Source: Pseudomonadota bacterium (GTDB lineage: Bacteria; Pseudomonadota; Gammaproteobacteria; Xanthomonadales; Rhodanobacteraceae). Taken from it: a DNA stretch of 64,000 nucleotides. Below the pieces are notes generated by a model. It did not search any database and was not told the origin of the DNA. It saw only the letters and a program-made list of their open reading frames with translations. This document shows positions 1 to 64,000 of the stretch, in pieces; the stretch's first letter is position 1; each line of letters opens with the position of its first letter. Where the stretch lies: contig JAFEFS010000100.1 of NCBI GenBank assembly GCA_018240465.1, positions 62,001 to 126,000 on the forward strand, given 5' to 3'. Made by a program: the position numbers and the translations under genes.

Positions 1-1
1 C

Positions 2-628
2 GGCGCCGACGTGGCCGATGCGTTGCGCAGCGCCGGTTTCGTCGTCGATCTGTGCACGAACGGCGAGGAGGCCTGGTTCAAGGGCGACGTCGAGGACTAT
101 GAAATCGCCGTGCTCGATCTCGGCCTGCCGCGCCTCGACGGTCTTTCCGTTCTGCGCCGCTGGCGTTCGGGCGGACGCATTTTCCCCGTGCTGATCCTGT
201 CCGCGCGCGGCGATTGGACCGAGAAGGTGCAGGGCATCGAGACCGGCGCCGACGACTACCTCGCCAAGCCGTTCGAAATGGGCGAGCTGATCGTGCGCGT
301 ACGCGCGCTCGTGCGCCGCGCCGCCGGACGCACCACGTCCGTGCTCGACTGCGGGCGACTCAAGCTCGACACCCGACGCATGTCGGCCACGCTCGACGGC
401 AAGCCGGTGCCGTTGTCGCCACTTGAGTTTCGCTTCTTCGACTATCTCGCCCACCATCCGGATCGCGCCGTGTCCGCGGGCGAGCTCGCCGAGCATCTGT
501 ACGGCGTCGCCGAATCAGGCGACACCAACGCGATCGAGGCGCTGGTCATGCGCCTGCGGCGCAAGTTCGGCGCCGACGTGGTGCAGACACGCCGCGGCTT
601 CGGCTACCTGCTCGCGGGCGCGTCCTGA
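2..628 (+). CDS. OmpR/PhoP-family response regulator, 5' end cut off by the window
   Basis: Cytoplasmic DNA-binding response regulator, partner of the kinase that follows. The reading frame is open from base 2, so the true start lies before the window. The receiver domain shows the phospho-acceptor Asp in VLDLGLP (codon 116-118), the SAR motif and the conserved KPF lysine. The C-terminal half is a winged-helix effector domain ending in RRGFGYLL, typical of OmpR/PhoP proteins. The stop overlaps the kinase start in TGATG, so the two are translationally coupled. The family is clear. The target genes cannot be told from here, and the adjacent TonB receptor is on the other strand. Confidence 0.93.
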   Translation, partial: GADVADALRSAGFVVDLCTNGEEAWFKGDVEDYEIAVLDLGLPRLDGLSVLRRWRSGGRIFPVLILSARGDWTEKVQGIETGADDYLAKPFEMGELIVRVRALVRRAAGRTTSVLDCGRLKLDTRRMSATLDGKPVPLSPLEFRFFDYLAHHPDRAVSAGELAEHLYGVAESGDTNAIEALVMRLRRKFGADVVQTRRGFGYLLAGAS

Positions 629-1983
629 TGGCGCATTCGCTGCGCCTGCGCCTGCTCTTCGGCGCGGCGATCGCCGTGTTCGTCGCCATGCTGCTGGCCT
701 GGGTGGTCATGTCGATGCTGTTTGCCCACCACATCGAGCGGCGCGCGGCGCGCGAGTTGACCTACGATGCGGTCGAACTCGTCTCCAAGCTCCGCATCGG
801 CGCCGACGGCATGCCGGTGGCCGACGATCCACCGCACGATTCGCGCTTCGAGACGCCCGACAGCGGCTACTATTGGCAATTGACGACGAAGCAGGGTGCG
901 CTGCGCTCGCATTCGCTCTGGGACGAATCGCTGCCGGCGCCTGCCGCCGCCATACAGGCGACCGCTTCTGCACGCTGGGCGTCGCGCTATGCGCCGGGCC
1001 CGTTCGGTCGCCGCGTGTTCCTGATCGAGCGCAGTGTGCGCCCCGACCGCAGCGGCGACGGCGTGCTCGTGCAGGTTGCGGTCGATGAGGCGCAGTTGAG
1101 CAGCGTGCGCCGCGAGTTCGGACGCGAACTGGCGCTGTTCCTCGCCGTGCTCTGGGCCGTACTGCTCGGCGCGGCCTGGCTGCAGGTGCAACTTGGTTTG
1201 CGTCCGCTGCGCCGCGTGCGCGAGGATCTCACCGCATTGCGTCGCGATCCCTCCGCGCGCCTCGGCGCGGTGCACCCGGTGGAAATCGCACCGTTGACCG
1301 CCGCGATCAATGATCTTGCCGAAGCGCGCGAACGCGATCTCACGCGTGCGCGCCGCCGCGCTTCCGATCTCGCCCACTCGCTGAAGACGCCACTGGCTGC
1401 ACTGAGCGCGCAGAGCCGGCGCGCGCGCGCCAGCGGCGCAACCGAAGCAGCGGACGGCCTCGACCGTGCCATCGCCGCCGCCTCCGCCGCGGTCGAAACC
1501 GAACTCGCGCGCTCGCGCGCCGCCGCGATCCGCGATACGGCGACCACCCAGGAATCTTCACCGCAACTCATCGCCGAGCGCGTGATCGGTGTGGTCGAAC
1601 GCACCGACGTGGGGGCACGCATCGTGTTCGAAGTCGACATCGACGAAAACCTGCGAGCACGGATCGCCGAGGACGACCTCACCGAAATTCTCGGTGCCTT
1701 GATCGAGAACGCCGCGCGTTTCGCGCGCCGTCGCGTGCGCGTGGCAGGCGCGTGCGCGAACGGACTGCAACTCAGCGTCGAGGACGACGGCCAGGGTCTC
1801 GACATCAGCGCGGAAACTGCGTTGATGCGCGGCGGCCGCCTCGACGAATCCGGCACGGCGCATCACGGCCTGGGCTTGTCGATCGTGCGCGATCTGGTCG
1901 AGGCGACGGCAGGCGAAATTGCCCTCGGCCGATCCGAAGCGCTGGGCGGTTTGCACGTCGCGCTGACCTGGCCCGCGGCATAG
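628..1983 (+). CDS. PhoQ-like sensor histidine kinase
   Basis: 451-residue inner-membrane sensor kinase. One membrane segment lies near residues 8-32, followed by a periplasmic sensor region of about 130 residues, a second membrane segment near 168-190, then HAMP. The H-box is AHSLKTPL with the phospho-acceptor His at residue 250; this AHSLKTP form is typical of the PhoQ group. The ATPase domain has an N-box (IENAARFA), G1 (DDGQGLD) and G2 (HHGLGLSIV). The start codon overlaps the stop of the regulator upstream. The periplasmic region is not the strongly acidic patch of enteric PhoQ in any way I can recognise, so the stimulus is unknown. Confidence 0.93.
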   Translation: MAHSLRLRLLFGAAIAVFVAMLLAWVVMSMLFAHHIERRAARELTYDAVELVSKLRIGADGMPVADDPPHDSRFETPDSGYYWQLTTKQGALRSHSLWDESLPAPAAAIQATASARWASRYAPGPFGRRVFLIERSVRPDRSGDGVLVQVAVDEAQLSSVRREFGRELALFLAVLWAVLLGAAWLQVQLGLRPLRRVREDLTALRRDPSARLGAVHPVEIAPLTAAINDLAEARERDLTRARRRASDLAHSLKTPLAALSAQSRRARASGATEAADGLDRAIAAASAAVETELARSRAAAIRDTATTQESSPQLIAERVIGVVERTDVGARIVFEVDIDENLRARIAEDDLTEILGALIENAARFARRRVRVAGACANGLQLSVEDDGQGLDISAETALMRGGRLDESGTAHHGLGLSIVRDLVEATAGEIALGRSEALGGLHVALTWPAA

Positions 1984-1991
1984 CCGCGGGC
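1971..1991 (+). terminator. GC-rich hairpin at the end of the two-component operon
   Basis: A perfect inverted repeat, GCCCGCGGC / GCCGCGGGC with a 3-base loop, spans the kinase stop codon. There is no clear T-run after it, so it may act as a stem that stalls polymerase or only stabilises the mRNA end. It lies between convergent genes (kinase + and TonB receptor -). Confidence 0.35.
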
Positions 1992-2048
1992 GGACCCTGC
2001 CCATGTGGCGTATCGCGCGCTGGCGCTTCTACGCTTTGGCGGGAAAGC

Positions 2049-4202
2049 TCACAGTTCGACGCGGCCGGTGAATTTCAGCGTGCGCGGCTTGCCGTAGCCG
2101 AGATAGCCAGAACCTACGGCGCTCCAGTAGCTCTTGTCGGCGAGGTTTTCGACGTTGAGCTGCAAGGTAACTTTACGGTCGAACAGGTTGGTCGTGTAGC
2201 GCACGCCTGCGTTGACCAGCGCGTAATCCGGAATGTGCGCCTGGTTGAGGTTGTTTACCGCGCGCTTGGCCATGTAGTAGACGCCGGCATTGAAGCTCCA
2301 GCCCGGGAGCGCCTCGGGATGATAGTCGGCGAAAAGGCTTGCAGTGGTATCGGGCGTGTTCTCCGGCGTCTTGCCGATCAGCGCCGTGTTCTGCGCCTTG
2401 CGCAATTCGGCGTCGAGGAACAGCGCCGAGGCGTACACGGACCATTCCGGCGTCAGCTCGCCGTTGACCGAGAGGTCAACACCTTGATAGTGCGTGCGAC
2501 CGTCGAGTACGTAGACGTTGGAGGTATTGAGATACGCCGAACCGCGCTCGATCTCGAACAGCGAGGCGGAAGCGGTGATGCCGTCGATCACTTCGCTGCG
2601 CACGCCCAGTTCCTTTTGCTTGCTCACCGCCGGCGGCAGTACGACGCCGCTGTTCACGGCCGTGATCGGCGCCGTGCCGGTCTCCTCGAGGCCTTCGATG
2701 TAGTTCGCGTAGATGCTCGTGTTCTCGCGGAACTTGTAGATCGCGCCGACCGACGGTGAGGTCTTCTCGACTTCGTACAACGGTGAGCCGGTGGAGGCGT
2801 TGCGGTACTTGGTGCGGCGCGCACCGACGAGAAACTGCCAATCGTTGCCCAAGCGGACGCGGTCGAACACGTAGGCGCCGCGGTCGGTGATGTCCTGAGG
2901 GCGGTACGTCGGCTTGATCGTGTAGTACGCCGCTGGCAGCAGGATCGGGTTGTACATGTTCTGCGCGATGCTGTAAGCCTGCTGGGCCGGATTGTTCTGG
3001 TTGCGCAGGTTCTGCATCGCTCCGAACGAAACTTCGTGATCGAGGAAACCGGTTTGCACGCGGCCGTCAAGCTCGACGCGCGCGTTGTTGTTGACGTATT
3101 GCTGCCCGCGCGCGATCGATTCGTTGAGCGTGCCGGCACCCGTGTTGATGTTGTACTTCTGCATCGAAGTGAACGAGCGCGCATCGCGGTCAGTTTCCGC
3201 GCGACCCCATTCGAATATCGCGGCCCATGTGTCCGAAAGCATCCAGTCGACGCGTCCGAGCACATTTTCCGAGCCGGCCTTGCTCTTCGCCCAAGGGCCG
3301 GAGATCAGCTTGCTCGAATCGGGAATGCGTGGCAACAGGATGGTGTTGTTGACCGCGGGCAGCAGCGCGATCGCCGAGTTCTCGACGAGACGTTTGTGGA
3401 AGTTCTCGTAGTCGAGCTTGAAGGTGATGGCCTCGGTCACGCGCCAGTCGAAGGCGGCGCTGACCAGGCTGCGGCTGCCGTCCTGGTTGTCGGCGGAAGC
3501 ATGCAGCTTGCCGCTGGCGAGGTTGACGCGCAGGCCGTAGCGGTTGTTGTCGCCGAAGCGGCGGCCGACATCGACATGGCCGACCGTCTGGCCGTTGTCG
3601 TCGTAGGTGATGTCGAATGCAGCGGTCGGTCTATCGCGCGCGCGCTTGGTCACCATGTTGATGATGCCGGCGGGGCTGGTGAACCCGTAGTACAGCGCGG
3701 AGGAACCCTTCAGTGCTTCGACGCGCTCCTTGTCCTCCATCGGCATTTCGATGAGGTTGTTGACCGGCAGCGAGCCGTTGAGGCGGTAGCTCGTACGGTT
3801 GTCGATCGAGATGCCACGAATCGCGAGGTTCTGCGAAACGGTGTCGTTGATCTGCGCCTGGCTCACGCCAGCGGTGTTCTTGAGAACATCGTACAGGTTG
3901 GTTACGGCCTGTGCGTCCATCACGGCGCGCGGCAGCACGTTGATCGACAGCGGCACGTCGAGGATGTTCTGGTCGCGGAACGCGCCGACCTGCGAGGTCT
4001 TCGTCGTGAAGCCCTTGCCGACGTCGGCGGTCACACTGATCGTCTCGAGCTTGTGTTCGCTACCGTCCGCGGGTGCTTTCGCCGCGTTGGTCTGGTTCTG
4101 TGCATCGGCCATCGCAGCGTCGTCCGCGCGCGCCTGCATGCAGGCGAAGGCGAGAGTGATGCAGAACGGTAGTGCGGTCAGTTTGAAGCTGGTCGATTTC
4201 AT
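2049..4202 (-). CDS. TonB-dependent siderophore-type outer-membrane receptor
   Basis: 717-residue outer-membrane active transporter. A signal peptide of about 26 residues is followed by the family start (ETISVTAD), a plug domain (DVPLSINVLP, LAIRGISIDN, ERVEALKGSSALYYG, GIINMVTKR) and a 22-strand-type barrel ending in LKFTGRVEL. By sequence it belongs to the ferric-siderophore receptor class. It is divergent from the C45/ABC operon, and a copy of the cluster-wide inverted repeat (4320-4347) lies between them, so it is probably co-regulated with the catabolic genes. It may therefore carry the substrate of that pathway rather than iron. I see no FecR-type signalling extension. Confidence 0.93.
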   Translation of the reverse strand: MKSTSFKLTALPFCITLAFACMQARADDAAMADAQNQTNAAKAPADGSEHKLETISVTADVGKGFTTKTSQVGAFRDQNILDVPLSINVLPRAVMDAQAVTNLYDVLKNTAGVSQAQINDTVSQNLAIRGISIDNRTSYRLNGSLPVNNLIEMPMEDKERVEALKGSSALYYGFTSPAGIINMVTKRARDRPTAAFDITYDDNGQTVGHVDVGRRFGDNNRYGLRVNLASGKLHASADNQDGSRSLVSAAFDWRVTEAITFKLDYENFHKRLVENSAIALLPAVNNTILLPRIPDSSKLISGPWAKSKAGSENVLGRVDWMLSDTWAAIFEWGRAETDRDARSFTSMQKYNINTGAGTLNESIARGQQYVNNNARVELDGRVQTGFLDHEVSFGAMQNLRNQNNPAQQAYSIAQNMYNPILLPAAYYTIKPTYRPQDITDRGAYVFDRVRLGNDWQFLVGARRTKYRNASTGSPLYEVEKTSPSVGAIYKFRENTSIYANYIEGLEETGTAPITAVNSGVVLPPAVSKQKELGVRSEVIDGITASASLFEIERGSAYLNTSNVYVLDGRTHYQGVDLSVNGELTPEWSVYASALFLDAELRKAQNTALIGKTPENTPDTTASLFADYHPEALPGWSFNAGVYYMAKRAVNNLNQAHIPDYALVNAGVRYTTNLFDRKVTLQLNVENLADKSYWSAVGSGYLGYGKPRTLKFTGRVEL

Positions 4203-4319
4203 CTGTGGTTCCCCGATCGTGAAAAGTGGAAGTGGCGGTCCCTGCGCCGGAATTTCGCTGGCCCTACCCGGTAGCGATTAGCCTTCGTCATCTGTACGTC
4301 ACGTTCTGGATCGGATACT

Positions 4320-4347
4320 ATTGTATTTTCAGTTATAAAAAAACAAT
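4320..4347. promoter_or_regulatory. Operator-like inverted repeat, site A of the regulon
   Basis: ATTGTATTT, 10 bases, AAAAACAAT. It sits between the divergent TonB receptor and C45 hydrolase genes, 109 bases before the latter's ATG. It matches the arms and spacing of four other copies (12615, 13860, 20683, 21885). The right arm is the weakest of the five. Its role as an operator for the GntR-type protein encoded at 20833 is inference. Confidence 0.6.
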
Positions 4348-4351
4348 TATT

Positions 4352-4371
4352 TGCAGCATATTTTTGCTGCA
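4352..4371. promoter_or_regulatory. Short palindrome upstream of the C45 gene
   Basis: TGCAGCA / TGCTGCA with a 6-base AT spacer, directly after site A. It could be an auxiliary operator or a weak hairpin. The whole stretch 4310-4440 is much more AT-rich than its surroundings, as expected for a promoter. Confidence 0.35.
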
Positions 4372-4405
4372 TTGCACACAAATTCACCAGATTGTCAGAT
4401 AAATA

Positions 4406-4431
4406 TTGTACTCAGAGTAGTATTTGTACAA
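4406..4431. promoter_or_regulatory. Inverted repeat TTGTAC / GTACAA upstream of the C45 gene
   Basis: TTGTAC at 4406-4411 and GTACAA at 4426-4431, 25 bases before the C45 start codon. The spacing and arms differ from the regulon repeat. If real, it may be a site for a second regulator or a downstream roadblock. Confidence 0.3.
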
Positions 4432-4455
4432 AGCCGAACACCTTCAAGGATCGTC

Positions 4456-5568
4456 ATGCCCCCCGAATCGTTTCCCTTGATCGACCTCGCCGGCACGCCA
4501 CATGCACGCGGACAGGCCTATGGCACGGCCGTGCCCGAGCGCATTGCCCGCAGCGTCGCCCTCTATCGCGGCCAGATGCAGCGTCGCGGCGTCGGGCTGG
4601 CCGAGCAGTACCGGCTTGCCCGCGGCTTCATGCCGACGATCGAAGCCTACGATTCGACCTATCTGGAGGAAATGCGCGGCATCGCCGAAGGCGCGGATGT
4701 CGCGCTCGAAGACATCGTCATCATCAACTGCCGCACCGAGATGATGTTCGGCTACGAAACGCTCGGCAAAACCGAGGTGAAGGCCAGGTGCGAGCCGGAC
4801 GATGGCTGTACCGGCATTATCGTCATGCCCGAGGCGGCGCGCGATGGCCGCCTGATCCACGCGCACAATTGGGACTGGCGCGAGGAGTGCGTCGACACGG
4901 GTGTGGTGCTGCGCATCCGGTACGAACACTCGCCCGACATCCTCGTCTTCGCAGAAGCCGGCGCACTTGCGCGCCATGGTTTCAACAGTGCAGGCGTGGC
5001 GATCACCGGTAACTTCTTGATGTGCGAACGCGATTACGCGGAGCCCGGCGAAGCGCCGCTCGCGCTGCTGCGCCGCAAGCTGCTCGAAGCGCACAATCTG
5101 GCCGGAGCGATGGGGCAGGTGTTCGGCAAGTCACGTCTGTGTTCGAACAATCTGATGCTGAGCCACGCCGACGGTGAAGCAGTCGATCTCGAGTGCGCGC
5201 CCGACGAAGTGTTCTGGATGACTCCCGAAGACGGCCTGCTCGTCCACGCCAACCATTGGATCAACCCGGTCGCGCGCGTCAAGCTGACCGATCTCGGCAT
5301 CCGCAACAATTCTGATTCGATCTACCGTCAGCGCCGTGTTGCCGCGGCCCTGCACGCCAAGCGCGGCAGCATCGGCATTGACGACATCACGGCTGCTCTG
5401 TTCGACGAATTCGGCAAGCCCGACAGCGTGCTGCGTTCGCCGAAGCAGGTGAGCTTCGAAAGCATTTCCGCGACCGTGGCGACGACGATCATGGACACGG
5501 CCGCGCGCAGGATGTGGATCGCGCGCCAGCCGTACCTGAGCCGCAACTTCGTCGAATACACGTTGTAA
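4456..5568 (+). CDS. Peptidase C45-family amide hydrolase / acyltransferase
   Basis: 370 residues from the ATG at 4456, which has AAGGA five bases upstream; a longer open frame from 4351 would run through the promoter palindromes. The Ntn-hydrolase family C45 includes isopenicillin-N acyltransferase and insect Tan (N-beta-alanyl-amine hydrolase). The self-processing nucleophile is Cys118 in DGCTG, followed by the family NWDW motif (HAHNWDW) and a conserved late RNNSDSIYR. No signal peptide, so it is cytoplasmic. It is first in an operon with an oligopeptide importer and an aldehyde dehydrogenase, which suggests it cleaves an imported amide. The substrate is not shown by the sequence. Confidence 0.88.
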   Translation: MPPESFPLIDLAGTPHARGQAYGTAVPERIARSVALYRGQMQRRGVGLAEQYRLARGFMPTIEAYDSTYLEEMRGIAEGADVALEDIVIINCRTEMMFGYETLGKTEVKARCEPDDGCTGIIVMPEAARDGRLIHAHNWDWREECVDTGVVLRIRYEHSPDILVFAEAGALARHGFNSAGVAITGNFLMCERDYAEPGEAPLALLRRKLLEAHNLAGAMGQVFGKSRLCSNNLMLSHADGEAVDLECAPDEVFWMTPEDGLLVHANHWINPVARVKLTDLGIRNNSDSIYRQRRVAAALHAKRGSIGIDDITAALFDEFGKPDSVLRSPKQVSFESISATVATTIMDTAARRMWIARQPYLSRNFVEYTL

Positions 5569-5580
5569 GCTCGGCGCACT

Positions 5581-6525
5581 GTGCTGACCTACGTCGCCAA
5601 GCGCATCCTGCTCGCGATCCCGACGCTGCTGATCGTCGCGATCGCGGTGTTCGCGATGCTGCATCTGATTCCAGGCGATCCCGCACAGCTCATGCTCGGA
5701 GACCTCGAAAATCCCGAGGCGCTCGCGCGGCTGCACACCGAACTCGGCCTCGATCGGCCCTTGGTTGTGCAATTTGCGATGTGGATCGGTCGTGCGTTGC
5801 ACGGCGACCTTGGTGTCTCGATCGTGCAGCAGCGTCCCGTGCTTGACATGCTACTCGACGCGTTTGCGGTCACTGCCTCGATCGTCGTGCCCGCCGTGGC
5901 GATCGCCGCGCTGCTCGCGATCCCGCTCGGCATGCTCGCGGCATGGAAACAGAACACGAAGGTCGATGCGGGCTTGATGATGCTGGCTATCGTATTCCTG
6001 TCGATCCCGAGTTTCTGGCTGGGCCTGCTGTTCCTGATGTTCTTCGGCCTCAAGCTCGATCTGTTTCCCGTGGTCGGCTATGTCTCGCCGTTCGGGAACT
6101 TCCGTGAGGGGGTGAGTTATCTCGTCATGCCGGTCATGTCGCTCGCCCTGATCGAGACTGGCGTGATCGTGCGCATGGCGCGCGCGAGCACGATCGAGGT
6201 GCTGCGTCTGGAATACATCACGCATGCGCGCGCGAAAGGCCTATCCGAGCCGATCGTCGCGCTACGTCACGCGTTGAAGAACACGCTCGCGCCGACCTGG
6301 ACCGTCATCGGCCTGACCCTCGGCTCGCTGCTCGGCGGCGCCGTCGTCACCGAAACCGTGTTCACGATTCCGGGCATCGGCCGCCTGCTCGTCGACAGCA
6401 TCTTCGCGCGCGACTATCCGGTCGTGCAGGGCGCGCTGCTGTTCATCACCGCCATCTACGTCGGTGTGAACCTGCTGATCGATCTGTCATATCCGCTGTT
6501 CGATCCGCGCGTGAGATTGTCATGA
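5581..6525 (+). CDS. Oligopeptide/dipeptide ABC transporter permease (DppB-like)
   Basis: 314-residue inner-membrane permease starting at GTG, 12 bases after the C45 stop. It begins with the DppB/OppB pattern (YVAKRILLAIPTLLIV) and has about six membrane segments. The cytoplasmic EAA loop is visible near residues 205-225 (EYITHARAKGL), and FTIPGIGRLL follows. It pairs with the next permease (4-base overlap) and the fused ATPase. The likely binding protein is the SBP5 protein at 19001-20599, over 9 kb away but flanked by the same operator. Confidence 0.95.
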   Translation: MLTYVAKRILLAIPTLLIVAIAVFAMLHLIPGDPAQLMLGDLENPEALARLHTELGLDRPLVVQFAMWIGRALHGDLGVSIVQQRPVLDMLLDAFAVTASIVVPAVAIAALLAIPLGMLAAWKQNTKVDAGLMMLAIVFLSIPSFWLGLLFLMFFGLKLDLFPVVGYVSPFGNFREGVSYLVMPVMSLALIETGVIVRMARASTIEVLRLEYITHARAKGLSEPIVALRHALKNTLAPTWTVIGLTLGSLLGGAVVTETVFTIPGIGRLLVDSIFARDYPVVQGALLFITAIYVGVNLLIDLSYPLFDPRVRLS

Positions 6526-7349
6526 AGCGTCGGCTGTTCCATCGCCCGAACGCGAGGATCGGCGCTACGCTGATCGTAGTGATGCTCATCGCAGCCGCGT
6601 TCGGTGTGATGTACACGCCATACGACCCGATCATCAACAACCTGCACATGCGCCTCGTCGCGCCGTCCGCATTGCATTGGCTCGGCACCGACGAGTGGGG
6701 GCGCGACGTGTTCAGCCGCCTGCTCAATGGCGCGAGCGTCAGCGTGCTCGTCAGTTTCTCGACCGTGCTCGTCTCCGTCGCGAGCGGCGCCTTGATCGGC
6801 GCGCTGACCGGCTATTTCGGCGGCTGGCCGTCGCGGATCGTGATGCTGTTCGTCGATGCGCTGCTCGCGTTTCCGTCGTTGATCATGGCGCTCGGCGTGA
6901 TCGCGGTGTTCGGCGCGTCGAGCATGGGTGTGATCGCCGCGCTGAGCTTGACTTACATCCCGGCCGTCGCGCGCGTCGTGCGCGCGAACGTACTCAGTCT
7001 GCGCGAGAAGGAGTACGTCGAAGCCTCGCGCATCATGGGCAACGCGGAGCTCTACACGATGCTGCGCCATGCGCTGCCGAACGCGGTCGCGCCGATCATC
7101 GTGCTCGCGACTGCCCTTTTTGGCTGGGCGTTGCTTGCCGAAAGCGCGCTGTCGTTCCTCGGCCTCGGTGTGCCACCTCCTGCGTCGAGCTGGGGCGGCA
7201 TGCTCGCAGACAGTCGCAATTACGTCAGCGAAGCGCCGTGGCTCGCGATCGCCCCCGGCCTCGCGATCTCGCTGTCGCTGCTCGGCGTCAACCTGTTCGG
7301 CGATGCGTTGCGCGACGAGTTCGATCCGTATATGAAGAATCTGGGCTGA
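6522..7349 (+). CDS. Oligopeptide/dipeptide ABC transporter permease (DppC-like)
   Basis: 275-residue second inner-membrane permease. The ATG overlaps the stop of the first permease (ATGA). It shows the DppC hallmarks HWLGTDEWGRDVFSRLL near residue 50, the EAA-like segment EYVEASRIMG and the late SFLGLGVPPPASSWG motif. It lacks the long N-terminal extension of some family members. Part of the C45-ABC-dehydrogenase operon. Confidence 0.95.
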   Translation: MKRRLFHRPNARIGATLIVVMLIAAAFGVMYTPYDPIINNLHMRLVAPSALHWLGTDEWGRDVFSRLLNGASVSVLVSFSTVLVSVASGALIGALTGYFGGWPSRIVMLFVDALLAFPSLIMALGVIAVFGASSMGVIAALSLTYIPAVARVVRANVLSLREKEYVEASRIMGNAELYTMLRHALPNAVAPIIVLATALFGWALLAESALSFLGLGVPPPASSWGGMLADSRNYVSEAPWLAIAPGLAISLSLLGVNLFGDALRDEFDPYMKNLG

Positions 7350-7352
7350 GCG

Positions 7353-9188
7353 ATGATTGCCGCAGTCATGCCCTTATCCGTGCCCTCGTCGCAATCGGTG
7401 AGCGGTGCCGTGCTCGTGGTCGAACATCTCGATATCGGCTTGCGCAAAACCAACGGTGAAGCCAGGCACATCGTCATCGACGCGAATTTCTCGATCGTGC
7501 CCGGCGAGATGCTCGCGCTGGTTGGCGAATCGGGCAGCGGCAAGACGATGATCGCGCGCGCGATACTGCGTCTGCTGCCGCCGGGCGTCGCGGTGCAGGG
7601 CGGGGCGATTCGCTATGGCGGCGAAGACCTTGCCCATCTCGCTGCCGCACGCTTGCGTGCGCTCCGTGGCAACGCGATTGGCATGGTCTTCCAGGAGCCG
7701 ATGGTCTCGCTCAATCCGGCGCTGCGCATCGGCGTGCAGATGACAGAAGCGCTGCGCCTGCATCGCGGCCTGCGCTACGACGCGGCGCGCAAGCATTGCC
7801 TCGACCTGCTCGAGCGCGTGCGCATCGCCGATCCGGCCGCCTGCCTGAACGCGTATCCGCACCAGTTCTCCGGCGGCATGCGCCAGCGCATCATGCTCGC
7901 GTCGACGTTGGCGATGCAGCCGCGCCTGCTGATCGCCGACGAACCTACGACCGCGCTCGACGCGATCGTGCAGAAGGAAGTCATGGACATCATGACCCAG
8001 CTCACGCGCGAGATGGGCACGGCGGTGCTGCTCGTCAGCCACGACCTCGGCATGGTCGCGCGCTACGCGCAGCGTGTCGTCGTGCTCTGCCGCGGCGAGA
8101 CGATGGAGATGGGCGAGACACGCCGTGTAATCGCCGAGCCGCAACACGACTACACACGCAAACTGCTCGCCTCGTTGCCCGCGCGTGGCGAACGTAAATT
8201 CCCGGCGCCGGGCGGCACGCCATTGGTTGAGATCCGCGGTCTCGACGTCGATTTCGACAAGCCGACTCCCTTTTGGCGCAAACGCGAAACTTTCCGCGTC
8301 GTGCGCAGCGTAAACCTCGATCTGCATGCAGGCGAGACGCTCGCCGTCGTCGGCGAATCCGGTTCGGGCAAGACCACGATCGGGCGCGCGCTCGTGCGCC
8401 TCGTGCGCGAAAGCGGCGGCAGCATCCGTTTCGAAGGCCGAGATATCACCAACTGCGGCAAACGCGATCTCGACGCGTATCGGCTCAAGTCGCAGATGGT
8501 GTTCCAGGACCCGTATTCCTCGCTCGACCCGCGCATGCACCTCGTCGACATCGTCGCCGAAGGGCTGCGTCATGTAGCGGGTCTATCAAAGCCCGAGCGC
8601 CGCGCACGCGCGACCGCGATGCTGGCCGAAGTCGGCCTGACGGGCGATTTCACCGAGCGGTTCCCGCACGAACTGTCCGGCGGTCAACGTCAGCGCGTCA
8701 GCATCGCGCGCGCGATCGTTGCCGGTCCGCGCTTCCTCGTCGCCGACGAGGCAGTGTCGGCGCTCGACGTGACCGTGCAGAAGCAGGTGCTCGCGTTGCT
8801 CGAAAGCCTGCAGAAGAAATTCGGGTTCGCCTATCTGTTCATCACCCACGATCTTGGCGTAGTCGAGCAGGTTGCCGACCGCGTCGCCGTGATCTATCGC
8901 GGCCGCATTCTCGAAATTGGTTCGCGCGATGCGATCTTCGGCGACGCGCACCACCCCTACACGCTGCGCCTGCTGCGGGCGACGCCGCGCATCCGTCGCA
9001 TCGAAGGCGGCGTGGGCTATTGCCTCGAGCAGCACGAGAGCCGTCTCCGGCCACCGCCCGCCGACCATGTCTATTTCAATCACGGCAGCATGTCGGGGCA
9101 AGCCCTGAGCGAAGGCGAACCGGTGATGCTTGCCGTCGGTCCGGACCATTACGTCGCCTGCGTCGCGAACGCGACGGAAACGCATTGA
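7353..9188 (+). CDS. Fused double ATPase of the oligopeptide ABC importer (DppD-DppF fusion)
   Basis: 611 residues with two complete ATPase cassettes in one chain. The first has Walker A GESGSGKT with Lys64, signature FSGGMRQR and Walker B LLIADEPT. The second has GESGSGKTT, LSGGQRQRVSIARA and FLVADEAVSALD. A fused protein can energise the importer as a monomer, as in YejF/GsiA-type systems. After the second cassette there is an unusual tail of about 60 residues in place of the usual zinc-type Cys cluster. The start at 7353 lies 3 bases after the permease stop; an ATG at 7368 is an alternative. Confidence 0.95.
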   Translation: MIAAVMPLSVPSSQSVSGAVLVVEHLDIGLRKTNGEARHIVIDANFSIVPGEMLALVGESGSGKTMIARAILRLLPPGVAVQGGAIRYGGEDLAHLAAARLRALRGNAIGMVFQEPMVSLNPALRIGVQMTEALRLHRGLRYDAARKHCLDLLERVRIADPAACLNAYPHQFSGGMRQRIMLASTLAMQPRLLIADEPTTALDAIVQKEVMDIMTQLTREMGTAVLLVSHDLGMVARYAQRVVVLCRGETMEMGETRRVIAEPQHDYTRKLLASLPARGERKFPAPGGTPLVEIRGLDVDFDKPTPFWRKRETFRVVRSVNLDLHAGETLAVVGESGSGKTTIGRALVRLVRESGGSIRFEGRDITNCGKRDLDAYRLKSQMVFQDPYSSLDPRMHLVDIVAEGLRHVAGLSKPERRARATAMLAEVGLTGDFTERFPHELSGGQRQRVSIARAIVAGPRFLVADEAVSALDVTVQKQVLALLESLQKKFGFAYLFITHDLGVVEQVADRVAVIYRGRILEIGSRDAIFGDAHHPYTLRLLRATPRIRRIEGGVGYCLEQHESRLRPPPADHVYFNHGSMSGQALSEGEPVMLAVGPDHYVACVANATETH

Positions 9189-9197
9189 GGAATCGAC

Positions 9198-10646
9198 ATG
9201 AATGATTTGCCCGAACTCTGCAAGCAACCGAAGCAATTGATCGACAACGTTTGGCGCACCGGCACGGGAAATGCAGTCACCGAACTCGTCAATCCGGCGA
9301 ATGGCAGCGTGCTTGCGCGCTACGCCGGCGCATCGAAATCCGATCTCGATGACGCACTGGAATCGGCACGGAAAGCGTTTCCGCACTGGCGTGCGATACC
9401 CGCGTTCAATCGTGGCCAGGTACTGCGCCGCGCCGCCGCGCTGATGCGCGAGCGCATCGATATCATCGCCAGCGTGCTCACGCAGGAGGAGGGCAAGCCA
9501 CTCGCGGAGGCGCGCAGCGAGGTGCAGATCACCGCGGACATGTACGACTGGTTTGCCGAGGAGGGTGTGCGTGCCTACGGCCGCATCGTCCCGGCGCGCG
9601 GGCCGAATCTGCAGCAACAGGTGCTGCGCGAGCCGGTCGGCGTCAGCGCCGCCTTTGCCGCGTGGAATTTTCCCGCGCGCAACCCCGGCTACAAGATCGC
9701 CGCCGCGCTGGCTGCCGGTTGTCCGCTCATCGTCAAGCCTGCCGAGGAAACCCCGCTCACCTGTCTGCTGCTCGCGCAGGCACTCATCGATGCGGGCATG
9801 CCGCCCGGCGTGGTCAACGTCGTTTATGGCGATGCGCCGGCAATCTCCGAACATCTGATCGCGAGCGAGGTGGTGCGCAAGATCACGTTGACCGGTTCGA
9901 CGCGCGTCGGCCGCCTGCTTGCGGAACTCGCCGCCAAGGACACGAAGAAACTCACGCTCGAACTTGGCGGCCAGGCGCCCGTGCTCGTGTTCGACGACGC
10001 CGATCTCGATACGGCGATTCCGTTGCTGGTCGCGTCGAAGTTCCGCAATGCCGGCCAGACCTGCATCTCGCCGACGCGCTTCTTTGTCCAGGAGGAAGCA
10101 TACGAATCCTTCATCGATGCGTTTGCGCGGGCGGCGTTCGCGCTGAAACTCGGCGACGGCCTTGCCGCGGGTACCGCCATGGGTCCGCTCGTGCGCCGGC
10201 GGCGTGTCGCCGACGTGCGGGCATTCCTCGATGACGCCAAGGCGCGCGGCGCGCGTGTCCTCGATGGCGGTCAGATGAGCGATCCGGCCGGCGCTTTCCT
10301 CGCGCCGGTCGTCGTCGCCGATCTCGACGACGACGCCAAGCTGATGCACGACGAGCCGTTCGGCCCGATCATCGGCGTGACGCCGTTCAAGACACTCGAT
10401 GAAGCGGTGACGCGCGCGAACCATGTGCCGTACGGCCTCGCGGCATACGCTTTCACGCGCTCGCTGCACAACGCGCATGCGGTGTCGGAAGGGCTGGAAG
10501 CCGGCATGATCGGTGTCAACACCTGCAAGATCTCTTATCCGGAGACGCCGTTCGGCGGCGTCAAGGCGTCGGGTTACGGTTCCGAGGGAGCAATCGAGGG
10601 GCTCGATGCCTTCCTCGTAACGAAATCGGTGAGCATGGCGTATTGA
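9198..10646 (+). CDS. NAD(P)-dependent aldehyde dehydrogenase, succinate-semialdehyde type (GabD-like)
   Basis: 482-residue cytoplasmic dehydrogenase, last gene of the C45-ABC operon (ATG 9 bases after the ATPase stop, with GAGG upstream). The catalytic Cys289 lies in NAGQTCISP, the general base Glu255 in LELGGQAP, and the cofactor-site WNFPARNP is present. Length and the end motif (PFGGVKASGYGSEG) match succinate-semialdehyde dehydrogenases. In this setting it would oxidise the semialdehyde made by one of the two class III aminotransferases (succinic, malonic or glutaric semialdehyde). The exact chain length cannot be read from the sequence. Confidence 0.9.
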   Translation: MNDLPELCKQPKQLIDNVWRTGTGNAVTELVNPANGSVLARYAGASKSDLDDALESARKAFPHWRAIPAFNRGQVLRRAAALMRERIDIIASVLTQEEGKPLAEARSEVQITADMYDWFAEEGVRAYGRIVPARGPNLQQQVLREPVGVSAAFAAWNFPARNPGYKIAAALAAGCPLIVKPAEETPLTCLLLAQALIDAGMPPGVVNVVYGDAPAISEHLIASEVVRKITLTGSTRVGRLLAELAAKDTKKLTLELGGQAPVLVFDDADLDTAIPLLVASKFRNAGQTCISPTRFFVQEEAYESFIDAFARAAFALKLGDGLAAGTAMGPLVRRRRVADVRAFLDDAKARGARVLDGGQMSDPAGAFLAPVVVADLDDDAKLMHDEPFGPIIGVTPFKTLDEAVTRANHVPYGLAAYAFTRSLHNAHAVSEGLEAGMIGVNTCKISYPETPFGGVKASGYGSEGAIEGLDAFLVTKSVSMAY

Positions 10647-10672
10647 TGCCTCGCCAGAAAATTTCTCTCGGG

Positions 10673-10698
10673 GTCATTCTCGCGAAAGCGGGAATGAC
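10673..10698. repeat. Dispersed palindrome (REP-like) between convergent genes
   Basis: GTCATTCTCGC / GCGGGAATGAC with a GAAA loop and one mismatch. Related fragments of the GTCATTCCCGCGAAAGCGG type occur at 31736-31755 and, more distantly, 47783-47805. It lies between the dehydrogenase (+) and amidohydrolase (-) ends and may also act as a bidirectional terminator. Confidence 0.55.
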
Positions 10699-10710
10699 GA
10701 AAATCCAGAT

Positions 10711-12501
10711 TCAAGGTTTGGTGTGGACCAACTTGCCATCGAAAATCGTATAGTCGACTTTCGTATCGAGAAGCTTTTCCGGCGGCCCGGAAAGAACGTC
10801 GTCCGAGAGCACAACGAGATCGGCGAGCTTGCCCGGTGCGATGCTGCCTTTGATGTCTTCTTCGTGCGAGGAATATGCGGGATTGATCGTGTAAGCGGCA
10901 ATCGCTTCCTCGATCGTCATCGCCTGTTCCGGATGGAATACTTTTGTTGAGTTGCCGTGCGCGGTGCCCGCGTGCGGTGCTCCCTTGCGCGTCACCGCCA
11001 TGTACATGTTGAGCAACGGATCGTAAGTGGCAAGGCTCGCCTTGTTGAATGGGCCGGGCAGGTCGGAGACGATGTTGAGGCGCAGGCCATCGTCGATCAT
11101 CGTGCGCCAGGCGAATGCCGACTTCGCACGCTCCGCGCCGAGAATCGCTTCAAGTTGATCGGGATCGCGCATCATGTGATCGGGCGTGACGTCGGCGATC
11201 AAATGCATTTCGCCCGCGCGCTTGAGATCGGCCGGCGCCGGATACCAGGCATGGATCAGGCGATGGCGGCGGTCACGCGGTTTGCGCGGGTCGCCGTTGG
11301 CCTTCATAGTGTCGGCGTACCAACCGACCAGCTTGTGGATCGCCTTGTCGCCGATGATGTGCATGCCGATGTCGAAACCGGCGCGGTCGGCGGCGATGAT
11401 CGCCGCAGCGACCTTGTCCTCGCCCATGAAACGGTAGGCCCAGTCGCCGGGCAGCCCCATCGTGTCCTTGAGCGGTTCGAACATGAGCCCCGCATCGCCG
11501 AACACCTTGAGCGCACCGTATCGCACGAGCGCATCGCCCGAGCCAGGGCGAATTCCGATGCCGGAGAGTTCGCTCCAGTAGTCGAGCGGGAGGAAGGCGT
11601 AGACACGCACACTGAGCTGGCCGCGCTTCTTCAGATCCTCGAAGATTCTGCGATCGGAATAACTGCGCTCGACATAGGTCGGGTAGATCTGCCGCTGCGA
11701 AATTTCGTCGTCGCGCGTGATATCGGCGATCGATGTGATGCCGACGGCGTTGAGCTCCGCTTCGACGCCACGCGCGCCGATCAGCTTCTGCTCGCGTGTA
11801 GCCGGCGGCATGAGCTTTTCCATCGCCTCGCCGGCGCTGCCGTAAAGCATTCCTGTCAGCGTACCGGTTTTCGGATCGCGACCATACCTGCCATTACGCG
11901 GATCGGGCGTCTTTGCGGTTAGGCGCGCGAGTTGCAGCGCCTTGCCGTTGGCGAACCAGGCGCGATCGTAGCGGCGCAGCAGCACGGGATGGTTCGGCGT
12001 CAGTTTGTCGATCGCGGCAAGGTCCGGTTCGAACGAAATGAAGTCACCGGATTTGCCGTCCTTCGCCCTCGCGCCGGCGGCGAAATCGCTCCAGTCGCCG
12101 CCGGTGATCCAGATGCCGGGCGGCACGCGCGCGACGACCTCGGCGAGGCGCTGCATCATCAACTCGGGCGAGTTCACGTCGACCAGGCGCACCTGGAAAT
12201 ACCAGTCCACGGCGTTCTCGAAATGCGTATGCGCATCGTTGAAGCCAGGCAGCACGAGGCGGCCGTCGAGGTCGATCGTGCGCGTATTCGTGCCGCGCAG
12301 CGTGAGCACCTCCGCGTCGCTGCCGACCTTGACGATCTTGTTGCCGGCAACCGCGACGGCTTGCGCGACGGGCGGTCTCGCCTCGACGGTCCAGATCTTG
12401 CCGTTGTGCAGGATAAGATCGGCCGGTGCCGCGGCCAGTACCAAGGCAGGCGCCAGTACTGCGGCGGCCAGCAGGGGACGAATCATGGCGAGTGTTTTCA
12501 T
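10711..12501 (-). CDS. Exported YtcJ-like metal-dependent amidohydrolase
   Basis: 596 residues. An N-terminal signal peptide (about 23 residues ending in AAA) predicts export. The amidohydrolase superfamily pattern is clear: the beta-sandwich start LILHNGKIWTVE, the metal site LPGFNDAHTHF, a mid-protein HIIGDKAIH, RHRLIHAW, and the closing sandwich GKLADLVVLSDD. YtcJ-type enzymes hydrolyse amides or formamides. Divergent from the aminotransferase at 12725, with regulon site B between them. No convincing ribosome site before the chosen ATG; an ATG at 12486 is possible but would shorten the signal peptide. Confidence 0.88.
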   Translation of the reverse strand: MKTLAMIRPLLAAAVLAPALVLAAAPADLILHNGKIWTVEARPPVAQAVAVAGNKIVKVGSDAEVLTLRGTNTRTIDLDGRLVLPGFNDAHTHFENAVDWYFQVRLVDVNSPELMMQRLAEVVARVPPGIWITGGDWSDFAAGARAKDGKSGDFISFEPDLAAIDKLTPNHPVLLRRYDRAWFANGKALQLARLTAKTPDPRNGRYGRDPKTGTLTGMLYGSAGEAMEKLMPPATREQKLIGARGVEAELNAVGITSIADITRDDEISQRQIYPTYVERSYSDRRIFEDLKKRGQLSVRVYAFLPLDYWSELSGIGIRPGSGDALVRYGALKVFGDAGLMFEPLKDTMGLPGDWAYRFMGEDKVAAAIIAADRAGFDIGMHIIGDKAIHKLVGWYADTMKANGDPRKPRDRRHRLIHAWYPAPADLKRAGEMHLIADVTPDHMMRDPDQLEAILGAERAKSAFAWRTMIDDGLRLNIVSDLPGPFNKASLATYDPLLNMYMAVTRKGAPHAGTAHGNSTKVFHPEQAMTIEEAIAAYTINPAYSSHEEDIKGSIAPGKLADLVVLSDDVLSGPPEKLLDTKVDYTIFDGKLVHTKP

Positions 12502-12614
12502 GTAGCGTTGCCCACGACAACCTTCAGCTTGAGTGGAAAGGGTGGCAAAAGGCTCCGGCTACACGAAGCCACGAGAAACCAGATGCCCGCTGCCTCTGTT
12601 TCCACCACGCATAG

Positions 12615-12642
12615 ATTGTATTATTGCGATTATTAATGCAAT
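12615..12642. promoter_or_regulatory. Operator-like inverted repeat, site B of the regulon
   Basis: ATTGTATTA, 10 bases, TAATGCAAT. Both 9-base arms and the 10-base spacing are identical to site D at 20683, although the spacer differs completely. It lies between divergent amidohydrolase and aminotransferase genes. Confidence 0.75.
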
Positions 12643-12724
12643 CATGGATTTTCGACGGAACGAAGCGGTTCGGCAAGGAAGCAGTGGTTCCGCAACTTCG
12701 CATCGATCATGGGGGGAGGTTCTC

Positions 12725-13825
12725 TTGCGCTACGTCCGGATGCCCATCGAAGTCGAATCGCCGGAGGAATACGGCTACTCGCGCATTCGCTACAACCTGT
12801 CGGAGAGTTCCGTCTCCGACCGCAAGCTGTCGGATCTCGGGCTCACGATTCCCGATCTGACTTTGCTCTACGGCGAGCACCGCGGTCGCGAGCGGCTGCG
12901 TGCACTGATTGCGGCGGAGGGAATGGGGATTCGCCCCGACGACGTTCTGATCACCACAGGCGCGGCGGGTGCGCTGTTCATCATCTCGACCTCGCTGCTC
13001 GGCGCGCGGGATCATCTCATCGTCGTGCGTCCCAATTACGCGACGAACATCGAGACGCCGCGCGCGATCGGCTGCGCAACGACGCATATCGAATTGAGCT
13101 TCGACGATGGTTTCCGCATCGACTTCGATCGCGTCGCGTCCGGCTTCACGACCGCGACCAAGATGCTCAGTGTCACCTGTCCGCACAACCCGACCGGCGT
13201 CATGTACAGCGAGGCCGAGTTGCGCGGCCTGGCCGAACTTGCGCGGCGCAACGGCTGCGTCCTGCTCGTTGACGAAACCTATCGCGACCTGTCGTACGGC
13301 GGTGCGCTGCCGCTGGCGGCTTCGCTTGGCGACAACGTCATCAGCGTGGCGTCGCTGTCGAAGGCATACGGCGTTCCCGGCATCCGCCTCGGCTGGATCG
13401 TGACGACGAACGCGAAGCTACAGGAAACCTTTCTCGCCGCGAAAGAGCAGATCAGCATCTGCGGCAGCGTCATCGACGAGTGGATCGGCGAGCAGATCAT
13501 GGCGAACCGCGCCACCATTCTCGCGCCCGTGCTTGCCGATATGCGCTGCCGGCGCCAGCTCGTCGCTGACTGGATCGCAAAGGAAGAACTGCTCGAATGG
13601 GTTCCGCCGGCGGGCGGCGTGGTGTGCTTCCCGCGCATGCGTGACGCGCCTTCGGGCGGAACGGAGACATTCTATCGACGTCTGCTCGACGTCCACGGCA
13701 CCTATGTCGGTCCTGGGCGCTGGTTCGAGATGCCCGATACTTGTTTCAGACTGGGCTACGGTTGGCCGACGGCGTCCGAGCTGGCGGCGGGCCTGGAAGG
13801 AATATCGCGCGCACTGCGCGGCTGA
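12725..13825 (+). CDS. Fold-type I PLP-dependent aminotransferase (class I/II)
   Basis: 366 residues from the TTG at 12725, which has a strong GGGAGG site ending five bases upstream; the ATG at 12740 is the alternative but is poorly spaced. The PLP lysine is K213 in SLSKAYGVPGIRLGW. The upstream aspartate/arginine pattern (CPHNPTG, VDETYRDLSYGG) is standard for the class. A longer open frame reaches 12533 but would run through operator site B. The substrate is unknown. In context it could transaminate an amino acid released from the imported amide or peptide. Confidence 0.88.
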   Translation: MRYVRMPIEVESPEEYGYSRIRYNLSESSVSDRKLSDLGLTIPDLTLLYGEHRGRERLRALIAAEGMGIRPDDVLITTGAAGALFIISTSLLGARDHLIVVRPNYATNIETPRAIGCATTHIELSFDDGFRIDFDRVASGFTTATKMLSVTCPHNPTGVMYSEAELRGLAELARRNGCVLLVDETYRDLSYGGALPLAASLGDNVISVASLSKAYGVPGIRLGWIVTTNAKLQETFLAAKEQISICGSVIDEWIGEQIMANRATILAPVLADMRCRRQLVADWIAKEELLEWVPPAGGVVCFPRMRDAPSGGTETFYRRLLDVHGTYVGPGRWFEMPDTCFRLGYGWPTASELAAGLEGISRALRG

Positions 13826-13859
13826 GCACGGCGGATGAATATTGCATTAATCCTCAGGA

Positions 13860-13887
13860 ATTGCGTTTAGTGGCCATAAAGTGCAAT
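13860..13887. promoter_or_regulatory. Operator-like inverted repeat, site C of the regulon
   Basis: ATTGCGTTT, 10 bases, AAGTGCAAT, preceded by an extra half-site ATTGCATTA at 13841-13849 that equals the reverse complement of the right arm of sites B and D. It lies between the aminotransferase stop and the alpha/beta hydrolase start. It overlaps an upstream GTG at 13881, which argues against that codon being the start. Confidence 0.6.
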
Positions 13888-13919
13888 TTCTGGATCGTTG
13901 GTTCTTTAGTCGGATCGGA

Positions 13920-15623
13920 ATGCCCAAAATGAAACATCGTTTTGCACATTTCTTGTTCGGTCTGTTGGGAATCCTTCTGCTGCACTCTCCTCAGATGGAG
14001 GCCGCGGACAAACCTGCGAGCGCGGTGAAGACGGAAGTGCCTGTGCAGGCAAATCCGCAGGTGCCGCCGTTCGAGTGTGAAGCGCGCGTGGGTTACGATC
14101 GCGATCTGATGCTGCCGGGCTATCTGCTGCCTACCTCAGCGGGGCCACGCACCTGCATCCCGTTCACGAGTACAGCCGCGCATCCGCCGGCGGGCTATCG
14201 CGGCGATTTCTACGTTGACGAATTCAGCGACGCCAAGCTGCGCGCGCGCTGGCAGCGGTGCAAAGCCGACAAGGGTTGCTATGACCGCGTTTACAAGCAG
14301 GTCATGGCGCGCCATCCGCCGAATCGGGAATACAACGACAGGGATCCGCGGCACCGATTCCTGCTCGGCAAGGTCGAGGAGAAGGGCGGCGACACCGACT
14401 TGAAGTCGATCCGCCGTCCGGGGTTCTTCGCCACGGCGCCCTACGACGAGCCGATCGCCAGTGCCGATGCGCAAACCTATATCGTCGAATTCACCGCGCC
14501 CGCGGAACCATACGAGCGTCTGCACAGGAATCTGACCGCCGACATCAAGCTGCGCGGCTGGTACATCCGCGGTGCCGGCATCGACGACGGCAAGGGCGGC
14601 AAGATGCGTGCGCTGATCGTGATGAGCGGCGGCGGTGGCGACCGCGTCACCGCAATCGACGATCCGTCCGATGTGTTGTATTCGATCGATGCGAAGACGG
14701 GCGCGAGTATCCTCAACAGCTTCCCGAACAAGACCACGGGCGCGAAAGGCCAGGCCGCATGGCGCCGCGTGCAGGACAGCCTGCACCGCGCGGGGTTCGA
14801 CGTGCTCGCGTTCGACCGGCGCGGCATCGGCATTTCTGGTGGCTTCAGCGACACCAATACACTGCAGCAGGGTCGCGATCTATTGAACATCGTCGCCAGT
14901 TTGCGCACGGGCATCGGCCTGCGCGCGCTCGCGCCGAACGGCACCATCAGTCTGGGGCGCAATGCGGCGACCGCTCTTCGCGGGGACACGCCGGACGCCG
15001 GCTTGCCGGTGCTGCTGCTCGGCAATTCGCGTGGCACGATGGCGACGTCGTGGGCGATGACTATGAACTTCGACAAGGACTGCAGTTACGATCAGGCGAC
15101 GATTGCCTGCAAGCCTGCGGTCGCGGATCGCACAATTGAGGGTGCGATTCTCGTTGCCGAATTCTCGGCCGGTGCGGGTCACGTTCCTGCGGAAACCACC
15201 GCGGTCGACGACGGTCGCGGCCCCGGGCGCGATCGTGGCTTGTTCATCGGCGGTATCGAGGTCGAGCACAGCATCGTTTTCTTTCCAAGTTCCGCGACGC
15301 TCGCCGGCACTTCGAAATGGCCGAGTGCGTTCTTCGCGCGCGGTCTCTGGTGCTACGCCAGCGGATTGGAAGGCACGATTGACTCCTACGATCGGGTGAA
15401 GGGCCTGAAGGACCTCGTCGTCGTGCGCGGTCCGCATCCGTACGAGACTTGGCCCGAAGAGGAGCAGCAGCGCATGCAGGAACGCATGATCGCCTACGCG
15501 CAGGCCGTGGTGCTTGGGCGCGACGGCATTCCGGGCCGTCGGACCTGGTCGAACATGAAGGAGTTGGTGGCGACGACGAGCGACGTGTGGGAACCGTCGA
15601 CGCATCCCACAGTGGAGCGCTGA
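13920..15623 (+). CDS. Exported alpha/beta-hydrolase-like protein of unknown substrate
   Basis: 567 residues from the ATG at 13920; an ATG at 13929 is equally possible. A hydrophobic N-terminal stretch (FAHFLFGLLGILLL) followed by MEAAD predicts a signal peptide. Hydrolase features are FDRRGIGISGG and LLGNSRGTM with probable nucleophile Ser370 (G-N-S-R-G, a nucleophile-elbow variant). RGPHPYETWP near the end is a candidate for the catalytic-His region. The first 180 residues have several Cys pairs (CEARVGYD, RCKADKGCYD) that could form disulfides. Monocistronic, with operator site C upstream. I do not recognise a characterised homolog. Confidence 0.75.
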   Translation: MPKMKHRFAHFLFGLLGILLLHSPQMEAADKPASAVKTEVPVQANPQVPPFECEARVGYDRDLMLPGYLLPTSAGPRTCIPFTSTAAHPPAGYRGDFYVDEFSDAKLRARWQRCKADKGCYDRVYKQVMARHPPNREYNDRDPRHRFLLGKVEEKGGDTDLKSIRRPGFFATAPYDEPIASADAQTYIVEFTAPAEPYERLHRNLTADIKLRGWYIRGAGIDDGKGGKMRALIVMSGGGGDRVTAIDDPSDVLYSIDAKTGASILNSFPNKTTGAKGQAAWRRVQDSLHRAGFDVLAFDRRGIGISGGFSDTNTLQQGRDLLNIVASLRTGIGLRALAPNGTISLGRNAATALRGDTPDAGLPVLLLGNSRGTMATSWAMTMNFDKDCSYDQATIACKPAVADRTIEGAILVAEFSAGAGHVPAETTAVDDGRGPGRDRGLFIGGIEVEHSIVFFPSSATLAGTSKWPSAFFARGLWCYASGLEGTIDSYDRVKGLKDLVVVRGPHPYETWPEEEQQRMQERMIAYAQAVVLGRDGIPGRRTWSNMKELVATTSDVWEPSTHPTVER

Positions 15624-15636
15624 TCGTTTCGTAGTG

Positions 15637-15668
15637 AAAAACGCGATCGGCAGTGACTGCCGACCGCG
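15637..15668 (-). terminator. Rho-independent terminator of the binding protein-S9-gabT operon
   Basis: On the minus strand a 12-base stem with one mismatch (CGCGGTCGGCAG / CTGCCGATCGCG, loop TCA) is followed by TTTTT. It sits 8 bases past the stop of the gabT-like gene and 14 bases past the convergent hydrolase stop. Confidence 0.7.
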
Positions 15669-15675
15669 CTGGGAT

Positions 15676-16971
15676 TCATGCAGCTTTGCCGATCGCCGGT
15701 GAAAGTTCGCGCAGTCCGTCCGCAATGATGTCGAGGCCGGTGTCGACGAGTTCGGTCGAAGCGGTCAACGGCACGAGGATGCGGATCGCGTTGCCGTAGA
15801 TGCCGCAGGCCAGCAGGATCAGGCTGTTCTGCAGTGAATATTTGACGAGCTTCGTGGCGAGATCGGCGTCGGGCTTGCCGTCGGCGGTGAGCAGCTCGAA
15901 CGCGACCATTGCGCCGAGACCGCGCACCTCGGCGATCGCGGGAACCGCTTGCTGCAAGTCATGCAGCCGCTTCATCAGATGTTCGCCAAGCACACGACCA
16001 CGTTCGAGCAGGTTCTCCTGTTCGAACGTGCGGATCACCGCGATCGCCGCTGCGCAGGCGAGCGGGCTGCCTGCGTAGGTGCCACCGAGTCCACCGGGCA
16101 GCGGCGCGTCCATCACTTCGGCGCGGCCGACCACGGCGGACAGCGGAAGTCCGCCCGCGAGCGACTTTGCCGTCGTGATCAGGTCGGGTACGACGCCGGA
16201 ATGCTCGATCGCGAACCATTTGCCGGTGCGCCCGGCACCGGTCTGGATCTCGTCGTCGATCAGCAGGATGCCGTGCTTGTCGCACAGGCCACGCAGCCAG
16301 CGCAGGAATTCGAACGGCGCGACGTAGAAGCCGCCTTCGCCCTGCACGGGCTCGATCACGATCGCGGCGACGCGCGAAGGTTCGACGTCGTTCATGAAGA
16401 TCGTTTCGAGCGATGCCTTCGCGTCGTCGATCGACACGCCGTGCAGCACGTTCGGGAAGCGCGCGTGGAACACCTCGCCGGGGAACGGACCGAAGCCGAG
16501 CTTGAACGGATTGACCTTGCCGGTCATCGCCAACGTCATCAGCGTGCGGCCATGGTAGCCGCCCGTGAACGTGATCACGGCCGAGCGCCGGGTCGCGGCA
16601 CGCGCGATCTTGACCGCGTTCTCGACGGCTTCCGCGCCGGTCGTCAGCAGCACGGATTTCTTCGCGAAATCGCCCGGCGCGAGGGCGTTGAGCTTTTCGG
16701 CGACCTCGACATAGTTGTCGTGGGCGACGATCTGGAAGCAGGTGTGGCTGAAACGCGCGAGCTGCTCCTGCACCGCGGCGACGACCTGCGGGTGGCAATG
16801 GCCGGTATTGAGCACCGCGATGCCGCCGGCGAAGTCGATGTAGCGGCGGCCCTCGATGTCCCAGAGTTCGGCGTTGTCGGCGCGCGCGGCGAAGATCTCG
16901 TGGGTCTGCTTGACGCCGTTGGCAACGGCGGCGCGACGGCGTTGCATCCAGTCCTGATTGCTTTGGGTCAC
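15676..16971 (-). CDS. gabT: Class III aminotransferase, 4-aminobutyrate aminotransferase-like
   Basis: 431-residue cytoplasmic PLP enzyme expected to move the amino group of an omega-amino acid (GABA type) to 2-oxoglutarate. The PLP lysine is K269 in TTAKSLAGGLPLS. Upstream are the phosphate-cup LTTGAEAVENAVKIAR, TGGYHGRT, the EPVQGEGGF glutamate and the cofactor Asp in LLIDDEIQTGAGRTG. Length and start (VANGVKQTHEIFAARADNAELWDIEGRRYIDFAGG) are those of GabT. Last gene of the minus-strand operon, 15 bases after the preceding gene. GABA is the family prediction; 5-aminovalerate or beta-alanine are alternatives. Confidence 0.9.
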   Translation of the reverse strand: MTQSNQDWMQRRRAAVANGVKQTHEIFAARADNAELWDIEGRRYIDFAGGIAVLNTGHCHPQVVAAVQEQLARFSHTCFQIVAHDNYVEVAEKLNALAPGDFAKKSVLLTTGAEAVENAVKIARAATRRSAVITFTGGYHGRTLMTLAMTGKVNPFKLGFGPFPGEVFHARFPNVLHGVSIDDAKASLETIFMNDVEPSRVAAIVIEPVQGEGGFYVAPFEFLRWLRGLCDKHGILLIDDEIQTGAGRTGKWFAIEHSGVVPDLITTAKSLAGGLPLSAVVGRAEVMDAPLPGGLGGTYAGSPLACAAAIAVIRTFEQENLLERGRVLGEHLMKRLHDLQQAVPAIAEVRGLGAMVAFELLTADGKPDADLATKLVKYSLQNSLILLACGIYGNAIRILVPLTASTELVDTGLDIIADGLRELSPAIGKAA

Positions 16972-16986
16972 GACTTTTCGCCTCCG

Positions 16987-17778
16987 TCAGTGAGCGATCA
17001 ATTCATCGGCTACGACGGGCTGCATTTCCTTGCGCACGCTGTGCTTGTTGTCGGCGATGGCTTTCCAATCGGCGTTGTTCTTCAGCCGTTCACGTACTTT
17101 TGCCACGGTCGCGTCGCGTGCGCCGAGGCCGTCTTCATCGACGTATTCAAAAGCGAACATCGCACTCCATGGCCGGCCTGCCGGGTAACGCGAGAGGTAG
17201 AAGCCGTAGCCGGACAGCACACCCTCCTGCATCCAGCCGTCGGTCTGCGCCAGCACATAGGCGTCGACGTACTTGATGTAGTCGTTCACCGGGACGAGAT
17301 AGTCGTATGGGACCATCAGATAAACCGGCGGCTTGCCGTCCTTCGCCGGCTTCGACTTGCTGCGCATGAGGTCCGATACGGTGGTGTGGATCGCCGTGGT
17401 CAGCTCGAGCGCGTTCTGGCCAAGGCCCGCAGGATGGCTGGTCTCGACCTTCGCCCAGCGCGCCGTGCCATTTTCCGCGGCGAGCGTGACGATGGCGAAC
17501 ATGTCCCAGTTGTCGGAATCGATGTAGCGGTTGAAGTAGACGTGGTAGTCAGCGATCGCGCCCTCGCGTTTCCACGCGGTGAAGTCCTTGAGGCCAGTCG
17601 CGAGCATGTAGCTGCGCAGCTTCTCGCGGTTAGCAGGAGCAGTGTGATAGGCGATGAGCAGCGTGCGTGGGCCGCCCAGGCGTGGATCGGCGTCGGCGGC
17701 ACGGGCGGCAGTGAGCGTGCCCAGAAGCACCAGGATGGCTGCCGCGAAGAATTGCACTTTTGTCAACTTGGACTTCAT
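16987..17778 (-). CDS. Exported protein of unknown function
   Basis: 263 residues with a clear signal peptide (FFAAAILVLLGTLTAARA, cut near residue 28). The mature part is soluble and rich in aromatic residues, with YHVYFNRYIDSDNWDMFAIV and GYGFYLSRYPAGRPWSAMFAFEYVD, which look like two related strand-rich repeats. No catalytic motif recognised. It lies between the S9-type hydrolase and the gabT-like gene in one operon, so it may bind or process the same extracellular substrate. GGAG lies 7 bases before the ATG. Confidence 0.75.
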   Translation of the reverse strand: MKSKLTKVQFFAAAILVLLGTLTAARAADADPRLGGPRTLLIAYHTAPANREKLRSYMLATGLKDFTAWKREGAIADYHVYFNRYIDSDNWDMFAIVTLAAENGTARWAKVETSHPAGLGQNALELTTAIHTTVSDLMRSKSKPAKDGKPPVYLMVPYDYLVPVNDYIKYVDAYVLAQTDGWMQEGVLSGYGFYLSRYPAGRPWSAMFAFEYVDEDGLGARDATVAKVRERLKNNADWKAIADNKHSVRKEMQPVVADELIAH

Positions 17779-17859
17779 GTTCTTCTCTGGAGGAGATGAA
17801 AGCGGAAAGGGATGGACTCTCCTGCCACAAGCTTTGCTCGCGCCAGGAGTTGGTTTGAC

Positions 17860-18936
17860 TCAAGGCCTGAGGTACTTGCCAAGGAAATCGAAGCAGCGTT
17901 GCAGCGCGTCGCGTTGCTCCGGCGTGTCGCCGTCCATGAAGATGTGTCCGCCCGGGGCGTTGTCGTAGGTCTTCGACTCGAACACCTTGCCTTTGGCCTT
18001 GAGCACGTCGAGCAGACGGCCCGTGTGCAGGTCGTACGGCGCGATCTTGTCGCCCTTGGTGGCGAGCACGAGCAGCGGCGTCTGGATCCGGTCGACGTGG
18101 TTGATTGGCGACACGTCCATGTACGCGGCCAGATTCTCGTTCGGCAGCTTGCCCTTGAAGTAGGCGCTTTCCCTGGCCACCTCCTGGCGGCGGTACTCGG
18201 GCTTGTAGGCCATGTAGGCGACGAAGTCGGTCAGGCCGACGATGTCGATCGCCGCGGCGAACAGTTTCGGTTCCTTTTCGATCGCGAGCAGGGTCACCAT
18301 GCCGCCGCGGCTCTGGCCGAGAATGCCGATGTGCGCCCCATCCACATAGTCCTGTCCGGCGAAGTAATGCGCCGCGCCAAGCGCGTCGGCCGTGTCGGTG
18401 ACACCGTAGTTGTTGGCGTAGTGGTTCTCGCCATAGCCGCGGCTGCCGCGGTACTCGGGGAAGATCACGACGTAGCCCTTCGCCACGGCGAGGTCGATGA
18501 GTTGGAACCAGCGCCAGTCGAAGCGCTCGTGGAAGCCGCCGTGAAGCATGACGATGGCCGGGTATTTCTTCCCTGACTCGGGTTTGACCGGTGTGAAGAC
18601 ATAGGCCGGAATCAGTGTGCCGTCGGCGCTGGCATAGGCGATGCGCTTCAGTTTCACGCGATCGCCGTGTTGTTGGATAAAGGTCAGGGTGAGGACGTGT
18701 TGTTCTTCCTCATACAAGGCGTGCGTGATCACGTCGATCTTCGTAGCGAGGTCGTCCGAGTCGCGATTGATGTACTTGTCGAGATCGCCTTCTTTGCCGA
18801 CCTTCTTGTCGGCCGTTTCCTTCTTCGCAGGAGAAGAAGTGCCGTCCTTGGCGTCGGAAGCGACTGCGGGATTTCCGGCGAATAGTGCGCTGAATACGAG
18901 TGTGCAGCACCAGGTCGCGAGATAACGTGTTTTCAT
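17860..18936 (-). CDS. Exported S9-family (prolyl oligopeptidase-like) hydrolase
   Basis: 358 residues from the ATG at 18936, with GGGAGGAAAG directly upstream; a longer frame to 19071 would overlap the preceding gene. The signal peptide spans about 25 residues (ends NPAVASDA) and is followed by a charged Lys/Asp-rich linker. The catalytic domain has YPAIVMLHGG (oxyanion region), nucleophile Ser209 in GQSRGGM, a probable acid Asp in TKGDKIAPYD and catalytic His in PGGHIF. There is no beta-propeller, so it may accept substrates larger than small peptides. Second gene of the minus-strand operon. Confidence 0.88.
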   Translation of the reverse strand: MKTRYLATWCCTLVFSALFAGNPAVASDAKDGTSSPAKKETADKKVGKEGDLDKYINRDSDDLATKIDVITHALYEEEQHVLTLTFIQQHGDRVKLKRIAYASADGTLIPAYVFTPVKPESGKKYPAIVMLHGGFHERFDWRWFQLIDLAVAKGYVVIFPEYRGSRGYGENHYANNYGVTDTADALGAAHYFAGQDYVDGAHIGILGQSRGGMVTLLAIEKEPKLFAAAIDIVGLTDFVAYMAYKPEYRRQEVARESAYFKGKLPNENLAAYMDVSPINHVDRIQTPLLVLATKGDKIAPYDLHTGRLLDVLKAKGKVFESKTYDNAPGGHIFMDGDTPEQRDALQRCFDFLGKYLRP

Positions 18937-19000
18937 TCTGCTTTCCTCCCGAATCGAATTGCTTGGCGGATCGCGGCGGTGAGCGTGCCACCGCTTCCTG

Positions 19001-20599
19001 TCAGAAACCTGAAAAATTCCATCGTGCCACCGTCGACGTATCGACGCGGCGCACATTCCACAGTCGCTCATGGCCGACCCCCCAAGGCCGGAAACCGTCG
19101 AGGTCGCGCTTGATCGCGACGACGTCGGCCGGGCAGTAGAGGACGACGAGCGGCACGTCCTCGAGCATCAGCGCGTGCATCTTGTCGAACAGCACCTGGC
19201 GTTCGGCGCGGTCAGCAGTCGCGCCGGAGGCTTCGAGCAGGGCAATGGCGTGGGGATCGTCCCAGACCTTGCGCCTACTCTTGTTCTTGTCGCCGAGCAT
19301 CGCCTCGTAGCTGAGATAAGGATCGGAGCGAGACGAATAAGCGAAGGACATGAGCTGATAGTTGCCGCTTTGGTAGCGCTCGAGCGCGGTCGCCCACTCG
19401 GTGACTTCGAGTTCGAGATGAATGCCGGCTTCGCGCGCCATCGACTGGATCATGATCGACTGGTCGTACATGTCCGGATAACGGCGATTGGTAGTGAGCT
19501 TGATCCTCTGGCCCCGGTAACTCGATTCGGCCAGTAACCGCTTTGCCCTGGCGAGATTGAATTCGTAGCCCTTCTTCTGCTCGGCGGAATAGTAGGGACT
19601 GGGCACCGGAACGAACGATGCGCTCGCAACGCCCGTGCCGCCCGAGGCGATTTCCGCAATCGCGTTCGTGTCGATCGCGAGTGCGAGCGCGCGGCGGAAC
19701 TTCACGTCCGCCAGCAGCGGATCACGCGTCTGAATCAGCAAGGCATTGACCCCGAGCAGAAGCGCGCTCTTGAGCACGATGTTCGGCAGCTTCTTGATCT
19801 GTGCGAATTCCGATACCTGCACATTCGGCAGCACGTCGATCTGACCCTTCATCAGTGCGACGCGGCGAGCGGCGTCGTCACGGATGAACAGCCAGCGGAC
19901 CTTTTCCGCGTAGGCGATCTTGCCGCCGGTGTAGCCGTCGGGCGGGCCGCCGCGAGAGGCGTAGCCGGCGAATGCGGAGAGCTCGATGTATTCACCTCGC
20001 TTCCATGTATCGAGCATGTACGGACCCGTGCCGATCGGCGTTTTCCACGAGCCGTCGGCGTTCACCGAATCGCGGTGGATGATGCCACTTGCGCCGCAAT
20101 GCAGTGCGGCCATTTGCGTAAGCAGCAACGGCGCGGCGCGGTTGAGCTTGAACACGACCGTGCGTGCGTCGGTGGCCTCGATCGATTCGATCTTGAGGCC
20201 GCGGCTGCCATCGAAATCGGCGAGGCAGGTCCACAGCGTCTTCGGATCGAGATAGCGGCGCCAGCTCCAGACCACGTCGTTCGCGGTCAGTGCGGCGCCG
20301 TTGTGGAACTTCACCCCGTCGCGCACGTGGAACGTGTAGGTCCTGCCGTCTTCGGAAACGTCGATGCTTTGCGCAAGCAGCGGCGCTACCGTGCCGTCCT
20401 CGCGATAGGCAACCAGCCCTTCGACGATGTGCATCATGACCGAATCGGTGTTGCTGTCGCGATTGACGCCGGGGTTGGTGGTGCGGATGTCGGCGTTCAT
20501 CGCGACGACGATCGTGCCCTCGGGTTTCACGTCCAGCGCCCGCGCTGGCGTCGCGGCGAAGAGGAACAGCAAGAGCAGGAAATACAGGCAAGAACGCAT
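19001..20599 (-). CDS. Oligopeptide ABC transporter substrate-binding protein (SBP family 5)
   Basis: 532-residue periplasmic binding protein with signal peptide (SCLYFLLLLFLFAATPARA). It has the family 5 start (GTIVVAMNADIRTTNPGVNRDSN), the ligand-domain YTFHVRDGVKFHNGAALTANDV and the late EATGAT-like region. No lipobox Cys, so it is probably free in the periplasm. This is the missing binding protein for the importer at 5581-9188, since no other family 5 protein is present and both units carry the same operator. First gene of the minus operon with S9, an exported protein and gabT (gaps 64, 81 and 15 bases). Confidence 0.93.
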   Translation of the reverse strand: MRSCLYFLLLLFLFAATPARALDVKPEGTIVVAMNADIRTTNPGVNRDSNTDSVMMHIVEGLVAYREDGTVAPLLAQSIDVSEDGRTYTFHVRDGVKFHNGAALTANDVVWSWRRYLDPKTLWTCLADFDGSRGLKIESIEATDARTVVFKLNRAAPLLLTQMAALHCGASGIIHRDSVNADGSWKTPIGTGPYMLDTWKRGEYIELSAFAGYASRGGPPDGYTGGKIAYAEKVRWLFIRDDAARRVALMKGQIDVLPNVQVSEFAQIKKLPNIVLKSALLLGVNALLIQTRDPLLADVKFRRALALAIDTNAIAEIASGGTGVASASFVPVPSPYYSAEQKKGYEFNLARAKRLLAESSYRGQRIKLTTNRRYPDMYDQSIMIQSMAREAGIHLELEVTEWATALERYQSGNYQLMSFAYSSRSDPYLSYEAMLGDKNKSRRKVWDDPHAIALLEASGATADRAERQVLFDKMHALMLEDVPLVVLYCPADVVAIKRDLDGFRPWGVGHERLWNVRRVDTSTVARWNFSGF

Positions 20600-20682
20600 G
20601 GCGGTTTCGCTGGAGAATGTCCCGTGGAAAGTAACCCGACTGGAGATGGGCCGGTATCGTATTGATCTGGAGATGAACTGAT

Positions 20683-20710
20683 ATTGTATTAATTAAGAGG
20701 ATAATGCAAT
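20683..20710. promoter_or_regulatory. Operator-like inverted repeat, site D of the regulon
   Basis: ATTGTATTA, 10 bases, TAATGCAAT, arms identical to site B. It lies between the divergent binding-protein operon and the GntR-type regulator, as expected for autoregulation. It is nested in a wider inverted repeat (ATCGTATT at 20656-20663 and AATACGAT at 20708-20715), which may give a second binding register. Confidence 0.75.
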
Positions 20711-20832
20711 ACGATTGACGAGATACCGGCTCTCGTTCGTGCCTTCCTGCAAGGCGCGGCCGCCTGAGCGAGGCAGCGGGCGAGCTATACTCGCGCACAG
20801 CCAGTTGATCACCAGCCGAAGGATGCCGCGGG

Positions 20833-21765
20833 ATGCGGAACGAGCAAGCGCCTCAACCCAGTTCGCTGCAAATCGAGATCGCCAATCAGATCATGGACAT
20901 GATCCGCGGTGGCGGCGTCGGACCCGGCGAGCATCTGACCGAGGCGGTCCTCGCCAAACGTTACGGCGTGTCGCGCTCGCCGGTGCGCGCGGCATTGAAG
21001 ATGTTGCAGGATCGCGGCTACCTCGAGGCCCGGGCCAATGCCGGCGTGTTCGTGTCCAAGCGCGTGCCGCGCATGCGTTTGGATGCGCTCGAGAATCCGA
21101 ATCCGACCGCCGACGATCTATATCATTCGATCATCACCGATCGCGCCGGCGGCAAGCTGCAGAAAGCGCTGTCCGAAACCGAATTGATGGCACGCTACGG
21201 GGCACCGAAAAGCGTTCTGATGCATGCGCTGTTGCGGCTCACGCGCGAGGGCTTGATCCGGCGTCGACGTGGGCATGGCTGGCAGTTTCTGCCTGCACTC
21301 GATTCGGAAGAGGCGCTGTACGAGGCCTATCGCTTTCGCATGGTCATCGAATGCGCCGCATTGCGGGAGCCGACATTCAAGATCGTGCCCGAGGAGCTTG
21401 CTTCGGCACGGCGTCGCTACGAGGACTTTCTCGCGCGCAGCCCGCGCGCGCAGACGTCCTCGGCGTTTTTCGAAATGAATTCGGCATTTCACGAAATGCT
21501 GATGCGCTTCTCCGGCAACCGCTTCATCGTCCAGGCGATGCAGCAGCAGAATCAACTGCGCCGCTTCGAGGAATTTTCGAGCTATTCCGGTCCGAACCGT
21601 AACGTGATCGAGTCGTGCAAGCGATTGCTGCAGATCATCGCCGCGATCGAGGCGGGCGACAACGTCTTCGCCGAAGCGTTGATGCTGCGTCATCTCAAGA
21701 TCGCCTGCGCACTGTCGATCGGGCGCCGCCAGGCGCCATCGGCTGTTGCACGCGACGCCGGGTAG
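20833..21765 (+). CDS. GntR/FadR-type regulator with two winged-helix domains
   Basis: 310 residues, probable regulator of the whole 4.2-23.3 kb cluster. The N-terminal GntR winged helix (residues 10-75: IANQIMDMIRGGGVGPGEHLTEAVLAKR..., VSRSPVRAALKMLQDRGYL) is followed by a second winged helix at about 95-158 (LSETELMARYGAPKSVLMHALLRLTREGLIRRRRGHGW). An FCD-like helical ligand domain ends the chain (AYRFRMVIECAALREP, FHEMLMRFSGNRF, EAGDNVFAEALMLRHLKIA). Typical FadR-type proteins have only one DNA-binding domain and 220-250 residues. The duplication fits the long two-part operator. Regulon assignment is inference from position and site distribution. Confidence 0.85.
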   Translation: MRNEQAPQPSSLQIEIANQIMDMIRGGGVGPGEHLTEAVLAKRYGVSRSPVRAALKMLQDRGYLEARANAGVFVSKRVPRMRLDALENPNPTADDLYHSIITDRAGGKLQKALSETELMARYGAPKSVLMHALLRLTREGLIRRRRGHGWQFLPALDSEEALYEAYRFRMVIECAALREPTFKIVPEELASARRRYEDFLARSPRAQTSSAFFEMNSAFHEMLMRFSGNRFIVQAMQQQNQLRRFEEFSSYSGPNRNVIESCKRLLQIIAAIEAGDNVFAEALMLRHLKIACALSIGRRQAPSAVARDAG

Positions 21766-21884
21766 GCGCCGGTTCGCTGACCATTCCTGCCGACCTGCGG
21801 CAACCGATCCGCGCGTCTATCCCGCGCGGCGCGCCCGCGTGGACGGGCCTGGCGATCGGATTGGCCATGTCGGTTGGCTCAGAA

Positions 21885-21911
21885 ATTGTATTTTCTGCAA
21901 AAAAATGCAAT
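21885..21911. promoter_or_regulatory. Operator-like inverted repeat, site E of the regulon
   Basis: ATTGTATTT, 9 bases, AAATGCAAT. One base shorter in the spacer than the other four sites. It ends 40 bases before the ATG of the beta-alanine-type aminotransferase and overlaps the extended reading frame upstream of that ATG, supporting the later start. Confidence 0.65.
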
Positions 21912-21951
21912 CATATCGACCGCGATCCCGACCCGGCCGGCGAAACCTGCG

Positions 21952-23292
21952 ATGACTCCCTCGACGAACGACGACACTGCCTGCGCTGCCGAAGGCACAC
22001 GCGCCTACTGGATGCCGTTCACGTCCAACCGCCGCTTCAAGCGTGATCCGATCCTGTTCGATCGTGCCGAAGGCATGCATTACTTCACGCCGTCGGGCGA
22101 GAAAGTGCTCGACGCGATGGCGGGTCTTTGGTGCGTCAACGCCGGCCACGCGCATCCGCACATCACGCAGGCGATTGCGAAGCAGGCGGGCGAGCTCGAT
22201 TACGCGCCATCGTTTCAATACGGCCATCCGCGCGCGTTCGAACTCGCCGAACGCCTCGTCGCGCTCGCGCCGCAGGGCATCGAACAGGTGTTCTTCACCA
22301 ATTCCGGCTCGGAGGCGGTCGACACCGCGCTCAAGGTCGCGCTGGCGTACCATCACGCTAGGGGCCAGGCCGGGCGCACGCGCCTGATCGGGCGCGAACG
22401 CGGCTACCATGGCGTCGGCTTCGGCGGCGTCTCGGTCGGCGGCCATGCTGGCCATCGCAAACCGTTCGGCAATCTACTCGCCAGCGTCGATCACCTGCCG
22501 CACACCTACAACCGTGCGCAAACCGCGTTCATGCGCGGCGAGCCGATCTGGGGCGCGCATCTCGCCGACGACCTCGTCCGCCTCGTGCAGTTGCACGATG
22601 CCTCGACGATTGCCGCAGTGATCATCGAACCGGTGGCGGGTTCGACCGGCGTGCTGATTCCGCCGGCCGGCTACCTGCGTCGCTTGCGCGAGATCTGCGA
22701 CGAGTATGGCATCCTGTTGATCTTCGACGAAGTGATCACGGGCTTTGGCCGCCTCGGCCGTGCGTTCGGCTCGGACTACTTCGGTGTCGTGCCCGACATG
22801 ATCACCTGCGCAAAGGGCTTGACCAATGGCTGCGTGCCGATGGGTGCCGTGCTCGTGCGTGACAGCGTGCACGATGCGTTGATGCAGGGTCCGCTCTCGA
22901 CGATCGAATTGCCGCACGGCTACACGTATTCCGGTCATCCACTCGCTTGCGCCGCAGGCCTGGCTACGCTCGACGTGTACGCGCAGGAAGGCCTGTTCGG
23001 GCGCGCGGCGGCGATCGCGCCGGCGTTTGCCGACGCGGTGCACTCGCTGCAGGGATTGCCGCATGTCGCTGACATCCGCTGCATCGGCCTCATGGCCGCA
23101 ATCGATTTCGAGCCCGTGGCCGGCAAGCCTGGCGCGCGTTCCTATGCCTGCCATCGCGCCTGCCTCGATGCGGGCGTGGCGATCCGCATGGCCGGCGACG
23201 GCATCGTGTTGTCGCCGCCGCTGGTCATCGCGCAGCAGCACATCGACCAAATCGTGACGACGCTGCGGCACGCGATTGCTGGGCTCGATTGA
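21952..23292 (+). CDS. Class III omega-amino acid:pyruvate aminotransferase (beta-alanine type)
   Basis: 446 residues from the ATG at 21952; an upstream TTG at 21874 would place operator site E inside the gene. The start pattern (YWMPFTSNRRFK) and the phrase AMAGLWCVNAGHAHPHI are characteristic of beta-alanine:pyruvate/omega-amino acid aminotransferases (BauA-like). The PLP lysine is K288 in TCAKGLTNGCVPMG. Also visible are TNSGSEAVDTALK, GYHGVGFGG, EPVAGSTGV and LIFDEVITGFGR. It probably converts beta-alanine or a related omega-amine to the semialdehyde. Downstream of the regulator gene, same strand, separate promoter likely. Confidence 0.9.
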   Translation: MTPSTNDDTACAAEGTRAYWMPFTSNRRFKRDPILFDRAEGMHYFTPSGEKVLDAMAGLWCVNAGHAHPHITQAIAKQAGELDYAPSFQYGHPRAFELAERLVALAPQGIEQVFFTNSGSEAVDTALKVALAYHHARGQAGRTRLIGRERGYHGVGFGGVSVGGHAGHRKPFGNLLASVDHLPHTYNRAQTAFMRGEPIWGAHLADDLVRLVQLHDASTIAAVIIEPVAGSTGVLIPPAGYLRRLREICDEYGILLIFDEVITGFGRLGRAFGSDYFGVVPDMITCAKGLTNGCVPMGAVLVRDSVHDALMQGPLSTIELPHGYTYSGHPLACAAGLATLDVYAQEGLFGRAAAIAPAFADAVHSLQGLPHVADIRCIGLMAAIDFEPVAGKPGARSYACHRACLDAGVAIRMAGDGIVLSPPLVIAQQHIDQIVTTLRHAIAGLD

Positions 23293-23396
23293 CGCGATTG
23301 CGGCATTTCTCCTCCGGCGATTGCCGGCCGCGTGGTTTTAATGCTTCTTTCAGGTTCGTGTTCCAAGATTCGCCGCGCAATTCGAGGAGGCGACGC

Positions 23397-24401
23397 GTGA
23401 AGAGCCTGAAGGTATTCCTGTCCTGTTTGCTGTGCGTCGCGGCGGTGTCTTCCGCGGCTGCGGCACCGCGCGAGCGCATCGTCCTGCTCGTCGACGAGGT
23501 GCGCCAGATCCGCTCGTTCCCGGTGTTGATCGCCGAACAGCTCGGCTATTTCCACGACGAGGGCGTGGACGTCACCGTGATGAACATCCGCAACGAAGAG
23601 CCGTACATGGATATGCTCATGGACGGCCGCGTCGATGCGGTCATGGCGTATTACCACCACAACGTCGTGCAGCGCGCGGCAGGCAAGGACATCGAGGCCG
23701 TGGTCACGCTCGGGGTGACGCCCGGCATGCGTGTGCTGGTCGCCGATCAGTCGCGCGACAAGTACAAGACGCCTGTCGATCTGAAGGGTGCACGCATCAT
23801 CTCCGGTGGCGCCGGGTCGGCGAAGACCACGATCGCCAACTATCTCGTGCTTGCCGGCGGCCACAGGCTAGACGAGTACGCGCGTACCGGCACCGAAGGC
23901 AAGGAAGCGAATGCGCAGCTGTTGCGGGAGGGCAAGGCCGATCTCGTCGTGGCGCCGACACCGGACGGTTTTTTCTACGAGAAGCAGGGCGCCTCGCTGT
24001 TCGCCGACCTGACCACGCTCGAAGGCACGCGCAAGGCGCTCGGCGTGCCGTTCCCGTCGAACACGATCTTCATGACCAGCGCGAAGGTCAAGGAAAAGCC
24101 GGAGATTGCGCAGCACCTCGCCAATGCCTTCGTGCGCACGCTCAAGTTCATCAACACGCATACGCCGGAGCAGATCATGGAAAAGATTCCGGCCGACGTG
24201 CGCAAGCAATACGGCGATGACTACCTCAAGGTGCTCAAGGAGCAGATTCCGATGTTCGCCAACGATGGCCGCATGCCCGAGGACGGCGCGCTGGGCGAAT
24301 GGCGCGTGCTCGCCGAAGCCAATCCAAAGTACAAGACGGTCGACGTGAAGCAGACCTACACCAACGCCTTCGTGGACAAGGCGCTCAAGACGCAACACTG
24401 A
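23397..24401 (+). CDS. NMT1/THI5-like periplasmic substrate-binding protein
   Basis: 334 residues from the GTG at 23397, with GAGGAGG six bases upstream. The longer frame from 23289 lacks a site and would bury the signal peptide (VFLSCLLCVAAVSSAAAA). The fold is that of SsuA/NMT1 binding proteins: LVDEVRQIRSFPVLIAEQLGYF near the start, DAVMAYYHHNVVQRAAGKD, DLKGARIISGGAGSAKTT in the hinge region. No permease or ATPase gene is adjacent, so it is an orphan in this window. It heads an operon with the membrane reductase and an outer-membrane-type protein. Ligand unknown. Confidence 0.85.
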   Translation: MKSLKVFLSCLLCVAAVSSAAAAPRERIVLLVDEVRQIRSFPVLIAEQLGYFHDEGVDVTVMNIRNEEPYMDMLMDGRVDAVMAYYHHNVVQRAAGKDIEAVVTLGVTPGMRVLVADQSRDKYKTPVDLKGARIISGGAGSAKTTIANYLVLAGGHRLDEYARTGTEGKEANAQLLREGKADLVVAPTPDGFFYEKQGASLFADLTTLEGTRKALGVPFPSNTIFMTSAKVKEKPEIAQHLANAFVRTLKFINTHTPEQIMEKIPADVRKQYGDDYLKVLKEQIPMFANDGRMPEDGALGEWRVLAEANPKYKTVDVKQTYTNAFVDKALKTQH

Positions 24402-24414
24402 CGGCGGCATTGCG

Positions 24415-26472
24415 ATGATTGCCTTGCGCCGCGTATTGCGTCCCGTCCATCGCTGGGTCGGCCTCAGCGCCGGCCTGGTCGTCATGTGGATGGCGCTGAC
24501 CGGCATCGTTCTCGTTTTCCGCAAGCAGTTGGAAGTTCCGCAGGCGCCGGAACTGTATACCGTGCCGGCCTGCGCCAGCCACGTGTCGATCGATACGCTG
24601 GCTGCGAATGGCATGAAGGCATATCCGCGGGGCAGGCTCGACTATGTGCGCGTTCGCGCGGGCGAGGACGGCGCCGCGCGCATTCCGGCGACGGCATTCC
24701 GTTTTACCGACGAAATGTTCGTCTATCTCAACCCCTGCACCGGCGTGGTGCTCGGGTTGCGCCATCGCTGGGGCGGGCCGTTCGGCTTCGTCGAGCAATT
24801 GCATCGTTTTCGTTTCATGCGCCACGGCAATCTCATCGTCGGCACGAGCGCATTGCTGCTCGGCCTCGTACTGGTGATCGGCGGTCTGCTGCTGTGGTGG
24901 CCGGGATCGTGGCGCGGCGTGCGGCGTGCGCTGGCGTGGCACACGCCGCGGCCGGATGGCGCGGCGAAGGATATTTCCCTGCACAGGCTGATCGGGCCTT
25001 ACGTGGCCGCAATCGTGCTGTTCAGCGTGTTGACCGGCTTGCCGCAGTCGTTCGACTGGTATCGCAAAAGCGTCTACTGGCTGATGGGCTCGACCCCGCC
25101 GCGGCAGTTGCCGGCGTCGAGTGCGGTCGCGCCCGGCACGCCGCGCCTGCCGATGGAGGCGATCTGGCAGAAAGTGCAGGCAACGGTGCCGCCGTTCAAG
25201 GAAGTGCTGATCCACTATCCGCAGCACGCGGATGATGCGATCGAGATCTATTCGATCGACAAGGACGCACCGCATCCGAACGCGCGCACGCTGATGGCGA
25301 TGGATGCCTTCCGTGGCGACACGCTGAGTTACACGCCGTACGCGCAGACCAGCCTCGGCCACAAACTGTATTTCTGGACACTGTCGGCGCACATGGGTTA
25401 CGTCGGTGGCTGGATCGGCCAGTTGCTGCTGTTGCTCGGCGCGATTGGCGTGCCGTGGCTTGGGTACACCGGCATACGCAGCTGGCTGCGCCGTGCGGAA
25501 CGTGATCCGTCGCGCCTGCCGCGCTGCGTGCGCGTGGTACGCAAGACGGCCGAGGCGACGAACATCTTCACGTTCGAGCTGGCCGATCCCGACGGCGCGG
25601 CGTTGCCGGCGTTCTCGGCCGGTGCGCACATCGACGTGCAGGTGCGCGACGGCCTCGTGCGCCAGTATTCGCTGTGCAACGATCCACGCGAGACGCATCG
25701 CTATCTGATCGGCGTGTTGCGCACCAACGATTCGCGCGGTGGCTCGCGCGCGCTGCACGACGAAGTCGGCGAAGGCGACCTGATCCGCATCGGTGAGCCG
25801 CGCAACCATTTTCCGCTCGTGCACGCCGCCGAACAGTCGCTGCTGCTCGCGGCGGGCATCGGCATCACCCCGATCCTGTGCATGGCCGAGCGTCTGGCCA
25901 ATGTCGGCGCCGACTTCCATCTTCACTACTGGGCGCGATCGCGCGCGCATGCGGCATTCGTCGAGCGTGTCGAACAATCGGCGTTTGCCGATCGCGCGCA
26001 ATTCCATTTCAGCGAAGGCGTGCCTGCACAGCGTGCCAATCTCGATGAGGTGCTCGCGCGGCCCGGCGCGCGGACGCACTTGTACGTTTGCGGTCCCGTG
26101 CGTTTCATGGATGCGGCGCTGCTCGCCGCGCGGCGTGCCGGCTGGCGCGAGGAACATCTGCATCGCGAATACTTCTCCGCCGACCTGGTGCGCTCGGCGA
26201 ACGACACCGGGTTCGTGGTCAAGCTTGCCAGCTCGGGCAAGAGCTATACCGTAGGCAAGGCCAAGAGCGTGCTCGAGGTGCTCGCGGCCAACGGCGTCGT
26301 GTTGCCGCGCTCGTGCGAGCAGGGCGTCTGCGGCACCTGCCTGACCGGCGTGCTCGACGGCGTGCCCGATCACCGCGACCGCGTGCTCAGCGCCGCGGAG
26401 CGCGCGCGCAACGACCGCTTCACGCCATGCTGCTCGCGCGCGAAGAGCCCGATTCTCGTGCTGGATTTGTGA
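24415..26472 (+). CDS. PepSY-type membrane protein fused to a 2Fe-2S ferredoxin-NAD(P)H reductase
   Basis: 685 residues, a two-part fusion. Residues 1-355 form a PepSY-associated membrane part with about four membrane helices (near 12-35, 142-166, 195-215, 325-348) and conserved His residues (PVHRWVG, EQLHRFRFMRHGNL), as in membrane ferric or haem-linked reductases. Residues 365-590 form an FAD/NAD reductase (RQYSLCND for FAD, LLAAGIGITPIL for NAD). Residues 600-685 form a plant-type 2Fe-2S domain (SCEQGVCGTC and a later PCC). The arrangement suggests electrons pass from NAD(P)H through FAD, Fe-S and membrane haem to the periplasm. ATG is 13 bases after the preceding stop. Confidence 0.85.
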   Translation: MIALRRVLRPVHRWVGLSAGLVVMWMALTGIVLVFRKQLEVPQAPELYTVPACASHVSIDTLAANGMKAYPRGRLDYVRVRAGEDGAARIPATAFRFTDEMFVYLNPCTGVVLGLRHRWGGPFGFVEQLHRFRFMRHGNLIVGTSALLLGLVLVIGGLLLWWPGSWRGVRRALAWHTPRPDGAAKDISLHRLIGPYVAAIVLFSVLTGLPQSFDWYRKSVYWLMGSTPPRQLPASSAVAPGTPRLPMEAIWQKVQATVPPFKEVLIHYPQHADDAIEIYSIDKDAPHPNARTLMAMDAFRGDTLSYTPYAQTSLGHKLYFWTLSAHMGYVGGWIGQLLLLLGAIGVPWLGYTGIRSWLRRAERDPSRLPRCVRVVRKTAEATNIFTFELADPDGAALPAFSAGAHIDVQVRDGLVRQYSLCNDPRETHRYLIGVLRTNDSRGGSRALHDEVGEGDLIRIGEPRNHFPLVHAAEQSLLLAAGIGITPILCMAERLANVGADFHLHYWARSRAHAAFVERVEQSAFADRAQFHFSEGVPAQRANLDEVLARPGARTHLYVCGPVRFMDAALLAARRAGWREEHLHREYFSADLVRSANDTGFVVKLASSGKSYTVGKAKSVLEVLAANGVVLPRSCEQGVCGTCLTGVLDGVPDHRDRVLSAAERARNDRFTPCCSRAKSPILVLDL

Positions 26473-26493
26473 GTGACAACCGGAGCCGGGCAG

Positions 26494-27300
26494 ATGCGGA
26501 TGCCGTTTCGCAAGGGTCCTCCAGTGGTTGCACGCGGCATGTGCGCGCTCGCGCTGGCTGTCGCGGGCGCAGCCGCCCACGCCGACTTGACCGACGAGAT
26601 CCAGATCTACGACGACGGCATCAACAAGAAGGGCCAGCTCGGTCTGGAGCTGCATCTCAACACCACACTTGACGGTCGTTCGGAACCGGATTGGCCAGGC
26701 GAGATTCCGCCGAACCACGGCGTGCGCACCACGATGGAGTGGTCCTACGGAGTGACCGATTCGCTCGAGGCCGGGCTGTATCTGCCATTCCTGCGCGACT
26801 CGTCCGGCACCACCTATTTTGCCGGCCCGCGTTTCCGCGCCAAGTGGATGGCGTTCAAGCCTGCGGAAGGGGGTTCGGGAATGTTCGCCGGTCTCAACCT
26901 CGAGGTCGGCATGGTGAACGAACGTCTCGAACAGGGCCGTCCGAAAGTGGAGCTGCGGCCGATCCTGGGCTATCGCAACAAGGACTGGCTGGTCTCGTTC
27001 AATCCGGTGGTGGGCAAGTCGTTCCGCCCGCGCTACGGCAGTTCCAGGCCGAATTTCGCCCCTGGCATCAAGATCGCGCGCAGCATCGGCGGCGGCAACG
27101 CGATCGGTATCGAGTACTACGATGAGTTGGGCGAGTTCGGCAATTTCGAGCCGGCGCACAAGCAAAGCCAGCAATTGTTCCTCGCGTTTGACGCAGGCGG
27201 CATGGCGGTGCCTTTCAATTTCGGCATCGGTCGCGGGCTCAACGCGGCCAGCGACGCGTGGACTCTCAAGGCGATCTTCGAGGTACCGCTCGGGAATTGA
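26494..27300 (+). CDS. Predicted outer-membrane beta-barrel protein
   Basis: 268 residues from the ATG at 26494 (GGAG eight bases upstream); a GTG at 26473 is an alternative. The signal peptide ends AAAHA near residue 30. The mature part alternates hydrophobic and polar residues in short strands (YGVTDSLEAGLYLPFL, YFAGPRFRAKWMAF, GLNLEVGMVNE), typical of an outer-membrane barrel of roughly ten strands. No enzyme motif. Last gene of the binding protein-reductase operon, followed by a strong terminator. Function unknown; a porin-like role for the ligand of the operon is a guess. Confidence 0.7.
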   Translation: MRMPFRKGPPVVARGMCALALAVAGAAAHADLTDEIQIYDDGINKKGQLGLELHLNTTLDGRSEPDWPGEIPPNHGVRTTMEWSYGVTDSLEAGLYLPFLRDSSGTTYFAGPRFRAKWMAFKPAEGGSGMFAGLNLEVGMVNERLEQGRPKVELRPILGYRNKDWLVSFNPVVGKSFRPRYGSSRPNFAPGIKIARSIGGGNAIGIEYYDELGEFGNFEPAHKQSQQLFLAFDAGGMAVPFNFGIGRGLNAASDAWTLKAIFEVPLGN

Positions 27301-27315
27301 TCGGCGCGTCGTTCC

Positions 27316-27346
27316 GGATCGGGAAAGACACAACGTTTCCCGATCC
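27316..27346. terminator. Bidirectional terminator between convergent operons
   Basis: Perfect 11-base stem GGATCGGGAAA / TTTCCCGATCC with a 9-base loop, 15 bases past the barrel protein stop and 11 bases before the PstS-like stop on the other strand. The A and T bases at the stem base can serve both directions. Confidence 0.7.
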
Positions 27347-27357
27347 CGTCTCGTGAT

Positions 27358-28818
27358 TCAATCCAGCTTGGCGAGTTCCTCCTTCACCTCGTTGGCATTG
27401 AGCGGGAAATAGCCGGAATACGGAATCGGTTCCTGGCCCTGTCGGCTCAGCACGTAGCGCAGGAATTCCTTGATCGGCGCAGGCAGCGGCTGGCCGTGCG
27501 CGCGGCGCATGCGGATGTACATGTAGCGCGTCAGCGGATAGCGCCCGCTCGATGCCGTATCGGCATTGATTTCGATTGCTGGCCCCACGGCGTCACGCGC
27601 GACCGGCACGGCGCGCAGGCCGGCGCCTCCTTCCTCGAGGCCGCCGAAGCCGATCGCGCCGGTGTCCGCCGCGATCGCTTTCGCCGTGGCATCGATCGAA
27701 CCCTGATGCACGTTGTGGGCCCATTCACCGCCCTGCAATACCATGAACTGCATCGACATCGCGTTCGGTGCAACGAGCGGGGGTGCGTCGAGCACGATCG
27801 GCCGGTCCGCCCATTCGCCGCCGAGGCCGAGCTGGCCCCAACGCGTGATCGACGGATTCTTGCCGAACACCGCCTTGAGTTGCGCCAGCGTGACCTGCTT
27901 GAGCGGATTCTTGTCGTTGACGAAGATCGCCTGCGCGGTCGTGCGCTGCGGCGTGTTGAAGCCACCGCGCGCGACGCGGATCTCGAACAGCTTTTCGCCG
28001 CCATGCAGACCGGCGAACGAAGCCGCTTCGTCGGGCCAGAGTTCGCGGCCCATCGGTGCGAGATCGGTCATGCCGACCATCAGTGCGCCGAAGCCGTTGA
28101 GCGTGCCGAGGTGCTCCCACGGATCGCCCTTGCGTACGCCCGGCTGCAAGGCGCGGAAGTCGCGCATCCAGCGCTGCATCAGCGATTTCATGCCGTCGCT
28201 GCCAACGCTGCGGATGTCGCCGCGGACCTGTGCGCTCGCTGCATAGACCGGCAGCGCCGGATCGAGCCGGGCGACGTAGCCGGCGATCTTCGACAGTTCC
28301 TGCGCGATGTCGTCCGGCGGCAGCGGCTGGAATCCGGCCGTTCGCGCGGCGATCTTCTGGCCTTCCGCGCTCAGCGCGAAGCGCACGAATTCGGACACCG
28401 CCGGCACGGGCGGCGTATCCGGCCGCTTGTTGAACGCGAGAAACACTGGTTTGCCGTCGTGCAGGGCGACGCGCACGCTCACCGGCGCCTTCATCATGTC
28501 GCCGGCGAATTGATGCACGTACGGCGCGATTTCCTCCTTTTCGAACGATCGCGTGATCGGCGCGACATCGGCCTGCTCGAACATCAGCGCGCCGATCGCG
28601 GCGTCGTTGCCGCGGTGCTGCCATTTCGCGCCACGCACGACGTCCGGATGCGTTCGATGCAGCGCCTGCATCCACGCGTCCATGAGCGGGCCCATCTCGC
28701 TTGCGCCGATGCTGGACACGATGATTCGTTCGGCCGCGTGACTTGTCGCAGGAAGAGGCAGAGCCGCGGTGGCCGCAGCCAGCAGCGGGGTCAACAGTCG
28801 GATCGATGCGCGGGTCAC
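27358..28818 (-). CDS. PstS-like periplasmic binding protein with duplicated, shortened N-terminal copy
   Basis: 486 residues, exported (signal peptide to about residue 28). Residues 200-486 look like a full PstS-type binding protein (SVGSDGMKSLMQRWMRDF, TLNGFGALMVGMTDLAPM, AIFVNDKNPLKQVTLAQLKAVFGK). Residues 30-190 repeat its opening and closing parts (SIGASEMGPLMDAWMQAL, FEQADVAPITRSF, FALSAEGQKIAARTAGF) but lack the middle lobe. Ordinary PstS is about 320-350 residues. No pst permease genes nearby. The start overlaps the stop of the gene upstream by 4 bases. Anion binding is the family prediction only. Confidence 0.78.
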   Translation of the reverse strand: MTRASIRLLTPLLAAATAALPLPATSHAAERIIVSSIGASEMGPLMDAWMQALHRTHPDVVRGAKWQHRGNDAAIGALMFEQADVAPITRSFEKEEIAPYVHQFAGDMMKAPVSVRVALHDGKPVFLAFNKRPDTPPVPAVSEFVRFALSAEGQKIAARTAGFQPLPPDDIAQELSKIAGYVARLDPALPVYAASAQVRGDIRSVGSDGMKSLMQRWMRDFRALQPGVRKGDPWEHLGTLNGFGALMVGMTDLAPMGRELWPDEAASFAGLHGGEKLFEIRVARGGFNTPQRTTAQAIFVNDKNPLKQVTLAQLKAVFGKNPSITRWGQLGLGGEWADRPIVLDAPPLVAPNAMSMQFMVLQGGEWAHNVHQGSIDATAKAIAADTGAIGFGGLEEGGAGLRAVPVARDAVGPAIEINADTASSGRYPLTRYMYIRMRRAHGQPLPAPIKEFLRYVLSRQGQEPIPYSGYFPLNANEVKEELAKLD

Positions 28819-29717
28819 GGGTCGATTTCCTCCGGGTTCTTGATCGCGGCAAGCCGTGTCTGCACTTCGTCGCGCAGCGCCACCGCTTTCGCTTCGAGCG
28901 CCTTCCTGTCTTCGCTGCCGCTGTAGGCATAGCCGACGTTCATCGTGCCGATCGCGGCGCCCTTGGCGTCCTTTACCGGCAGATCGACACCGAAGCGCCT
29001 GTCGTTCGAATACAGGCCCGGGATTGGCGCCGGCGCATCGAGCACTTTCATGTCGTCGCCATCCGCCGGCTTGCCGTGGCGGCCGAAGGTCGAGCCGACC
29101 ACCACGAGGTCGTTCTTCGGCGGCACCTTCAGGCGCAGCGCCAGTACGGTCACTTCGGGATGGCGGCGGAACGTTTCATCGATCAGGGCCTGCGCGCGCG
29201 AACGCGTCGTGGCTGTCGCCACGTAGGGATACGGATCGAGCAGGTTGGCCGTGTTGAGGATGTGCCGCGAGAGGTCATCGCGGATCTGTACCGATTTTTT
29301 CTCGAGTTCGGCGCGGCCGCCCGTGCCCGAGCTCGCCCAGGTCAGCGCTACCGCGCCCACGGTCAGTCCGGCGAGATCGTGCAGCGGCAGTTCGATTTCA
29401 ATCCGCCGGCTCGCGGTTTCGACGATGCGCGTCTTGCCGTTGGCAGCGACATCGACGGCCTCGCCGCTGGCGGGCGTGCCGATCCGGCCGATGTTCGAGG
29501 CGAGGACGAGGCTGGTACCCGTTTTCGGTGGTGCGGCGTAGATTTCGATGGTGCGCAGGTCTGGATGCCCAACGAGGGTACGATCCACGAGCTCCTGCGC
29601 GTAGATCTTCACCGGGATCGTGACCTGCGCATGAACTGGAGACGACAGGATCGCGATCGTCGCGAGGACTGCGATAACCGATAGTCGCATCGAGGGCCGC
29701 GTTTTGTGTTTCATCAT
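28815..29717 (-). CDS. Exported protein with two copies of an uncharacterised sensor-like domain
   Basis: 300 residues from the ATG at 29717 (CCGGGGTA upstream); the ATG at 29714 or the longer frame to 29783 are less likely. Signal peptide about 28 residues. Copy 1 (about 32-130: YAQELVDRTLVGHPDLRTIEI, PPKTG, RIGTPASG, LHDLAGLTVGAV) and copy 2 (about 160-260: AQALIDETFRRHPEVTVLAL, PPKNDLVVVG, RHGKPADGDD, VKDAKGAAIGTM) align with each other and with the single-domain protein encoded at 29917. The pattern resembles periplasmic ligand-sensing folds. Translationally coupled to the PstS-like gene, so the two may work together. Confidence 0.75.
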   Translation of the reverse strand: MMKHKTRPSMRLSVIAVLATIAILSSPVHAQVTIPVKIYAQELVDRTLVGHPDLRTIEIYAAPPKTGTSLVLASNIGRIGTPASGEAVDVAANGKTRIVETASRRIEIELPLHDLAGLTVGAVALTWASSGTGGRAELEKKSVQIRDDLSRHILNTANLLDPYPYVATATTRSRAQALIDETFRRHPEVTVLALRLKVPPKNDLVVVGSTFGRHGKPADGDDMKVLDAPAPIPGLYSNDRRFGVDLPVKDAKGAAIGTMNVGYAYSGSEDRKALEAKAVALRDEVQTRLAAIKNPEEIDP

Positions 29718-29916
29718 GTCTGTACCCCGGCGTTTGATAGTGGACGCGCGCGACACGCTAACGATGCAACCTGTCGCAAACATGAAGACTCGATAAAAAT
29801 GCGGTCAGGTCGCGAGCTTTCTGCCTGAAAGGTTTTTCAGGATCGCGACAGGGTGCGTACAGAGTCGCCGCATATATTCCGCAAACGCTTCCAAACCCGG
29901 ATGCGACAAACCCACA

Positions 29917-30465
29917 ATGAGGGAGGTTTTCATGAAACTGTCCAAGTTGACCCTGACCGTTGCTCTCGCGGGCGCAGTGATGTTCGGTGTGGCCTCTTCG
30001 GCTTCGGCCGCCGAAAAGAACTGGACCCCGCCGGCGCACAAGATCTACGGCCAGAAGCTGTCGGACGAGACGATGGCCGCGCATCCGGAACTACTCAGCA
30101 TCACGCTGCACGGCGTGCCGCCCGGCAAGACCGACGTCTATACGATGTTCGCCGGGTCCTATCTCGATCGCGTCGGCAATCCGGACGATCCGGACGATAT
30201 CGATGTCTCCAAGAAGGGCATCACGATCGTCGATCCGCGCTGGCACCGCACGCAGGACAATCCGAAGAAGTTCGTTATCCTGATGCCGATGCGCGACGCA
30301 AAGGGCGACAACATCGGTCTCGTCGTCTATGCGTGGAAGAACCCGCCGGCGAATGCGAACAACAGTGCCGACGAGCTGAGCTACCTGAAGAAGGCGAACG
30401 ATCTGCGCGATGCGCTGGCGAAGAAGATTCCGAGCTACAACGCGTTGTTCGACGAAGCCAAATAA
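29917..30465 (+). CDS. Exported single-copy homolog of the two-domain protein upstream
   Basis: 182 residues from the ATG at 29932, or a slightly longer form from 29917, with GAGGGAGG before 29932. Signal peptide LTLTVALAGAVMFGVASSASAA. The mature part has the same order of motifs as its divergent neighbour: YGQKLSDETMAAHPELLSITL, PPGKTDVYTMF, DRVGNPDDPDDIDV, LMPMRDAKGDNIGLVV, then a helical end (ADELSYLKKANDLRDALAKKI). No known enzyme motif. The neighbouring gene probably arose by duplication of this unit. Function unknown. Confidence 0.78.
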   Translation: MREVFMKLSKLTLTVALAGAVMFGVASSASAAEKNWTPPAHKIYGQKLSDETMAAHPELLSITLHGVPPGKTDVYTMFAGSYLDRVGNPDDPDDIDVSKKGITIVDPRWHRTQDNPKKFVILMPMRDAKGDNIGLVVYAWKNPPANANNSADELSYLKKANDLRDALAKKIPSYNALFDEAK

Positions 30466-30592
30466 GCTGCAGCGGACGCGGTTTGCTGCACGGCCGAACC
30501 GGATTCCGTTCGCGGTGTGCATGGCACCGTGGGCGGCATCCGGCGTGTTGTCCGACAGCAAAGCCTCACCCAAGCCCATAGGGAAACGACAC

Positions 30593-31627
30593 ATGAAACC
30601 GAAAATCCACGCGCTCGCCGCAGCCCTGGCCTTCATCCTGCCCGTACTTGCGTTTGCCGATGGCCCAGCCCCGCTCAAGCCGCTTGGTCGCACCGACATG
30701 CCCGGCTACGACGGCGATTTCGATCACTTCGGCGCCGACGTCAAGGGCGATCGCCTGTTCCTCGCCGGCGAGGAAGGCGGCGAGCTCGACGTCTTCAACC
30801 TGCACAGCGGTGCGCACCTGAAAACCGTCAAGGGCATGGAAGAGCCGCATGCGATCTACTACGACGCGAACAAGGATCGTATCTTCCTCAGTAACTCCGG
30901 CAATGGCCTGACCCACATCCTCGACGGCAAGACCTACGCGCAGATCGGCACGGTCAAGCTGATCCCGGGCGCCGATGTGATGTACCACGATCCATCCACC
31001 AACCGCCTCTGGTTCGTTGTGGGCGGCAAGAACGCGCCGACGAAGTTGCCCAAGGTCACGGTTGCCCAGGTCGACCCCGAAACGGGCAAGACAGTCAGCG
31101 AAACCCAGTTCGACACCGACTTCACCGAGGGCATCATCGCCGAGCAGCACGGTTCGCACGTATACGTCAACGTGGCTGGTCTGAGTGAAATTGCCGTGCT
31201 CGACAAGAAGACCGGCAAGGTACTTTCCACCTGGCCGGTAAAGGAAGGGCAGAACAACTCGGCCATCGACCTCGACGAGAAGAACAAGCGCCTGTTCATC
31301 ATCACGCGAAAGCCGTTCAAGCTCGTGGTCGTCAACACCGACAACGGTCAGTCGGTAGCAAGCTTCGATGCGCCTGGTCGCACCAACGGTTTGATCTTCG
31401 ATGCGGCCAACCGCCGTATCTACGCCTGCGGTGATGACTACACCGGCGTGTTCGCCCAGCGCGATGCGGACCACTACGTGGAACTTGCCCGCGTGCCTAC
31501 GGAAAAAGGCGCGAAGACGTGTTTTCTCGCTCCCGAAGTCGGCCAGTTCTATCTTGCCGTCGGCGGCGCGAAGGACACGAAGGCCGGGCTGCTGCGCTAC
31601 GCTGTGGTGCCGGGCGACGCGAAGTAG
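30593..31627 (+). CDS. YncE-like exported beta-propeller protein
   Basis: 344 residues from the ATG at 30593 (AGGGAAA upstream); the frame is open from 30410 but that part overlaps the preceding gene. Signal peptide AALAFILPVLAFA. The mature protein is built of repeating blades with the YVTN/YncE pattern: GDRLFLAGEEGGELDVFNL, DRIFLSNSGNGLTHIL, HVYVNVAGLSEIAVLD, RRIYACGDDYTGVFAQ. Such propellers usually bind proteins or small ligands in the periplasm and are not enzymes. Same strand as the sensor-like gene 127 bases upstream. Confidence 0.83.
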   Translation: MKPKIHALAAALAFILPVLAFADGPAPLKPLGRTDMPGYDGDFDHFGADVKGDRLFLAGEEGGELDVFNLHSGAHLKTVKGMEEPHAIYYDANKDRIFLSNSGNGLTHILDGKTYAQIGTVKLIPGADVMYHDPSTNRLWFVVGGKNAPTKLPKVTVAQVDPETGKTVSETQFDTDFTEGIIAEQHGSHVYVNVAGLSEIAVLDKKTGKVLSTWPVKEGQNNSAIDLDEKNKRLFIITRKPFKLVVVNTDNGQSVASFDAPGRTNGLIFDAANRRIYACGDDYTGVFAQRDADHYVELARVPTEKGAKTCFLAPEVGQFYLAVGGAKDTKAGLLRYAVVPGDAK

Positions 31628-31644
31628 CGCACCGTCGCCGCTCG

Positions 31645-31673
31645 CCGGCAGCGCCGCATCTGCGCGCTGCCGG
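31645..31673. terminator. Hairpin after the beta-propeller gene
   Basis: CCGGCAGCGC / GCGCTGCCGG with a 9-base loop, 18 bases past the stop codon. No T-run follows. It lies in the 255-base gap between convergent genes (31628-31882), which otherwise holds only the REP-like fragment. Confidence 0.45.
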
Positions 31674-31735
31674 TGACCATGGAGCTTGCTGCGGCATTCC
31701 GCTGGAGCGCTTTCGATTCAAGTATCTGCAAGCTC

Positions 31736-31755
31736 GTCATCCCCGCGAAGGCGGA
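31736..31755. repeat. Fragment of the dispersed GTCATYCYCGCGAA element
   Basis: GTCATCCCCGCGAAGGCGGA resembles the left arm and loop of the palindrome at 10673-10698. The right arm is degraded: GGCCGGTCATCC follows about 20 bases later. Likely a decayed copy of a chromosomal repeat. Confidence 0.45.
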
Positions 31756-31882
31756 GCCTTCAACAGCCGAATGGCCGGTCATCCGCTCTTGATCTTCGCT
31801 GCGATGGAGCAAGAACCGGACTCCGCGCGCCATGCTTCGCATGGCCCCGGAATTACCTGCAAGCACCGCGGACGAAACTGCC

Positions 31883-33304
31883 CTAGCGCTTCACCGCGCC
31901 AGCCGCAATCGTGACCGACTGCGACGTCACCGTGCGGCCACGACTGTCGGTCGCGCTGAGCCGATAGGTGCCGGGATACAGATACAACCGGCTTTGCGCC
32001 GAGCCGTGGTTGGCGAGTATACGTTGCGACATCGGCGCATTCGGATCGATCACGTTGAGAACCGCGCGATCGGCGGCGACGGCGTCGTCGCCTTCGTTCG
32101 CGTAGCGCGCCTCGACCATGCACGGAAACTGGTTGCGGCAAAGGTCGCTGCTGACCGGGTAGGGTTGGCGGGTACCGGCGAGGCTGATCCAGTCCGGGCG
32201 ACCATCGGTTTCCGCCGTCGGCGGAAAGAACACGCTGACATCGTAGAGCCCGGGTTTCAGCGTCCACGGTGTGTTGCCGGCATCCACGTAGACGAACGGT
32301 TGCGCCGGGTGCGCGGCCTGCATCACCGCCGTGTACCAGGGGTGGTCCTGGTCGCCGCGCGCATGCTGGATCAGCATTGTCTGTTCGACGCAGAGCGGAT
32401 CGATGTGGGCGATCTTGCGGAAAAACATCGCCATGCTCGAACCGCCGAGATAGACGCCCGATTTCTGGATATGGCCGAAGCCGGCGTTGACGACGAGGCG
32501 CGCATTCGGGTCGTGCTTGAACACCTGATCGTACAGCGACTGCGCGCCCGCACGCTCGCGCGCGTCGCCGGTGCCCGCATCCTCGGCGTCGTAGGCGACG
32601 ACGGTGTAGCCCAGCTTCTGCGCCGCGCGCACCATTTCGCCGTAGATCGGTTCCTCGACGTAGAAGCCCGCCTTCGCGGTCGGATAGCCGCGCTTGCGCA
32701 ACCCGTCCGCTTCCTTGAGATACAGCGTCTCCGCGGCGAAATGGGTGAAGCCCTCGGCGCGCAGGCGCGCGAGCAGATCGACAGTCAGCGTGCGCGTGAG
32801 TGGCGCGCTGTGCGCCTCGTTGAAGAACACGGCCTTGCGATCCCTGGCCAGTTCGAGAATGACATCGGCCGCGGGCCGCGCGCGCCAGCCGCTGCTCAGC
32901 GGCGACGGCGCGTCGTCGGGTTGCGCCGGCTGTGCGATCGAAAACGAACGCGCGGCGCCGGGATAGTCGCCGATCCAGGTCTGGAACCACGACAGGTACT
33001 GGCCGAAGATCAGGCGAAACGCGCGCTCGTTGTTTTCGTCGTAGGCGGCCTGCATCGCCACATACTGCGCGAGCAGGCCGGGCTGTTTCTGCGCGCGGCG
33101 CATGATGCCTTCGGACCTGTCCGCGGCGGCGAGCTGCCGGCGACGCCATTCGGCCGGCGTCATCTCTTGTTCCGTCGGCGATTCCTGGCCACGGCGCAGC
33201 AGGCCGCGTCTGCCGGCTTCGCTGATCGGGTCGCCCTGTGCGCAAATTGCCGCCGGAAGGGCGGCGAGCAGGCACAGGATCAGGCAACGCTTGCTTATCG
33301 ACAT
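31883..33304 (-). CDS. Exported EreA/ChaN-like (Tiki superfamily-like) protein of unknown function
   Basis: 473 residues from the ATG at 33304. Signal peptide (RCLILCLLAALPAAICA). The central part (about 150-370) carries FFNEAHSAPLTRTLTVDLLARL... then THFAAETLYL, and later VNAGFGHIQKSGVYLGGSSMAMFF. The order Glu-x-His, Ala-x-Glu and a late Gly-x-x-His is that of the erythromycin-esterase/ChaN/Tiki hydrolase-like fold. The N-terminal 120 residues are helical with Arg-rich stretches (AEWRRRQLAAADRSEGIMRRAQKQ). The C-terminal 100 residues look like a beta-sandwich (LYLYPGTYRLSATDSRGRTV). Its stop is convergent with the propeller gene. A heavy-metal or haem role is possible but unproven. Confidence 0.65.
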   Translation of the reverse strand: MSISKRCLILCLLAALPAAICAQGDPISEAGRRGLLRRGQESPTEQEMTPAEWRRRQLAAADRSEGIMRRAQKQPGLLAQYVAMQAAYDENNERAFRLIFGQYLSWFQTWIGDYPGAARSFSIAQPAQPDDAPSPLSSGWRARPAADVILELARDRKAVFFNEAHSAPLTRTLTVDLLARLRAEGFTHFAAETLYLKEADGLRKRGYPTAKAGFYVEEPIYGEMVRAAQKLGYTVVAYDAEDAGTGDARERAGAQSLYDQVFKHDPNARLVVNAGFGHIQKSGVYLGGSSMAMFFRKIAHIDPLCVEQTMLIQHARGDQDHPWYTAVMQAAHPAQPFVYVDAGNTPWTLKPGLYDVSVFFPPTAETDGRPDWISLAGTRQPYPVSSDLCRNQFPCMVEARYANEGDDAVAADRAVLNVIDPNAPMSQRILANHGSAQSRLYLYPGTYRLSATDSRGRTVTSQSVTIAAGAVKR

Positions 33305-33308
33305 GCGC

Positions 33309-33995
33309 TCAGACTCCGCGCAGCAGATGTTCTTGCCGCCGCGCCAACGCGCCATGGTACTGATCGGCAAGTTGCGAATGTTGCGCGATTTCGATGCCGA
33401 GATCGTTGACCAGGCCATTCTCCAGGCTGTAGCACCAGCCGTGTACTGTCAGGTTCTGGCCGCGCTCCCAGGCGTCCCTCACCACGGTTGTCTGCGCGGC
33501 GTTGACCACCTGCTCGATCACGTTGAGCTCGCACAGACGCGCGTGGCGCAGCGTGTGCGCATCGATCCCGTCGAGTGCCGACGCGTGCTTCTGCGCAACG
33601 TCGCCGACATGGCGCAGCCAGTTGTCGACCAGGCCCAGACGCAGGCCGTCGAGCACCGCGCGGACGCCACCGCAGCCGTAGTGACCGACGACAAGAATGT
33701 GCTCCACCTTGAGCACGTCCACCGCGAACTGGATCGTCGACAGGCAGTTGAGGTCGGTATGCACGACCACATTGGCGACGTTGCGCTGCACGAACACCTC
33801 GCCCGGTGCCATGTCGATGATCTGGTTCGCCGGCACGCGCGAGTCCGAGCAGCCGATCCACAGATACTTCGGCGCCTGCTGGTCGGCGAGGCGGTGGAAG
33901 TAGTCGGGATCGCGCCGGCGCAGATCCAGCGACCAGGCGTGATTGCGTTCGAGCAGGTGGGCGAGGCGGGATTTCGATGGCGGCAATGTCGTCAT
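33309..33995 (-). CDS. can: Beta-class carbonic anhydrase
   Basis: 228-residue cytoplasmic zinc enzyme that interconverts CO2 and bicarbonate. Zinc ligands Cys49 (WIGCSDSR), Asp51 of the Asp-Arg dyad with Arg53, His105 and Cys108 (VVGHYGCGGV) are all present. The length matches Can-type enzymes of Gammaproteobacteria. The stop is 4 bases before the start of the exported EreA-like gene, so they probably share a transcript. Bicarbonate feeds carbamoyl-phosphate synthetase, but the carAB genes are 12 kb away. Confidence 0.96.
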   Translation of the reverse strand: MTTLPPSKSRLAHLLERNHAWSLDLRRRDPDYFHRLADQQAPKYLWIGCSDSRVPANQIIDMAPGEVFVQRNVANVVVHTDLNCLSTIQFAVDVLKVEHILVVGHYGCGGVRAVLDGLRLGLVDNWLRHVGDVAQKHASALDGIDAHTLRHARLCELNVIEQVVNAAQTTVVRDAWERGQNLTVHGWCYSLENGLVNDLGIEIAQHSQLADQYHGALARRQEHLLRGV

Positions 33996-34064
33996 GCGCC
34001 CTAGCTTAGCAGCAGTCGCGCGGCGCGATCGTCAAACGATGCTTGCCCTCGCGCAGCGGGGGAT

Positions 34065-34104
34065 TCGCGCAAAGGAAAAGGGCTTGGAGACTATCCAAGC
34101 CCTT
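34065..34104 (-). terminator. Rho-independent terminator of tmRNA
   Basis: On the minus strand, right after the CCA end, AAGGGCTTGGA / TCCAAGCCCTT form a perfect 11-base stem with a 5-base loop, followed by TTTTCCTTT. Confidence 0.85.
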
Positions 34105-34109
34105 GTAAT

Positions 34110-34463
34110 TGGTGGAGGTGGGGGGAATTGAACCCCCGTCCGAAGACACTACGTCCCTGGCTCTACATGCATAGCTCGCCGTTTGATCTCATCCTGCGGC
34201 AACACGGCGTGCGAAGCGCACCGCAGGACCAGCCGGTTGAGAGTTAGCTGATGATCGACCGACGGCGACCAGCGGCGATTCCGTGATGATGACCCTACAC
34301 CGGCGAGCACGGACACAAGCGGGTTCGGGGCTAGGCCTTAAGCGGCCAGAGCGTAGTTGTCGTCGTTGGCAACTAAAAGTTTGCTGCTGGATTAACGAGG
34401 AAAGCTGCCCCCTCGGCATGCACCAAGCGATTTCGATATCCCCGTCGAAGCCATGTCACCCCC
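34110..34463 (-). ncRNA. ssrA: tmRNA (transfer-messenger RNA)
   Basis: 354-base RNA that rescues stalled ribosomes. The 5' end GGGGGTGACATGGCTTCGACG and the 3' end GGGGGTTCAATTCCCCCC-ACCTCCACCA form the alanine-tRNA-like domain; the T-arm and CCA are encoded. The tag reading frame is at 34338-34370 on the minus strand: resume codon GCC after TAGTT, giving ANDDNYALAA and then TAA, one residue different from the E. coli tag. It lies 70 bases downstream of smpB on the same strand and is followed by its own terminator. Confidence 0.97.
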
Positions 34464-34533
34464 GGGAGAAACGCTGGTCTGTGGATTATATGGTTCCCGG
34501 CGCGGCAACTTCAACGCTGCGCGTGGACGCAGT

Positions 34534-35016
34534 TCAGCCGAAGCGGTTTTTCGAGCGCATCGCCTGCTGTTTTTCGCGCGCGAAGTCGCGGTCCTTTTCC
34601 GCAGCACGCTTGTCGTGATCCTGTTTGCCCTTGGCCAGGCCGAGCTCGATCTTGACCCGGTTGGCTTTCCAGTACATCGCGGTCGGCACGAGCGTGTAGC
34701 CCTTGCGCTCGACCGCGCCGATCAGCTTGTCGATTTCGGCGCGATTGAGCAGGAGTTTGCGCGTGCGCCGGTCATCGGCGACGACGTGGGTCGATGCCGA
34801 GAGCAGTGGCGGGATTGATGCGCCGAACAGGAATATCTCGCCGTTGCGCACGATCGCATAGGCATCGACGATGCTGATGCGTCCTGCGCGCAGGCTTTTG
34901 ACTTCCCAGCCTTGCAGGGCGACACCGGCCTCGTAGCGCTCATCGATGTGATATTCGTGCCGCGCGCGTTTGTTCAGCGCGATGGTCGAATCGGTTTTCT
35001 TGTTGTCTTTTGCCAT
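34534..35016 (-). CDS. smpB: SsrA-binding protein SmpB
   Basis: 160-residue partner of tmRNA. It starts [40 protein letters not shown], a near-canonical SmpB opening, has [30 protein letters not shown] in the middle and a basic tail ([21 protein letters not shown]) that enters the empty A site. Immediately upstream of ssrA, same strand, the usual arrangement. Confidence 0.97.
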
Positions 35017-35163
35017 GGTCGTGAAGTTGCGCCCCGATGCGGGTATCGCCGTTACGTTCTACAATCGGGTCATGCGTAATTGCACATTGTATACATCCGG
35101 CATGGAAAAGTACGGCCGAGGATGGCCGCCGCACGACTTTCACGGGCAACGGCGAGTGCCGGG

Positions 35164-35595
35164 ATGACGATACAGATCCGACGCAGTGCGATCGTGCGCC
35201 ACAGTTGCGCGCGCATGTTCGACCTGGTCAATGATGTCGAGGCGTATCCGCGTCGTTTCAACTGGTGCGCGGACGCGCGCGTGCTCGCGCGCGAGGCCGA
35301 CGCGCTGATCGCGCGTCTCGACCTGCGCCTGGGCGGAATGACGCAGAGTTTCAGCACGCGCAACACTCCCGAGGCGCCGCATCGCATCGCAATGCTTCTC
35401 GTCGAAGGACCGTTCCGCGCGCTGCACGGCGCCTGGACATTCGCCGCGCTCGGTGAAGACGGTTGCAAGATCGCGCTGGCGCTCGATTTCGATTACTCCG
35501 GCGTGATGGGGCCGGTGTTGCGCGCTGGATTCCAGAAACTGGCCGATCGCATGGTCGACGAATTCTGCCGTGAGGCCGATCGCGCCTATGTCTGA
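35164..35595 (+). CDS. ratA: RatA/coenzyme Q-binding START-domain protein
   Basis: 143 residues from the ATG at 35164; the open frame to 35080 has no homology-like start. The START/polyketide-cyclase fold of the RatA/COQ10 family: IRRSAIVRHSCARMFDLVNDVEAYPRRFNWC, TRNTPEAPHRIAMLLVEGPFRALHG, FDYSGVMGPVLRAGFQKLADRMVDEFC. Divergent from smpB, the standard neighbour. E. coli RatA was described as blocking 70S assembly, but a quinone-chaperone role is equally likely for this family. The stop overlaps the next start by 8 bases. Confidence 0.93.
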   Translation: MTIQIRRSAIVRHSCARMFDLVNDVEAYPRRFNWCADARVLAREADALIARLDLRLGGMTQSFSTRNTPEAPHRIAMLLVEGPFRALHGAWTFAALGEDGCKIALALDFDYSGVMGPVLRAGFQKLADRMVDEFCREADRAYV

Positions 35596-35902
35596 GGGGA
35601 CGTCAGCGAAAGTGCCGGAGGCGATCCGTGTCGAGGTCGTCTACGCCGAGGCCCGGCGGCAGATCGTGCGCGCCACGACACTGGCGGCCGATGCGACGGT
35701 GCGGCTGGCGATAGACGCTTCGGGCATCCGCGATGAACTCCCCGCAGGCTTCGTGCCGGTGGCGATCGGCATCTTCGGGCGCGTCGTCGCTGCCGACGCG
35801 CCGTTGCGCGACGGCGACCGCATCGAACTCTATCGTGCGCTCGTCATCGATCCGATGCAGGCGCGCAGGCGGCGCGCGCAAAGGCAGGGCGGGCGAGCTT
35901 GA
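35588..35902 (+). CDS. rnfH: RnfH/UPF0125 ubiquitin-like small protein
   Basis: 104 residues from the ATG at 35588, overlapping the ratA stop by 8 bases. RnfH family pattern: IRVEVVYAEARRQIVRATTLAADATVRLAIDASGI, VAIGIFGRVVAADAPLRDGDRIELYRAL, then an Arg-rich tail. Always next to ratA in Gammaproteobacteria. The biochemical function is not established. Confidence 0.92.
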   Translation: MSEGTSAKVPEAIRVEVVYAEARRQIVRATTLAADATVRLAIDASGIRDELPAGFVPVAIGIFGRVVAADAPLRDGDRIELYRALVIDPMQARRRRAQRQGGRA

Positions 35903-35972
35903 AAACGGTGGCTGCGCGGCAGCCGCTGCTTGATGTTCGCGATCGTGCGCGAATGCAACGCCGGGGGCGACG

Positions 35973-36437
35973 TCACGCTCCGGTGTCGTCGCCGCCGCCG
36001 CGCTTTTTCTTGTCTTCGTCCGAACGCTTTTCGTCGGGGTACTGGCGCTTGTACTTGGTCGCGAGGCGGATCAGCTCGACCGGATCTTCGGAGAAGTAGT
36101 CGCCATCGATCTTGCTCAGGCTGTCGCCATCGAAGTAGAGGACGAGATCCTTGGTCTCCATGCGGCCGTTGCCGCGGCGGAACGTGGAGACGTAGTCCCA
36201 GCGACTCTGCTGGAACGGATTGACCACCGACGGGCTGCCCATGGTCAACATCACCTGGCGCTTGCTCATGCCGGGCTTGAGCGACTCGACCTGGGTCTTG
36301 CTGAACAGGTTGCCCTGCTGGATGTCGAGCTGGTAGACCGGATTGCAGGCGCTCACGCCCAACACGATGGCAGCCAGCGCGAACGCGCGCGGCCATTTGA
36401 AAAGGATTCGATTCGTGCTGGCCTGGGTCATCTGCAT
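35973..36437 (-). CDS. bamE: Outer-membrane assembly lipoprotein BamE (SmpA/OmlA)
   Basis: 154 residues from the ATG at 36437; an ATG at 36431 is equally plausible. Lipobox in the signal peptide (IVLGVSAC), so the protein is anchored by Cys. The conserved BamE core follows: YQLDIQQGNLFSKTQVESLKPGMSKRQVMLTMGSP and WDYVSTFRRGNGRMETKDLVLYF. The C-terminus is Lys/Arg-rich and longer than in E. coli. Divergent from fur, as in many Gammaproteobacteria. Subunit of the BAM beta-barrel assembly complex. Confidence 0.95.
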   Translation of the reverse strand: MQMTQASTNRILFKWPRAFALAAIVLGVSACNPVYQLDIQQGNLFSKTQVESLKPGMSKRQVMLTMGSPSVVNPFQQSRWDYVSTFRRGNGRMETKDLVLYFDGDSLSKIDGDYFSEDPVELIRLATKYKRQYPDEKRSDEDKKKRGGGDDTGA

Positions 36438-36526
36438 GCTGGTCGGTGCGGAAACGCTGCGATGATACACTAGCCCTCGGCTCCAGCGGGCGCGCGCACT
36501 GCGTCCGGCATTCAGGTGGTACTCAT

Positions 36527-36934
36527 ATGGAAACTCAAGATCTGCGCAAGGCGGGGCTCAAGGTCACGCATCCGCGCATGCGCATCCTCGAAATTCTCGA
36601 AGCCTCGGACGGCAAACATCTGACCGCCGAAGACATCTATCGCCAGTTGCTCGAGCACGACGACGAGATCGGCTTGGCCACGGTCTATCGTGTGCTCACC
36701 CAGTTCGAGGCAGCCGGTCTCGTCGCCAAGCACAATTTCGAGGGCGGCCAGGCGGTGTACGAGATCGAGCGCGGCAAGCATCACGACCACATGGTCGACC
36801 TCGACAGCGGCCGCGTGATCGAGTTCGTCAGCGAGGAGATCGAGCGTCTGCAGCGCGAGATCGCCGAAAAGCACGGCTACGTGATCGAGGAGCACTCGCT
36901 GGTGCTGTACGTGCGGGCGAAGAAAAAGAAGTGA
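36527..36934 (+). CDS. fur: Ferric uptake regulator Fur
   Basis: 135 residues from the ATG at 36527. Winged helix (LRKAGLKVTHPRMRILEILE, DIYRQLLEHDDEIGLATVYRVLTQFEAAGLV) and the metal-binding HHDHMVDLD region are standard. The two Cys that hold structural zinc in E. coli Fur (LDCGK region) are replaced by Asp and Ser (MVDLDSGR) and no Cys-rich tail is present, as in other xanthomonad Fur proteins as I remember them. Represses iron-uptake genes with Fe2+. It may control the TonB receptor at 2049, though I see no classical Fur box there. Confidence 0.97.
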   Translation: METQDLRKAGLKVTHPRMRILEILEASDGKHLTAEDIYRQLLEHDDEIGLATVYRVLTQFEAAGLVAKHNFEGGQAVYEIERGKHHDHMVDLDSGRVIEFVSEEIERLQREIAEKHGYVIEEHSLVLYVRAKKKK

Positions 36935-36967
36935 GCTGAATGGCGGTGGGAGATGAGCGGAGACGAC

Positions 36968-38659
36968 TCACCGCTCGCTGCCCGCCGCTCGCAGCATCTG
37001 TGCTGCATGGGCCAGCGTTTCGCGCGTGATCTCGACGCCGCCTAGCATGCGCGCGACTTCATCGCGGCGCGCCTTTTCGTCGAGCGGGTCGATGCGCGTA
37101 TGCGTACTCGCGCCGTCGCTGGACTTGGCCACGCGCAGGTGATGATGGCCTTGCGCGGCCACCTGGGGCAGGTGGGTGACGCACAGCACCTGGCGATGCG
37201 CGCCGAGCCGGCGCAGTTTCTGGCCGACCACTTCGGCGACTGCACCGCCGATGCCGGAGTCGACTTCGTCGAACACCATCGTCGCGATCGCATCCGCGCT
37301 GGCGTTGTCGGCGCCGAGCGCGGCGACTTCGATGGCGAGGCTGATGCGCGAGAGTTCGCCACCCGAGGCGACGCGCCGCAGTGCGCGCGCCGGCTGCCCC
37401 GGGTTGGCGCTGACCAGGAATTCGACGCGCTCCAGGCCTTGTCCGTCGGGCGTGGCCTTCGCCAGGGGCTCGATTGCGACAGCGAAGCACCCGCCGCTCA
37501 TGCCCAGTTCGTCCATCAGCTGACTGACGCTCGTTCCCAGGGTCTGCGCGGCGGCGGCGCGTGCCGCAGACAGCTGCGCCGCGACAGCGCGGTATTCGCG
37601 TTCGACCTCGTGGCGTTCACGCTCGAGCCGGGCCAGCGTCGCGCCCGCGCCCTGCAGCGTTTCCAGCTCCCCGCGCAGCGTCTGCGCATGAGCCTTCAGC
37701 TCGGCGACGGGCAGGCGGTGCTTGCGGCCGAGTTCGTGCAGTTTCGTGATTTGTGCCTCGGTCTCGGCGAGTTTTTCGGGGTCGAGGTCGAGCGCGTCGC
37801 GGTAGCGCGCGAGCGCGCCGTTCGCCTCTTCGAGCTGCAGGCTCGCCGTGCCGAGCAGATCGCCGGTGGTGGCGAGTTCGGCATCGGACTGGGCAAGACG
37901 CGTGATTTCGCTGTGCGCGCGGTGGGCCAGGCGCAACAGGCTGAACTCGCCGTCGCCGTCGAGCAACTCGGCGAGCGCGCTCGTGCCCTGGATGAGGTGG
38001 CCGGCGTTGGCCAGGCGCTTGTGGCGTTCGTCCAGGGCGTCGAGTTCCGCGGGCTGCAGCGCGTGGCGGTCGAGTTCGTCGACCTGGTGCGCGAGCAGCG
38101 CGATGCGTTCGGAATGGTCGTGCTCGCCGTGCAGCTCGCGCATGCGAGCGTCGATCTCGCGCCAACGCGCGGCCAATGCGGCAACCGGCTGCAGCAGGGT
38201 GGCGTGATCGCCGAATGCGTCGAGCAGGGCGAGCTGGCTGGCCTTGTCGAGCAAGGCCTGGTGCTCGTGCTGGCCGTGGATTTCTATCAGCCGTTGCGCC
38301 AACGCCTGCATTTGCGCGAGCGTCGCCGGGCGGCCGTTGATCCAGGCGCGCGAGGCGCCTTCGGCGCGGATCACGCGGCGCAACTGGCAGCCGTCGGCGT
38401 CGTCGAATTCCTCGTCCACGAGCCATTGCCGGGCCGTGGGCGCATCGGCGAGGTCGAAATCGGCAATCAGCTCGGCGCGCTCGCAGCCTGCGCGCACGAC
38501 GCCGGCGTCCGCGCGTTGGCCTGCCAGAAGCAACAAACAATCGACCATCAGCGACTTGCCCGCACCGGTTTCGCCGGTGACCACGGTCAGGCCGCGTTCG
38601 AAGCCGATTTCGGCCTCGCCGACTATGGCGAAATCCTTGACGAACAGCGTTTGCAGCAT
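36968..38659 (-). CDS. recN: DNA repair ATPase RecN
   Basis: 563 residues from the ATG at 38659 (MLQTLFVKDFAIVGE, the usual RecN start). The longer frame to 38791 would cross the hrcA heat-shock promoter. SMC-like protein for double-strand break repair: Walker A GETGAGKSLM near residue 32, a long coiled-coil middle (AEL/ALA/RHK-rich, about 160-370), signature LRRVASGGELSRISLAI, Walker B TMVFDEVDSGIGG. Convergent with fur and divergent from hrcA. Confidence 0.97.
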   Translation of the reverse strand: MLQTLFVKDFAIVGEAEIGFERGLTVVTGETGAGKSLMVDCLLLLAGQRADAGVVRAGCERAELIADFDLADAPTARQWLVDEEFDDADGCQLRRVIRAEGASRAWINGRPATLAQMQALAQRLIEIHGQHEHQALLDKASQLALLDAFGDHATLLQPVAALAARWREIDARMRELHGEHDHSERIALLAHQVDELDRHALQPAELDALDERHKRLANAGHLIQGTSALAELLDGDGEFSLLRLAHRAHSEITRLAQSDAELATTGDLLGTASLQLEEANGALARYRDALDLDPEKLAETEAQITKLHELGRKHRLPVAELKAHAQTLRGELETLQGAGATLARLERERHEVEREYRAVAAQLSAARAAAAQTLGTSVSQLMDELGMSGGCFAVAIEPLAKATPDGQGLERVEFLVSANPGQPARALRRVASGGELSRISLAIEVAALGADNASADAIATMVFDEVDSGIGGAVAEVVGQKLRRLGAHRQVLCVTHLPQVAAQGHHHLRVAKSSDGASTHTRIDPLDEKARRDEVARMLGGVEITRETLAHAAQMLRAAGSER

Positions 38660-38729
38660 GGCAGGCGTGGCGACGTTTGGCGCGCGCACGCTAACACGCG
38701 AAGTCGATACAGCCAAGACCGCATGACCG

Positions 38730-38757
38730 CTTGAACCCGGCGCGGGAAAATCCATGT
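38730..38757 (+). promoter_or_regulatory. Sigma-32 (heat-shock) type promoter of hrcA-grpE-dnaK
   Basis: CTTGAA, 14 bases, ATCCATGT: the -35 is perfect and the -10 matches CCCCATNT at six of eight positions. It lies 54 bases before the hrcA ATG and overlaps the 5' part of the recN region. I see no CIRCE repeat (TTAGCACTC/GAGTGCTAA) here, so hrcA may not repress its own operon. Confidence 0.7.
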
Positions 38758-38811
38758 TGACCCTGGCGGTTTCCGTTGCTAGCGTCGGCACATCGCAACA
38801 GAAACGAGCCT

Positions 38812-39873
38812 ATGTCTGCTCATTCCGGACATCGCCCGCCGGGCCATCACCTCGATTCGCGTGCACGTCAGTTGCTGCGCGCGCTGATCGCGCAATACAT
38901 CGCCGATGGCCAACCGGTGGGTTCGCGCACGTTGGCGAAGCATTCGGGGCTGGATGTGAGCCCGGCGACGATCCGCAACGTGATGGCCGATCTCGAGGAA
39001 CTCGGCCTGCTCGCCGCCCCGCACACCTCGGCCGGGCGCGTACCGACCGCGCAGGGCTATCGCATGTTCGTCGATAGCCTGCTCGAGCTGAAGCCGCTCG
39101 ACGCGCCGCAGATCGATGCGTTGCGCCGCGAACTGCCCACTCAGGCGCCGACCCAGGATCTGCTCAACGGCGTGTCCTCGCTGCTCTCCGAGGTCACCCA
39201 TTTCGTCGGCGTCGTCACCGTGCCCAAGCGCGAGGAATTCCCGTTCCGGCATATCGATTTCGTCGCGATCGGCGGCAACCGCGTGCTCGTCATCCTCGTC
39301 TTCGCCGACAACGAGGTACAGAACCGGGTGATCACGACCCAGCACGTCTATTCCGCCGCGGAACTCGAACAGGTTTCCAATTTCCTCAACGCCAATTACG
39401 CCGGCCTGCGCATGAGCGAGATCCGCGAGCGGCTCAAGCGCGAGATGCGCGAGACCAGCGCACGCCTGCATCAGCTCATGGTGGCCGCGGCAGATGTCAC
39501 CCAGCAAGGGTTTCCCGATCAGGCCAACGCCGACATGTTGATCAAGGGCCAGATCAATCTGATGGGGGCGCAGGCGGCGGCCGACATGGATAGCCTGCGC
39601 GAACTGTTCGAGGCGTTTCAGCGCAAGCGCGACTTGCTCAATCTGCTCGAAAACTGCTCGCGCGCCGAGGGCGTGCGCCTGTTCATCGGCGAGGAGTCCG
39701 GGTTCAATCCGCTTGGTGCCTACAGCCTGGTGACTGCGCCGTACGGCGTCGACGGCCGCGTGCTCGGCGTGCTCGGCGTCATCGGGCCGACGCGCATGGC
39801 CTATCAGCGCGTGATCCCGGTCGTGCAGGCCACCGCGCAGATTCTGTCGGGGGCTCTGGCCGCGGCCTCTTGA
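38812..39873 (+). CDS. hrcA: Heat-inducible transcription repressor HrcA
   Basis: 353 residues from the ATG at 38812. Winged-helix N-terminus (RQLLRALIAQYIADGQPVGSRTLAKHSGLDVSPATIRNVMADLEELG) and the HrcA body (HTSAGRVPTAQGYRMFVD, EDGVRLFIGEE-like EGVRLFIGEESGF, GVLGVIGPTRMAYQRVIPVV) are complete. First gene of the heat-shock cluster hrcA-grpE-dnaK. HrcA normally binds CIRCE. No CIRCE is visible in this cluster, so its targets (for example groESL) are probably elsewhere. Confidence 0.97.
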   Translation: MSAHSGHRPPGHHLDSRARQLLRALIAQYIADGQPVGSRTLAKHSGLDVSPATIRNVMADLEELGLLAAPHTSAGRVPTAQGYRMFVDSLLELKPLDAPQIDALRRELPTQAPTQDLLNGVSSLLSEVTHFVGVVTVPKREEFPFRHIDFVAIGGNRVLVILVFADNEVQNRVITTQHVYSAAELEQVSNFLNANYAGLRMSEIRERLKREMRETSARLHQLMVAAADVTQQGFPDQANADMLIKGQINLMGAQAAADMDSLRELFEAFQRKRDLLNLLENCSRAEGVRLFIGEESGFNPLGAYSLVTAPYGVDGRVLGVLGVIGPTRMAYQRVIPVVQATAQILSGALAAAS

Positions 39874-40016
39874 ACCGCGCGCGCATGCCCTCATAACCGG
39901 GTCGGGATAAAATGGATGGCTTGGGCAAGCGACTTCGGTCGCGGGCCCGTCATTGCCCGGATACCCGCGACGGGCTTCCGGGGGATCGACACGACCCTTC
40001 GAACTGTGGAGCGCTT

Positions 40017-40559
40017 GTGAGCAACGAGAACACCGACGCCGGGCAACCGGAAAACATCGCAGCGGATGGCGCCGCCGACTCCGCCTCGGGTGGCGACGAG
40101 CTGAACAAACTCGTCAACGAGTACGAATCCAAGCTCGGCGAAATGCGCGAACTGTTGTTGCGCGAACGCGCCGAGATCGAAAACCAGCGCAGACGCCTGC
40201 AACGCGACCTGGAGCAGGCGCGCAAGTTCGCCAACGAGCGCGTGCTCGGCGACCTGTTGCCCGTGTGCGACAGTCTCGAGCGCGGCGTGGCCGTGCAGAC
40301 GGCCGATGCGGGCAGCCTGCGCGAGGGCATGGAGCTGACCCTGAAGGCGTTGCTCAAGGTGGCGGAAAGCAATGGTCTGAAGGCGATCGACCCGGTCGGC
40401 CAGCCGTTCAATCCCGAGCAGCACCAGGCGGTCAGCCTGGTCGAGGCACCCGGCGCCGCGCCGGATACCGTGGTCGCCGTGATCCAGAAGGGCTACGTAT
40501 TGAACGAACGCCTGCTGCGGCCCGCACTCGTGACCGTCGCGAAGGTGCCCGGCGCTTGA
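40017..40559 (+). CDS. grpE: Nucleotide exchange factor GrpE
   Basis: 180 residues from a GTG at 40017 (GGAG five bases upstream); a longer frame to 39912 lacks a site. Co-chaperone that opens DnaK's nucleotide pocket. Acidic, Asp/Gly-rich start, then the long helix (LRERAEIENQRRRLQRDLEQARKFANER) and the beta-wing end (GLKAIDPVGQPFNPEQHQAVSLVE, VIQKGYVLNERLLRPALVTVAK). 143 bases after hrcA, 76 before dnaK. Confidence 0.96.
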   Translation: MSNENTDAGQPENIAADGAADSASGGDELNKLVNEYESKLGEMRELLLRERAEIENQRRRLQRDLEQARKFANERVLGDLLPVCDSLERGVAVQTADAGSLREGMELTLKALLKVAESNGLKAIDPVGQPFNPEQHQAVSLVEAPGAAPDTVVAVIQKGYVLNERLLRPALVTVAKVPGA

Positions 40560-40582
40560 ATTGAAACAACGAATCCCTAACT
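40555..40582 (+). promoter_or_regulatory. Possible second sigma-32-type promoter before dnaK
   Basis: CTTGAA overlapping the grpE stop, 14 bases, CCCTAACT, 53 bases before the dnaK ATG. The -10 is weaker than the one before hrcA. It would give extra DnaK on heat shock. Confidence 0.45.
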
Positions 40583-40635
40583 ACGTTGGCATCCGCGGCC
40601 GTCGTGCTGCACTGATATTTTCTGGAGATTGAAAC

Positions 40636-42550
<1,915 letters not shown>

Positions 42551-42552
<2 letters not shown>

Positions 42553-42588
42553 TTATCCGGTCGGCGCTTCTTGCGCTGTCGGATAACT
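42551..42588 (+). repeat. Inverted repeat at the dnaK stop codon
   Basis: AGTTATCCG / CGGATAACT, 9 bases each with a 20-base loop that can fold further, overlapping the TAG of dnaK. It directly precedes the terminator stem and may help set dnaK mRNA stability. Confidence 0.5.
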
Positions 42589-42636
42589 GCCCGCGTTCGA
42601 GCGGCGCTTCGCGCAGCTCGAACGCGGGCTTTGTTT
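42589..42636 (+). terminator. Strong rho-independent terminator after dnaK
   Basis: Perfect 14-base stem GCCCGCGTTCGAGC / GCTCGAACGCGGGC, 13-base loop, then TTTGTTTG. It separates dnaK from the channel gene and dnaJ, so dnaJ must be read by read-through or from its own promoter. Confidence 0.85.
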
Positions 42637-42685
42637 GTTGGAAGCGGCAGGGCAGACTCTGCGGCTGTTGCCATCGGGGATGAAA

Positions 42686-43339
42686 ATGGAAAAGAACAGG
42701 CTGGAAGCGTTCACCGACGGCGTGATCGCCGTGATCATCACGATCATGGTGCTCGAATTGAAGCCGCCGCACGAGGCGACGTTGGCGGCGCTGCTCGGCA
42801 ACTGGCCAGTATTCGTGAGCTACGTGCTCAGCTTCGTCTACGTCGGCATCTACTGGAACAACCATCATCACCTGATGCACGCTGTCGAAAAGGTCAACGG
42901 CAAGGTGATGTGGGCGAATCTGTTCCTGCTGTTCTGGCTGTCCCTGTTTCCGTTCACCACGGCATGGCTCAACGAGGCGCATGGCGAAGGGGCCATGCAT
43001 GAATTTCCGGCAGCCATGCCCGCGGCGTTGTACGGTTTCGTGCTGTTGATGGCTGCCGTGGCATGGGTTCCGCTGAGCCGCGCGTTGATCGCCTGCAACG
43101 GCGGCGCAAACAGCACGCTGGCTCGTGCGCTCGGCGGCGAAGCCGGCGACTGGAAGGCGAAGGTTTCGCCCGTTCTGTACGTCGGCGGCATTGTATTGGC
43201 GCTTTTCGCTCACATAGTCCCATCGACGACGGCGGCATTCTGGATGCCCAGGGTGTCCTGCCTGCTGTATGCCGTCGTCGCCGCGCTCTGGCTGATCCCG
43301 GACCGGCGCATCGAAAAGCATATTTCCGGAAATCCATGA
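42686..43339 (+). CDS. TMEM175-family (DUF1211) membrane protein, potassium-channel type
   Basis: 217 residues from the ATG at 42686 (GGGGA five bases upstream); 42680 is also possible. It starts [25 protein letters not shown]: the family signature is RxxxFSD in the first helix, here FTD. About six membrane helices (near 12-33, 45-67, 76-100, 118-137, 160-178, 188-205). Bacterial TMEM175 proteins form K+ channels as tetramers. Unusually it sits between dnaK and dnaJ, and its stop overlaps the dnaJ start (ATGA), so the two are coupled. Confidence 0.85.
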
Positions 43340-44451
43340 GCAAGCGTTGCTACTACGAGGTCCTGTCCGTCGAACGCACGGCCAGCGACGGTGAATTGAA
43401 GACGGCGTTCCGCCGCCTGGCGATGAAATACCATCCGGACCGCAATCCGGGTGACAAGGCCTGCGAGGCGCATTTCAAGGAAGCCAAGGAAGCCTACGAG
43501 GTCCTCAGTGACGCGCCGAAGCGCGCCATGTACGACCGCCACGGCCACGCCGCGTTCGAGCAGGGCATGGGCGGCGGCGGTGGTTTCCATGCCGATGTCG
43601 GCGACATCTTCGGCGATATTTTTTCCGATATCTTCGGCGGCGGTCGCGGCGGCCGCCCGCGGCGTGGTTCCGACCTGCGCTACCTGCTCGACATCGATCT
43701 CGAAGAAGCCGTGTTCGGCGTCGACAAGGCCATCGACGTGCCGACGCTCGGCGCCTGCGACAAATGCGATGGCTCGGGCTCGGCCGACGGCAAGCTCTCC
43801 AGTTGCGCCACCTGCCAGGGCCATGGCCGCGTGCGCATGCAGAATGGCATCTTCTCGATCCAGCAGGCTTGCCCGCATTGCGGCGGCAGCGGGCAGTCGA
43901 TCGCGAATCCGTGCAAGACCTGCCGCGGTGAAGGCCGTGTGCGCCGCGAGAAGCGTCTGGAAGTGAAGATTCCGGCCGGGGTCGACACTGGCGACCGCAT
44001 CCGCCTTTCGGGCGAGGGCGAAGCCGGCCCGGCCGGTGCGCCGGCGGGCGATCTCTACGTCGAAGTGCAGGTGCGTGAGCACGCGATCTTCCAACGCCAG
44101 CAGGACGATCTCTACTGCGAGGTGCCGATCCGCTTCTCGCAGGCCGCGCTTGGCGCCGAGCTCGAGGTGCCCACGCTGGGCGGCGAGGCGTCGATCAAGA
44201 TTCCTGCCGAAACCCAGACCGGCAAGCTGTTCAAGCTGCGCGGCAAGGGCGTGCGCAACGTGCGCAGCGGCCATGTCGGCGACCTGCTTTGTCGCGTGGT
44301 AGTCGAAACTCCGGTCAAGCTCAGCAAGCAGCAGCGCGAACTGCTGCAGCAGTTCGAGGACAGCTTCGGCGACGATGCGGCTGCGCACACGCCGCGCGCC
44401 TCCTCGTGGCTGGACAGCGTAAAGCAGTTCTGGGATCGCGTGACGACCTGA
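43336..44451 (+). CDS. dnaJ: Co-chaperone DnaJ (Hsp40)
   Basis: 371 residues from the ATG at 43336. J domain ([35 protein letters not shown], with the HPD triad), Gly-rich linker ([14 protein letters not shown]), four zinc-finger CxxCxGxG repeats ([32 protein letters not shown]) and the C-terminal substrate domain. Stimulates DnaK ATPase. It is separated from dnaK by a terminator and the channel gene, and its ATG overlaps the channel stop. Confidence 0.98.
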
Positions 44452-44497
44452 TTCGCGCCCCTTCTCCGCACGGGAGCAGGAAGGCTAAGATGGCGGC

Positions 44498-45313
44498 ATG
44501 AGCAAACCCGTCGACATTGTCGTCTACGGTGCCGCCGGCCGCATGGGTCAGGCGGTGATCCGTGGCGTGCTCGAATCGAAGCGGGCGCGTCTGTCTGCGG
44601 CGCTGGTGCGGCCGCGCTCGGGGCTGGCCGACGAACCGCTCGACCGCGTATTCGGCGCGCTGCCGCGCGATGTCGATTTCGCCACTTCGCTCGACCCCGA
44701 CGTGGCTTGTGACGTGCTCGTCGATTTCAGCGGTCCGGTTGCGTTCGATGCGGCGCTGGCGCTGGCGCTGCAGCGTCGCGCCGCGTTCGTCAGCGGCACG
44801 ACGAATCTGCGCGAGGAGCAGCACTCCGCGCTTGCCGGAGCGGCAGAGGTGATCCCGGTGCTTTGGGCGTCGAACTTCAGCCTCGGCGTCGCCATGCTTG
44901 CGCGTATGGCGCGTCGCGTGGCCGAGGCGTTGCCGGGCTGGGATTGCGAAATCGTCGAACTGCACCACAACCGCAAGCAGGACGCGCCATCGGGTACCGC
45001 GCTGACGCTCGGCGCGGCCGTCGCCGAGGGCCGCGGAATCGCGCTGGCCGAACATGCGCGCTACGAGCGCCGTGGGCAGGTCGGTGCGCGCGCCCCGGGG
45101 GAGATCGGCTTCGCCGCGTTGCGCGCCGGCGACGTGGCCGGTGAGCACACGGTTTTTTTCGTCGGCGAAGGCGAGCGTATCGAATTGGTCCATCGCGCCA
45201 CCGATCGCGACATTTTCGCACGCGGCGCGCTGGCGGCGGCGATCTGGCTGGCCGGGCGAGATCCGGGCAGCTACAGTTTCGATCAGGTGCTGGCGCCGAA
45301 AGACGCGTTGTAG
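44498..45313 (+). CDS. dapB: 4-hydroxy-tetrahydrodipicolinate reductase
   Basis: 271 residues. NAD(P)-dependent step of lysine and diaminopimelate synthesis. N-terminal Rossmann motif (VVYGAAGRMGQAVI), catalytic region ELHHNRKQDAPSGTALTLG (His and Lys of the E(L/I)HHxxKxDAPSGTA motif) and DRDIFARGALAAAIWLAG near the end. 46 bases after dnaJ, the usual neighbour in this order. Confidence 0.98.
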   Translation: MSKPVDIVVYGAAGRMGQAVIRGVLESKRARLSAALVRPRSGLADEPLDRVFGALPRDVDFATSLDPDVACDVLVDFSGPVAFDAALALALQRRAAFVSGTTNLREEQHSALAGAAEVIPVLWASNFSLGVAMLARMARRVAEALPGWDCEIVELHHNRKQDAPSGTALTLGAAVAEGRGIALAEHARYERRGQVGARAPGEIGFAALRAGDVAGEHTVFFVGEGERIELVHRATDRDIFARGALAAAIWLAGRDPGSYSFDQVLAPKDAL

Positions 45314-45332
45314 GATCGCAGCGCGCCGGCGT

Positions 45333-46049
45333 TCAATCCTTGTGCGCCGCGTTCTTGTCGCGGCTGGCGCCGAATTTCCTGTCCAGTGAGCCGAACAGCT
45401 TCTTGAACAGGCGCGAGAACTTGCCGCGCTGGGTCTTGCGCAGCTTCTCGTCCTCGCTGGTCAGCCAGGCCACCTGGATCACGCGACGCTCGCCTTCGTG
45501 CGGCAGATGGCCGTGGAACGAATTTTCCGCGCGCCGGAACACGACGAAATTTCCGTACAGCGGTTTGATCTCGGGCGCAACGAGATCGTCGATGTCGTCG
45601 ACGCGGTTGAGGAAGCGCAGGCAGCCTTCACTGATGTCGGGCCATGATGGGTTGAGGTAGAGCAGGGCAGTGGCCACCTTCGACCTGCTGTCTGTGTGAA
45701 TGGTGCCATGGCGTTTGTTGAGCAGGCGGCACAAGGTCACCAGGGTCGGGTATCGGCCCAGATCGTCGATGCCGAGGCGTGCGCCCACCGCGCTGGCGAC
45801 CGCGGGATCCGTGAGTTCGCGAATCAGCGCGTTGACGCTGGGGCCGCAGTCCTTCTCCTCGTAGGGAAAGAAGCCGGCGCTCGGGTACTTTGGAAAATCC
45901 CGCTCGAGTTCGCTTGCCGCCGCTTGCGGCAATTGGTCGCGCGCCACGAGGAAATGGAATGGCGTCGCGCGCAGCAGCGTGTCTGCGCGATCCAGGCGCG
46001 CGGGATCGAACAAGACGGGTGAAGCAGTTGCGGGAGGCGCGACAGACAT
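45333..46049 (-). CDS. 2-oxoglutarate/Fe(II)-dependent oxygenase (prolyl-4-hydroxylase fold)
   Basis: 238-residue cytoplasmic dioxygenase-like protein. The iron site is visible: HTD (in GTIHTDSRSK), then SFHGHLP with the distal His and ERRVIQVAW with the 2-oxoglutarate Arg. LYLNPSWPDISEGCLRFL is typical of the PiuC/P4H-like group. The C-terminus is Lys/Arg-rich. Divergent from carA and convergent with dapB (19 bases between stops). Substrate unknown; protein or small-molecule hydroxylation are both possible. Confidence 0.8.
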   Translation of the reverse strand: MSVAPPATASPVLFDPARLDRADTLLRATPFHFLVARDQLPQAAASELERDFPKYPSAGFFPYEEKDCGPSVNALIRELTDPAVASAVGARLGIDDLGRYPTLVTLCRLLNKRHGTIHTDSRSKVATALLYLNPSWPDISEGCLRFLNRVDDIDDLVAPEIKPLYGNFVVFRRAENSFHGHLPHEGERRVIQVAWLTSEDEKLRKTQRGKFSRLFKKLFGSLDRKFGASRDKNAAHKD

Positions 46050-46245
46050 CGACAGGACTCGTTCACAAGCGGTTGGATTCTAGCGCCATCGCGACGAAGA
46101 TTCCCCTGCACAGGCGCTTGTTGCGATGGACACGAAGCCCCTGCTGCCGGTATCATTCTCGCTCGCCCGCATGCCCACCCACGGTCCCGAGTCCGCTCAG
46201 GCCCGCGGGTGCCGCTGCATGTACTTTTGCGAGCATCCGCACTCG

Positions 46246-46289
46246 CGAGAGTCAAAAAAGCGGCCATCCGTGGCCGCACTTTTCCAACA
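46246..46289. repeat. Dispersed palindromic element upstream of carA
   Basis: On the plus strand GCGGCCA-TCCG-TGGCCGC followed by ACTTTT, 27 bases before the carA ATG. Read on the minus strand the element (GAAAAGTGCGGCC..GGATGGCCGCTT) matches 56948-56992 on the plus strand over about 40 bases. As a stem plus T-run it would act as a terminator or attenuator ahead of carA. Confidence 0.6.
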
Positions 46290-46305
46290 AGCAGGCGACA
46301 GCAAC

Positions 46306-47481
46306 ATGACTCAGGCCATTCTCGCCCTCGCAGACGGCACTCTCTTCCACGGCACCTCGATCGGCGCCGTCGGTGAGACCGTCGGCGAAGTGGTATTCAA
46401 CACGGCGATGACGGGCTACCAGGAAATCCTGACCGATCCATCCTACGCGCGTCAGATCGTCACGCTGACCTATCCGCATATCGGCAACACCGGCGCGAAT
46501 GCGGTCGACGAAGAATCGGAAAAAGTGCAGGCCGCCGGCCTCGTCATCCGCGACTTGCCGCGCCTCGCCAGCAATTGGCGCTCGACCGAGAGCCTCGACG
46601 CGTATCTGCGTCGCCACGGCATCGTTGCGATCGCCGACATCGATACGCGTGCGTTGACGCGCCGGTTGCGCGACACGGGCGCGCAGGCCGGCTGCATCCT
46701 GGCCGGTGACGTGTCCGTCGAACGCGCGCTGGCCGCAGCGCGCGCGTTTCCGGGACTGGCGGGCATGGATCTCGCCAAGGTCGTTACCACGCAGGCGCCG
46801 TATCGCTTCGATGCGGGCAGCTACGATCTCGACCGCACCGCCTTCGCGAAGGTCGCGGGCACGCACCACGTCGTCGCCTACGACTACGGCGTGAAGAAGA
46901 ACATCCTGCGCATGCTCGTCGATCGCGGTTGCGCGCTCACCGTCGTGCCGGCGCAGACGCCCATCTCCGACGTGCTCGCCCTCAAACCCGATGGCGTATT
47001 CCTGTCCAACGGCCCGGGCGATCCCGAGCCCTGCGACTATGCGATCGCCGCGGCGCGTGAAGTCATCAAGCGCAAGATTCCGCTGTTCGGCATCTGCCTT
47101 GGCCAGCAGATCATGGGCCTCGCCGTCGGCGGCAAGACGTTGAAGATGAAGTTCGGTCACCACGGCGCGAATCATCCGATCAAGGACCACGACGACGGCC
47201 GCGTGCTCGTTACCTCGCAGAACCACGGCTTTGCCGTCGATCCGGCCACGCTGCCCGCGAACGCACGCGTGACGCACACGTCGCTGTTCGACGGCTCGCT
47301 GCAGGGGTTCGCCCTGACCGACGCACCGGCGTTCTGCTTCCAGGGTCATCCGGAAGCAAGTCCGGGCCCGCACGACATCGGCTACCTGTTCGACAGGTTC
47401 GTCACGAATATTCAAAAGCAGAAAAGCGACGAAGCGGCTGTGCTCGCCACGATGACCGCAGTCATGGCCGCGACATCGTGA
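46306..47481 (+). CDS. carA: Carbamoyl-phosphate synthase small subunit (glutaminase)
   Basis: 391 residues from the ATG at 46306; the open frame to 46126 is non-homologous and crosses a hairpin. Hydrolyses glutamine to feed ammonia to CarB for arginine and pyrimidine synthesis. Small-subunit N-domain ([41 protein letters not shown]) and class I glutaminase with nucleophile Cys in GICLGQQIM, then the His/Glu in [13 protein letters not shown]. 344 bases before carB. Confidence 0.98.
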
Positions 47482-47825
47482 GGGAGCGCTGTTCTTGATC
47501 CTCGGGTTCCCGTTCGCCGCGGCGAAAGCCGGACGGAATCGCCCGAAGGGACGCGCGCACGATGCGCGCGTGTTCGCGAACGTACACGGAGGTGCGTCGA
47601 GCGAACCGCGGCCGGGTTTCGCGCACCGCTGCAGGCGGCACGGCATCCGGGGTGTATTTTTTTGGTTACTTTCCTTGCGCAAGCAAAAAAAAGTGACCCG
47701 CTCGCCGGACGCGCGCGGAACACCGAAGGGATGCGCCTTCAAGTTTGAAAGACGCTGACTGCATGGCATCCATGCAGTCTGGATTCCGGCAATCCATGCC
47801 GGAATGACAAGCAGAGAGCAAAAAC
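47482..47825. repeat. Repeat-filled carA-carB gap
   Basis: 344 bases with no gene. Around 47664-47698 an inverted repeat (GGTTACTT / AAGTGACC around the palindrome CTTGCGCAAG) is embedded in T- and A-runs. At 47761-47775 GCATGG / CCATGC, and at 47783-47805 ATTCCGGC / GCCGGAAT, form small hairpins. The GC-rich part 47490-47640 holds further short stems (GCGCGCACGATGCGCGC). These resemble repetitive elements common in xanthomonads. Such a long gap inside carAB is unusual, since the two genes are usually close. Confidence 0.5.
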
Positions 47826-51065
<3,240 letters not shown>

Positions 51066-51075
51066 GAAACGAAGA

Positions 51076-51555
51076 ATGAAACGTGCTCCGATGACCGCCA
51101 GGGGCGCCGAGCGCCTGCGCGGCGAACTCGATCGCCTGAAATCCACGGAGCGCCCGCGCATCATCGCCGCGATCGCCGAGGCGCGTGCGCACGGTGACCT
51201 CAAGGAGAACGCCGAATACCACGCCGCGCGCGAGTTGCAGGGCTTCATCGAAGGGCGCATCCAGGAACTCGAGGCAGCGTTGAGCTACGCCGAGGTGATC
51301 GACACTTCGCGCCTGAATTCCAACGGCAGGATCGTGTTCGGCGCCACCGTCGAACTCGTCGAGGAAGCCAGCGGCAGCGAAGTGACCTACCAGATCGTCG
51401 GCGACCTCGAAGCCGACATCAAGCAGCGTCTGATCGCGGTCAATTCGCCGCTGGCGCGCGCGCTGATCGGCAAGAGCGAAGGCGACACGTTCGAGTTCCA
51501 GGCGCCGAATGGCGTGAAGAGCTACGAGATCGTGACGGTACGCTACGAGATCTGA
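51076..51555 (+). CDS. greA: Transcription elongation factor GreA
   Basis: 159 residues from the ATG at 51076 (GAAG-type site); the upstream ATG at 51058 overlaps carB and an ATG at 51091 is the other alternative. Coiled-coil arm ([47 protein letters not shown], with the acidic tip DLKEN) and C-terminal domain ([41 protein letters not shown]). Rescues backtracked RNA polymerase by stimulating transcript cleavage. Confidence 0.97.
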
Positions 51556-51593
51556 TTGTGCGCGCGCCGCGATGGCGGTGCAGGAAAAAGCCG

Positions 51594-52553
51594 ATGCGAC
51601 TCAGCCTGCTGCTGCCTGCACGCAAGCGCGCCGAACGATCCGCGACACTGGCGCGCTGGATCGCACGCGGCAACCGCCTGGCTGATGCCGTCGGCGGGCG
51701 CGATGTCGTGCTGCACGAGTGCTTCGACGTCGGCGCTGCGACGCTGCCGGTTGCGGCGCTTACCCGCAGCCTGGATGGCGGCGATGCGGGCGGCGCGAAG
51801 TGGCTGCGCGCCGACCCGGCGTTCGTCATGGCCGATGCGGTCACCTTGCGTCTGCTCCAGTGCGGAAACATGGACTTGTCCAGCGAGGAAGTCGAGGCAT
51901 TCGCGGAAGCGCTCAAGCCGTTGTTCGGCGACGCCGGAATGCCGTTCGATGCGCCGCATCCGCAACGCTGGTATCTGCGCTGCGAGGCTGGCGTGGGATT
52001 GCCGCGATTCTCTTCGCCCGACGACGCTCTCGGCGACGACCTTGCCCGTCACCTGCCGACGGGCGACGACGCGCGGCGCTGGCGCGGGCTGCTCAACGAG
52101 GTGCAGATCGTGCTGACGCAGCATCCGCTCAATGTCCGCCGCATGCGACGCGGCCTGCCGCTGGTCAACAGCCTGTGGTTCTGGGGCGCTGGGACCTTGC
52201 CCGAGTCCGTGCGCTGCGGGTTCGACCGGGTGTTCAGCGAAGACGAGGTTGTGGTGGCAACCGCAAGGCTTGCGCGCTGCGCGGCCGTCGGCGACCTTGG
52301 CGATGCGGCACGACAGTTTCCGGCGGATTCGTCCGTGCCGGAGCGCGACGGGGCACAGGCTTCGGTCCTGATCGATCTCGCCCGTCAACGCGATGCGCAG
52401 CGGCTCGATCGCGAGTGGCTGGGCCCGATCGATTCAGCGATGAAGCGTCATCGGGTCGGCACCCTGAACCTGTTCTGCGACAGCGGCGAGCGCTACGTCG
52501 TCAAGCCGCTGCATCGCTGGCGTTTCTGGCGCCGGGCGAAGCCGGCCGCGTGA
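51594..52553 (+). CDS. rpfE: RpfE-like protein of the xanthomonad rpf region
   Basis: 319 residues from the ATG at 51594; a longer frame to 51558 is possible. The xanthomonad-type protein encoded between greA and recJ, annotated as regulatory protein RpfE or a phosphoglycerate-mutase-like regulator. Recognisable stretches: FVMADAVTLRLLQCGNMDLSSEEVEAFAEAL, WYLRCEAGV, EVQIVLTQHPLNVRRMRRGLPLVNSLWFWGAG, GTLNLFCDSGERYVVKP. The function is poorly known, with a reported mild effect on enzyme and polysaccharide production in Xanthomonas. The stop overlaps the recJ GTG. Confidence 0.82.
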   Translation: MRLSLLLPARKRAERSATLARWIARGNRLADAVGGRDVVLHECFDVGAATLPVAALTRSLDGGDAGGAKWLRADPAFVMADAVTLRLLQCGNMDLSSEEVEAFAEALKPLFGDAGMPFDAPHPQRWYLRCEAGVGLPRFSSPDDALGDDLARHLPTGDDARRWRGLLNEVQIVLTQHPLNVRRMRRGLPLVNSLWFWGAGTLPESVRCGFDRVFSEDEVVVATARLARCAAVGDLGDAARQFPADSSVPERDGAQASVLIDLARQRDAQRLDREWLGPIDSAMKRHRVGTLNLFCDSGERYVVKPLHRWRFWRRAKPAA

Positions 52554-54216
52554 ACCGCAAGCCGCGCATCGAACGCCGTGCGGTGCCCGCCGTGGAGGCG
52601 GGCTGGCCGCCGTCGGTGCACCCGCTGCTGCGCCGGATCTTCGCTGCGCGCGGCATCGTGGCGCCGGAGGAAGTCGACCATCGCCTGACGGCATTGCTTG
52701 CGCCGGCGCAACTTGGCGGTGTCGGGCGTGCCTGCGAGTTGCTCGGGACCGCGCTGTGCGCGGATGCACCGATCGTAGTCGTCGGCGACTTCGATTGCGA
52801 CGGCGCAACCGGCACTGCCGTCGCCGTACGCGGTCTGTGCATGTTCGGCGCGCGCCAGGTCGAGTACGGTGTGCCGAACCGTTTCACCCACGGCTACGGT
52901 TTGAGTCCGGCGCTGGTGGAAGAACTCGTGGCGCGCAGTCCGCGGCTCTGTGATGGCGGCCTGTTGATCACCGTCGACAACGGCGTCGCCGCGAACGCCG
53001 GCGTCGCCGCCGCCAAGGCGCGCGGCCTGCGCGTGATCGTCACCGATCATCACCTGCCCGGCGCGGCATTGCCCGACGCCGACGCGATGGTGAATCCGAA
53101 CCTTGCCGGCGATGCGTTTCCGAGCAAGGCGCTCGCCGGCGTCGGCGTGATGTTCTACCTGCTCGTTGCCTTGCGCGCACATCTGCGTGCCCGCGGCTGG
53201 TTTTCCGGACGTGGCGTGCCCGAGCCGGACCTGTCGCCATTGCTCGATCTGGTCGCGCTCGGCACGGTGGCCGATCTCGTGCCGCTCGACCGCAACAACC
53301 GCATCCTCGTCGACGCCGGGCTCAAGTGTATTCGTGCAAGGCGGTCCTGTCCCGGCATCGTCGCACTGCTCGATGCGGGCAAACGCGATCCGGCGCGGGT
53401 GGTGGCCCGCGATCTCGGCTTTGTCGTCGGCCCACGCATCAATGCCGCCGGGCGCCTCGAAGATATCCGCCTCGGCATCGAATGCCTGCTGACCGACGAT
53501 ACGGCGCGCGCGCGCCAGTTGGCGGCGCAGCTGTCGGCGATCAACCACGAACGCCGCGATCTGCAGGCCAACATGGTGGAGCAGGCCCAAGCTTCCGTGG
53601 AAAATTGGCTGGCCCGGCACGGCGCCGATTCGTTGCCGGTCGGCATCGTGCTGTTCGAACCCGAATGGCATCACGGTGTCGTTGGCCTGGTTGCGTCAAA
53701 GCTGAAGGAGCGGTTCAACCGTCCGGTGATCGCCTGCGCGCCGGCGGGCGAGAGCAGCGACGAGATCAAAGCGGCCACGCGATGGCGGCCGGGCTGAGCC
53801 TGCATCGCGCGGACCTCGCCCGCTTCGGCGAATTGTTCGATGCCGTTGCGTGCGAACGCATCGCGCCGGAGCAGCTCGATTGCGTGCTGCTGACCGACGG
53901 CGAACTCGCTGCCGGCGACTTCACGCTCGAACTTGCCGAACAATTGCGCTACGCCGGGCCTTGGGGGCAGGCGTTTCCCGAACCGCTGTTCGACGGTGAG
54001 TTCACGCTGGCCGACTGGCGCGTGGTCGGCGAAACGCATTTGCGCCTGCGCCTGCGGCACCATGGCCTCGCCGCGCCGCTCGACGCGATGTGGTTTGGCG
54101 GCTACGACGGTACGCCGCCGCCGTCGCGCGTGCGCACCGCCTACGCGCTCGACGTCAACGAATGGAACGGCACGCGTCGGCTGCAGCTGCTGTTGCGCCA
54201 CGTCGAGCCTGCGTGA
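52550..54216 (+). pseudogene. recJ: Single-strand exonuclease RecJ, disrupted by an out-of-frame deletion
   Basis: Starts at a GTG overlapping the rpfE stop. The DHH catalytic core is complete: VVGDFDCDGATGTAVA, VTDHH, VDNGVAANAG, ALGTVADLVPLDRNNR, GPRINAAGRLEDI, EWHHGVVGLVASKLKERFNRPVIACAP. After DEIK (residue 407, base 53770) the frame is lost and stops at 53797. The expected end, GHAMAAGLSL onward to NEWNGTRRLQLLLRHVEPA, continues in another frame from 53773 to 54216. About 25-30 residues that normally hold the SGRS(I)xG motif of the DHHA1 domain are missing. Either a real mutation or an assembly error. Confidence 0.8.
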
Positions 54217-54274
54217 TCCGTCGCGCGCCGGAATTTGCTATCCTTCGCGACCGACTTTTTTGATTGCCCGGACC

Positions 54275-55400
54275 ATGATCGAAACCAACCCCATCCACGC
54301 CCGCATTGCGGACCTGCGGGCGCGCGTCGCCTCGCTTCGGGGGTATCTTTGACTACGAGACGAAAGCCGAACGTCTCGAAGAAGTAAGCCGCGAACTCGA
54401 AAACCCGAACGTCTGGGACGATCCCGAGCGCGCGCAGAACCTGGGCAAGGAACGTGCCTCGCTGGACAAGATCGTCACCGGCATCCGCGAGCTGAGCGAA
54501 GGCCTCGGCGGCGCCGACGAGCTGCTGCAGCTGGCCGACGCGGAAAACGATGAAGGCACTGCGCAGGCCGTGTCCGACGACGTCGACAAGTTGTCGCGGC
54601 ACGTCGAGTCGCTCGAGTTCCAGCGCATGTTCTCGGGCAAGATGGATTCGCACAACGCCTTCGTCGACATCCAGGCCGGCGCCGGCGGCACCGAGGCGCA
54701 GGACTGGGCCGAGATGCTGCTGCGCATGTATCTGCGCTGGGCCGAGCACAAGGGCTGGAAGGCGGAGTTGATGGAAGCGTCCGCGGGCGAAGTCGCCGGC
54801 ATCAAGAGCGCGACGTTCCGCGTCGAGGGCGAATACGCCTACGGCTGGCTCAAGACCGAGATCGGCGTGCATCGCCTCGTGCGCAAGTCGCCGTTCGACT
54901 CGGACAACCGCCGCCACACGAGCTTCACCTCGGTGTTCGTCTCGCCCGAAGTCGACGACGACATCGACATCGAGATCAATCCGGCCGACCTCAAGACCGA
55001 CGTGTATCGTTCCTCGGGCGCGGGCGGCCAGCACGTCAACAAGACCGAATCGGCGGTGCGCATCACGCACGTGCCCTCGGGCGTCGTCGTCGCCTGCCAG
55101 ACCGAGCGCTCGCAGCACGCCAACCGCGACCGCGCGATGAAGATGCTGAAAGCGAAGCTGTACGAGCTCGAGGTGCAGAAACGCAATGCGGAGAAGGACA
55201 GGCTCGAAGCGACCAAATCGGACATCGGCTGGGGCAGCCAGATCCGCAATTACGTGCTGGATCAGTCGCGGATCAAGGACCTGCGCACCGGCATCGAGCG
55301 CAGCGATACGCAGAAGGTGCTCGACGGCGACATCGACGAGTTCATCGAGGGCAGCCTGAAGGCCGGTCTCGAGGCCGGCGCGAAACGCATCGACGCATAA
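54275..55400 (+). CDS. prfB: Peptide chain release factor 2, with programmed +1 frameshift
   Basis: 374 residues made by joining 54275-54349 and 54351-55400. Codons 1-25 end CTT TGA; ribosomes must slip +1 at CTTT to read GAC TAC GAG onward. The GGQ motif ([18 protein letters not shown]) and the stop-reading SPF tripeptide ([12 protein letters not shown]) of RF2 are present. Frameshifting lets RF2 regulate itself: low RF2 makes the internal UGA slow and favours the shift. Between recJ and lysS, the usual order. Confidence 0.98.
54339..54353 (+). other. prfB: RF2 programmed frameshift signal
   Basis: GGGGGTATCTTTGAC: an internal Shine-Dalgarno-like G-run three bases before the CTT-TGA-C slippery site, the same as in E. 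coli prfB. Confidence 0.97.
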
Positions 55401-55422
55401 GTTTTGCTTTGGACGACATCAG

Positions 55423-56943
<1,521 letters not shown>

Positions 56944-56947
56944 GATT

Positions 56948-56992
56948 TATTCGAAAAGTGCGGTCGTGGATGGCCGCTTCTTGATCTCGCGA
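56948..56992. repeat. Second copy of the dispersed palindromic element, after lysS
   Basis: CGAAAAGTGCGG..GTGGATGGCCGCTTCTTG matches the minus strand of 46246-46289. The stem here is imperfect (GCGGTC / GGCCGC). It lies 5 bases after the lysS stop and may act as its terminator. Confidence 0.55.
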
Positions 56993-57018
56993 TCAGGGAC
57001 GAGCGCAGGAGTAAATTC

Positions 57019-57624
57019 ATGGGCAAGCGCGATCCACGAATCGATGGGTACATCGCGAAATCGGCCGATTTTGCCCGGCCGATCCTCGAGCATCTGCGCG
57101 CGGTGATCCACCAAGGCTGCCCTGAGGCCGAGGAGGCGATCAAGTGGGGCATGCCGGCGTTTCTCTACCACGACCGCATTCTCTGCGGCATCGCCGCGTT
57201 CAAGCGGCACTGCGCGCTCGGCTTCTGGGGCGTCCGCGGAATTGTCGGCAACGAGGACAAGCGCGATGACGCGATGGGCCAGTTCGGACGGGTCGTCTCG
57301 CTCAAGGATCTGCCGTCGAAGAAGGCGTTGATCGGCTATGTGCGACAGGCGATGACGCTTGGCGACGAGCGCGCCGCGGCACCGCCCAGATCGAGGAAGG
57401 CGCCGAAGCCGGCGCCGGCGACGCCGGACGATCTCGCCGCAGCGCTGAACAAGAACAGGAGGGCTGTGGCAACTTACGCAGCCTTCAGCGCGAGCTGCAA
57501 GCGCGAATACGTCGAATGGATCACCGAGGCCAAGCGTGCGCAGACGCGCGAGAACCGCATCGCGCAAGCGGTTGAATGGATGGCCGAAGGCAAGCAGCGC
57601 AACTGGAAGTATAAGCAAGGCTGA
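57019..57624 (+). CDS. DUF1801 / YdeI-OmpD-associated family protein
   Basis: 201 residues. The N-terminal DUF1801 fold (RIDGYIAKSADFARPILEHLRAVIHQGCPEAEEAIKWGMPAFLY, ILCGIAAFKRHCALGFWG) is followed by a Pro/Lys-rich linker (APPRSRKAPKPAPATP) and a YdeI-type C-terminal helix region (AYAAFSASCKREYVEWITEAKRAQTRENRIAQAVEWMAEGKQRNWKY). Cytoplasmic. Reported links in the family are to cationic-peptide stress, without known chemistry. GGAG precedes the ATG. Confidence 0.85.
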   Translation: MGKRDPRIDGYIAKSADFARPILEHLRAVIHQGCPEAEEAIKWGMPAFLYHDRILCGIAAFKRHCALGFWGVRGIVGNEDKRDDAMGQFGRVVSLKDLPSKKALIGYVRQAMTLGDERAAAPPRSRKAPKPAPATPDDLAAALNKNRRAVATYAAFSASCKREYVEWITEAKRAQTRENRIAQAVEWMAEGKQRNWKYKQG

Positions 57625-57719
57625 ATTCGCGCCTCGAAAGTTTGCGCTGACTGAATTCTCGCAGCGGCGTGCGCGACAGGCGCAACGCCTAGTCCTGTCG
57701 ACGCGTATGAAAACGGCTC

Positions 57720-58124
57720 TTGTCCCCGCTGCGCGCGCGGGAAAATAAGGACGAGAAGGACCTGCGCCGTGCCGAAGCCGCATTGTGCGATGCGTTCCGC
57801 GACGCCGATGCGAAGACGATCGAACGCATCGAGGACGAGCGCTACACGTTGACCGACTCGCGTGGCACTGTCACCGGCCGCGACGGCGATGTAGGCGAGG
57901 CGACTATGCGCGATCCGCGCTGCGGCGAATTCCGCAACCACAGCCAGAAGATGCGCTTCTGCGGCGACACCGCGATCGTCAACGGCGTCACCTCGCTCAA
58001 AAGTGAGTCGGGCGGCAAGGCCTTCAGTGGTGACTTCCAGTTCACCGACGCCTGGGTCAAGCGCAATGGCGAATGGAAGATCGTTTCCAGCCACGCCTCG
58101 CGCTTGCCGGCGAAGCAGCCTTAG
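57720..58124 (+). CDS. Small NTF2-like (SnoaL/DUF4440-type) protein, uncertain start
   Basis: 134 residues if started at the TTG at 57720. The body has the NTF2-like pattern: LRRAEAALCDAFRDADAKTIERIEDERYTLTDSRGTVTGRDGDV, MRFCGDTAIVNGVTSLK and FTDAWVKRNGEWKIVSSHASRLP. No signal peptide in this frame, although the family is often exported. An ATG 13 bases upstream (57707) opens a different frame that ends after 13 codons (MKTALVPAARAGK), so an N-terminal frameshift is possible. Confidence 0.7.
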   Translation: MSPLRARENKDEKDLRRAEAALCDAFRDADAKTIERIEDERYTLTDSRGTVTGRDGDVGEATMRDPRCGEFRNHSQKMRFCGDTAIVNGVTSLKSESGGKAFSGDFQFTDAWVKRNGEWKIVSSHASRLPAKQP

Positions 58125-58130
58125 GGCGGG

Positions 58131-58655
58131 TCATCGCGCGTCTTTGCGGTAGATGCCGTCGAACGCGGTCGTCCAGGTCTTGCCGTCGTCGTCGGAAGAC
58201 TCCCAGTGCTGGCGCACGCTGCCGTCCTTGGCCGGCGTCCAGGTGATGCGCTGGCGTTGTGGCTTGCCGGTCGGCGCGTTGTTCTTCGTACCGGCGAGCG
58301 CCATGCTGCCGTCCACGATGCCGCCTTCGAGATGCAGCACGCCGTTCGGCTGATTACCAATCCAGAACTGATGCCAGCGTTTCGTGTCGGAATCCCAGGC
58401 GTTGTAGCTGACGCCGTTGCTACCTTTGGCGCCGGTCCAGTGCTCGCTGATGCCGCAGCCGTCGCTGATCGCCTCGATGCGGCTGTGGCCCAGTACGGTC
58501 TTGCTGCTGGGGTCGCGCACTTCCCATGTGCCGATCCAGAAATCGAACTGGTGGTATTCGCTCGCGCTTGGCGGACAGCCCGTGGTGGCTGGCGGCGGCG
58601 CGGCAAGCGCGCTGGACGAGGCGGCAAGAACGGCGGCGGTCAGCAGGCTGCGCAT
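58131..58655 (-). CDS. Exported DUF1579-like protein
   Basis: 174 residues with a signal peptide (SLLTAAVLAASSSALAA). The mature part is a lipocalin-like barrel pattern: HQFDFWIGTWEVRDPSSKTVLGHSRIEAISDGCGISEHWTG, YNAWDSDTKRWHQFWIGNQPNGVLHLEGGI, WESSDDDGKTWTTAFDGIYRK. Function unknown. Convergent with the NTF2-like gene (6 bases between ends). Confidence 0.8.
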   Translation of the reverse strand: MRSLLTAAVLAASSSALAAPPPATTGCPPSASEYHQFDFWIGTWEVRDPSSKTVLGHSRIEAISDGCGISEHWTGAKGSNGVSYNAWDSDTKRWHQFWIGNQPNGVLHLEGGIVDGSMALAGTKNNAPTGKPQRQRITWTPAKDGSVRQHWESSDDDGKTWTTAFDGIYRKDAR

Positions 58656-58700
58656 GGGTGGTGTCCTCGAGTTGTCAGCAACGATGGGATATCGGGCAGA

Positions 58701-59666
58701 CTAGGTGTTGGCGTTGCAGAGCTTATCGATTTTGGCTTTGGGGCCACGCAGCACATTGTCGATGTAGTAGCCGGCCAGCGTGCGCACGAAGCCCGGGTTG
58801 GCGTGGATCAGCAGCGGTTCCGCATTGGCGATCCAGCCGTCGATGCAGGCACTCTTGTCCTTGCTGCTCGCCGCGCAGTCGAGCAGGTTCGCATAGGCGC
58901 GGTGGTAGATCCCGAACTGCGCGCACGGCATCGGCGCGCCGTGGCCGGGTACGAGCGTGGTGAACGGCACGCGCTCGAGATCGGCCAGCGCCGATTTCCA
59001 GCGCGCGGGGCAGGCGGTATCGAACAGCGGCACGGGCAGGGTGACGAGATCGCCGGCGGCAAGCGTACGCGTCGCGGGATCGTAGATCCAGACATCGCCG
59101 GCGGTCACTGCATGTGTCTGCAGATGCACGCCGAAAGCACGTCCGGCGATGTGCCGCGTGCTCGACTTGTCGATCACCTCGTCGGGATACAGCGCGCGGC
59201 CGGTATCGATAATCGCGATTTCATCGCGGTACGCCTGTGTGGTTTTTTCATCGGTGTCCTGCGCGATCGCCTCGGTCAATTGCTTGCGATAGTTGGCGAG
59301 GAAGCCGCCCATCGCTTCGTCGATCGCGACACTCGCGTAGACGCGGACCTCGGGATACGCGGCGCGGATGCGCGGATTGCCGCCGACGTGGTCTAGATGC
59401 CAGTGGCTGTTGATCACGGCCTTGATCGGCAGCTTCGCGTCCCTCGCGTAGTCGAGGATGCGCTGGGTATGCTCGGCGTGGCGGCCGCTGTCGAACACGA
59501 CGAGGCCGTCCGCGGTGCGGAAGATCAGACTGTTGCCGTCGGGCTGGCGGCCGGGAACGAAGGTGCCGGGGATCAGATCGACGCCAGGGGCGACCGATGT
59601 CGTGTCGACGGCGCCGGCCTGCGCCGACGCCAGAAGCGCGAAGCTGGTGAGCAGGACGTTTCTCAT
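58701..59666 (-). CDS. Exported metallo-beta-lactamase-fold hydrolase
   Basis: 321 residues, signal peptide of about 19 residues (LLTSFALLASAQAGA). Metal-binding HWHLDH at residues 88-93, the bridging Asp in AGDLV, and GHG near the end complete the di-zinc site of the superfamily. The phrase FVPGRQPDGNSLIFRTADGLVVFDSGRH is typical of the group. Often annotated as class B3-like, but the residues around the site are not those of true carbapenemases, so a general hydrolase (glyoxalase, lactonase or similar) is likelier. No resistance should be inferred. Confidence 0.85.
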   Translation of the reverse strand: MRNVLLTSFALLASAQAGAVDTTSVAPGVDLIPGTFVPGRQPDGNSLIFRTADGLVVFDSGRHAEHTQRILDYARDAKLPIKAVINSHWHLDHVGGNPRIRAAYPEVRVYASVAIDEAMGGFLANYRKQLTEAIAQDTDEKTTQAYRDEIAIIDTGRALYPDEVIDKSSTRHIAGRAFGVHLQTHAVTAGDVWIYDPATRTLAAGDLVTLPVPLFDTACPARWKSALADLERVPFTTLVPGHGAPMPCAQFGIYHRAYANLLDCAASSKDKSACIDGWIANAEPLLIHANPGFVRTLAGYYIDNVLRGPKAKIDKLCNANT

Positions 59667-59776
59667 AGCCGCTTCCCTTGCTGCGAGGTGGTCAGGCTAC
59701 GGCCGCGCCTAGCGTCCGGGAACTGCCGGAAGTCATCCCCCGCTGCCAATCACGCGGGCAGAGCACGTCGTCGACC

Positions 59777-60736
59777 TCAAAACCATTTCTTCCACTTGAA
59801 GATGACGAGCGGCACGATCACGCTGACCGTCATCGCGGCCAGCGCCATCGCGTAGCCGTGTGGCCAGTCGTACTCGGCTATCGACTTGAAATTCATGCCC
59901 CAGATGCCGGCGAGCGTCATCGGCCCGATGGTCACGACCGAGACGATCGTGAGTACCTTCATTATGTCGTTCTGGTTGTTGTTGATGAAGCCGAGCACGG
60001 CGTCGAGCAGGAACTGCAGGCGGTCGGACAACTGCTGGTCGAATTCGTTGAGCGAGCCGATGTCGGTCTGCATCGTCTTCAGCCGTTGCAGATGCTTCTT
60101 GTCGATCCAGTTCGGCGCGGACTCGCAGAGGTAGGCGATGACGCGCGACACGCCGAGCATCGCTGCGCGCAACTGCACGATCTGGCGTTGCATCGCGCCG
60201 ACCTTGAACAGCGTGCCGCGCAGCAAGCCGCGCTGACCGCGCTCGTCGGCGAACACCGCGCGCGACAGCTTCGACATTTCGCCGCTGGTTTCCTCCATGC
60301 GGTCGGCGGCGACATTGACGATGGCTTCGATCAGCGCAATGAAGGTTTCGATGCTGCCGTTCGGCGCGTCCGCCGCCGTGGCGAGCTTGCTCGTGTGCGC
60401 GAATGCGAGCGACTCGGCGTAGCGGATCGAGACGAGCAGCTTCGGCGTAAGCACGAAACCGAGCGGGGTCATCGCACCCCTGCCGGCTTCGGCGCGCGCG
60501 AATGCGGGAACGTTGAGGCGCAGGATCTCGTTGTCCGCATGCAGACGGCTGGACAGCTCGATCGCGCTGATCTGCTCGCGCTGCGGCAGCTTTGCCCCGA
60601 GCAGGCTTTCGGCATGCCCGCGTTCCGCCGCATCGGGATCGAGCAGGTCGAGCCAGACGGGTGTGTCACTGGGCGCTGCGGCACCGGGTTTCCATACGCT
60701 GCAGGCAGCAGGGTGCGTGGTGTGGATCGTCAGCAT
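59777..60736 (-). CDS. corA: CorA-type magnesium/divalent cation transporter
   Basis: 319 residues from the ATG at 60736 (AGAGGA upstream); the longer frame to 60769 lacks a site. N-terminal soluble sensor part, then two C-terminal helices with the pore motif GMNF preceded by Trp (GIWGMNFKSI) and a periplasmic loop (EYDWPHGYAM), ending in the basic tail FKWKKWF. Passive Mg2+ (or Co2+/Ni2+) channel. Divergent from the rhomboid gene. Confidence 0.92.
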   Translation of the reverse strand: MLTIHTTHPAACSVWKPGAAAPSDTPVWLDLLDPDAAERGHAESLLGAKLPQREQISAIELSSRLHADNEILRLNVPAFARAEAGRGAMTPLGFVLTPKLLVSIRYAESLAFAHTSKLATAADAPNGSIETFIALIEAIVNVAADRMEETSGEMSKLSRAVFADERGQRGLLRGTLFKVGAMQRQIVQLRAAMLGVSRVIAYLCESAPNWIDKKHLQRLKTMQTDIGSLNEFDQQLSDRLQFLLDAVLGFINNNQNDIMKVLTIVSVVTIGPMTLAGIWGMNFKSIAEYDWPHGYAMALAAMTVSVIVPLVIFKWKKWF

Positions 60737-60818
60737 GGATTTTCCTCTACCATTGCGCTTCGGGTACAAGCATAACCCGGCGTTTGTCAGGAACTTCCAA
60801 ACTGCAACCAGGATTCAA

Positions 60819-61421
60819 ATGACCACGACCTTGCTGATCATCGCTGCGACCTGCGTCGTCTCCTTCCTCGGCTTCAGCAACGCGCAACTGATCGACAAAT
60901 TGATCTTCTGGCCGCCTGCGGTCAAACGCGGGCAGTACTATCGCTTCCTCAGCCATGCGTTGATCCACGCCGACGGCGCACACCTGTTGTTCAACATGAT
61001 CACGCTGTACTTCTTCGGCAGGGCGCTGGAAGGATTCTACGAACAAGTGCTCGGGCCGTTCGGCTTTGCCCTGTTCTACGCGGGTGGGGTGGTCGTATCG
61101 ATGCTGCCGAGCTACGTCGCGAACCGGGACAACCCGGCCTACCGCAGCCTCGGCGCTTCCGGCGGCGTGTCAGCCGTGCTGTTCGCCTTCATCCTGCTCA
61201 GCCCATGGTCGCGGATCTATGTCTGGTTCCTGCCGATGCCGGCGATCCTCTACGCGGTGGCCTATGTGGCGTATTCGATCTACATGGAGCGCCATGGCCG
61301 CGACAACATCAACCACAGCGCGCATCTGTGGGGCGGCGCCTACGGCGTCGTGTTCACGCTGCTCGCCGAACCACGCGTGTTGCCGGCTTTCCTGCAACAA
61401 CTGGCCAGCCCGCGGTTCTGA
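60819..61421 (+). CDS. Rhomboid-family intramembrane serine protease
   Basis: 200 residues from the ATG at 60819 (AGGA five bases upstream); a longer frame reaches 60513 antisense to corA and is rejected. Six membrane helices expected. Catalytic Ser114 in LGASGGVSA and catalytic His169 in NHSAHLWGGAYG; HADGAHLLFNM (second helix) supplies the conserved His/Asn. Cleaves membrane protein segments; the substrate is unknown. Confidence 0.93.
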   Translation: MTTTLLIIAATCVVSFLGFSNAQLIDKLIFWPPAVKRGQYYRFLSHALIHADGAHLLFNMITLYFFGRALEGFYEQVLGPFGFALFYAGGVVVSMLPSYVANRDNPAYRSLGASGGVSAVLFAFILLSPWSRIYVWFLPMPAILYAVAYVAYSIYMERHGRDNINHSAHLWGGAYGVVFTLLAEPRVLPAFLQQLASPRF

Positions 61422-61468
61422 TTCGCCGGACGCCAAATCCGGTACTCGTCACTCACAGGAGATTCTGC

Positions 61469-62026
61469 ATGGGCACCAAAAGTATCGCCGTCATCGTTGG
61501 TAGCCTGCGCAAGGAGTCGTGCAGCCGCAAGATCGCCGAGAACCTGATCGCCCTTGCGCCGCCGTCGCTCGCCCTCGATATCGTCGAGATCGGCGACCTG
61601 CCGCTGTACAACCTCGACCTCGAAACCGATGCACCGCCGCAGGCTTGGCGGCGCTTCCGCGACCGGATGCACGCGATGCAGGGCCTGTTGTTTGTCACTC
61701 CGGAATTCAATCGTTCCGTGCCCGGTGCGCTGAAGAACGCAATCGACGTGGGCTCGCGCCCGTACGGCAAGAGCGTCTGGGGCGGCAAGCCCGGCGCGAT
61801 CGTCAGCGGCTCGATCGGCAACATCGGCGGCTTCGGCGCCAATCACGCACTGCGCCAGTCCATGGTTTTCCTCGACGTGCCTCTGTTGCAACAACCCGAA
61901 GTCTACCTCAGCGGTTTCGACAAATTGATCCAGGCCGACGGCACTCTGCTGCCGGTGACGGCCGAGTTCCTTGGCAAGTTCATGCAGGCGTTTGCTGCCT
62001 GGGTCGACAAGATTGCCCGGCCCTGA
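61469..62026 (+). CDS. NAD(P)H-dependent FMN reductase (ChrR/YieF family)
   Basis: 185 residues from the ATG at 61469 (CAGGAGA upstream). Flavodoxin-like fold with the phosphate loop VGSLRKESCSRKIAENL, LPLYNLDLE, FVTPEFNRSVPGALKNAIDVGSRPYG (the family FMN/NAD site) and GSIGNIGGFGANHALRQ. Reduces quinones, chromate or azo dyes in related proteins. 47 bases after the rhomboid gene, same strand, so possibly co-transcribed. Confidence 0.92.
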   Translation: MGTKSIAVIVGSLRKESCSRKIAENLIALAPPSLALDIVEIGDLPLYNLDLETDAPPQAWRRFRDRMHAMQGLLFVTPEFNRSVPGALKNAIDVGSRPYGKSVWGGKPGAIVSGSIGNIGGFGANHALRQSMVFLDVPLLQQPEVYLSGFDKLIQADGTLLPVTAEFLGKFMQAFAAWVDKIARP

Positions 62027-62112
62027 GTGAAGTTTTGTGAACGCAGCCGCTCAGACTTGATTTAGCGCTGCGGGTGTATATTTTTCGCACATCCCACGAG
62101 GCGGAGTGCGCC

Positions 62113-62505
62113 ATGAATGCGGTCATCAAGTCCTCAGCCATCGCCTTGCTCGCCGCGACCGGCCTTGGTCTCGGCGGTTGCGTCTACTATCCGGTACGTT
62201 CAGGCGTCGTCTACGACGGTGGCAACGGCAACGCCGTTGTCGACTACGACGACAGCCGTGCTGACTATTACGCACCGGCGCGCGCCTACTACGGTTACTA
62301 CGATCCGTATTGGTACGGCTACGGTTCGGGCTGGTACGGGCCGGGCTGGTACGGCTATGGGCCGTCCATCAGTCTCGGCTTCTACGGCGGCTATTGGGGT
62401 GGCCACCACTACCATGGGCCCTGGCGTGGGCATGGCGGCTGGAGCAGCCACTCCGGCGGCAGCGTGCGCAGCGCCGTGCCTTCGCATCGCGGCTCGCGTC
62501 ACTGA
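62113..62505 (+). CDS. Tyr/Gly/His-rich predicted lipoprotein
   Basis: 130 residues from the ATG at 62113; a frame to 62074 is possible but has no site. Signal peptide with lipobox (LGLGGC) so an outer-membrane or periplasmic lipoprotein. The mature chain is low-complexity: GNGNAVVDYDDSRADYYAPARAYYGYYDPYWYGYG, then GWYGPGWYGYG and a His/Gly-rich stretch (GGHHYHGPWRGHGG). Such proteins are common in xanthomonads and of unknown role. Tyr and His could bind metal or give stickiness. Confidence 0.8.
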   Translation: MNAVIKSSAIALLAATGLGLGGCVYYPVRSGVVYDGGNGNAVVDYDDSRADYYAPARAYYGYYDPYWYGYGSGWYGPGWYGYGPSISLGFYGGYWGGHHYHGPWRGHGGWSSHSGGSVRSAVPSHRGSRH

Positions 62506-62612
62506 CGGGCGGCACCGTCGCCGGCCGGGACTTCCCCTGCGGAATCCTCGACCTGATCCCGTGGCCTGCTCGCGCAGGCCGCGGGTCGGGTATTGCGCCG
62601 CAGATCGGCGGA

Positions 62613-62930
62613 TCAGCGATAATCCCAGCGCGCGTACTGGTGCGCCGAGACACGCGCGCCGTTCTGTGCGACAAAATCGAAATCGTTGACCAGCGGTGGA
62701 AACGCCTTCGCTTCCTCGCGGCTGATCGTGCCGTCGTGATTGCTGTCCAGCGTGGCGAACGCGGGCTTGGGTCCGTATTGCTCGGGAGCGGGCATGCCGG
62801 TGCGCACCGTGACCTCGCGGCCTTGCGCATCGGTGACGTGGCCCACTGCATCCTGGGCGAAGCAGGGCGCCGTGGCGATGGCGAGGATCGAGGCAGCGAT
62901 CGCGGCACGTGAGACGATATCCATGGACAT
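62613..62930 (-). CDS. Small exported EF-hand-like protein
   Basis: 105 residues from the ATG at 62930 (CGGAGA upstream). Signal peptide AAIAASILAIATAPCFA. One calcium-binding loop is visible: ATLDSNHDGTISREEAKAF, matching the DxNxDGxIxxEE pattern. A second, degenerate one may exist near the C-terminus. The 107 bases before it (62506-62612) hold only a GC-rich hairpin (GGCCTG / CAGGCC). Confidence 0.8.
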   Translation of the reverse strand: MSMDIVSRAAIAASILAIATAPCFAQDAVGHVTDAQGREVTVRTGMPAPEQYGPKPAFATLDSNHDGTISREEAKAFPPLVNDFDFVAQNGARVSAHQYARWDYR

Positions 62931-63013
62931 TCTCCGGTTGGGAACTGACAAATTGTTTCGACTCGAATGGGTACGCCGAGTTCTGCATTGCATGACTGCC
63001 GGATAACCGCCGC

Positions 63014-64000
63014 ATGTTGAGCCTGAGTCTGCAGCAGGCCCGCAACCTGCATCTCGCCGCGCAAGGCCTGCTCGCGCCGACGCGAGCACGCGCGCGGCGC
63101 GCGTCGGTGCATATGGCGATCAAGCGCATGCGTTTGCTGCAGATCGACACGATCCACGTCGTCGCGCGCAGTCCGTATCTGGTCCTGTTCTCGCGTTTGG
63201 GCGACTACGACACACGCTGGCTTGACGAGGCGCTCGCGCAGGCCGATGTTTTCGAATGCTGGGCGCACGAGGCCTGTTTCGCGCCGATCGACGACCTCGG
63301 CCTGCACCGCCACCCATCGCCGATCCGCGGTGGGCATTGGGCGCACAAGAATGCGGCGCGCATGCAGCGCGAGCAGCGCGCCGAGATCAAGGCGCTGATC
63401 GAGCACGTGCGTGCGAACGGCGCGGTGAAGTCATCCGACTTCGAGCGCCAGATCAAGGGTGTCGGTGGCTGGTGGAACCGCTCGAACGAGAAGCGCTGGC
63501 TCGAGGCCGCTTTTGTTCTCGGCGAACTGATGATCGCGCGGCGCGAGAATTTCCAGCGTGTCTACGATCTCACCGAGCGTGTGCTGGCACGCGCGAAATC
63601 CATCGATGTCGACACGCGTGCCGACGAGGCGGACATCCGCCGCGAGTTCCTGCTTGGCGCCGTGCGCGCGCTTGGCATCAGCCAGGCGCGCTGGATCGAT
63701 GACTATTTCCGCCTCAACAGGAAATTCAAGGATGCCGCGCTCGACGCGCATGTCGAGGCGGGCGAACTGATCCGCGTCGAGGTGCGTGGCTGGGACAATC
63801 CCGGCTACGTGCACCGCGACCATGCGCCGCTGCTCGCCCGCGCCGCGCGCGGCGCACTGCGCGCGACGCACACCACGCTGCTGTCACCGTTCGACCCCGT
63901 GGTCTGGCATCGTGAGCGCGCGAGCGCGATGTTCGCCTTCGACTACACGATCGAGTGCTACCTGCCTGAACACAAGCGTCGCTACGGGTATTTCGTTCTG
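63014..64000 (+). CDS. YcaQ-family DNA glycosylase-like protein, 3' end outside the window
   Basis: At least 329 residues, still open at the window edge. Family pattern: LSLQQARNLHLAAQGLL, MAIKRMRLLQIDTIHVVARSPYLVLFSRLGDYD, VFECWAHEACFAP, then GGWWNRSNEKRWLEAAFVLGEL and FNLDYTIECYLP-like FDYTIECYLPEHKRRYGYF. YcaQ proteins have winged-helix (HTH_42) domains and unhook DNA interstrand crosslinks. The stop is not present, so the coordinate end is the window end. Confidence 0.88.
   Translation, partial: MLSLSLQQARNLHLAAQGLLAPTRARARRASVHMAIKRMRLLQIDTIHVVARSPYLVLFSRLGDYDTRWLDEALAQADVFECWAHEACFAPIDDLGLHRHPSPIRGGHWAHKNAARMQREQRAEIKALIEHVRANGAVKSSDFERQIKGVGGWWNRSNEKRWLEAAFVLGELMIARRENFQRVYDLTERVLARAKSIDVDTRADEADIRREFLLGAVRALGISQARWIDDYFRLNRKFKDAALDAHVEAGELIRVEVRGWDNPGYVHRDHAPLLARAARGALRATHTTLLSPFDPVVWHRERASAMFAFDYTIECYLPEHKRRYGYFVL

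Follow-up and report, generated by a model that had tools for sequence, protein, structure and literature searches.

A tandem winged-helix variant of the FCD regulators and its predicted wide operators in Rudaea

The open reading frame examined here, from a genome of the genus Rudaea, encodes a GntR-type regulator with two winged helices in tandem ahead of an FCD domain. This tandem FCD regulator is a real, conserved variant, and its added domain is linked to the spacing of its operators in a way that can be tested. The operator arms lie ~15 bases further apart than in ordinary relatives, which suggests that the extra domain is a spacer or an extra grip. GntR ranks among the large regulator families of bacteria, and GT/AC spacing rules serve regulon prediction. 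Under the usual GntR operator rules, a tandem branch with its own spacing would go unnoticed or be misinterpreted. Coordinates refer to the window, which is the whole 64,000-nucleotide stretch of DNA that was analysed.

Table 1. Coordinates of the regulator, its domains and the predicted operators in the window.
Feature	Position	Strand	Basis or location
Tandem winged-helix FCD regulator, 310 aa	20833..21765	+	ORF with ATG start; Pfam GntR twice plus FCD; AlphaFold2
wHTH1, residues 11-75, canonical GntR DNA-binding domain	20863..21057	+	Pfam GntR 15-74; AlphaFold2; conserved S47 and R48
wHTH2, residues 93-152, second GntR-type winged helix	21109..21288	+	Pfam; AlphaFold2; PDB matches; conserved R/K126, G147 and W150
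FCD ligand and dimer domain, residues 159-296, six helices	21307..21720	+	Pfam FCD, 64.5 bits; AlphaFold2; PDB matches
Operator, 28 bp	20683..20710	.	Between regulator gene and divergent substrate-binding protein gene; kept in L009 and L010
Operator, 27 bp	21885..21911	.	Before AptA-type aminotransferase gene
Operator, 28 bp	12615..12642	.	Between amidohydrolase gene and class I aminotransferase gene
Operator, 28 bp, 2 mismatches to ATTGYATT/AATRCAAT	13860..13887	.	Before 580-aa ORF
Operator, 28 bp, 1 mismatch	4320..4347	.	Between TonB receptor gene and C45 hydrolase / Opp transporter / aldehyde dehydrogenase genes

Domain architecture and subfamily

The nearest relatives of the regulator are from Rudaea cellulosilytica (93%) and Rudaea sp. 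3F27F6 (88%). The Pfam GntR profile matched wHTH1 with 86 bits and, separately, residues ~112-150. On a sequence lacking the N-terminus the second match scored 31.6 bits, and the genome search gave it 33.9 bits; it exceeds the curated Pfam cut-off of 27 bits alone. The FCD profile matched residues 164-288. In the AlphaFold2 model wHTH1 comprises helices at 11-25, 37-44 and 48-60 and strands at 34-36, 64-66 and 72-75. The elements of wHTH2 follow in the identical order, with helix 93-105, a two-residue strand, helices 115-122 and 126-138, and strands 142-145 and 149-152. The full-length model, built from four orthologues, had a pLDDT of 72.5 and a pTM of 0.49, and its relative domain placement is unreliable. 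Folded alone, residues 87-158 gave a winged helix with a pLDDT of 90 and a pTM of 0.78. The best Foldseek matches of this isolated model in the PDB were nearly all GntR-family DNA-binding domains, with modest E-values of 1e-3 to 1e-2, as expected for 72 residues. The initial annotation had described a normal GntR domain at residues 10-75, a second winged helix at 95-158 and an FCD-type ligand domain behind it. Structure prediction and domain search bear out all three with adjusted boundaries, and the second segment is a GntR-type winged helix outside the ligand domain.

The full model was compared with the PDB. Residues 88-303 superposed continuously on the single-domain FCD regulator 3sxy (Z 16.4, rmsd 5.6 Å, 197 residues) and on Atu1419 (Z ~13, rmsd ~4 Å over ~210 residues), and residues 7-89 matched GntR DNA-binding domains separately. 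Because residues 88-303 correspond to a whole single-domain FCD regulator, wHTH2 occupies the normal position of the DNA-binding domain. Judged from the model, wHTH2 and the FCD domain together match an entire FCD regulator of the ordinary kind, with wHTH1 apparently the addition. Although wHTH1 looks added, its sequence is better preserved than that of wHTH2.

Residue conservation was examined in 34 homologues. The wHTH1 recognition residues S47 and R48 occur in 34/34 and R52 in 28/34. Position 126, the wHTH2 counterpart of R48, is Arg or Lys in 33/34 (Lys in Rudaea), and the equivalent of R52 is mostly lost from wHTH2. E115 and the G147-W150 wing of wHTH2 are strongly kept, with G147 and W150 in 34/34. 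In Atu1419 the first arginine reads an essential guanine and the second contacts phosphate (PMC7797058).

The N-terminal GntR winged helix with its SRxPxR-type recognition helix places the protein in the GntR superfamily, and the C-terminal FCD domain, matched by Pfam in 17/17 tandem-family members, places it in the FCD (FadR/VanR) subfamily. The model has six FCD helices between residues 159 and 296, as in the VanR group, rather than the seven of the FadR group (PMC7797058). The subfamily has one DNA-binding domain per monomer and a compact operator, with GT and AC normally separated by 2-3 nt (PMC4494728), while this regulator has its second winged helix at 93-152 and 18 nt between GT and AC in the predicted operator. 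It is filed as a variant of the FCD subfamily, not an ordinary member, because of the second winged helix.

N216, H220 and H287 fit, as candidate ligands, the metal-binding set of Asn/Asp plus three His. Residue 265 (window 21625-21627) is His, in the context EHL, in most family members and Leu in all three Rudaea proteins. The family His at 265 is probably a metal ligand. With Leu at this position the metal site of the Rudaea proteins may therefore be incomplete, or the ligand may differ.

Operators and the catabolic gene cluster

The window contains five sites that match ATTGYATT-N12-AATRCAAT or a close variant. An operator of two 9-base arms spread over 28 bases had been proposed; four sites have this length, and the fifth (21885-21911) is one base shorter. 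Using ATTGTATT-N12-AATGCAAT with up to three mismatches, four window sites were found vs 0.02 expected. The exact pattern has only three sites in the whole genome, all inside the gene cluster of the regulator. Of 20 related genomes, it was confined to the three from Rudaea that carry the regulator (3, 3 and 4 sites); there were none in the 17 related genomes without it (0/17) and none in a backward-read control on the 20 genomes.

A two-mismatch site on another contig (C93, L163 1501-1528) was left out of the regulon count. It is near genes for a YafY-like (HTH plus WYL) regulator and an outer-membrane-protein-like product. Similar two-mismatch sites are present in G007 and G014, and the C93 site may be the operator of the YafY-like regulator itself.

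Window positions 4320-24400 hold a catabolic cluster of C45 hydrolase, Opp transporter, aldehyde dehydrogenase, amidohydrolase, hydrolase and several aminotransferase genes with five shared operators. The genes flanking the sites encode a C45 autoproteolytic hydrolase, together with an Opp-type transporter and a semialdehyde-type dehydrogenase. They further encode an amidohydrolase, a TonB receptor, a substrate-binding protein and aminotransferases, one being of AptA type. The 580-aa ORF resembles an alpha/beta hydrolase and has no Pfam match, and a 4-aminobutyrate aminotransferase gene is also found inside the cluster. In several relatives the regulator adjoins C45 hydrolase, amidase, aminotransferase or Opp-type transporter genes, and in others an amino-acid ABC transporter and an M20 peptidase. 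Judging from gene content, uptake and breakdown of an omega-amino-acid amide is a plausible role for the cluster.

The tandem family and its operator width

A profile of 17 members found the tandem regulator in 24/397 sampled Pseudomonadota genomes (~6%), and many of the carriers are plant-associated. Using tblastn, matches were found in 189 plasmid records, 146 of which cover at least 80% of the protein, with hosts that include rhizobia, Pantoea and Burkholderiales. Among the plasmid matches listed, identity was 26-44% and annotation, where present, was only GntR family or FCD. A full-length match was found in only 3 of the 16 Rudaea genomes searched and was absent from the other sampled genomes of the same taxonomic family, a distribution that suggests horizontal acquisition. 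One Bradyrhizobium candidate (L012, 53% over 36 residues) was excluded, being another GntR protein that lacks the tandem layout. A literature search with partial coverage of open-licence papers retrieved no report of a second winged helix in a GntR regulator. The tandem group is apparently an undescribed, widespread branch of FCD regulators, and the pattern reported here offers a first operator pattern for it.

The pattern derived from the window was applied to 30 non-Rudaea tandem homologues (pairwise identity ≤65%) and 53 single-domain FCD controls. A wide site was defined by 13/16 arm bases and a spacing of 11-13 in the upstream region. Wide sites were present in 12/30 tandem homologues vs 2/53 controls (Fisher p 5e-5), in agreement with the claim that the two-domain architecture accompanies a wide operator. 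Base-order shuffles of the 30 gave a mean of 0.65 and a maximum of 4 in 300. The remaining 18/30 had no clear wide site under the same pattern. Examples of wide sites are ATTGCATTTTATGAGCACAACAATACAAT in Agrobacterium fabrum C58 and ATTGCATTTCACACAATTAAAATGCAAT in Pantoea agglomerans. The spacing of the wide sites is constant within about one base. Other spacings in the tandem set were also somewhat above the shuffles, probably owing to A/T-rich upstream regions, and the peak was at 12. A scan that sorted palindromes by spacing and used no preset pattern lacked power and was dropped. In the 53 single-domain regulators it was the short ATTGTATACAAT-type arrangement that was enriched (6 vs ~0.7 expected). 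One of these controls, L112, which has no second winged helix, carries the wide-spaced ATTGTATTGGATACATATAAAATACAAA near its start (strand not oriented); this match is possibly chance or two overlapping sites.

Operator reading and comparison with known systems

For the five operators, sites of three Rudaea species were compared; except for the regulator and AptA genes, the trios (three of the five) were assembled from likeness and order and not from a full gene-order check. The outer 9-bp arms were 94% identical and the centre 46%, a contrast somewhat favoured by the search pattern, which itself partly fixes arm conservation. The flanks were 44% identical, and the lack of any advantage of the centre over the flanks is independent of the search pattern. 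Since the centre is no better conserved than the flanks, it appears not to be read base by base, and the inner heads, wHTH2, probably do not read central bases. The wHTH2 pair may grip or space instead of reading. The initial annotation had envisaged a dimer with four DNA-reading heads; four heads are plausible for grip on the DNA, and base reading at the centre is unsupported. In the symmetrised family motif, built from sites selected with the same search pattern, positions 1-4 and 7-9 stand out and the signal is weak at position 11 and further in. Nearly two helical turns, 19-20 bp, separate the centres of the arms, so that both arms lie on the same side of the DNA.

We consider the following the best explanation and a fairly likely one. 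An FCD-type GntR repressor would carry one extra N-terminal winged helix, wHTH1, ahead of an ordinary wHTH plus FCD unit. The dimer held by the FCD domains would place both wHTH2 copies over the operator centre, mainly through backbone or shape contacts, and carry both wHTH1 copies outwards to read the two ATTGTATT arms on one DNA face. The wHTH2 pair would fix the two-turn spacing as a grip or ruler. Ligand binding to the FCD domain would release the DNA and switch on Opp-type uptake, the C45 hydrolase, the omega-aminotransferases and the aldehyde dehydrogenase. Repression is suggested by three points: a weak promoter-like match overlaps the operator at 20683-20710, the site at 12615-12642 stops 1 bp ahead of an in-frame ATG of the aminotransferase gene, and repression is the usual behaviour of FCD regulators. 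The 18/30 homologues with no clear wide site and the unreliable domain placement in the model count against this explanation, and so does retention of R/K126 in wHTH2, which is odd if no bases are read. The ~9-bp arm also exceeds the usual GntR half-site, which would allow wHTH2 to read the TTT on the inner side of each arm instead.

A further proposal, to which we give slightly less than an even chance, is that the second winged helix serves as a molecular ruler. It would take the central DNA position of an ordinary FCD dimer and move the reading heads out by ~15 bp, so that a 10-12 bp operator becomes one of 28 bp. If so, operator spacing was changed via domain addition and not via the dimer interface, and the tandem regulator is a natural case of domain addition altering DNA-site spacing.

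The retained Arg/Lys also belongs to the case for four true reading heads, in which each monomer would read one 9-10 bp arm wHTH1 recognising ATTGT and wHTH2 the inner ATTT. In the family motif the information content of positions 7-9 (TTT) comes close to that of ATTG and drops at positions 5-6 in between, and single-domain relatives have shorter half-sites. We nevertheless regard this arrangement as unlikely, since 9-10 bp is tight for two winged helices, the extra TTT may be read by the wHTH1 wing or reflect A/T shape, and the second arginine is lost from wHTH2 in most members. That loss, together with the unconserved operator centre, would also suit a wHTH2 that is off the DNA as a degenerate linker, dimer interface or relay of the ligand signal, with wHTH1 on a longer tether setting the spacing. 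This is more doubtful still, as R/K126, E115 and the G147-W150 wing are strongly kept and a spacing that varies by no more than about one base is more easily explained by a rigid arrangement than by a loose tether. Finally, the palindrome could be the site of another regulator, or half-sites of two separate dimers, with its place beside the regulator gene incidental; wide-spaced matches do occur in the 2/53 controls, but exact sites only in genomes with the regulator and adjacency in 12/30 distant homologues make this most improbable.

The best explanation, with wHTH1 on the arms and wHTH2 over the centre, can be set against three known systems. Atu1419 of Agrobacterium fabrum, a VanR group FCD/GntR regulator and a tetramer (PMC7797058), likewise has a wHTH followed by a six-helix FCD domain and begins its recognition helix with the same base-reading Arg, and its half-site ATGTA resembles the ATTGTA arm. 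It differs in having one wHTH per monomer where the Rudaea regulator has two, and its operator is a 10-bp palindrome, ATGTATACAT (PMC7797058), whereas the arms here span 28 bp. E. coli FadR and other FadR-group FCD regulators share the GntR wHTH, the alpha-helical FCD domain and palindromic operators, but have one wHTH, seven FCD helices as opposed to six, and GT and AC 2-3 nt apart (PMC4494728). That ordinary FadR-type operators are shorter, as had been stated, is supported by both comparisons. The YtrA subfamily of GntR (PMC4494728) also has operators that exceed those of the remaining GntR groups in length, their GT and AC lying well away from the centre; unlike the Rudaea regulator, its members have a short C-terminal domain, one wHTH and no FCD domain.

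Follow-up and report, generated by a model that had tools for sequence, protein, structure and literature searches.

PepSY_TM proteins are described as haem-using periplasmic reductases of ferrisiderophores, with CrpH possibly acting on copper (PMC13038864, PMC10866019, PMC12424826). PMC13038864 calls the electron donor of FoxB unknown, and also presents CrpH of Bordetella pertussis as a PepSY_TM protein with conserved histidines whose operon includes a TonB receptor. Proteins of this group that bring their own electron supply are known already, since PMC8238504 counts 1077 PepSY-like genes with the NAD-binding domain PF00175; fusions to a phthalate dioxygenase reductase (PDR) module may be among them. 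PMC9045290 lists a gene cluster of Brucella comprising PepSY_TM, flavodoxin and FNR parts, and according to the authors of the HiuABC study no periplasmic binding protein for imported siderophores had so far been identified (PMC12424826). A literature search conducted mostly among papers outside subscription found no PepSY-PDR (2Fe-2S) fusion.

The window, by which we mean the whole stretch of 64,000 nucleotides analysed here, from the genome of a soil bacterium of the genus Rudaea, encodes such a fusion (Table 1). Its frame is uninterrupted from the ATG at 24415 to the stop at 26472, and combines a PepSY_TM (PF03929) match at residues 11-360 (159.9 bits, cut-off 28.8) with NAD_binding_1 at 477-568 (22.9 bits, barely above the cut-off of 22) and Fer2 at 605-677 (41.1 bits, cut-off 21). 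The best PDB match is phthalate dioxygenase reductase, 2pia, aligned over its whole length with residues 373-685 (E 1.5e-64), and the next matches of the C-terminal part are two CYP116B-type P450 fusions. Residues C634, C639, C642 and C672 align with the [2Fe-2S] cysteine region of 2pia, and in the alignment the module is complete, with flavin, NAD and C-terminal 2Fe-2S parts in PDR order and the cluster cysteines present. An earlier note on this DNA, which proposed a PepSY membrane part joined to a full PDR-like module, was thus correct on this point. Its label of 'FAD/2Fe-2S reductase' stands for the 2Fe-2S part, given the Fer2 match and the aligned cysteines, but FAD is probably wrong: PDR, the closest solved relative, is an FMN enzyme, and by analogy with the closest relatives the flavin is more likely to be FMN. 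Several FNR-type NCBIfam models also match the fusion, all with scores so far under their cut-offs that we claim no named enzyme.

Table 1. Features of the fusion locus and of the gene set around it, in window coordinates.
Feature	Coordinates	Strand	Basis
Two-component pair next to the receptor: response regulator (11-628), histidine kinase (628-1983)	11..1983	+	Family matches; a pair near the receptor also in G053, G200 and Azoarcus
TonB-dependent receptor of siderophore type, at 20 kb from the fusion; proposed entry point at the outer membrane	2049..4202	-	TIGR01783 311.6 bits, cut-off 223.5
NMT1/THI5-type periplasmic binding protein, no adjacent permease	23289..24401	+	Pfam NMT1 59.4 bits (cut-off 20.5); PDB 3qsl (putative exported protein) E 4.4e-28
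PepSY_TM-PDR fusion of 685 aa, with a predicted membrane haem-reductase unit (aa 11-360) and a predicted cytosolic flavin/NAD/2Fe-2S module (aa 373-685)	24415..26472	+	Open reading frame, Pfam, PDB, alignments
Exported protein, family unassigned, possibly an outer-membrane barrel	26473..27300	+	No Pfam match
PstS-like periplasmic binding protein (PBP_like_2), probably linked	27358..28818	-	Pfam; relatives in the Azoarcus (31%) and Paraburkholderia (36% and 31%) clusters
hyp322, exported, two GAF/Cache-like repeats	28815..29783	-	Same domains N-terminal on Azoarcus and Paraburkholderia TonB receptors
hyp182, exported single-domain GAF/Cache-like protein	29917..30465	+	Azoarcus relative (68% identity) immediately 3' of the fusion
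YncE-like beta-propeller protein, probably linked; actual start probably internal	30410..31627	+	Pfam/NCBIfam, cluster comparison

The likeness to the PDR family extends over the full length of 2pia, [2Fe-2S] cysteines included, and CYP116B P450 fusions likewise join this module to a haem protein; there it serves soluble oxygenases or a P450, whereas in the Rudaea fusion it would serve a predicted membrane haem reductase. PepSY-flavodoxin-FNR (diflavin) fusions, such as those at loci L064 (838 aa) and L100, share the built-in NAD(P)H supply but lack the PDR-type flavin/NAD/2Fe-2S module in which the Rudaea protein ends.

Full-length copies of the fusion are present in 4 of the 16 genomes of the genus, the window's own included (G000, G053, G200 and G203; 75-85% identity). 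Comparison of the window sequence with the three other Rudaea sequences gives dN/dS of about 0.21-0.26 (0.083/0.403, 0.170/0.654 and 0.152/0.601), with purifying selection on both halves; together with the retention of full length in these four genomes, this shows that the fusion is not a chance frame. A search for related loci returned two, both from close relatives, one of them (L004) being Rudaea sp. 3F27F6, the same assembly as G200; locus L003 gives the same alignment row as the G203 copy (L019). Of 72,556 plasmid records searched, 1257 match the fusion and three do so over at least 80% of the query, from Azoarcus sp. KH32C, Paraburkholderia sp. PGU19 and Massilia litorea; with the four Rudaea these make up the seven distinct fusion sequences compared below.

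The fusion is found at full length in 2 of 200 genomes of the order, both Rudaea, and in 1 of 370 genomes of the class and 1 of 397 of the phylum, its own genome each time, although only two to three candidates per genome were scored in the class and phylum screens and stand-alone PDRs may have crowded out fusions there. At E 1e-50 the N-terminal profile matches a single genome among 399 of another order, and that match is a diflavin fusion. PF03929 is present in 30 of 140 class genomes (40 matches); a PDR part occurs at none of the 30 loci examined among these matches, and a diflavin part at one (L100). The genome samples behind these counts overlap. In this limited first look the PepSY_TM-PDR fusion is rare, outside Rudaea being absent from the genome samples searched and present in three plasmid records. 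PepSY proteins with an NAD-binding domain have already been published, and the PDR/2Fe-2S version looks like a rare variant with unusual wiring and partners.

It is very improbable that the fusion is a non-functional or accidental joining of genes, with no electron supply from the PDR part to the membrane part. The same joint is present in four Rudaea species, Azoarcus and Massilia, and selection has acted on both halves, although the Paraburkholderia copy is annotated as two genes with the 2Fe-2S part separate. That split also counts against the reading that we favour below; since both the fusion and the NMT1-type gene are in pieces in Paraburkholderia, the locus there may be decaying or carry sequencing errors.

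In the N-terminal half, a profile search of the PDB returns FoxB of Pseudomonas aeruginosa (7abw) as the only match up to E 10 (E 7.9e-13). The profile alignment sets H12, H130, H190 and H326 each opposite a histidine of 7abw, H326 doing so only within a weak second stretch (i-Evalue 0.82), which weighs against the favoured reading. These four and H287 are invariant in all seven distinct fusion sequences, whose N-terminal halves align down to 34% identity, and by sequence H12, H130, H190 and H326 are the putative counterparts of the FoxB haem ligands. The possibility raised in the earlier note, that relatives might lack haem-ligand histidines in the membrane part, is thus not borne out.

The fusion has four hydrophobic segments, near residues 17-35, 140-158, 192-210 and 328-346, and positive charge is concentrated in the Arg-rich N-terminus, in the loop 163-191 and after the fourth segment. 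This positive-inside pattern would place the PDR module in the cytosol, and with it H12 and H190 at the inner side of the membrane and H130 and H326 at the outer side. Four transmembrane helices flanking two predicted periplasmic PepSY domains fit the hydropathy and charge pattern, and the secondary structure of a low-confidence model agrees. The model itself is poor (mean pLDDT 43.8, built from an alignment of four distinct sequences), which is a further point against the favoured reading; a structural search with it gives FoxB 7abw first (Z 12.8, rmsd 10.2, 240 aligned), followed by CYP116B46 (Z 5.9) and PDR (Z 5.7), and given the quality of the model the FoxB match is only a hint.

The first predicted periplasmic loop contains two further invariant residues, C53 and C108, present in all seven sequences. 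No cysteine is found at the matching places in the aligned FoxB, nor in that stretch of the genome's other PepSY_TM protein. The simple reading is a structural disulfide, but the pair may have a thiol redox role; nothing was found pointing to the periplasmic repair electron route once suggested for this protein, with the cysteines leaving a thiol role possible. FoxB, FhuB, FpvG, FsrB and HiuB resemble the fusion in the PepSY_TM unit, the four matching histidines and the two putative periplasmic PepSY domains, but they are without a reductase module, whereas the Rudaea protein has its donor chain attached and carries the invariant cysteine pair.

Thirteen bases separate the fusion start from the upstream NMT1-type gene, which probably begins at GTG 23400, where its signal peptide seems to start, rather than at TTG 23289. 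A binding-protein gene lies at or near the fusion at all seven loci, and the conservation of gene order, named beforehand as a test, therefore holds for this partner. It is of NMT1 type at six of them: immediately upstream in all four Rudaea, overlapping the fusion in Azoarcus, and about 1.2 kb downstream, in two pieces, in Paraburkholderia. At the seventh, in Massilia, a family-5 binding-protein gene lies 23 bases upstream. No permease or ATPase for the NMT1-type protein is present among the adjacent genes, as had been noted of this orphan, and such ABC permeases as were identified in the window are all of Opp/Dpp type (5581-7349, with an ATPase at 7353-9188). NMT1 and family-5 proteins usually bind organic solutes, and we know of no NMT1-type protein that binds siderophores, which speaks against the reading favoured here.

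On its other side the fusion is followed directly after its stop by the 26473-27300 frame. This has no Pfam match up to E 1, so that 'barrel-type', as it was first called, describes no more than the look of its sequence. In each of the four Rudaea the gene adjoins the fusion 3', the other three copies being 84%, 80% and 51% identical to that of the window, but it has no match at the three plasmid loci, and as a neighbour it holds for the genus and not for the plasmids.

The TonB receptor is proposed to take part as well, and its distance from the fusion, with catabolic genes in between, counts against the favoured reading. The Azoarcus and Paraburkholderia clusters each have a TonB receptor with two hyp322-like domains at the N-terminus (the domains at L061:291-1250 and L062:17909-18900, respectively); the former passes TIGR01783 (245.1) and the latter falls narrowly below its cut-off (219.8). 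When the window's own genome is searched with the Azoarcus receptor minus these domains, the window receptor is recovered at E 1.4e-116 and the next match, on contig C65, at 1.0e-16. That C65 receptor forms a FoxA/FoxB-like pairing with the one other PepSY_TM gene of the genome, about 2.4 kb away. The receptor and the two-component pair share an island with the fusion in G053 and its contig in G200, about 41 kb away. No receptor was found in G203 and none is annotated near the Massilia fusion, both points against the favoured reading, and the fourth receptor match, in G213, is only 29% identical. A further such point is that the E. coli Fur box consensus has no match in the window with up to three mismatches, other iron control being possible; a promoter and terminator scan of the window gave nothing above shuffles.

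The interval between receptor and fusion (4351-19071) is an amine/amide catabolic island, mostly retained in G053, that encodes a C45 hydrolase, the Opp/Dpp transporter, an aldehyde dehydrogenase, an amidohydrolase and aminotransferases, including those of class III. The fusion could belong to this island and reduce an organic compound or a disulfide held by the binding protein in the periplasm, with no part in metal uptake; such a role would fit the usual solutes of the binding proteins, the invariant C53 and C108, and the surroundings of the Massilia fusion, where aminotransferase and semialdehyde dehydrogenase genes are found. We nevertheless consider it unlikely, because the receptor is of siderophore type, the genes upstream of the NMT1 gene are different ones at the G203 locus (L003), and the PepSY_TM proteins characterised in PMC13038864, PMC10866019 and PMC12424826 act on metal chelates. 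Siderophore catabolism as a sole explanation for receptor, reductase and amide/amine genes was also considered and set aside, as the catabolic genes are not at every locus and the literature search found nothing relevant; it is retained only as part of this catabolic alternative.

A different substrate for the same electron path would be copper or another metal destined for respiratory oxidase assembly, as proposed for CrpH. According to PMC13038864 the PepSY_TM family does include this protein, tied to copper and oxidase function, and CrpH resembles the fusion in its conserved histidines and its link to a TonB receptor, but differs in the proposed copper role and in that no reductase module is described for it there. 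The island receptor passes the siderophore-receptor model TIGR01783, and the genes scanned include none identified as a copper or oxidase gene, so that a copper role seems distinctly improbable.

From the fusion, the module identities, the conserved histidines, the positive-inside pattern and the recurrent binding-protein neighbour, all read from sequence, we infer the cofactors, the electron path, a chelate substrate and the roles of binding protein and receptor. The reading that we favour, at a probability of roughly 60%, is a self-contained transmembrane reductase that carries electrons from NAD(P)H through flavin, [2Fe-2S] cluster and haems to a periplasmic metal chelate, which the binding protein and receptor would supply. 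The cytosolic PDR module would take hydride from NAD(P)H onto its flavin (probably FMN), and single electrons would then pass by way of the [2Fe-2S] cluster at the C-terminus to an inner haem b with H12 and H190 as its ligands. The next carrier would be an outer haem, bound by H130 and H326, from which the electrons would reach a metal chelate occupying the cavity of the two periplasmic PepSY domains. Delivery of the chelate or removal of the freed ligand, rather than the feeding of an ABC importer, is the probable task of the neighbouring binding protein, and the siderophore-type TonB receptor of the island probably admits the chelate across the outer membrane. The transmembrane-reductase mechanism is likely, and the proposal of a single-protein electron route between NAD(P)H and the periplasm gains from the presence of all the needed modules and the conservation of the FoxB-like histidines. 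The substrate is a candidate only, our best guess being a ferric or other metal chelate, most likely ferric; for haem, the other ligand initially suggested, nothing was found.

The cluster is larger than the three genes originally described, and adds the TonB receptor, the two-component pair, the PstS-like protein, the GAF/Cache-like proteins and the YncE-like propeller. This larger periplasmic gene set may be the more novel part of the locus. The PstS-like, hyp322, hyp182 and YncE-like genes follow in the window, in L003 and in G053, and relatives of the set lie about 70 kb away on the same contig in G200. The hyp182 and YncE-like genes come directly after the fusion in Azoarcus and about 9 kb from it in Paraburkholderia. 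Within the genus hyp182 is found in exactly the 4 of 16 genomes that carry the fusion, for which random placement gives 1 in 1820, though the four may be close relatives and many of the others are incomplete, so that the co-occurrence points only weakly to a link; among 299 genomes of the phylum it is found in one, its own. Polymorphobacter plasmids also have relatives of hyp182, hyp322 and the YncE-like gene; TonB receptors, a cytochrome b-type gene and a two-component pair lie close by, and the 28 kb examined of that cluster contain no annotated PepSY gene.

The model of hyp182 (pLDDT 68.7) is about as close to GAF domains as it is to free methionine-R-sulfoxide reductases (Z about 11.5). 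An enzyme of the latter type was considered and abandoned because hyp182 has no cysteine. Sequence matches of the GAF/Cache-like protein to Cache are not significant (E 0.055-0.1).

Several other features of these clusters were observed. The PstS-like protein seems internally duplicated, its residues 125-178 and its C-terminal end matching the same stretch of L062. Cytochrome b561-type genes are present in the Azoarcus (L061:7940-8473) and Polymorphobacter (L069:19873-20433) clusters, a possible second electron route. Contig C86 of the window's own genome (L073:5136-12285) has a two-component pair, a TonB receptor, a YncE-like gene and a hyp322-like gene side by side, with no PepSY gene seen, and an exported protein of the window without a family match (16987-17778) has a 48% identical relative just downstream of the Paraburkholderia fusion (L062:12516-13244).

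A broader and more speculative picture, which we hold to be doubtful, is that of a permease-free, NADH-driven machine for reductive uptake, in which orphan binding proteins would shuttle chelate from TonB receptor to a self-powered haem reductase, and periplasmic GAF/Cache-like domains, fused to the receptor in two species, would report chelate occupancy, perhaps to the neighbouring two-component pair. Such a machine would be rare and partly plasmid-borne in beta- and gammaproteobacteria, with related fusion-less gene sets in an alphaproteobacterium. For the FoxB-type reductases, the natural fusion suggests one possible donor chain, contained within a single protein, and the binding proteins linked to it are candidate periplasmic shuttles.
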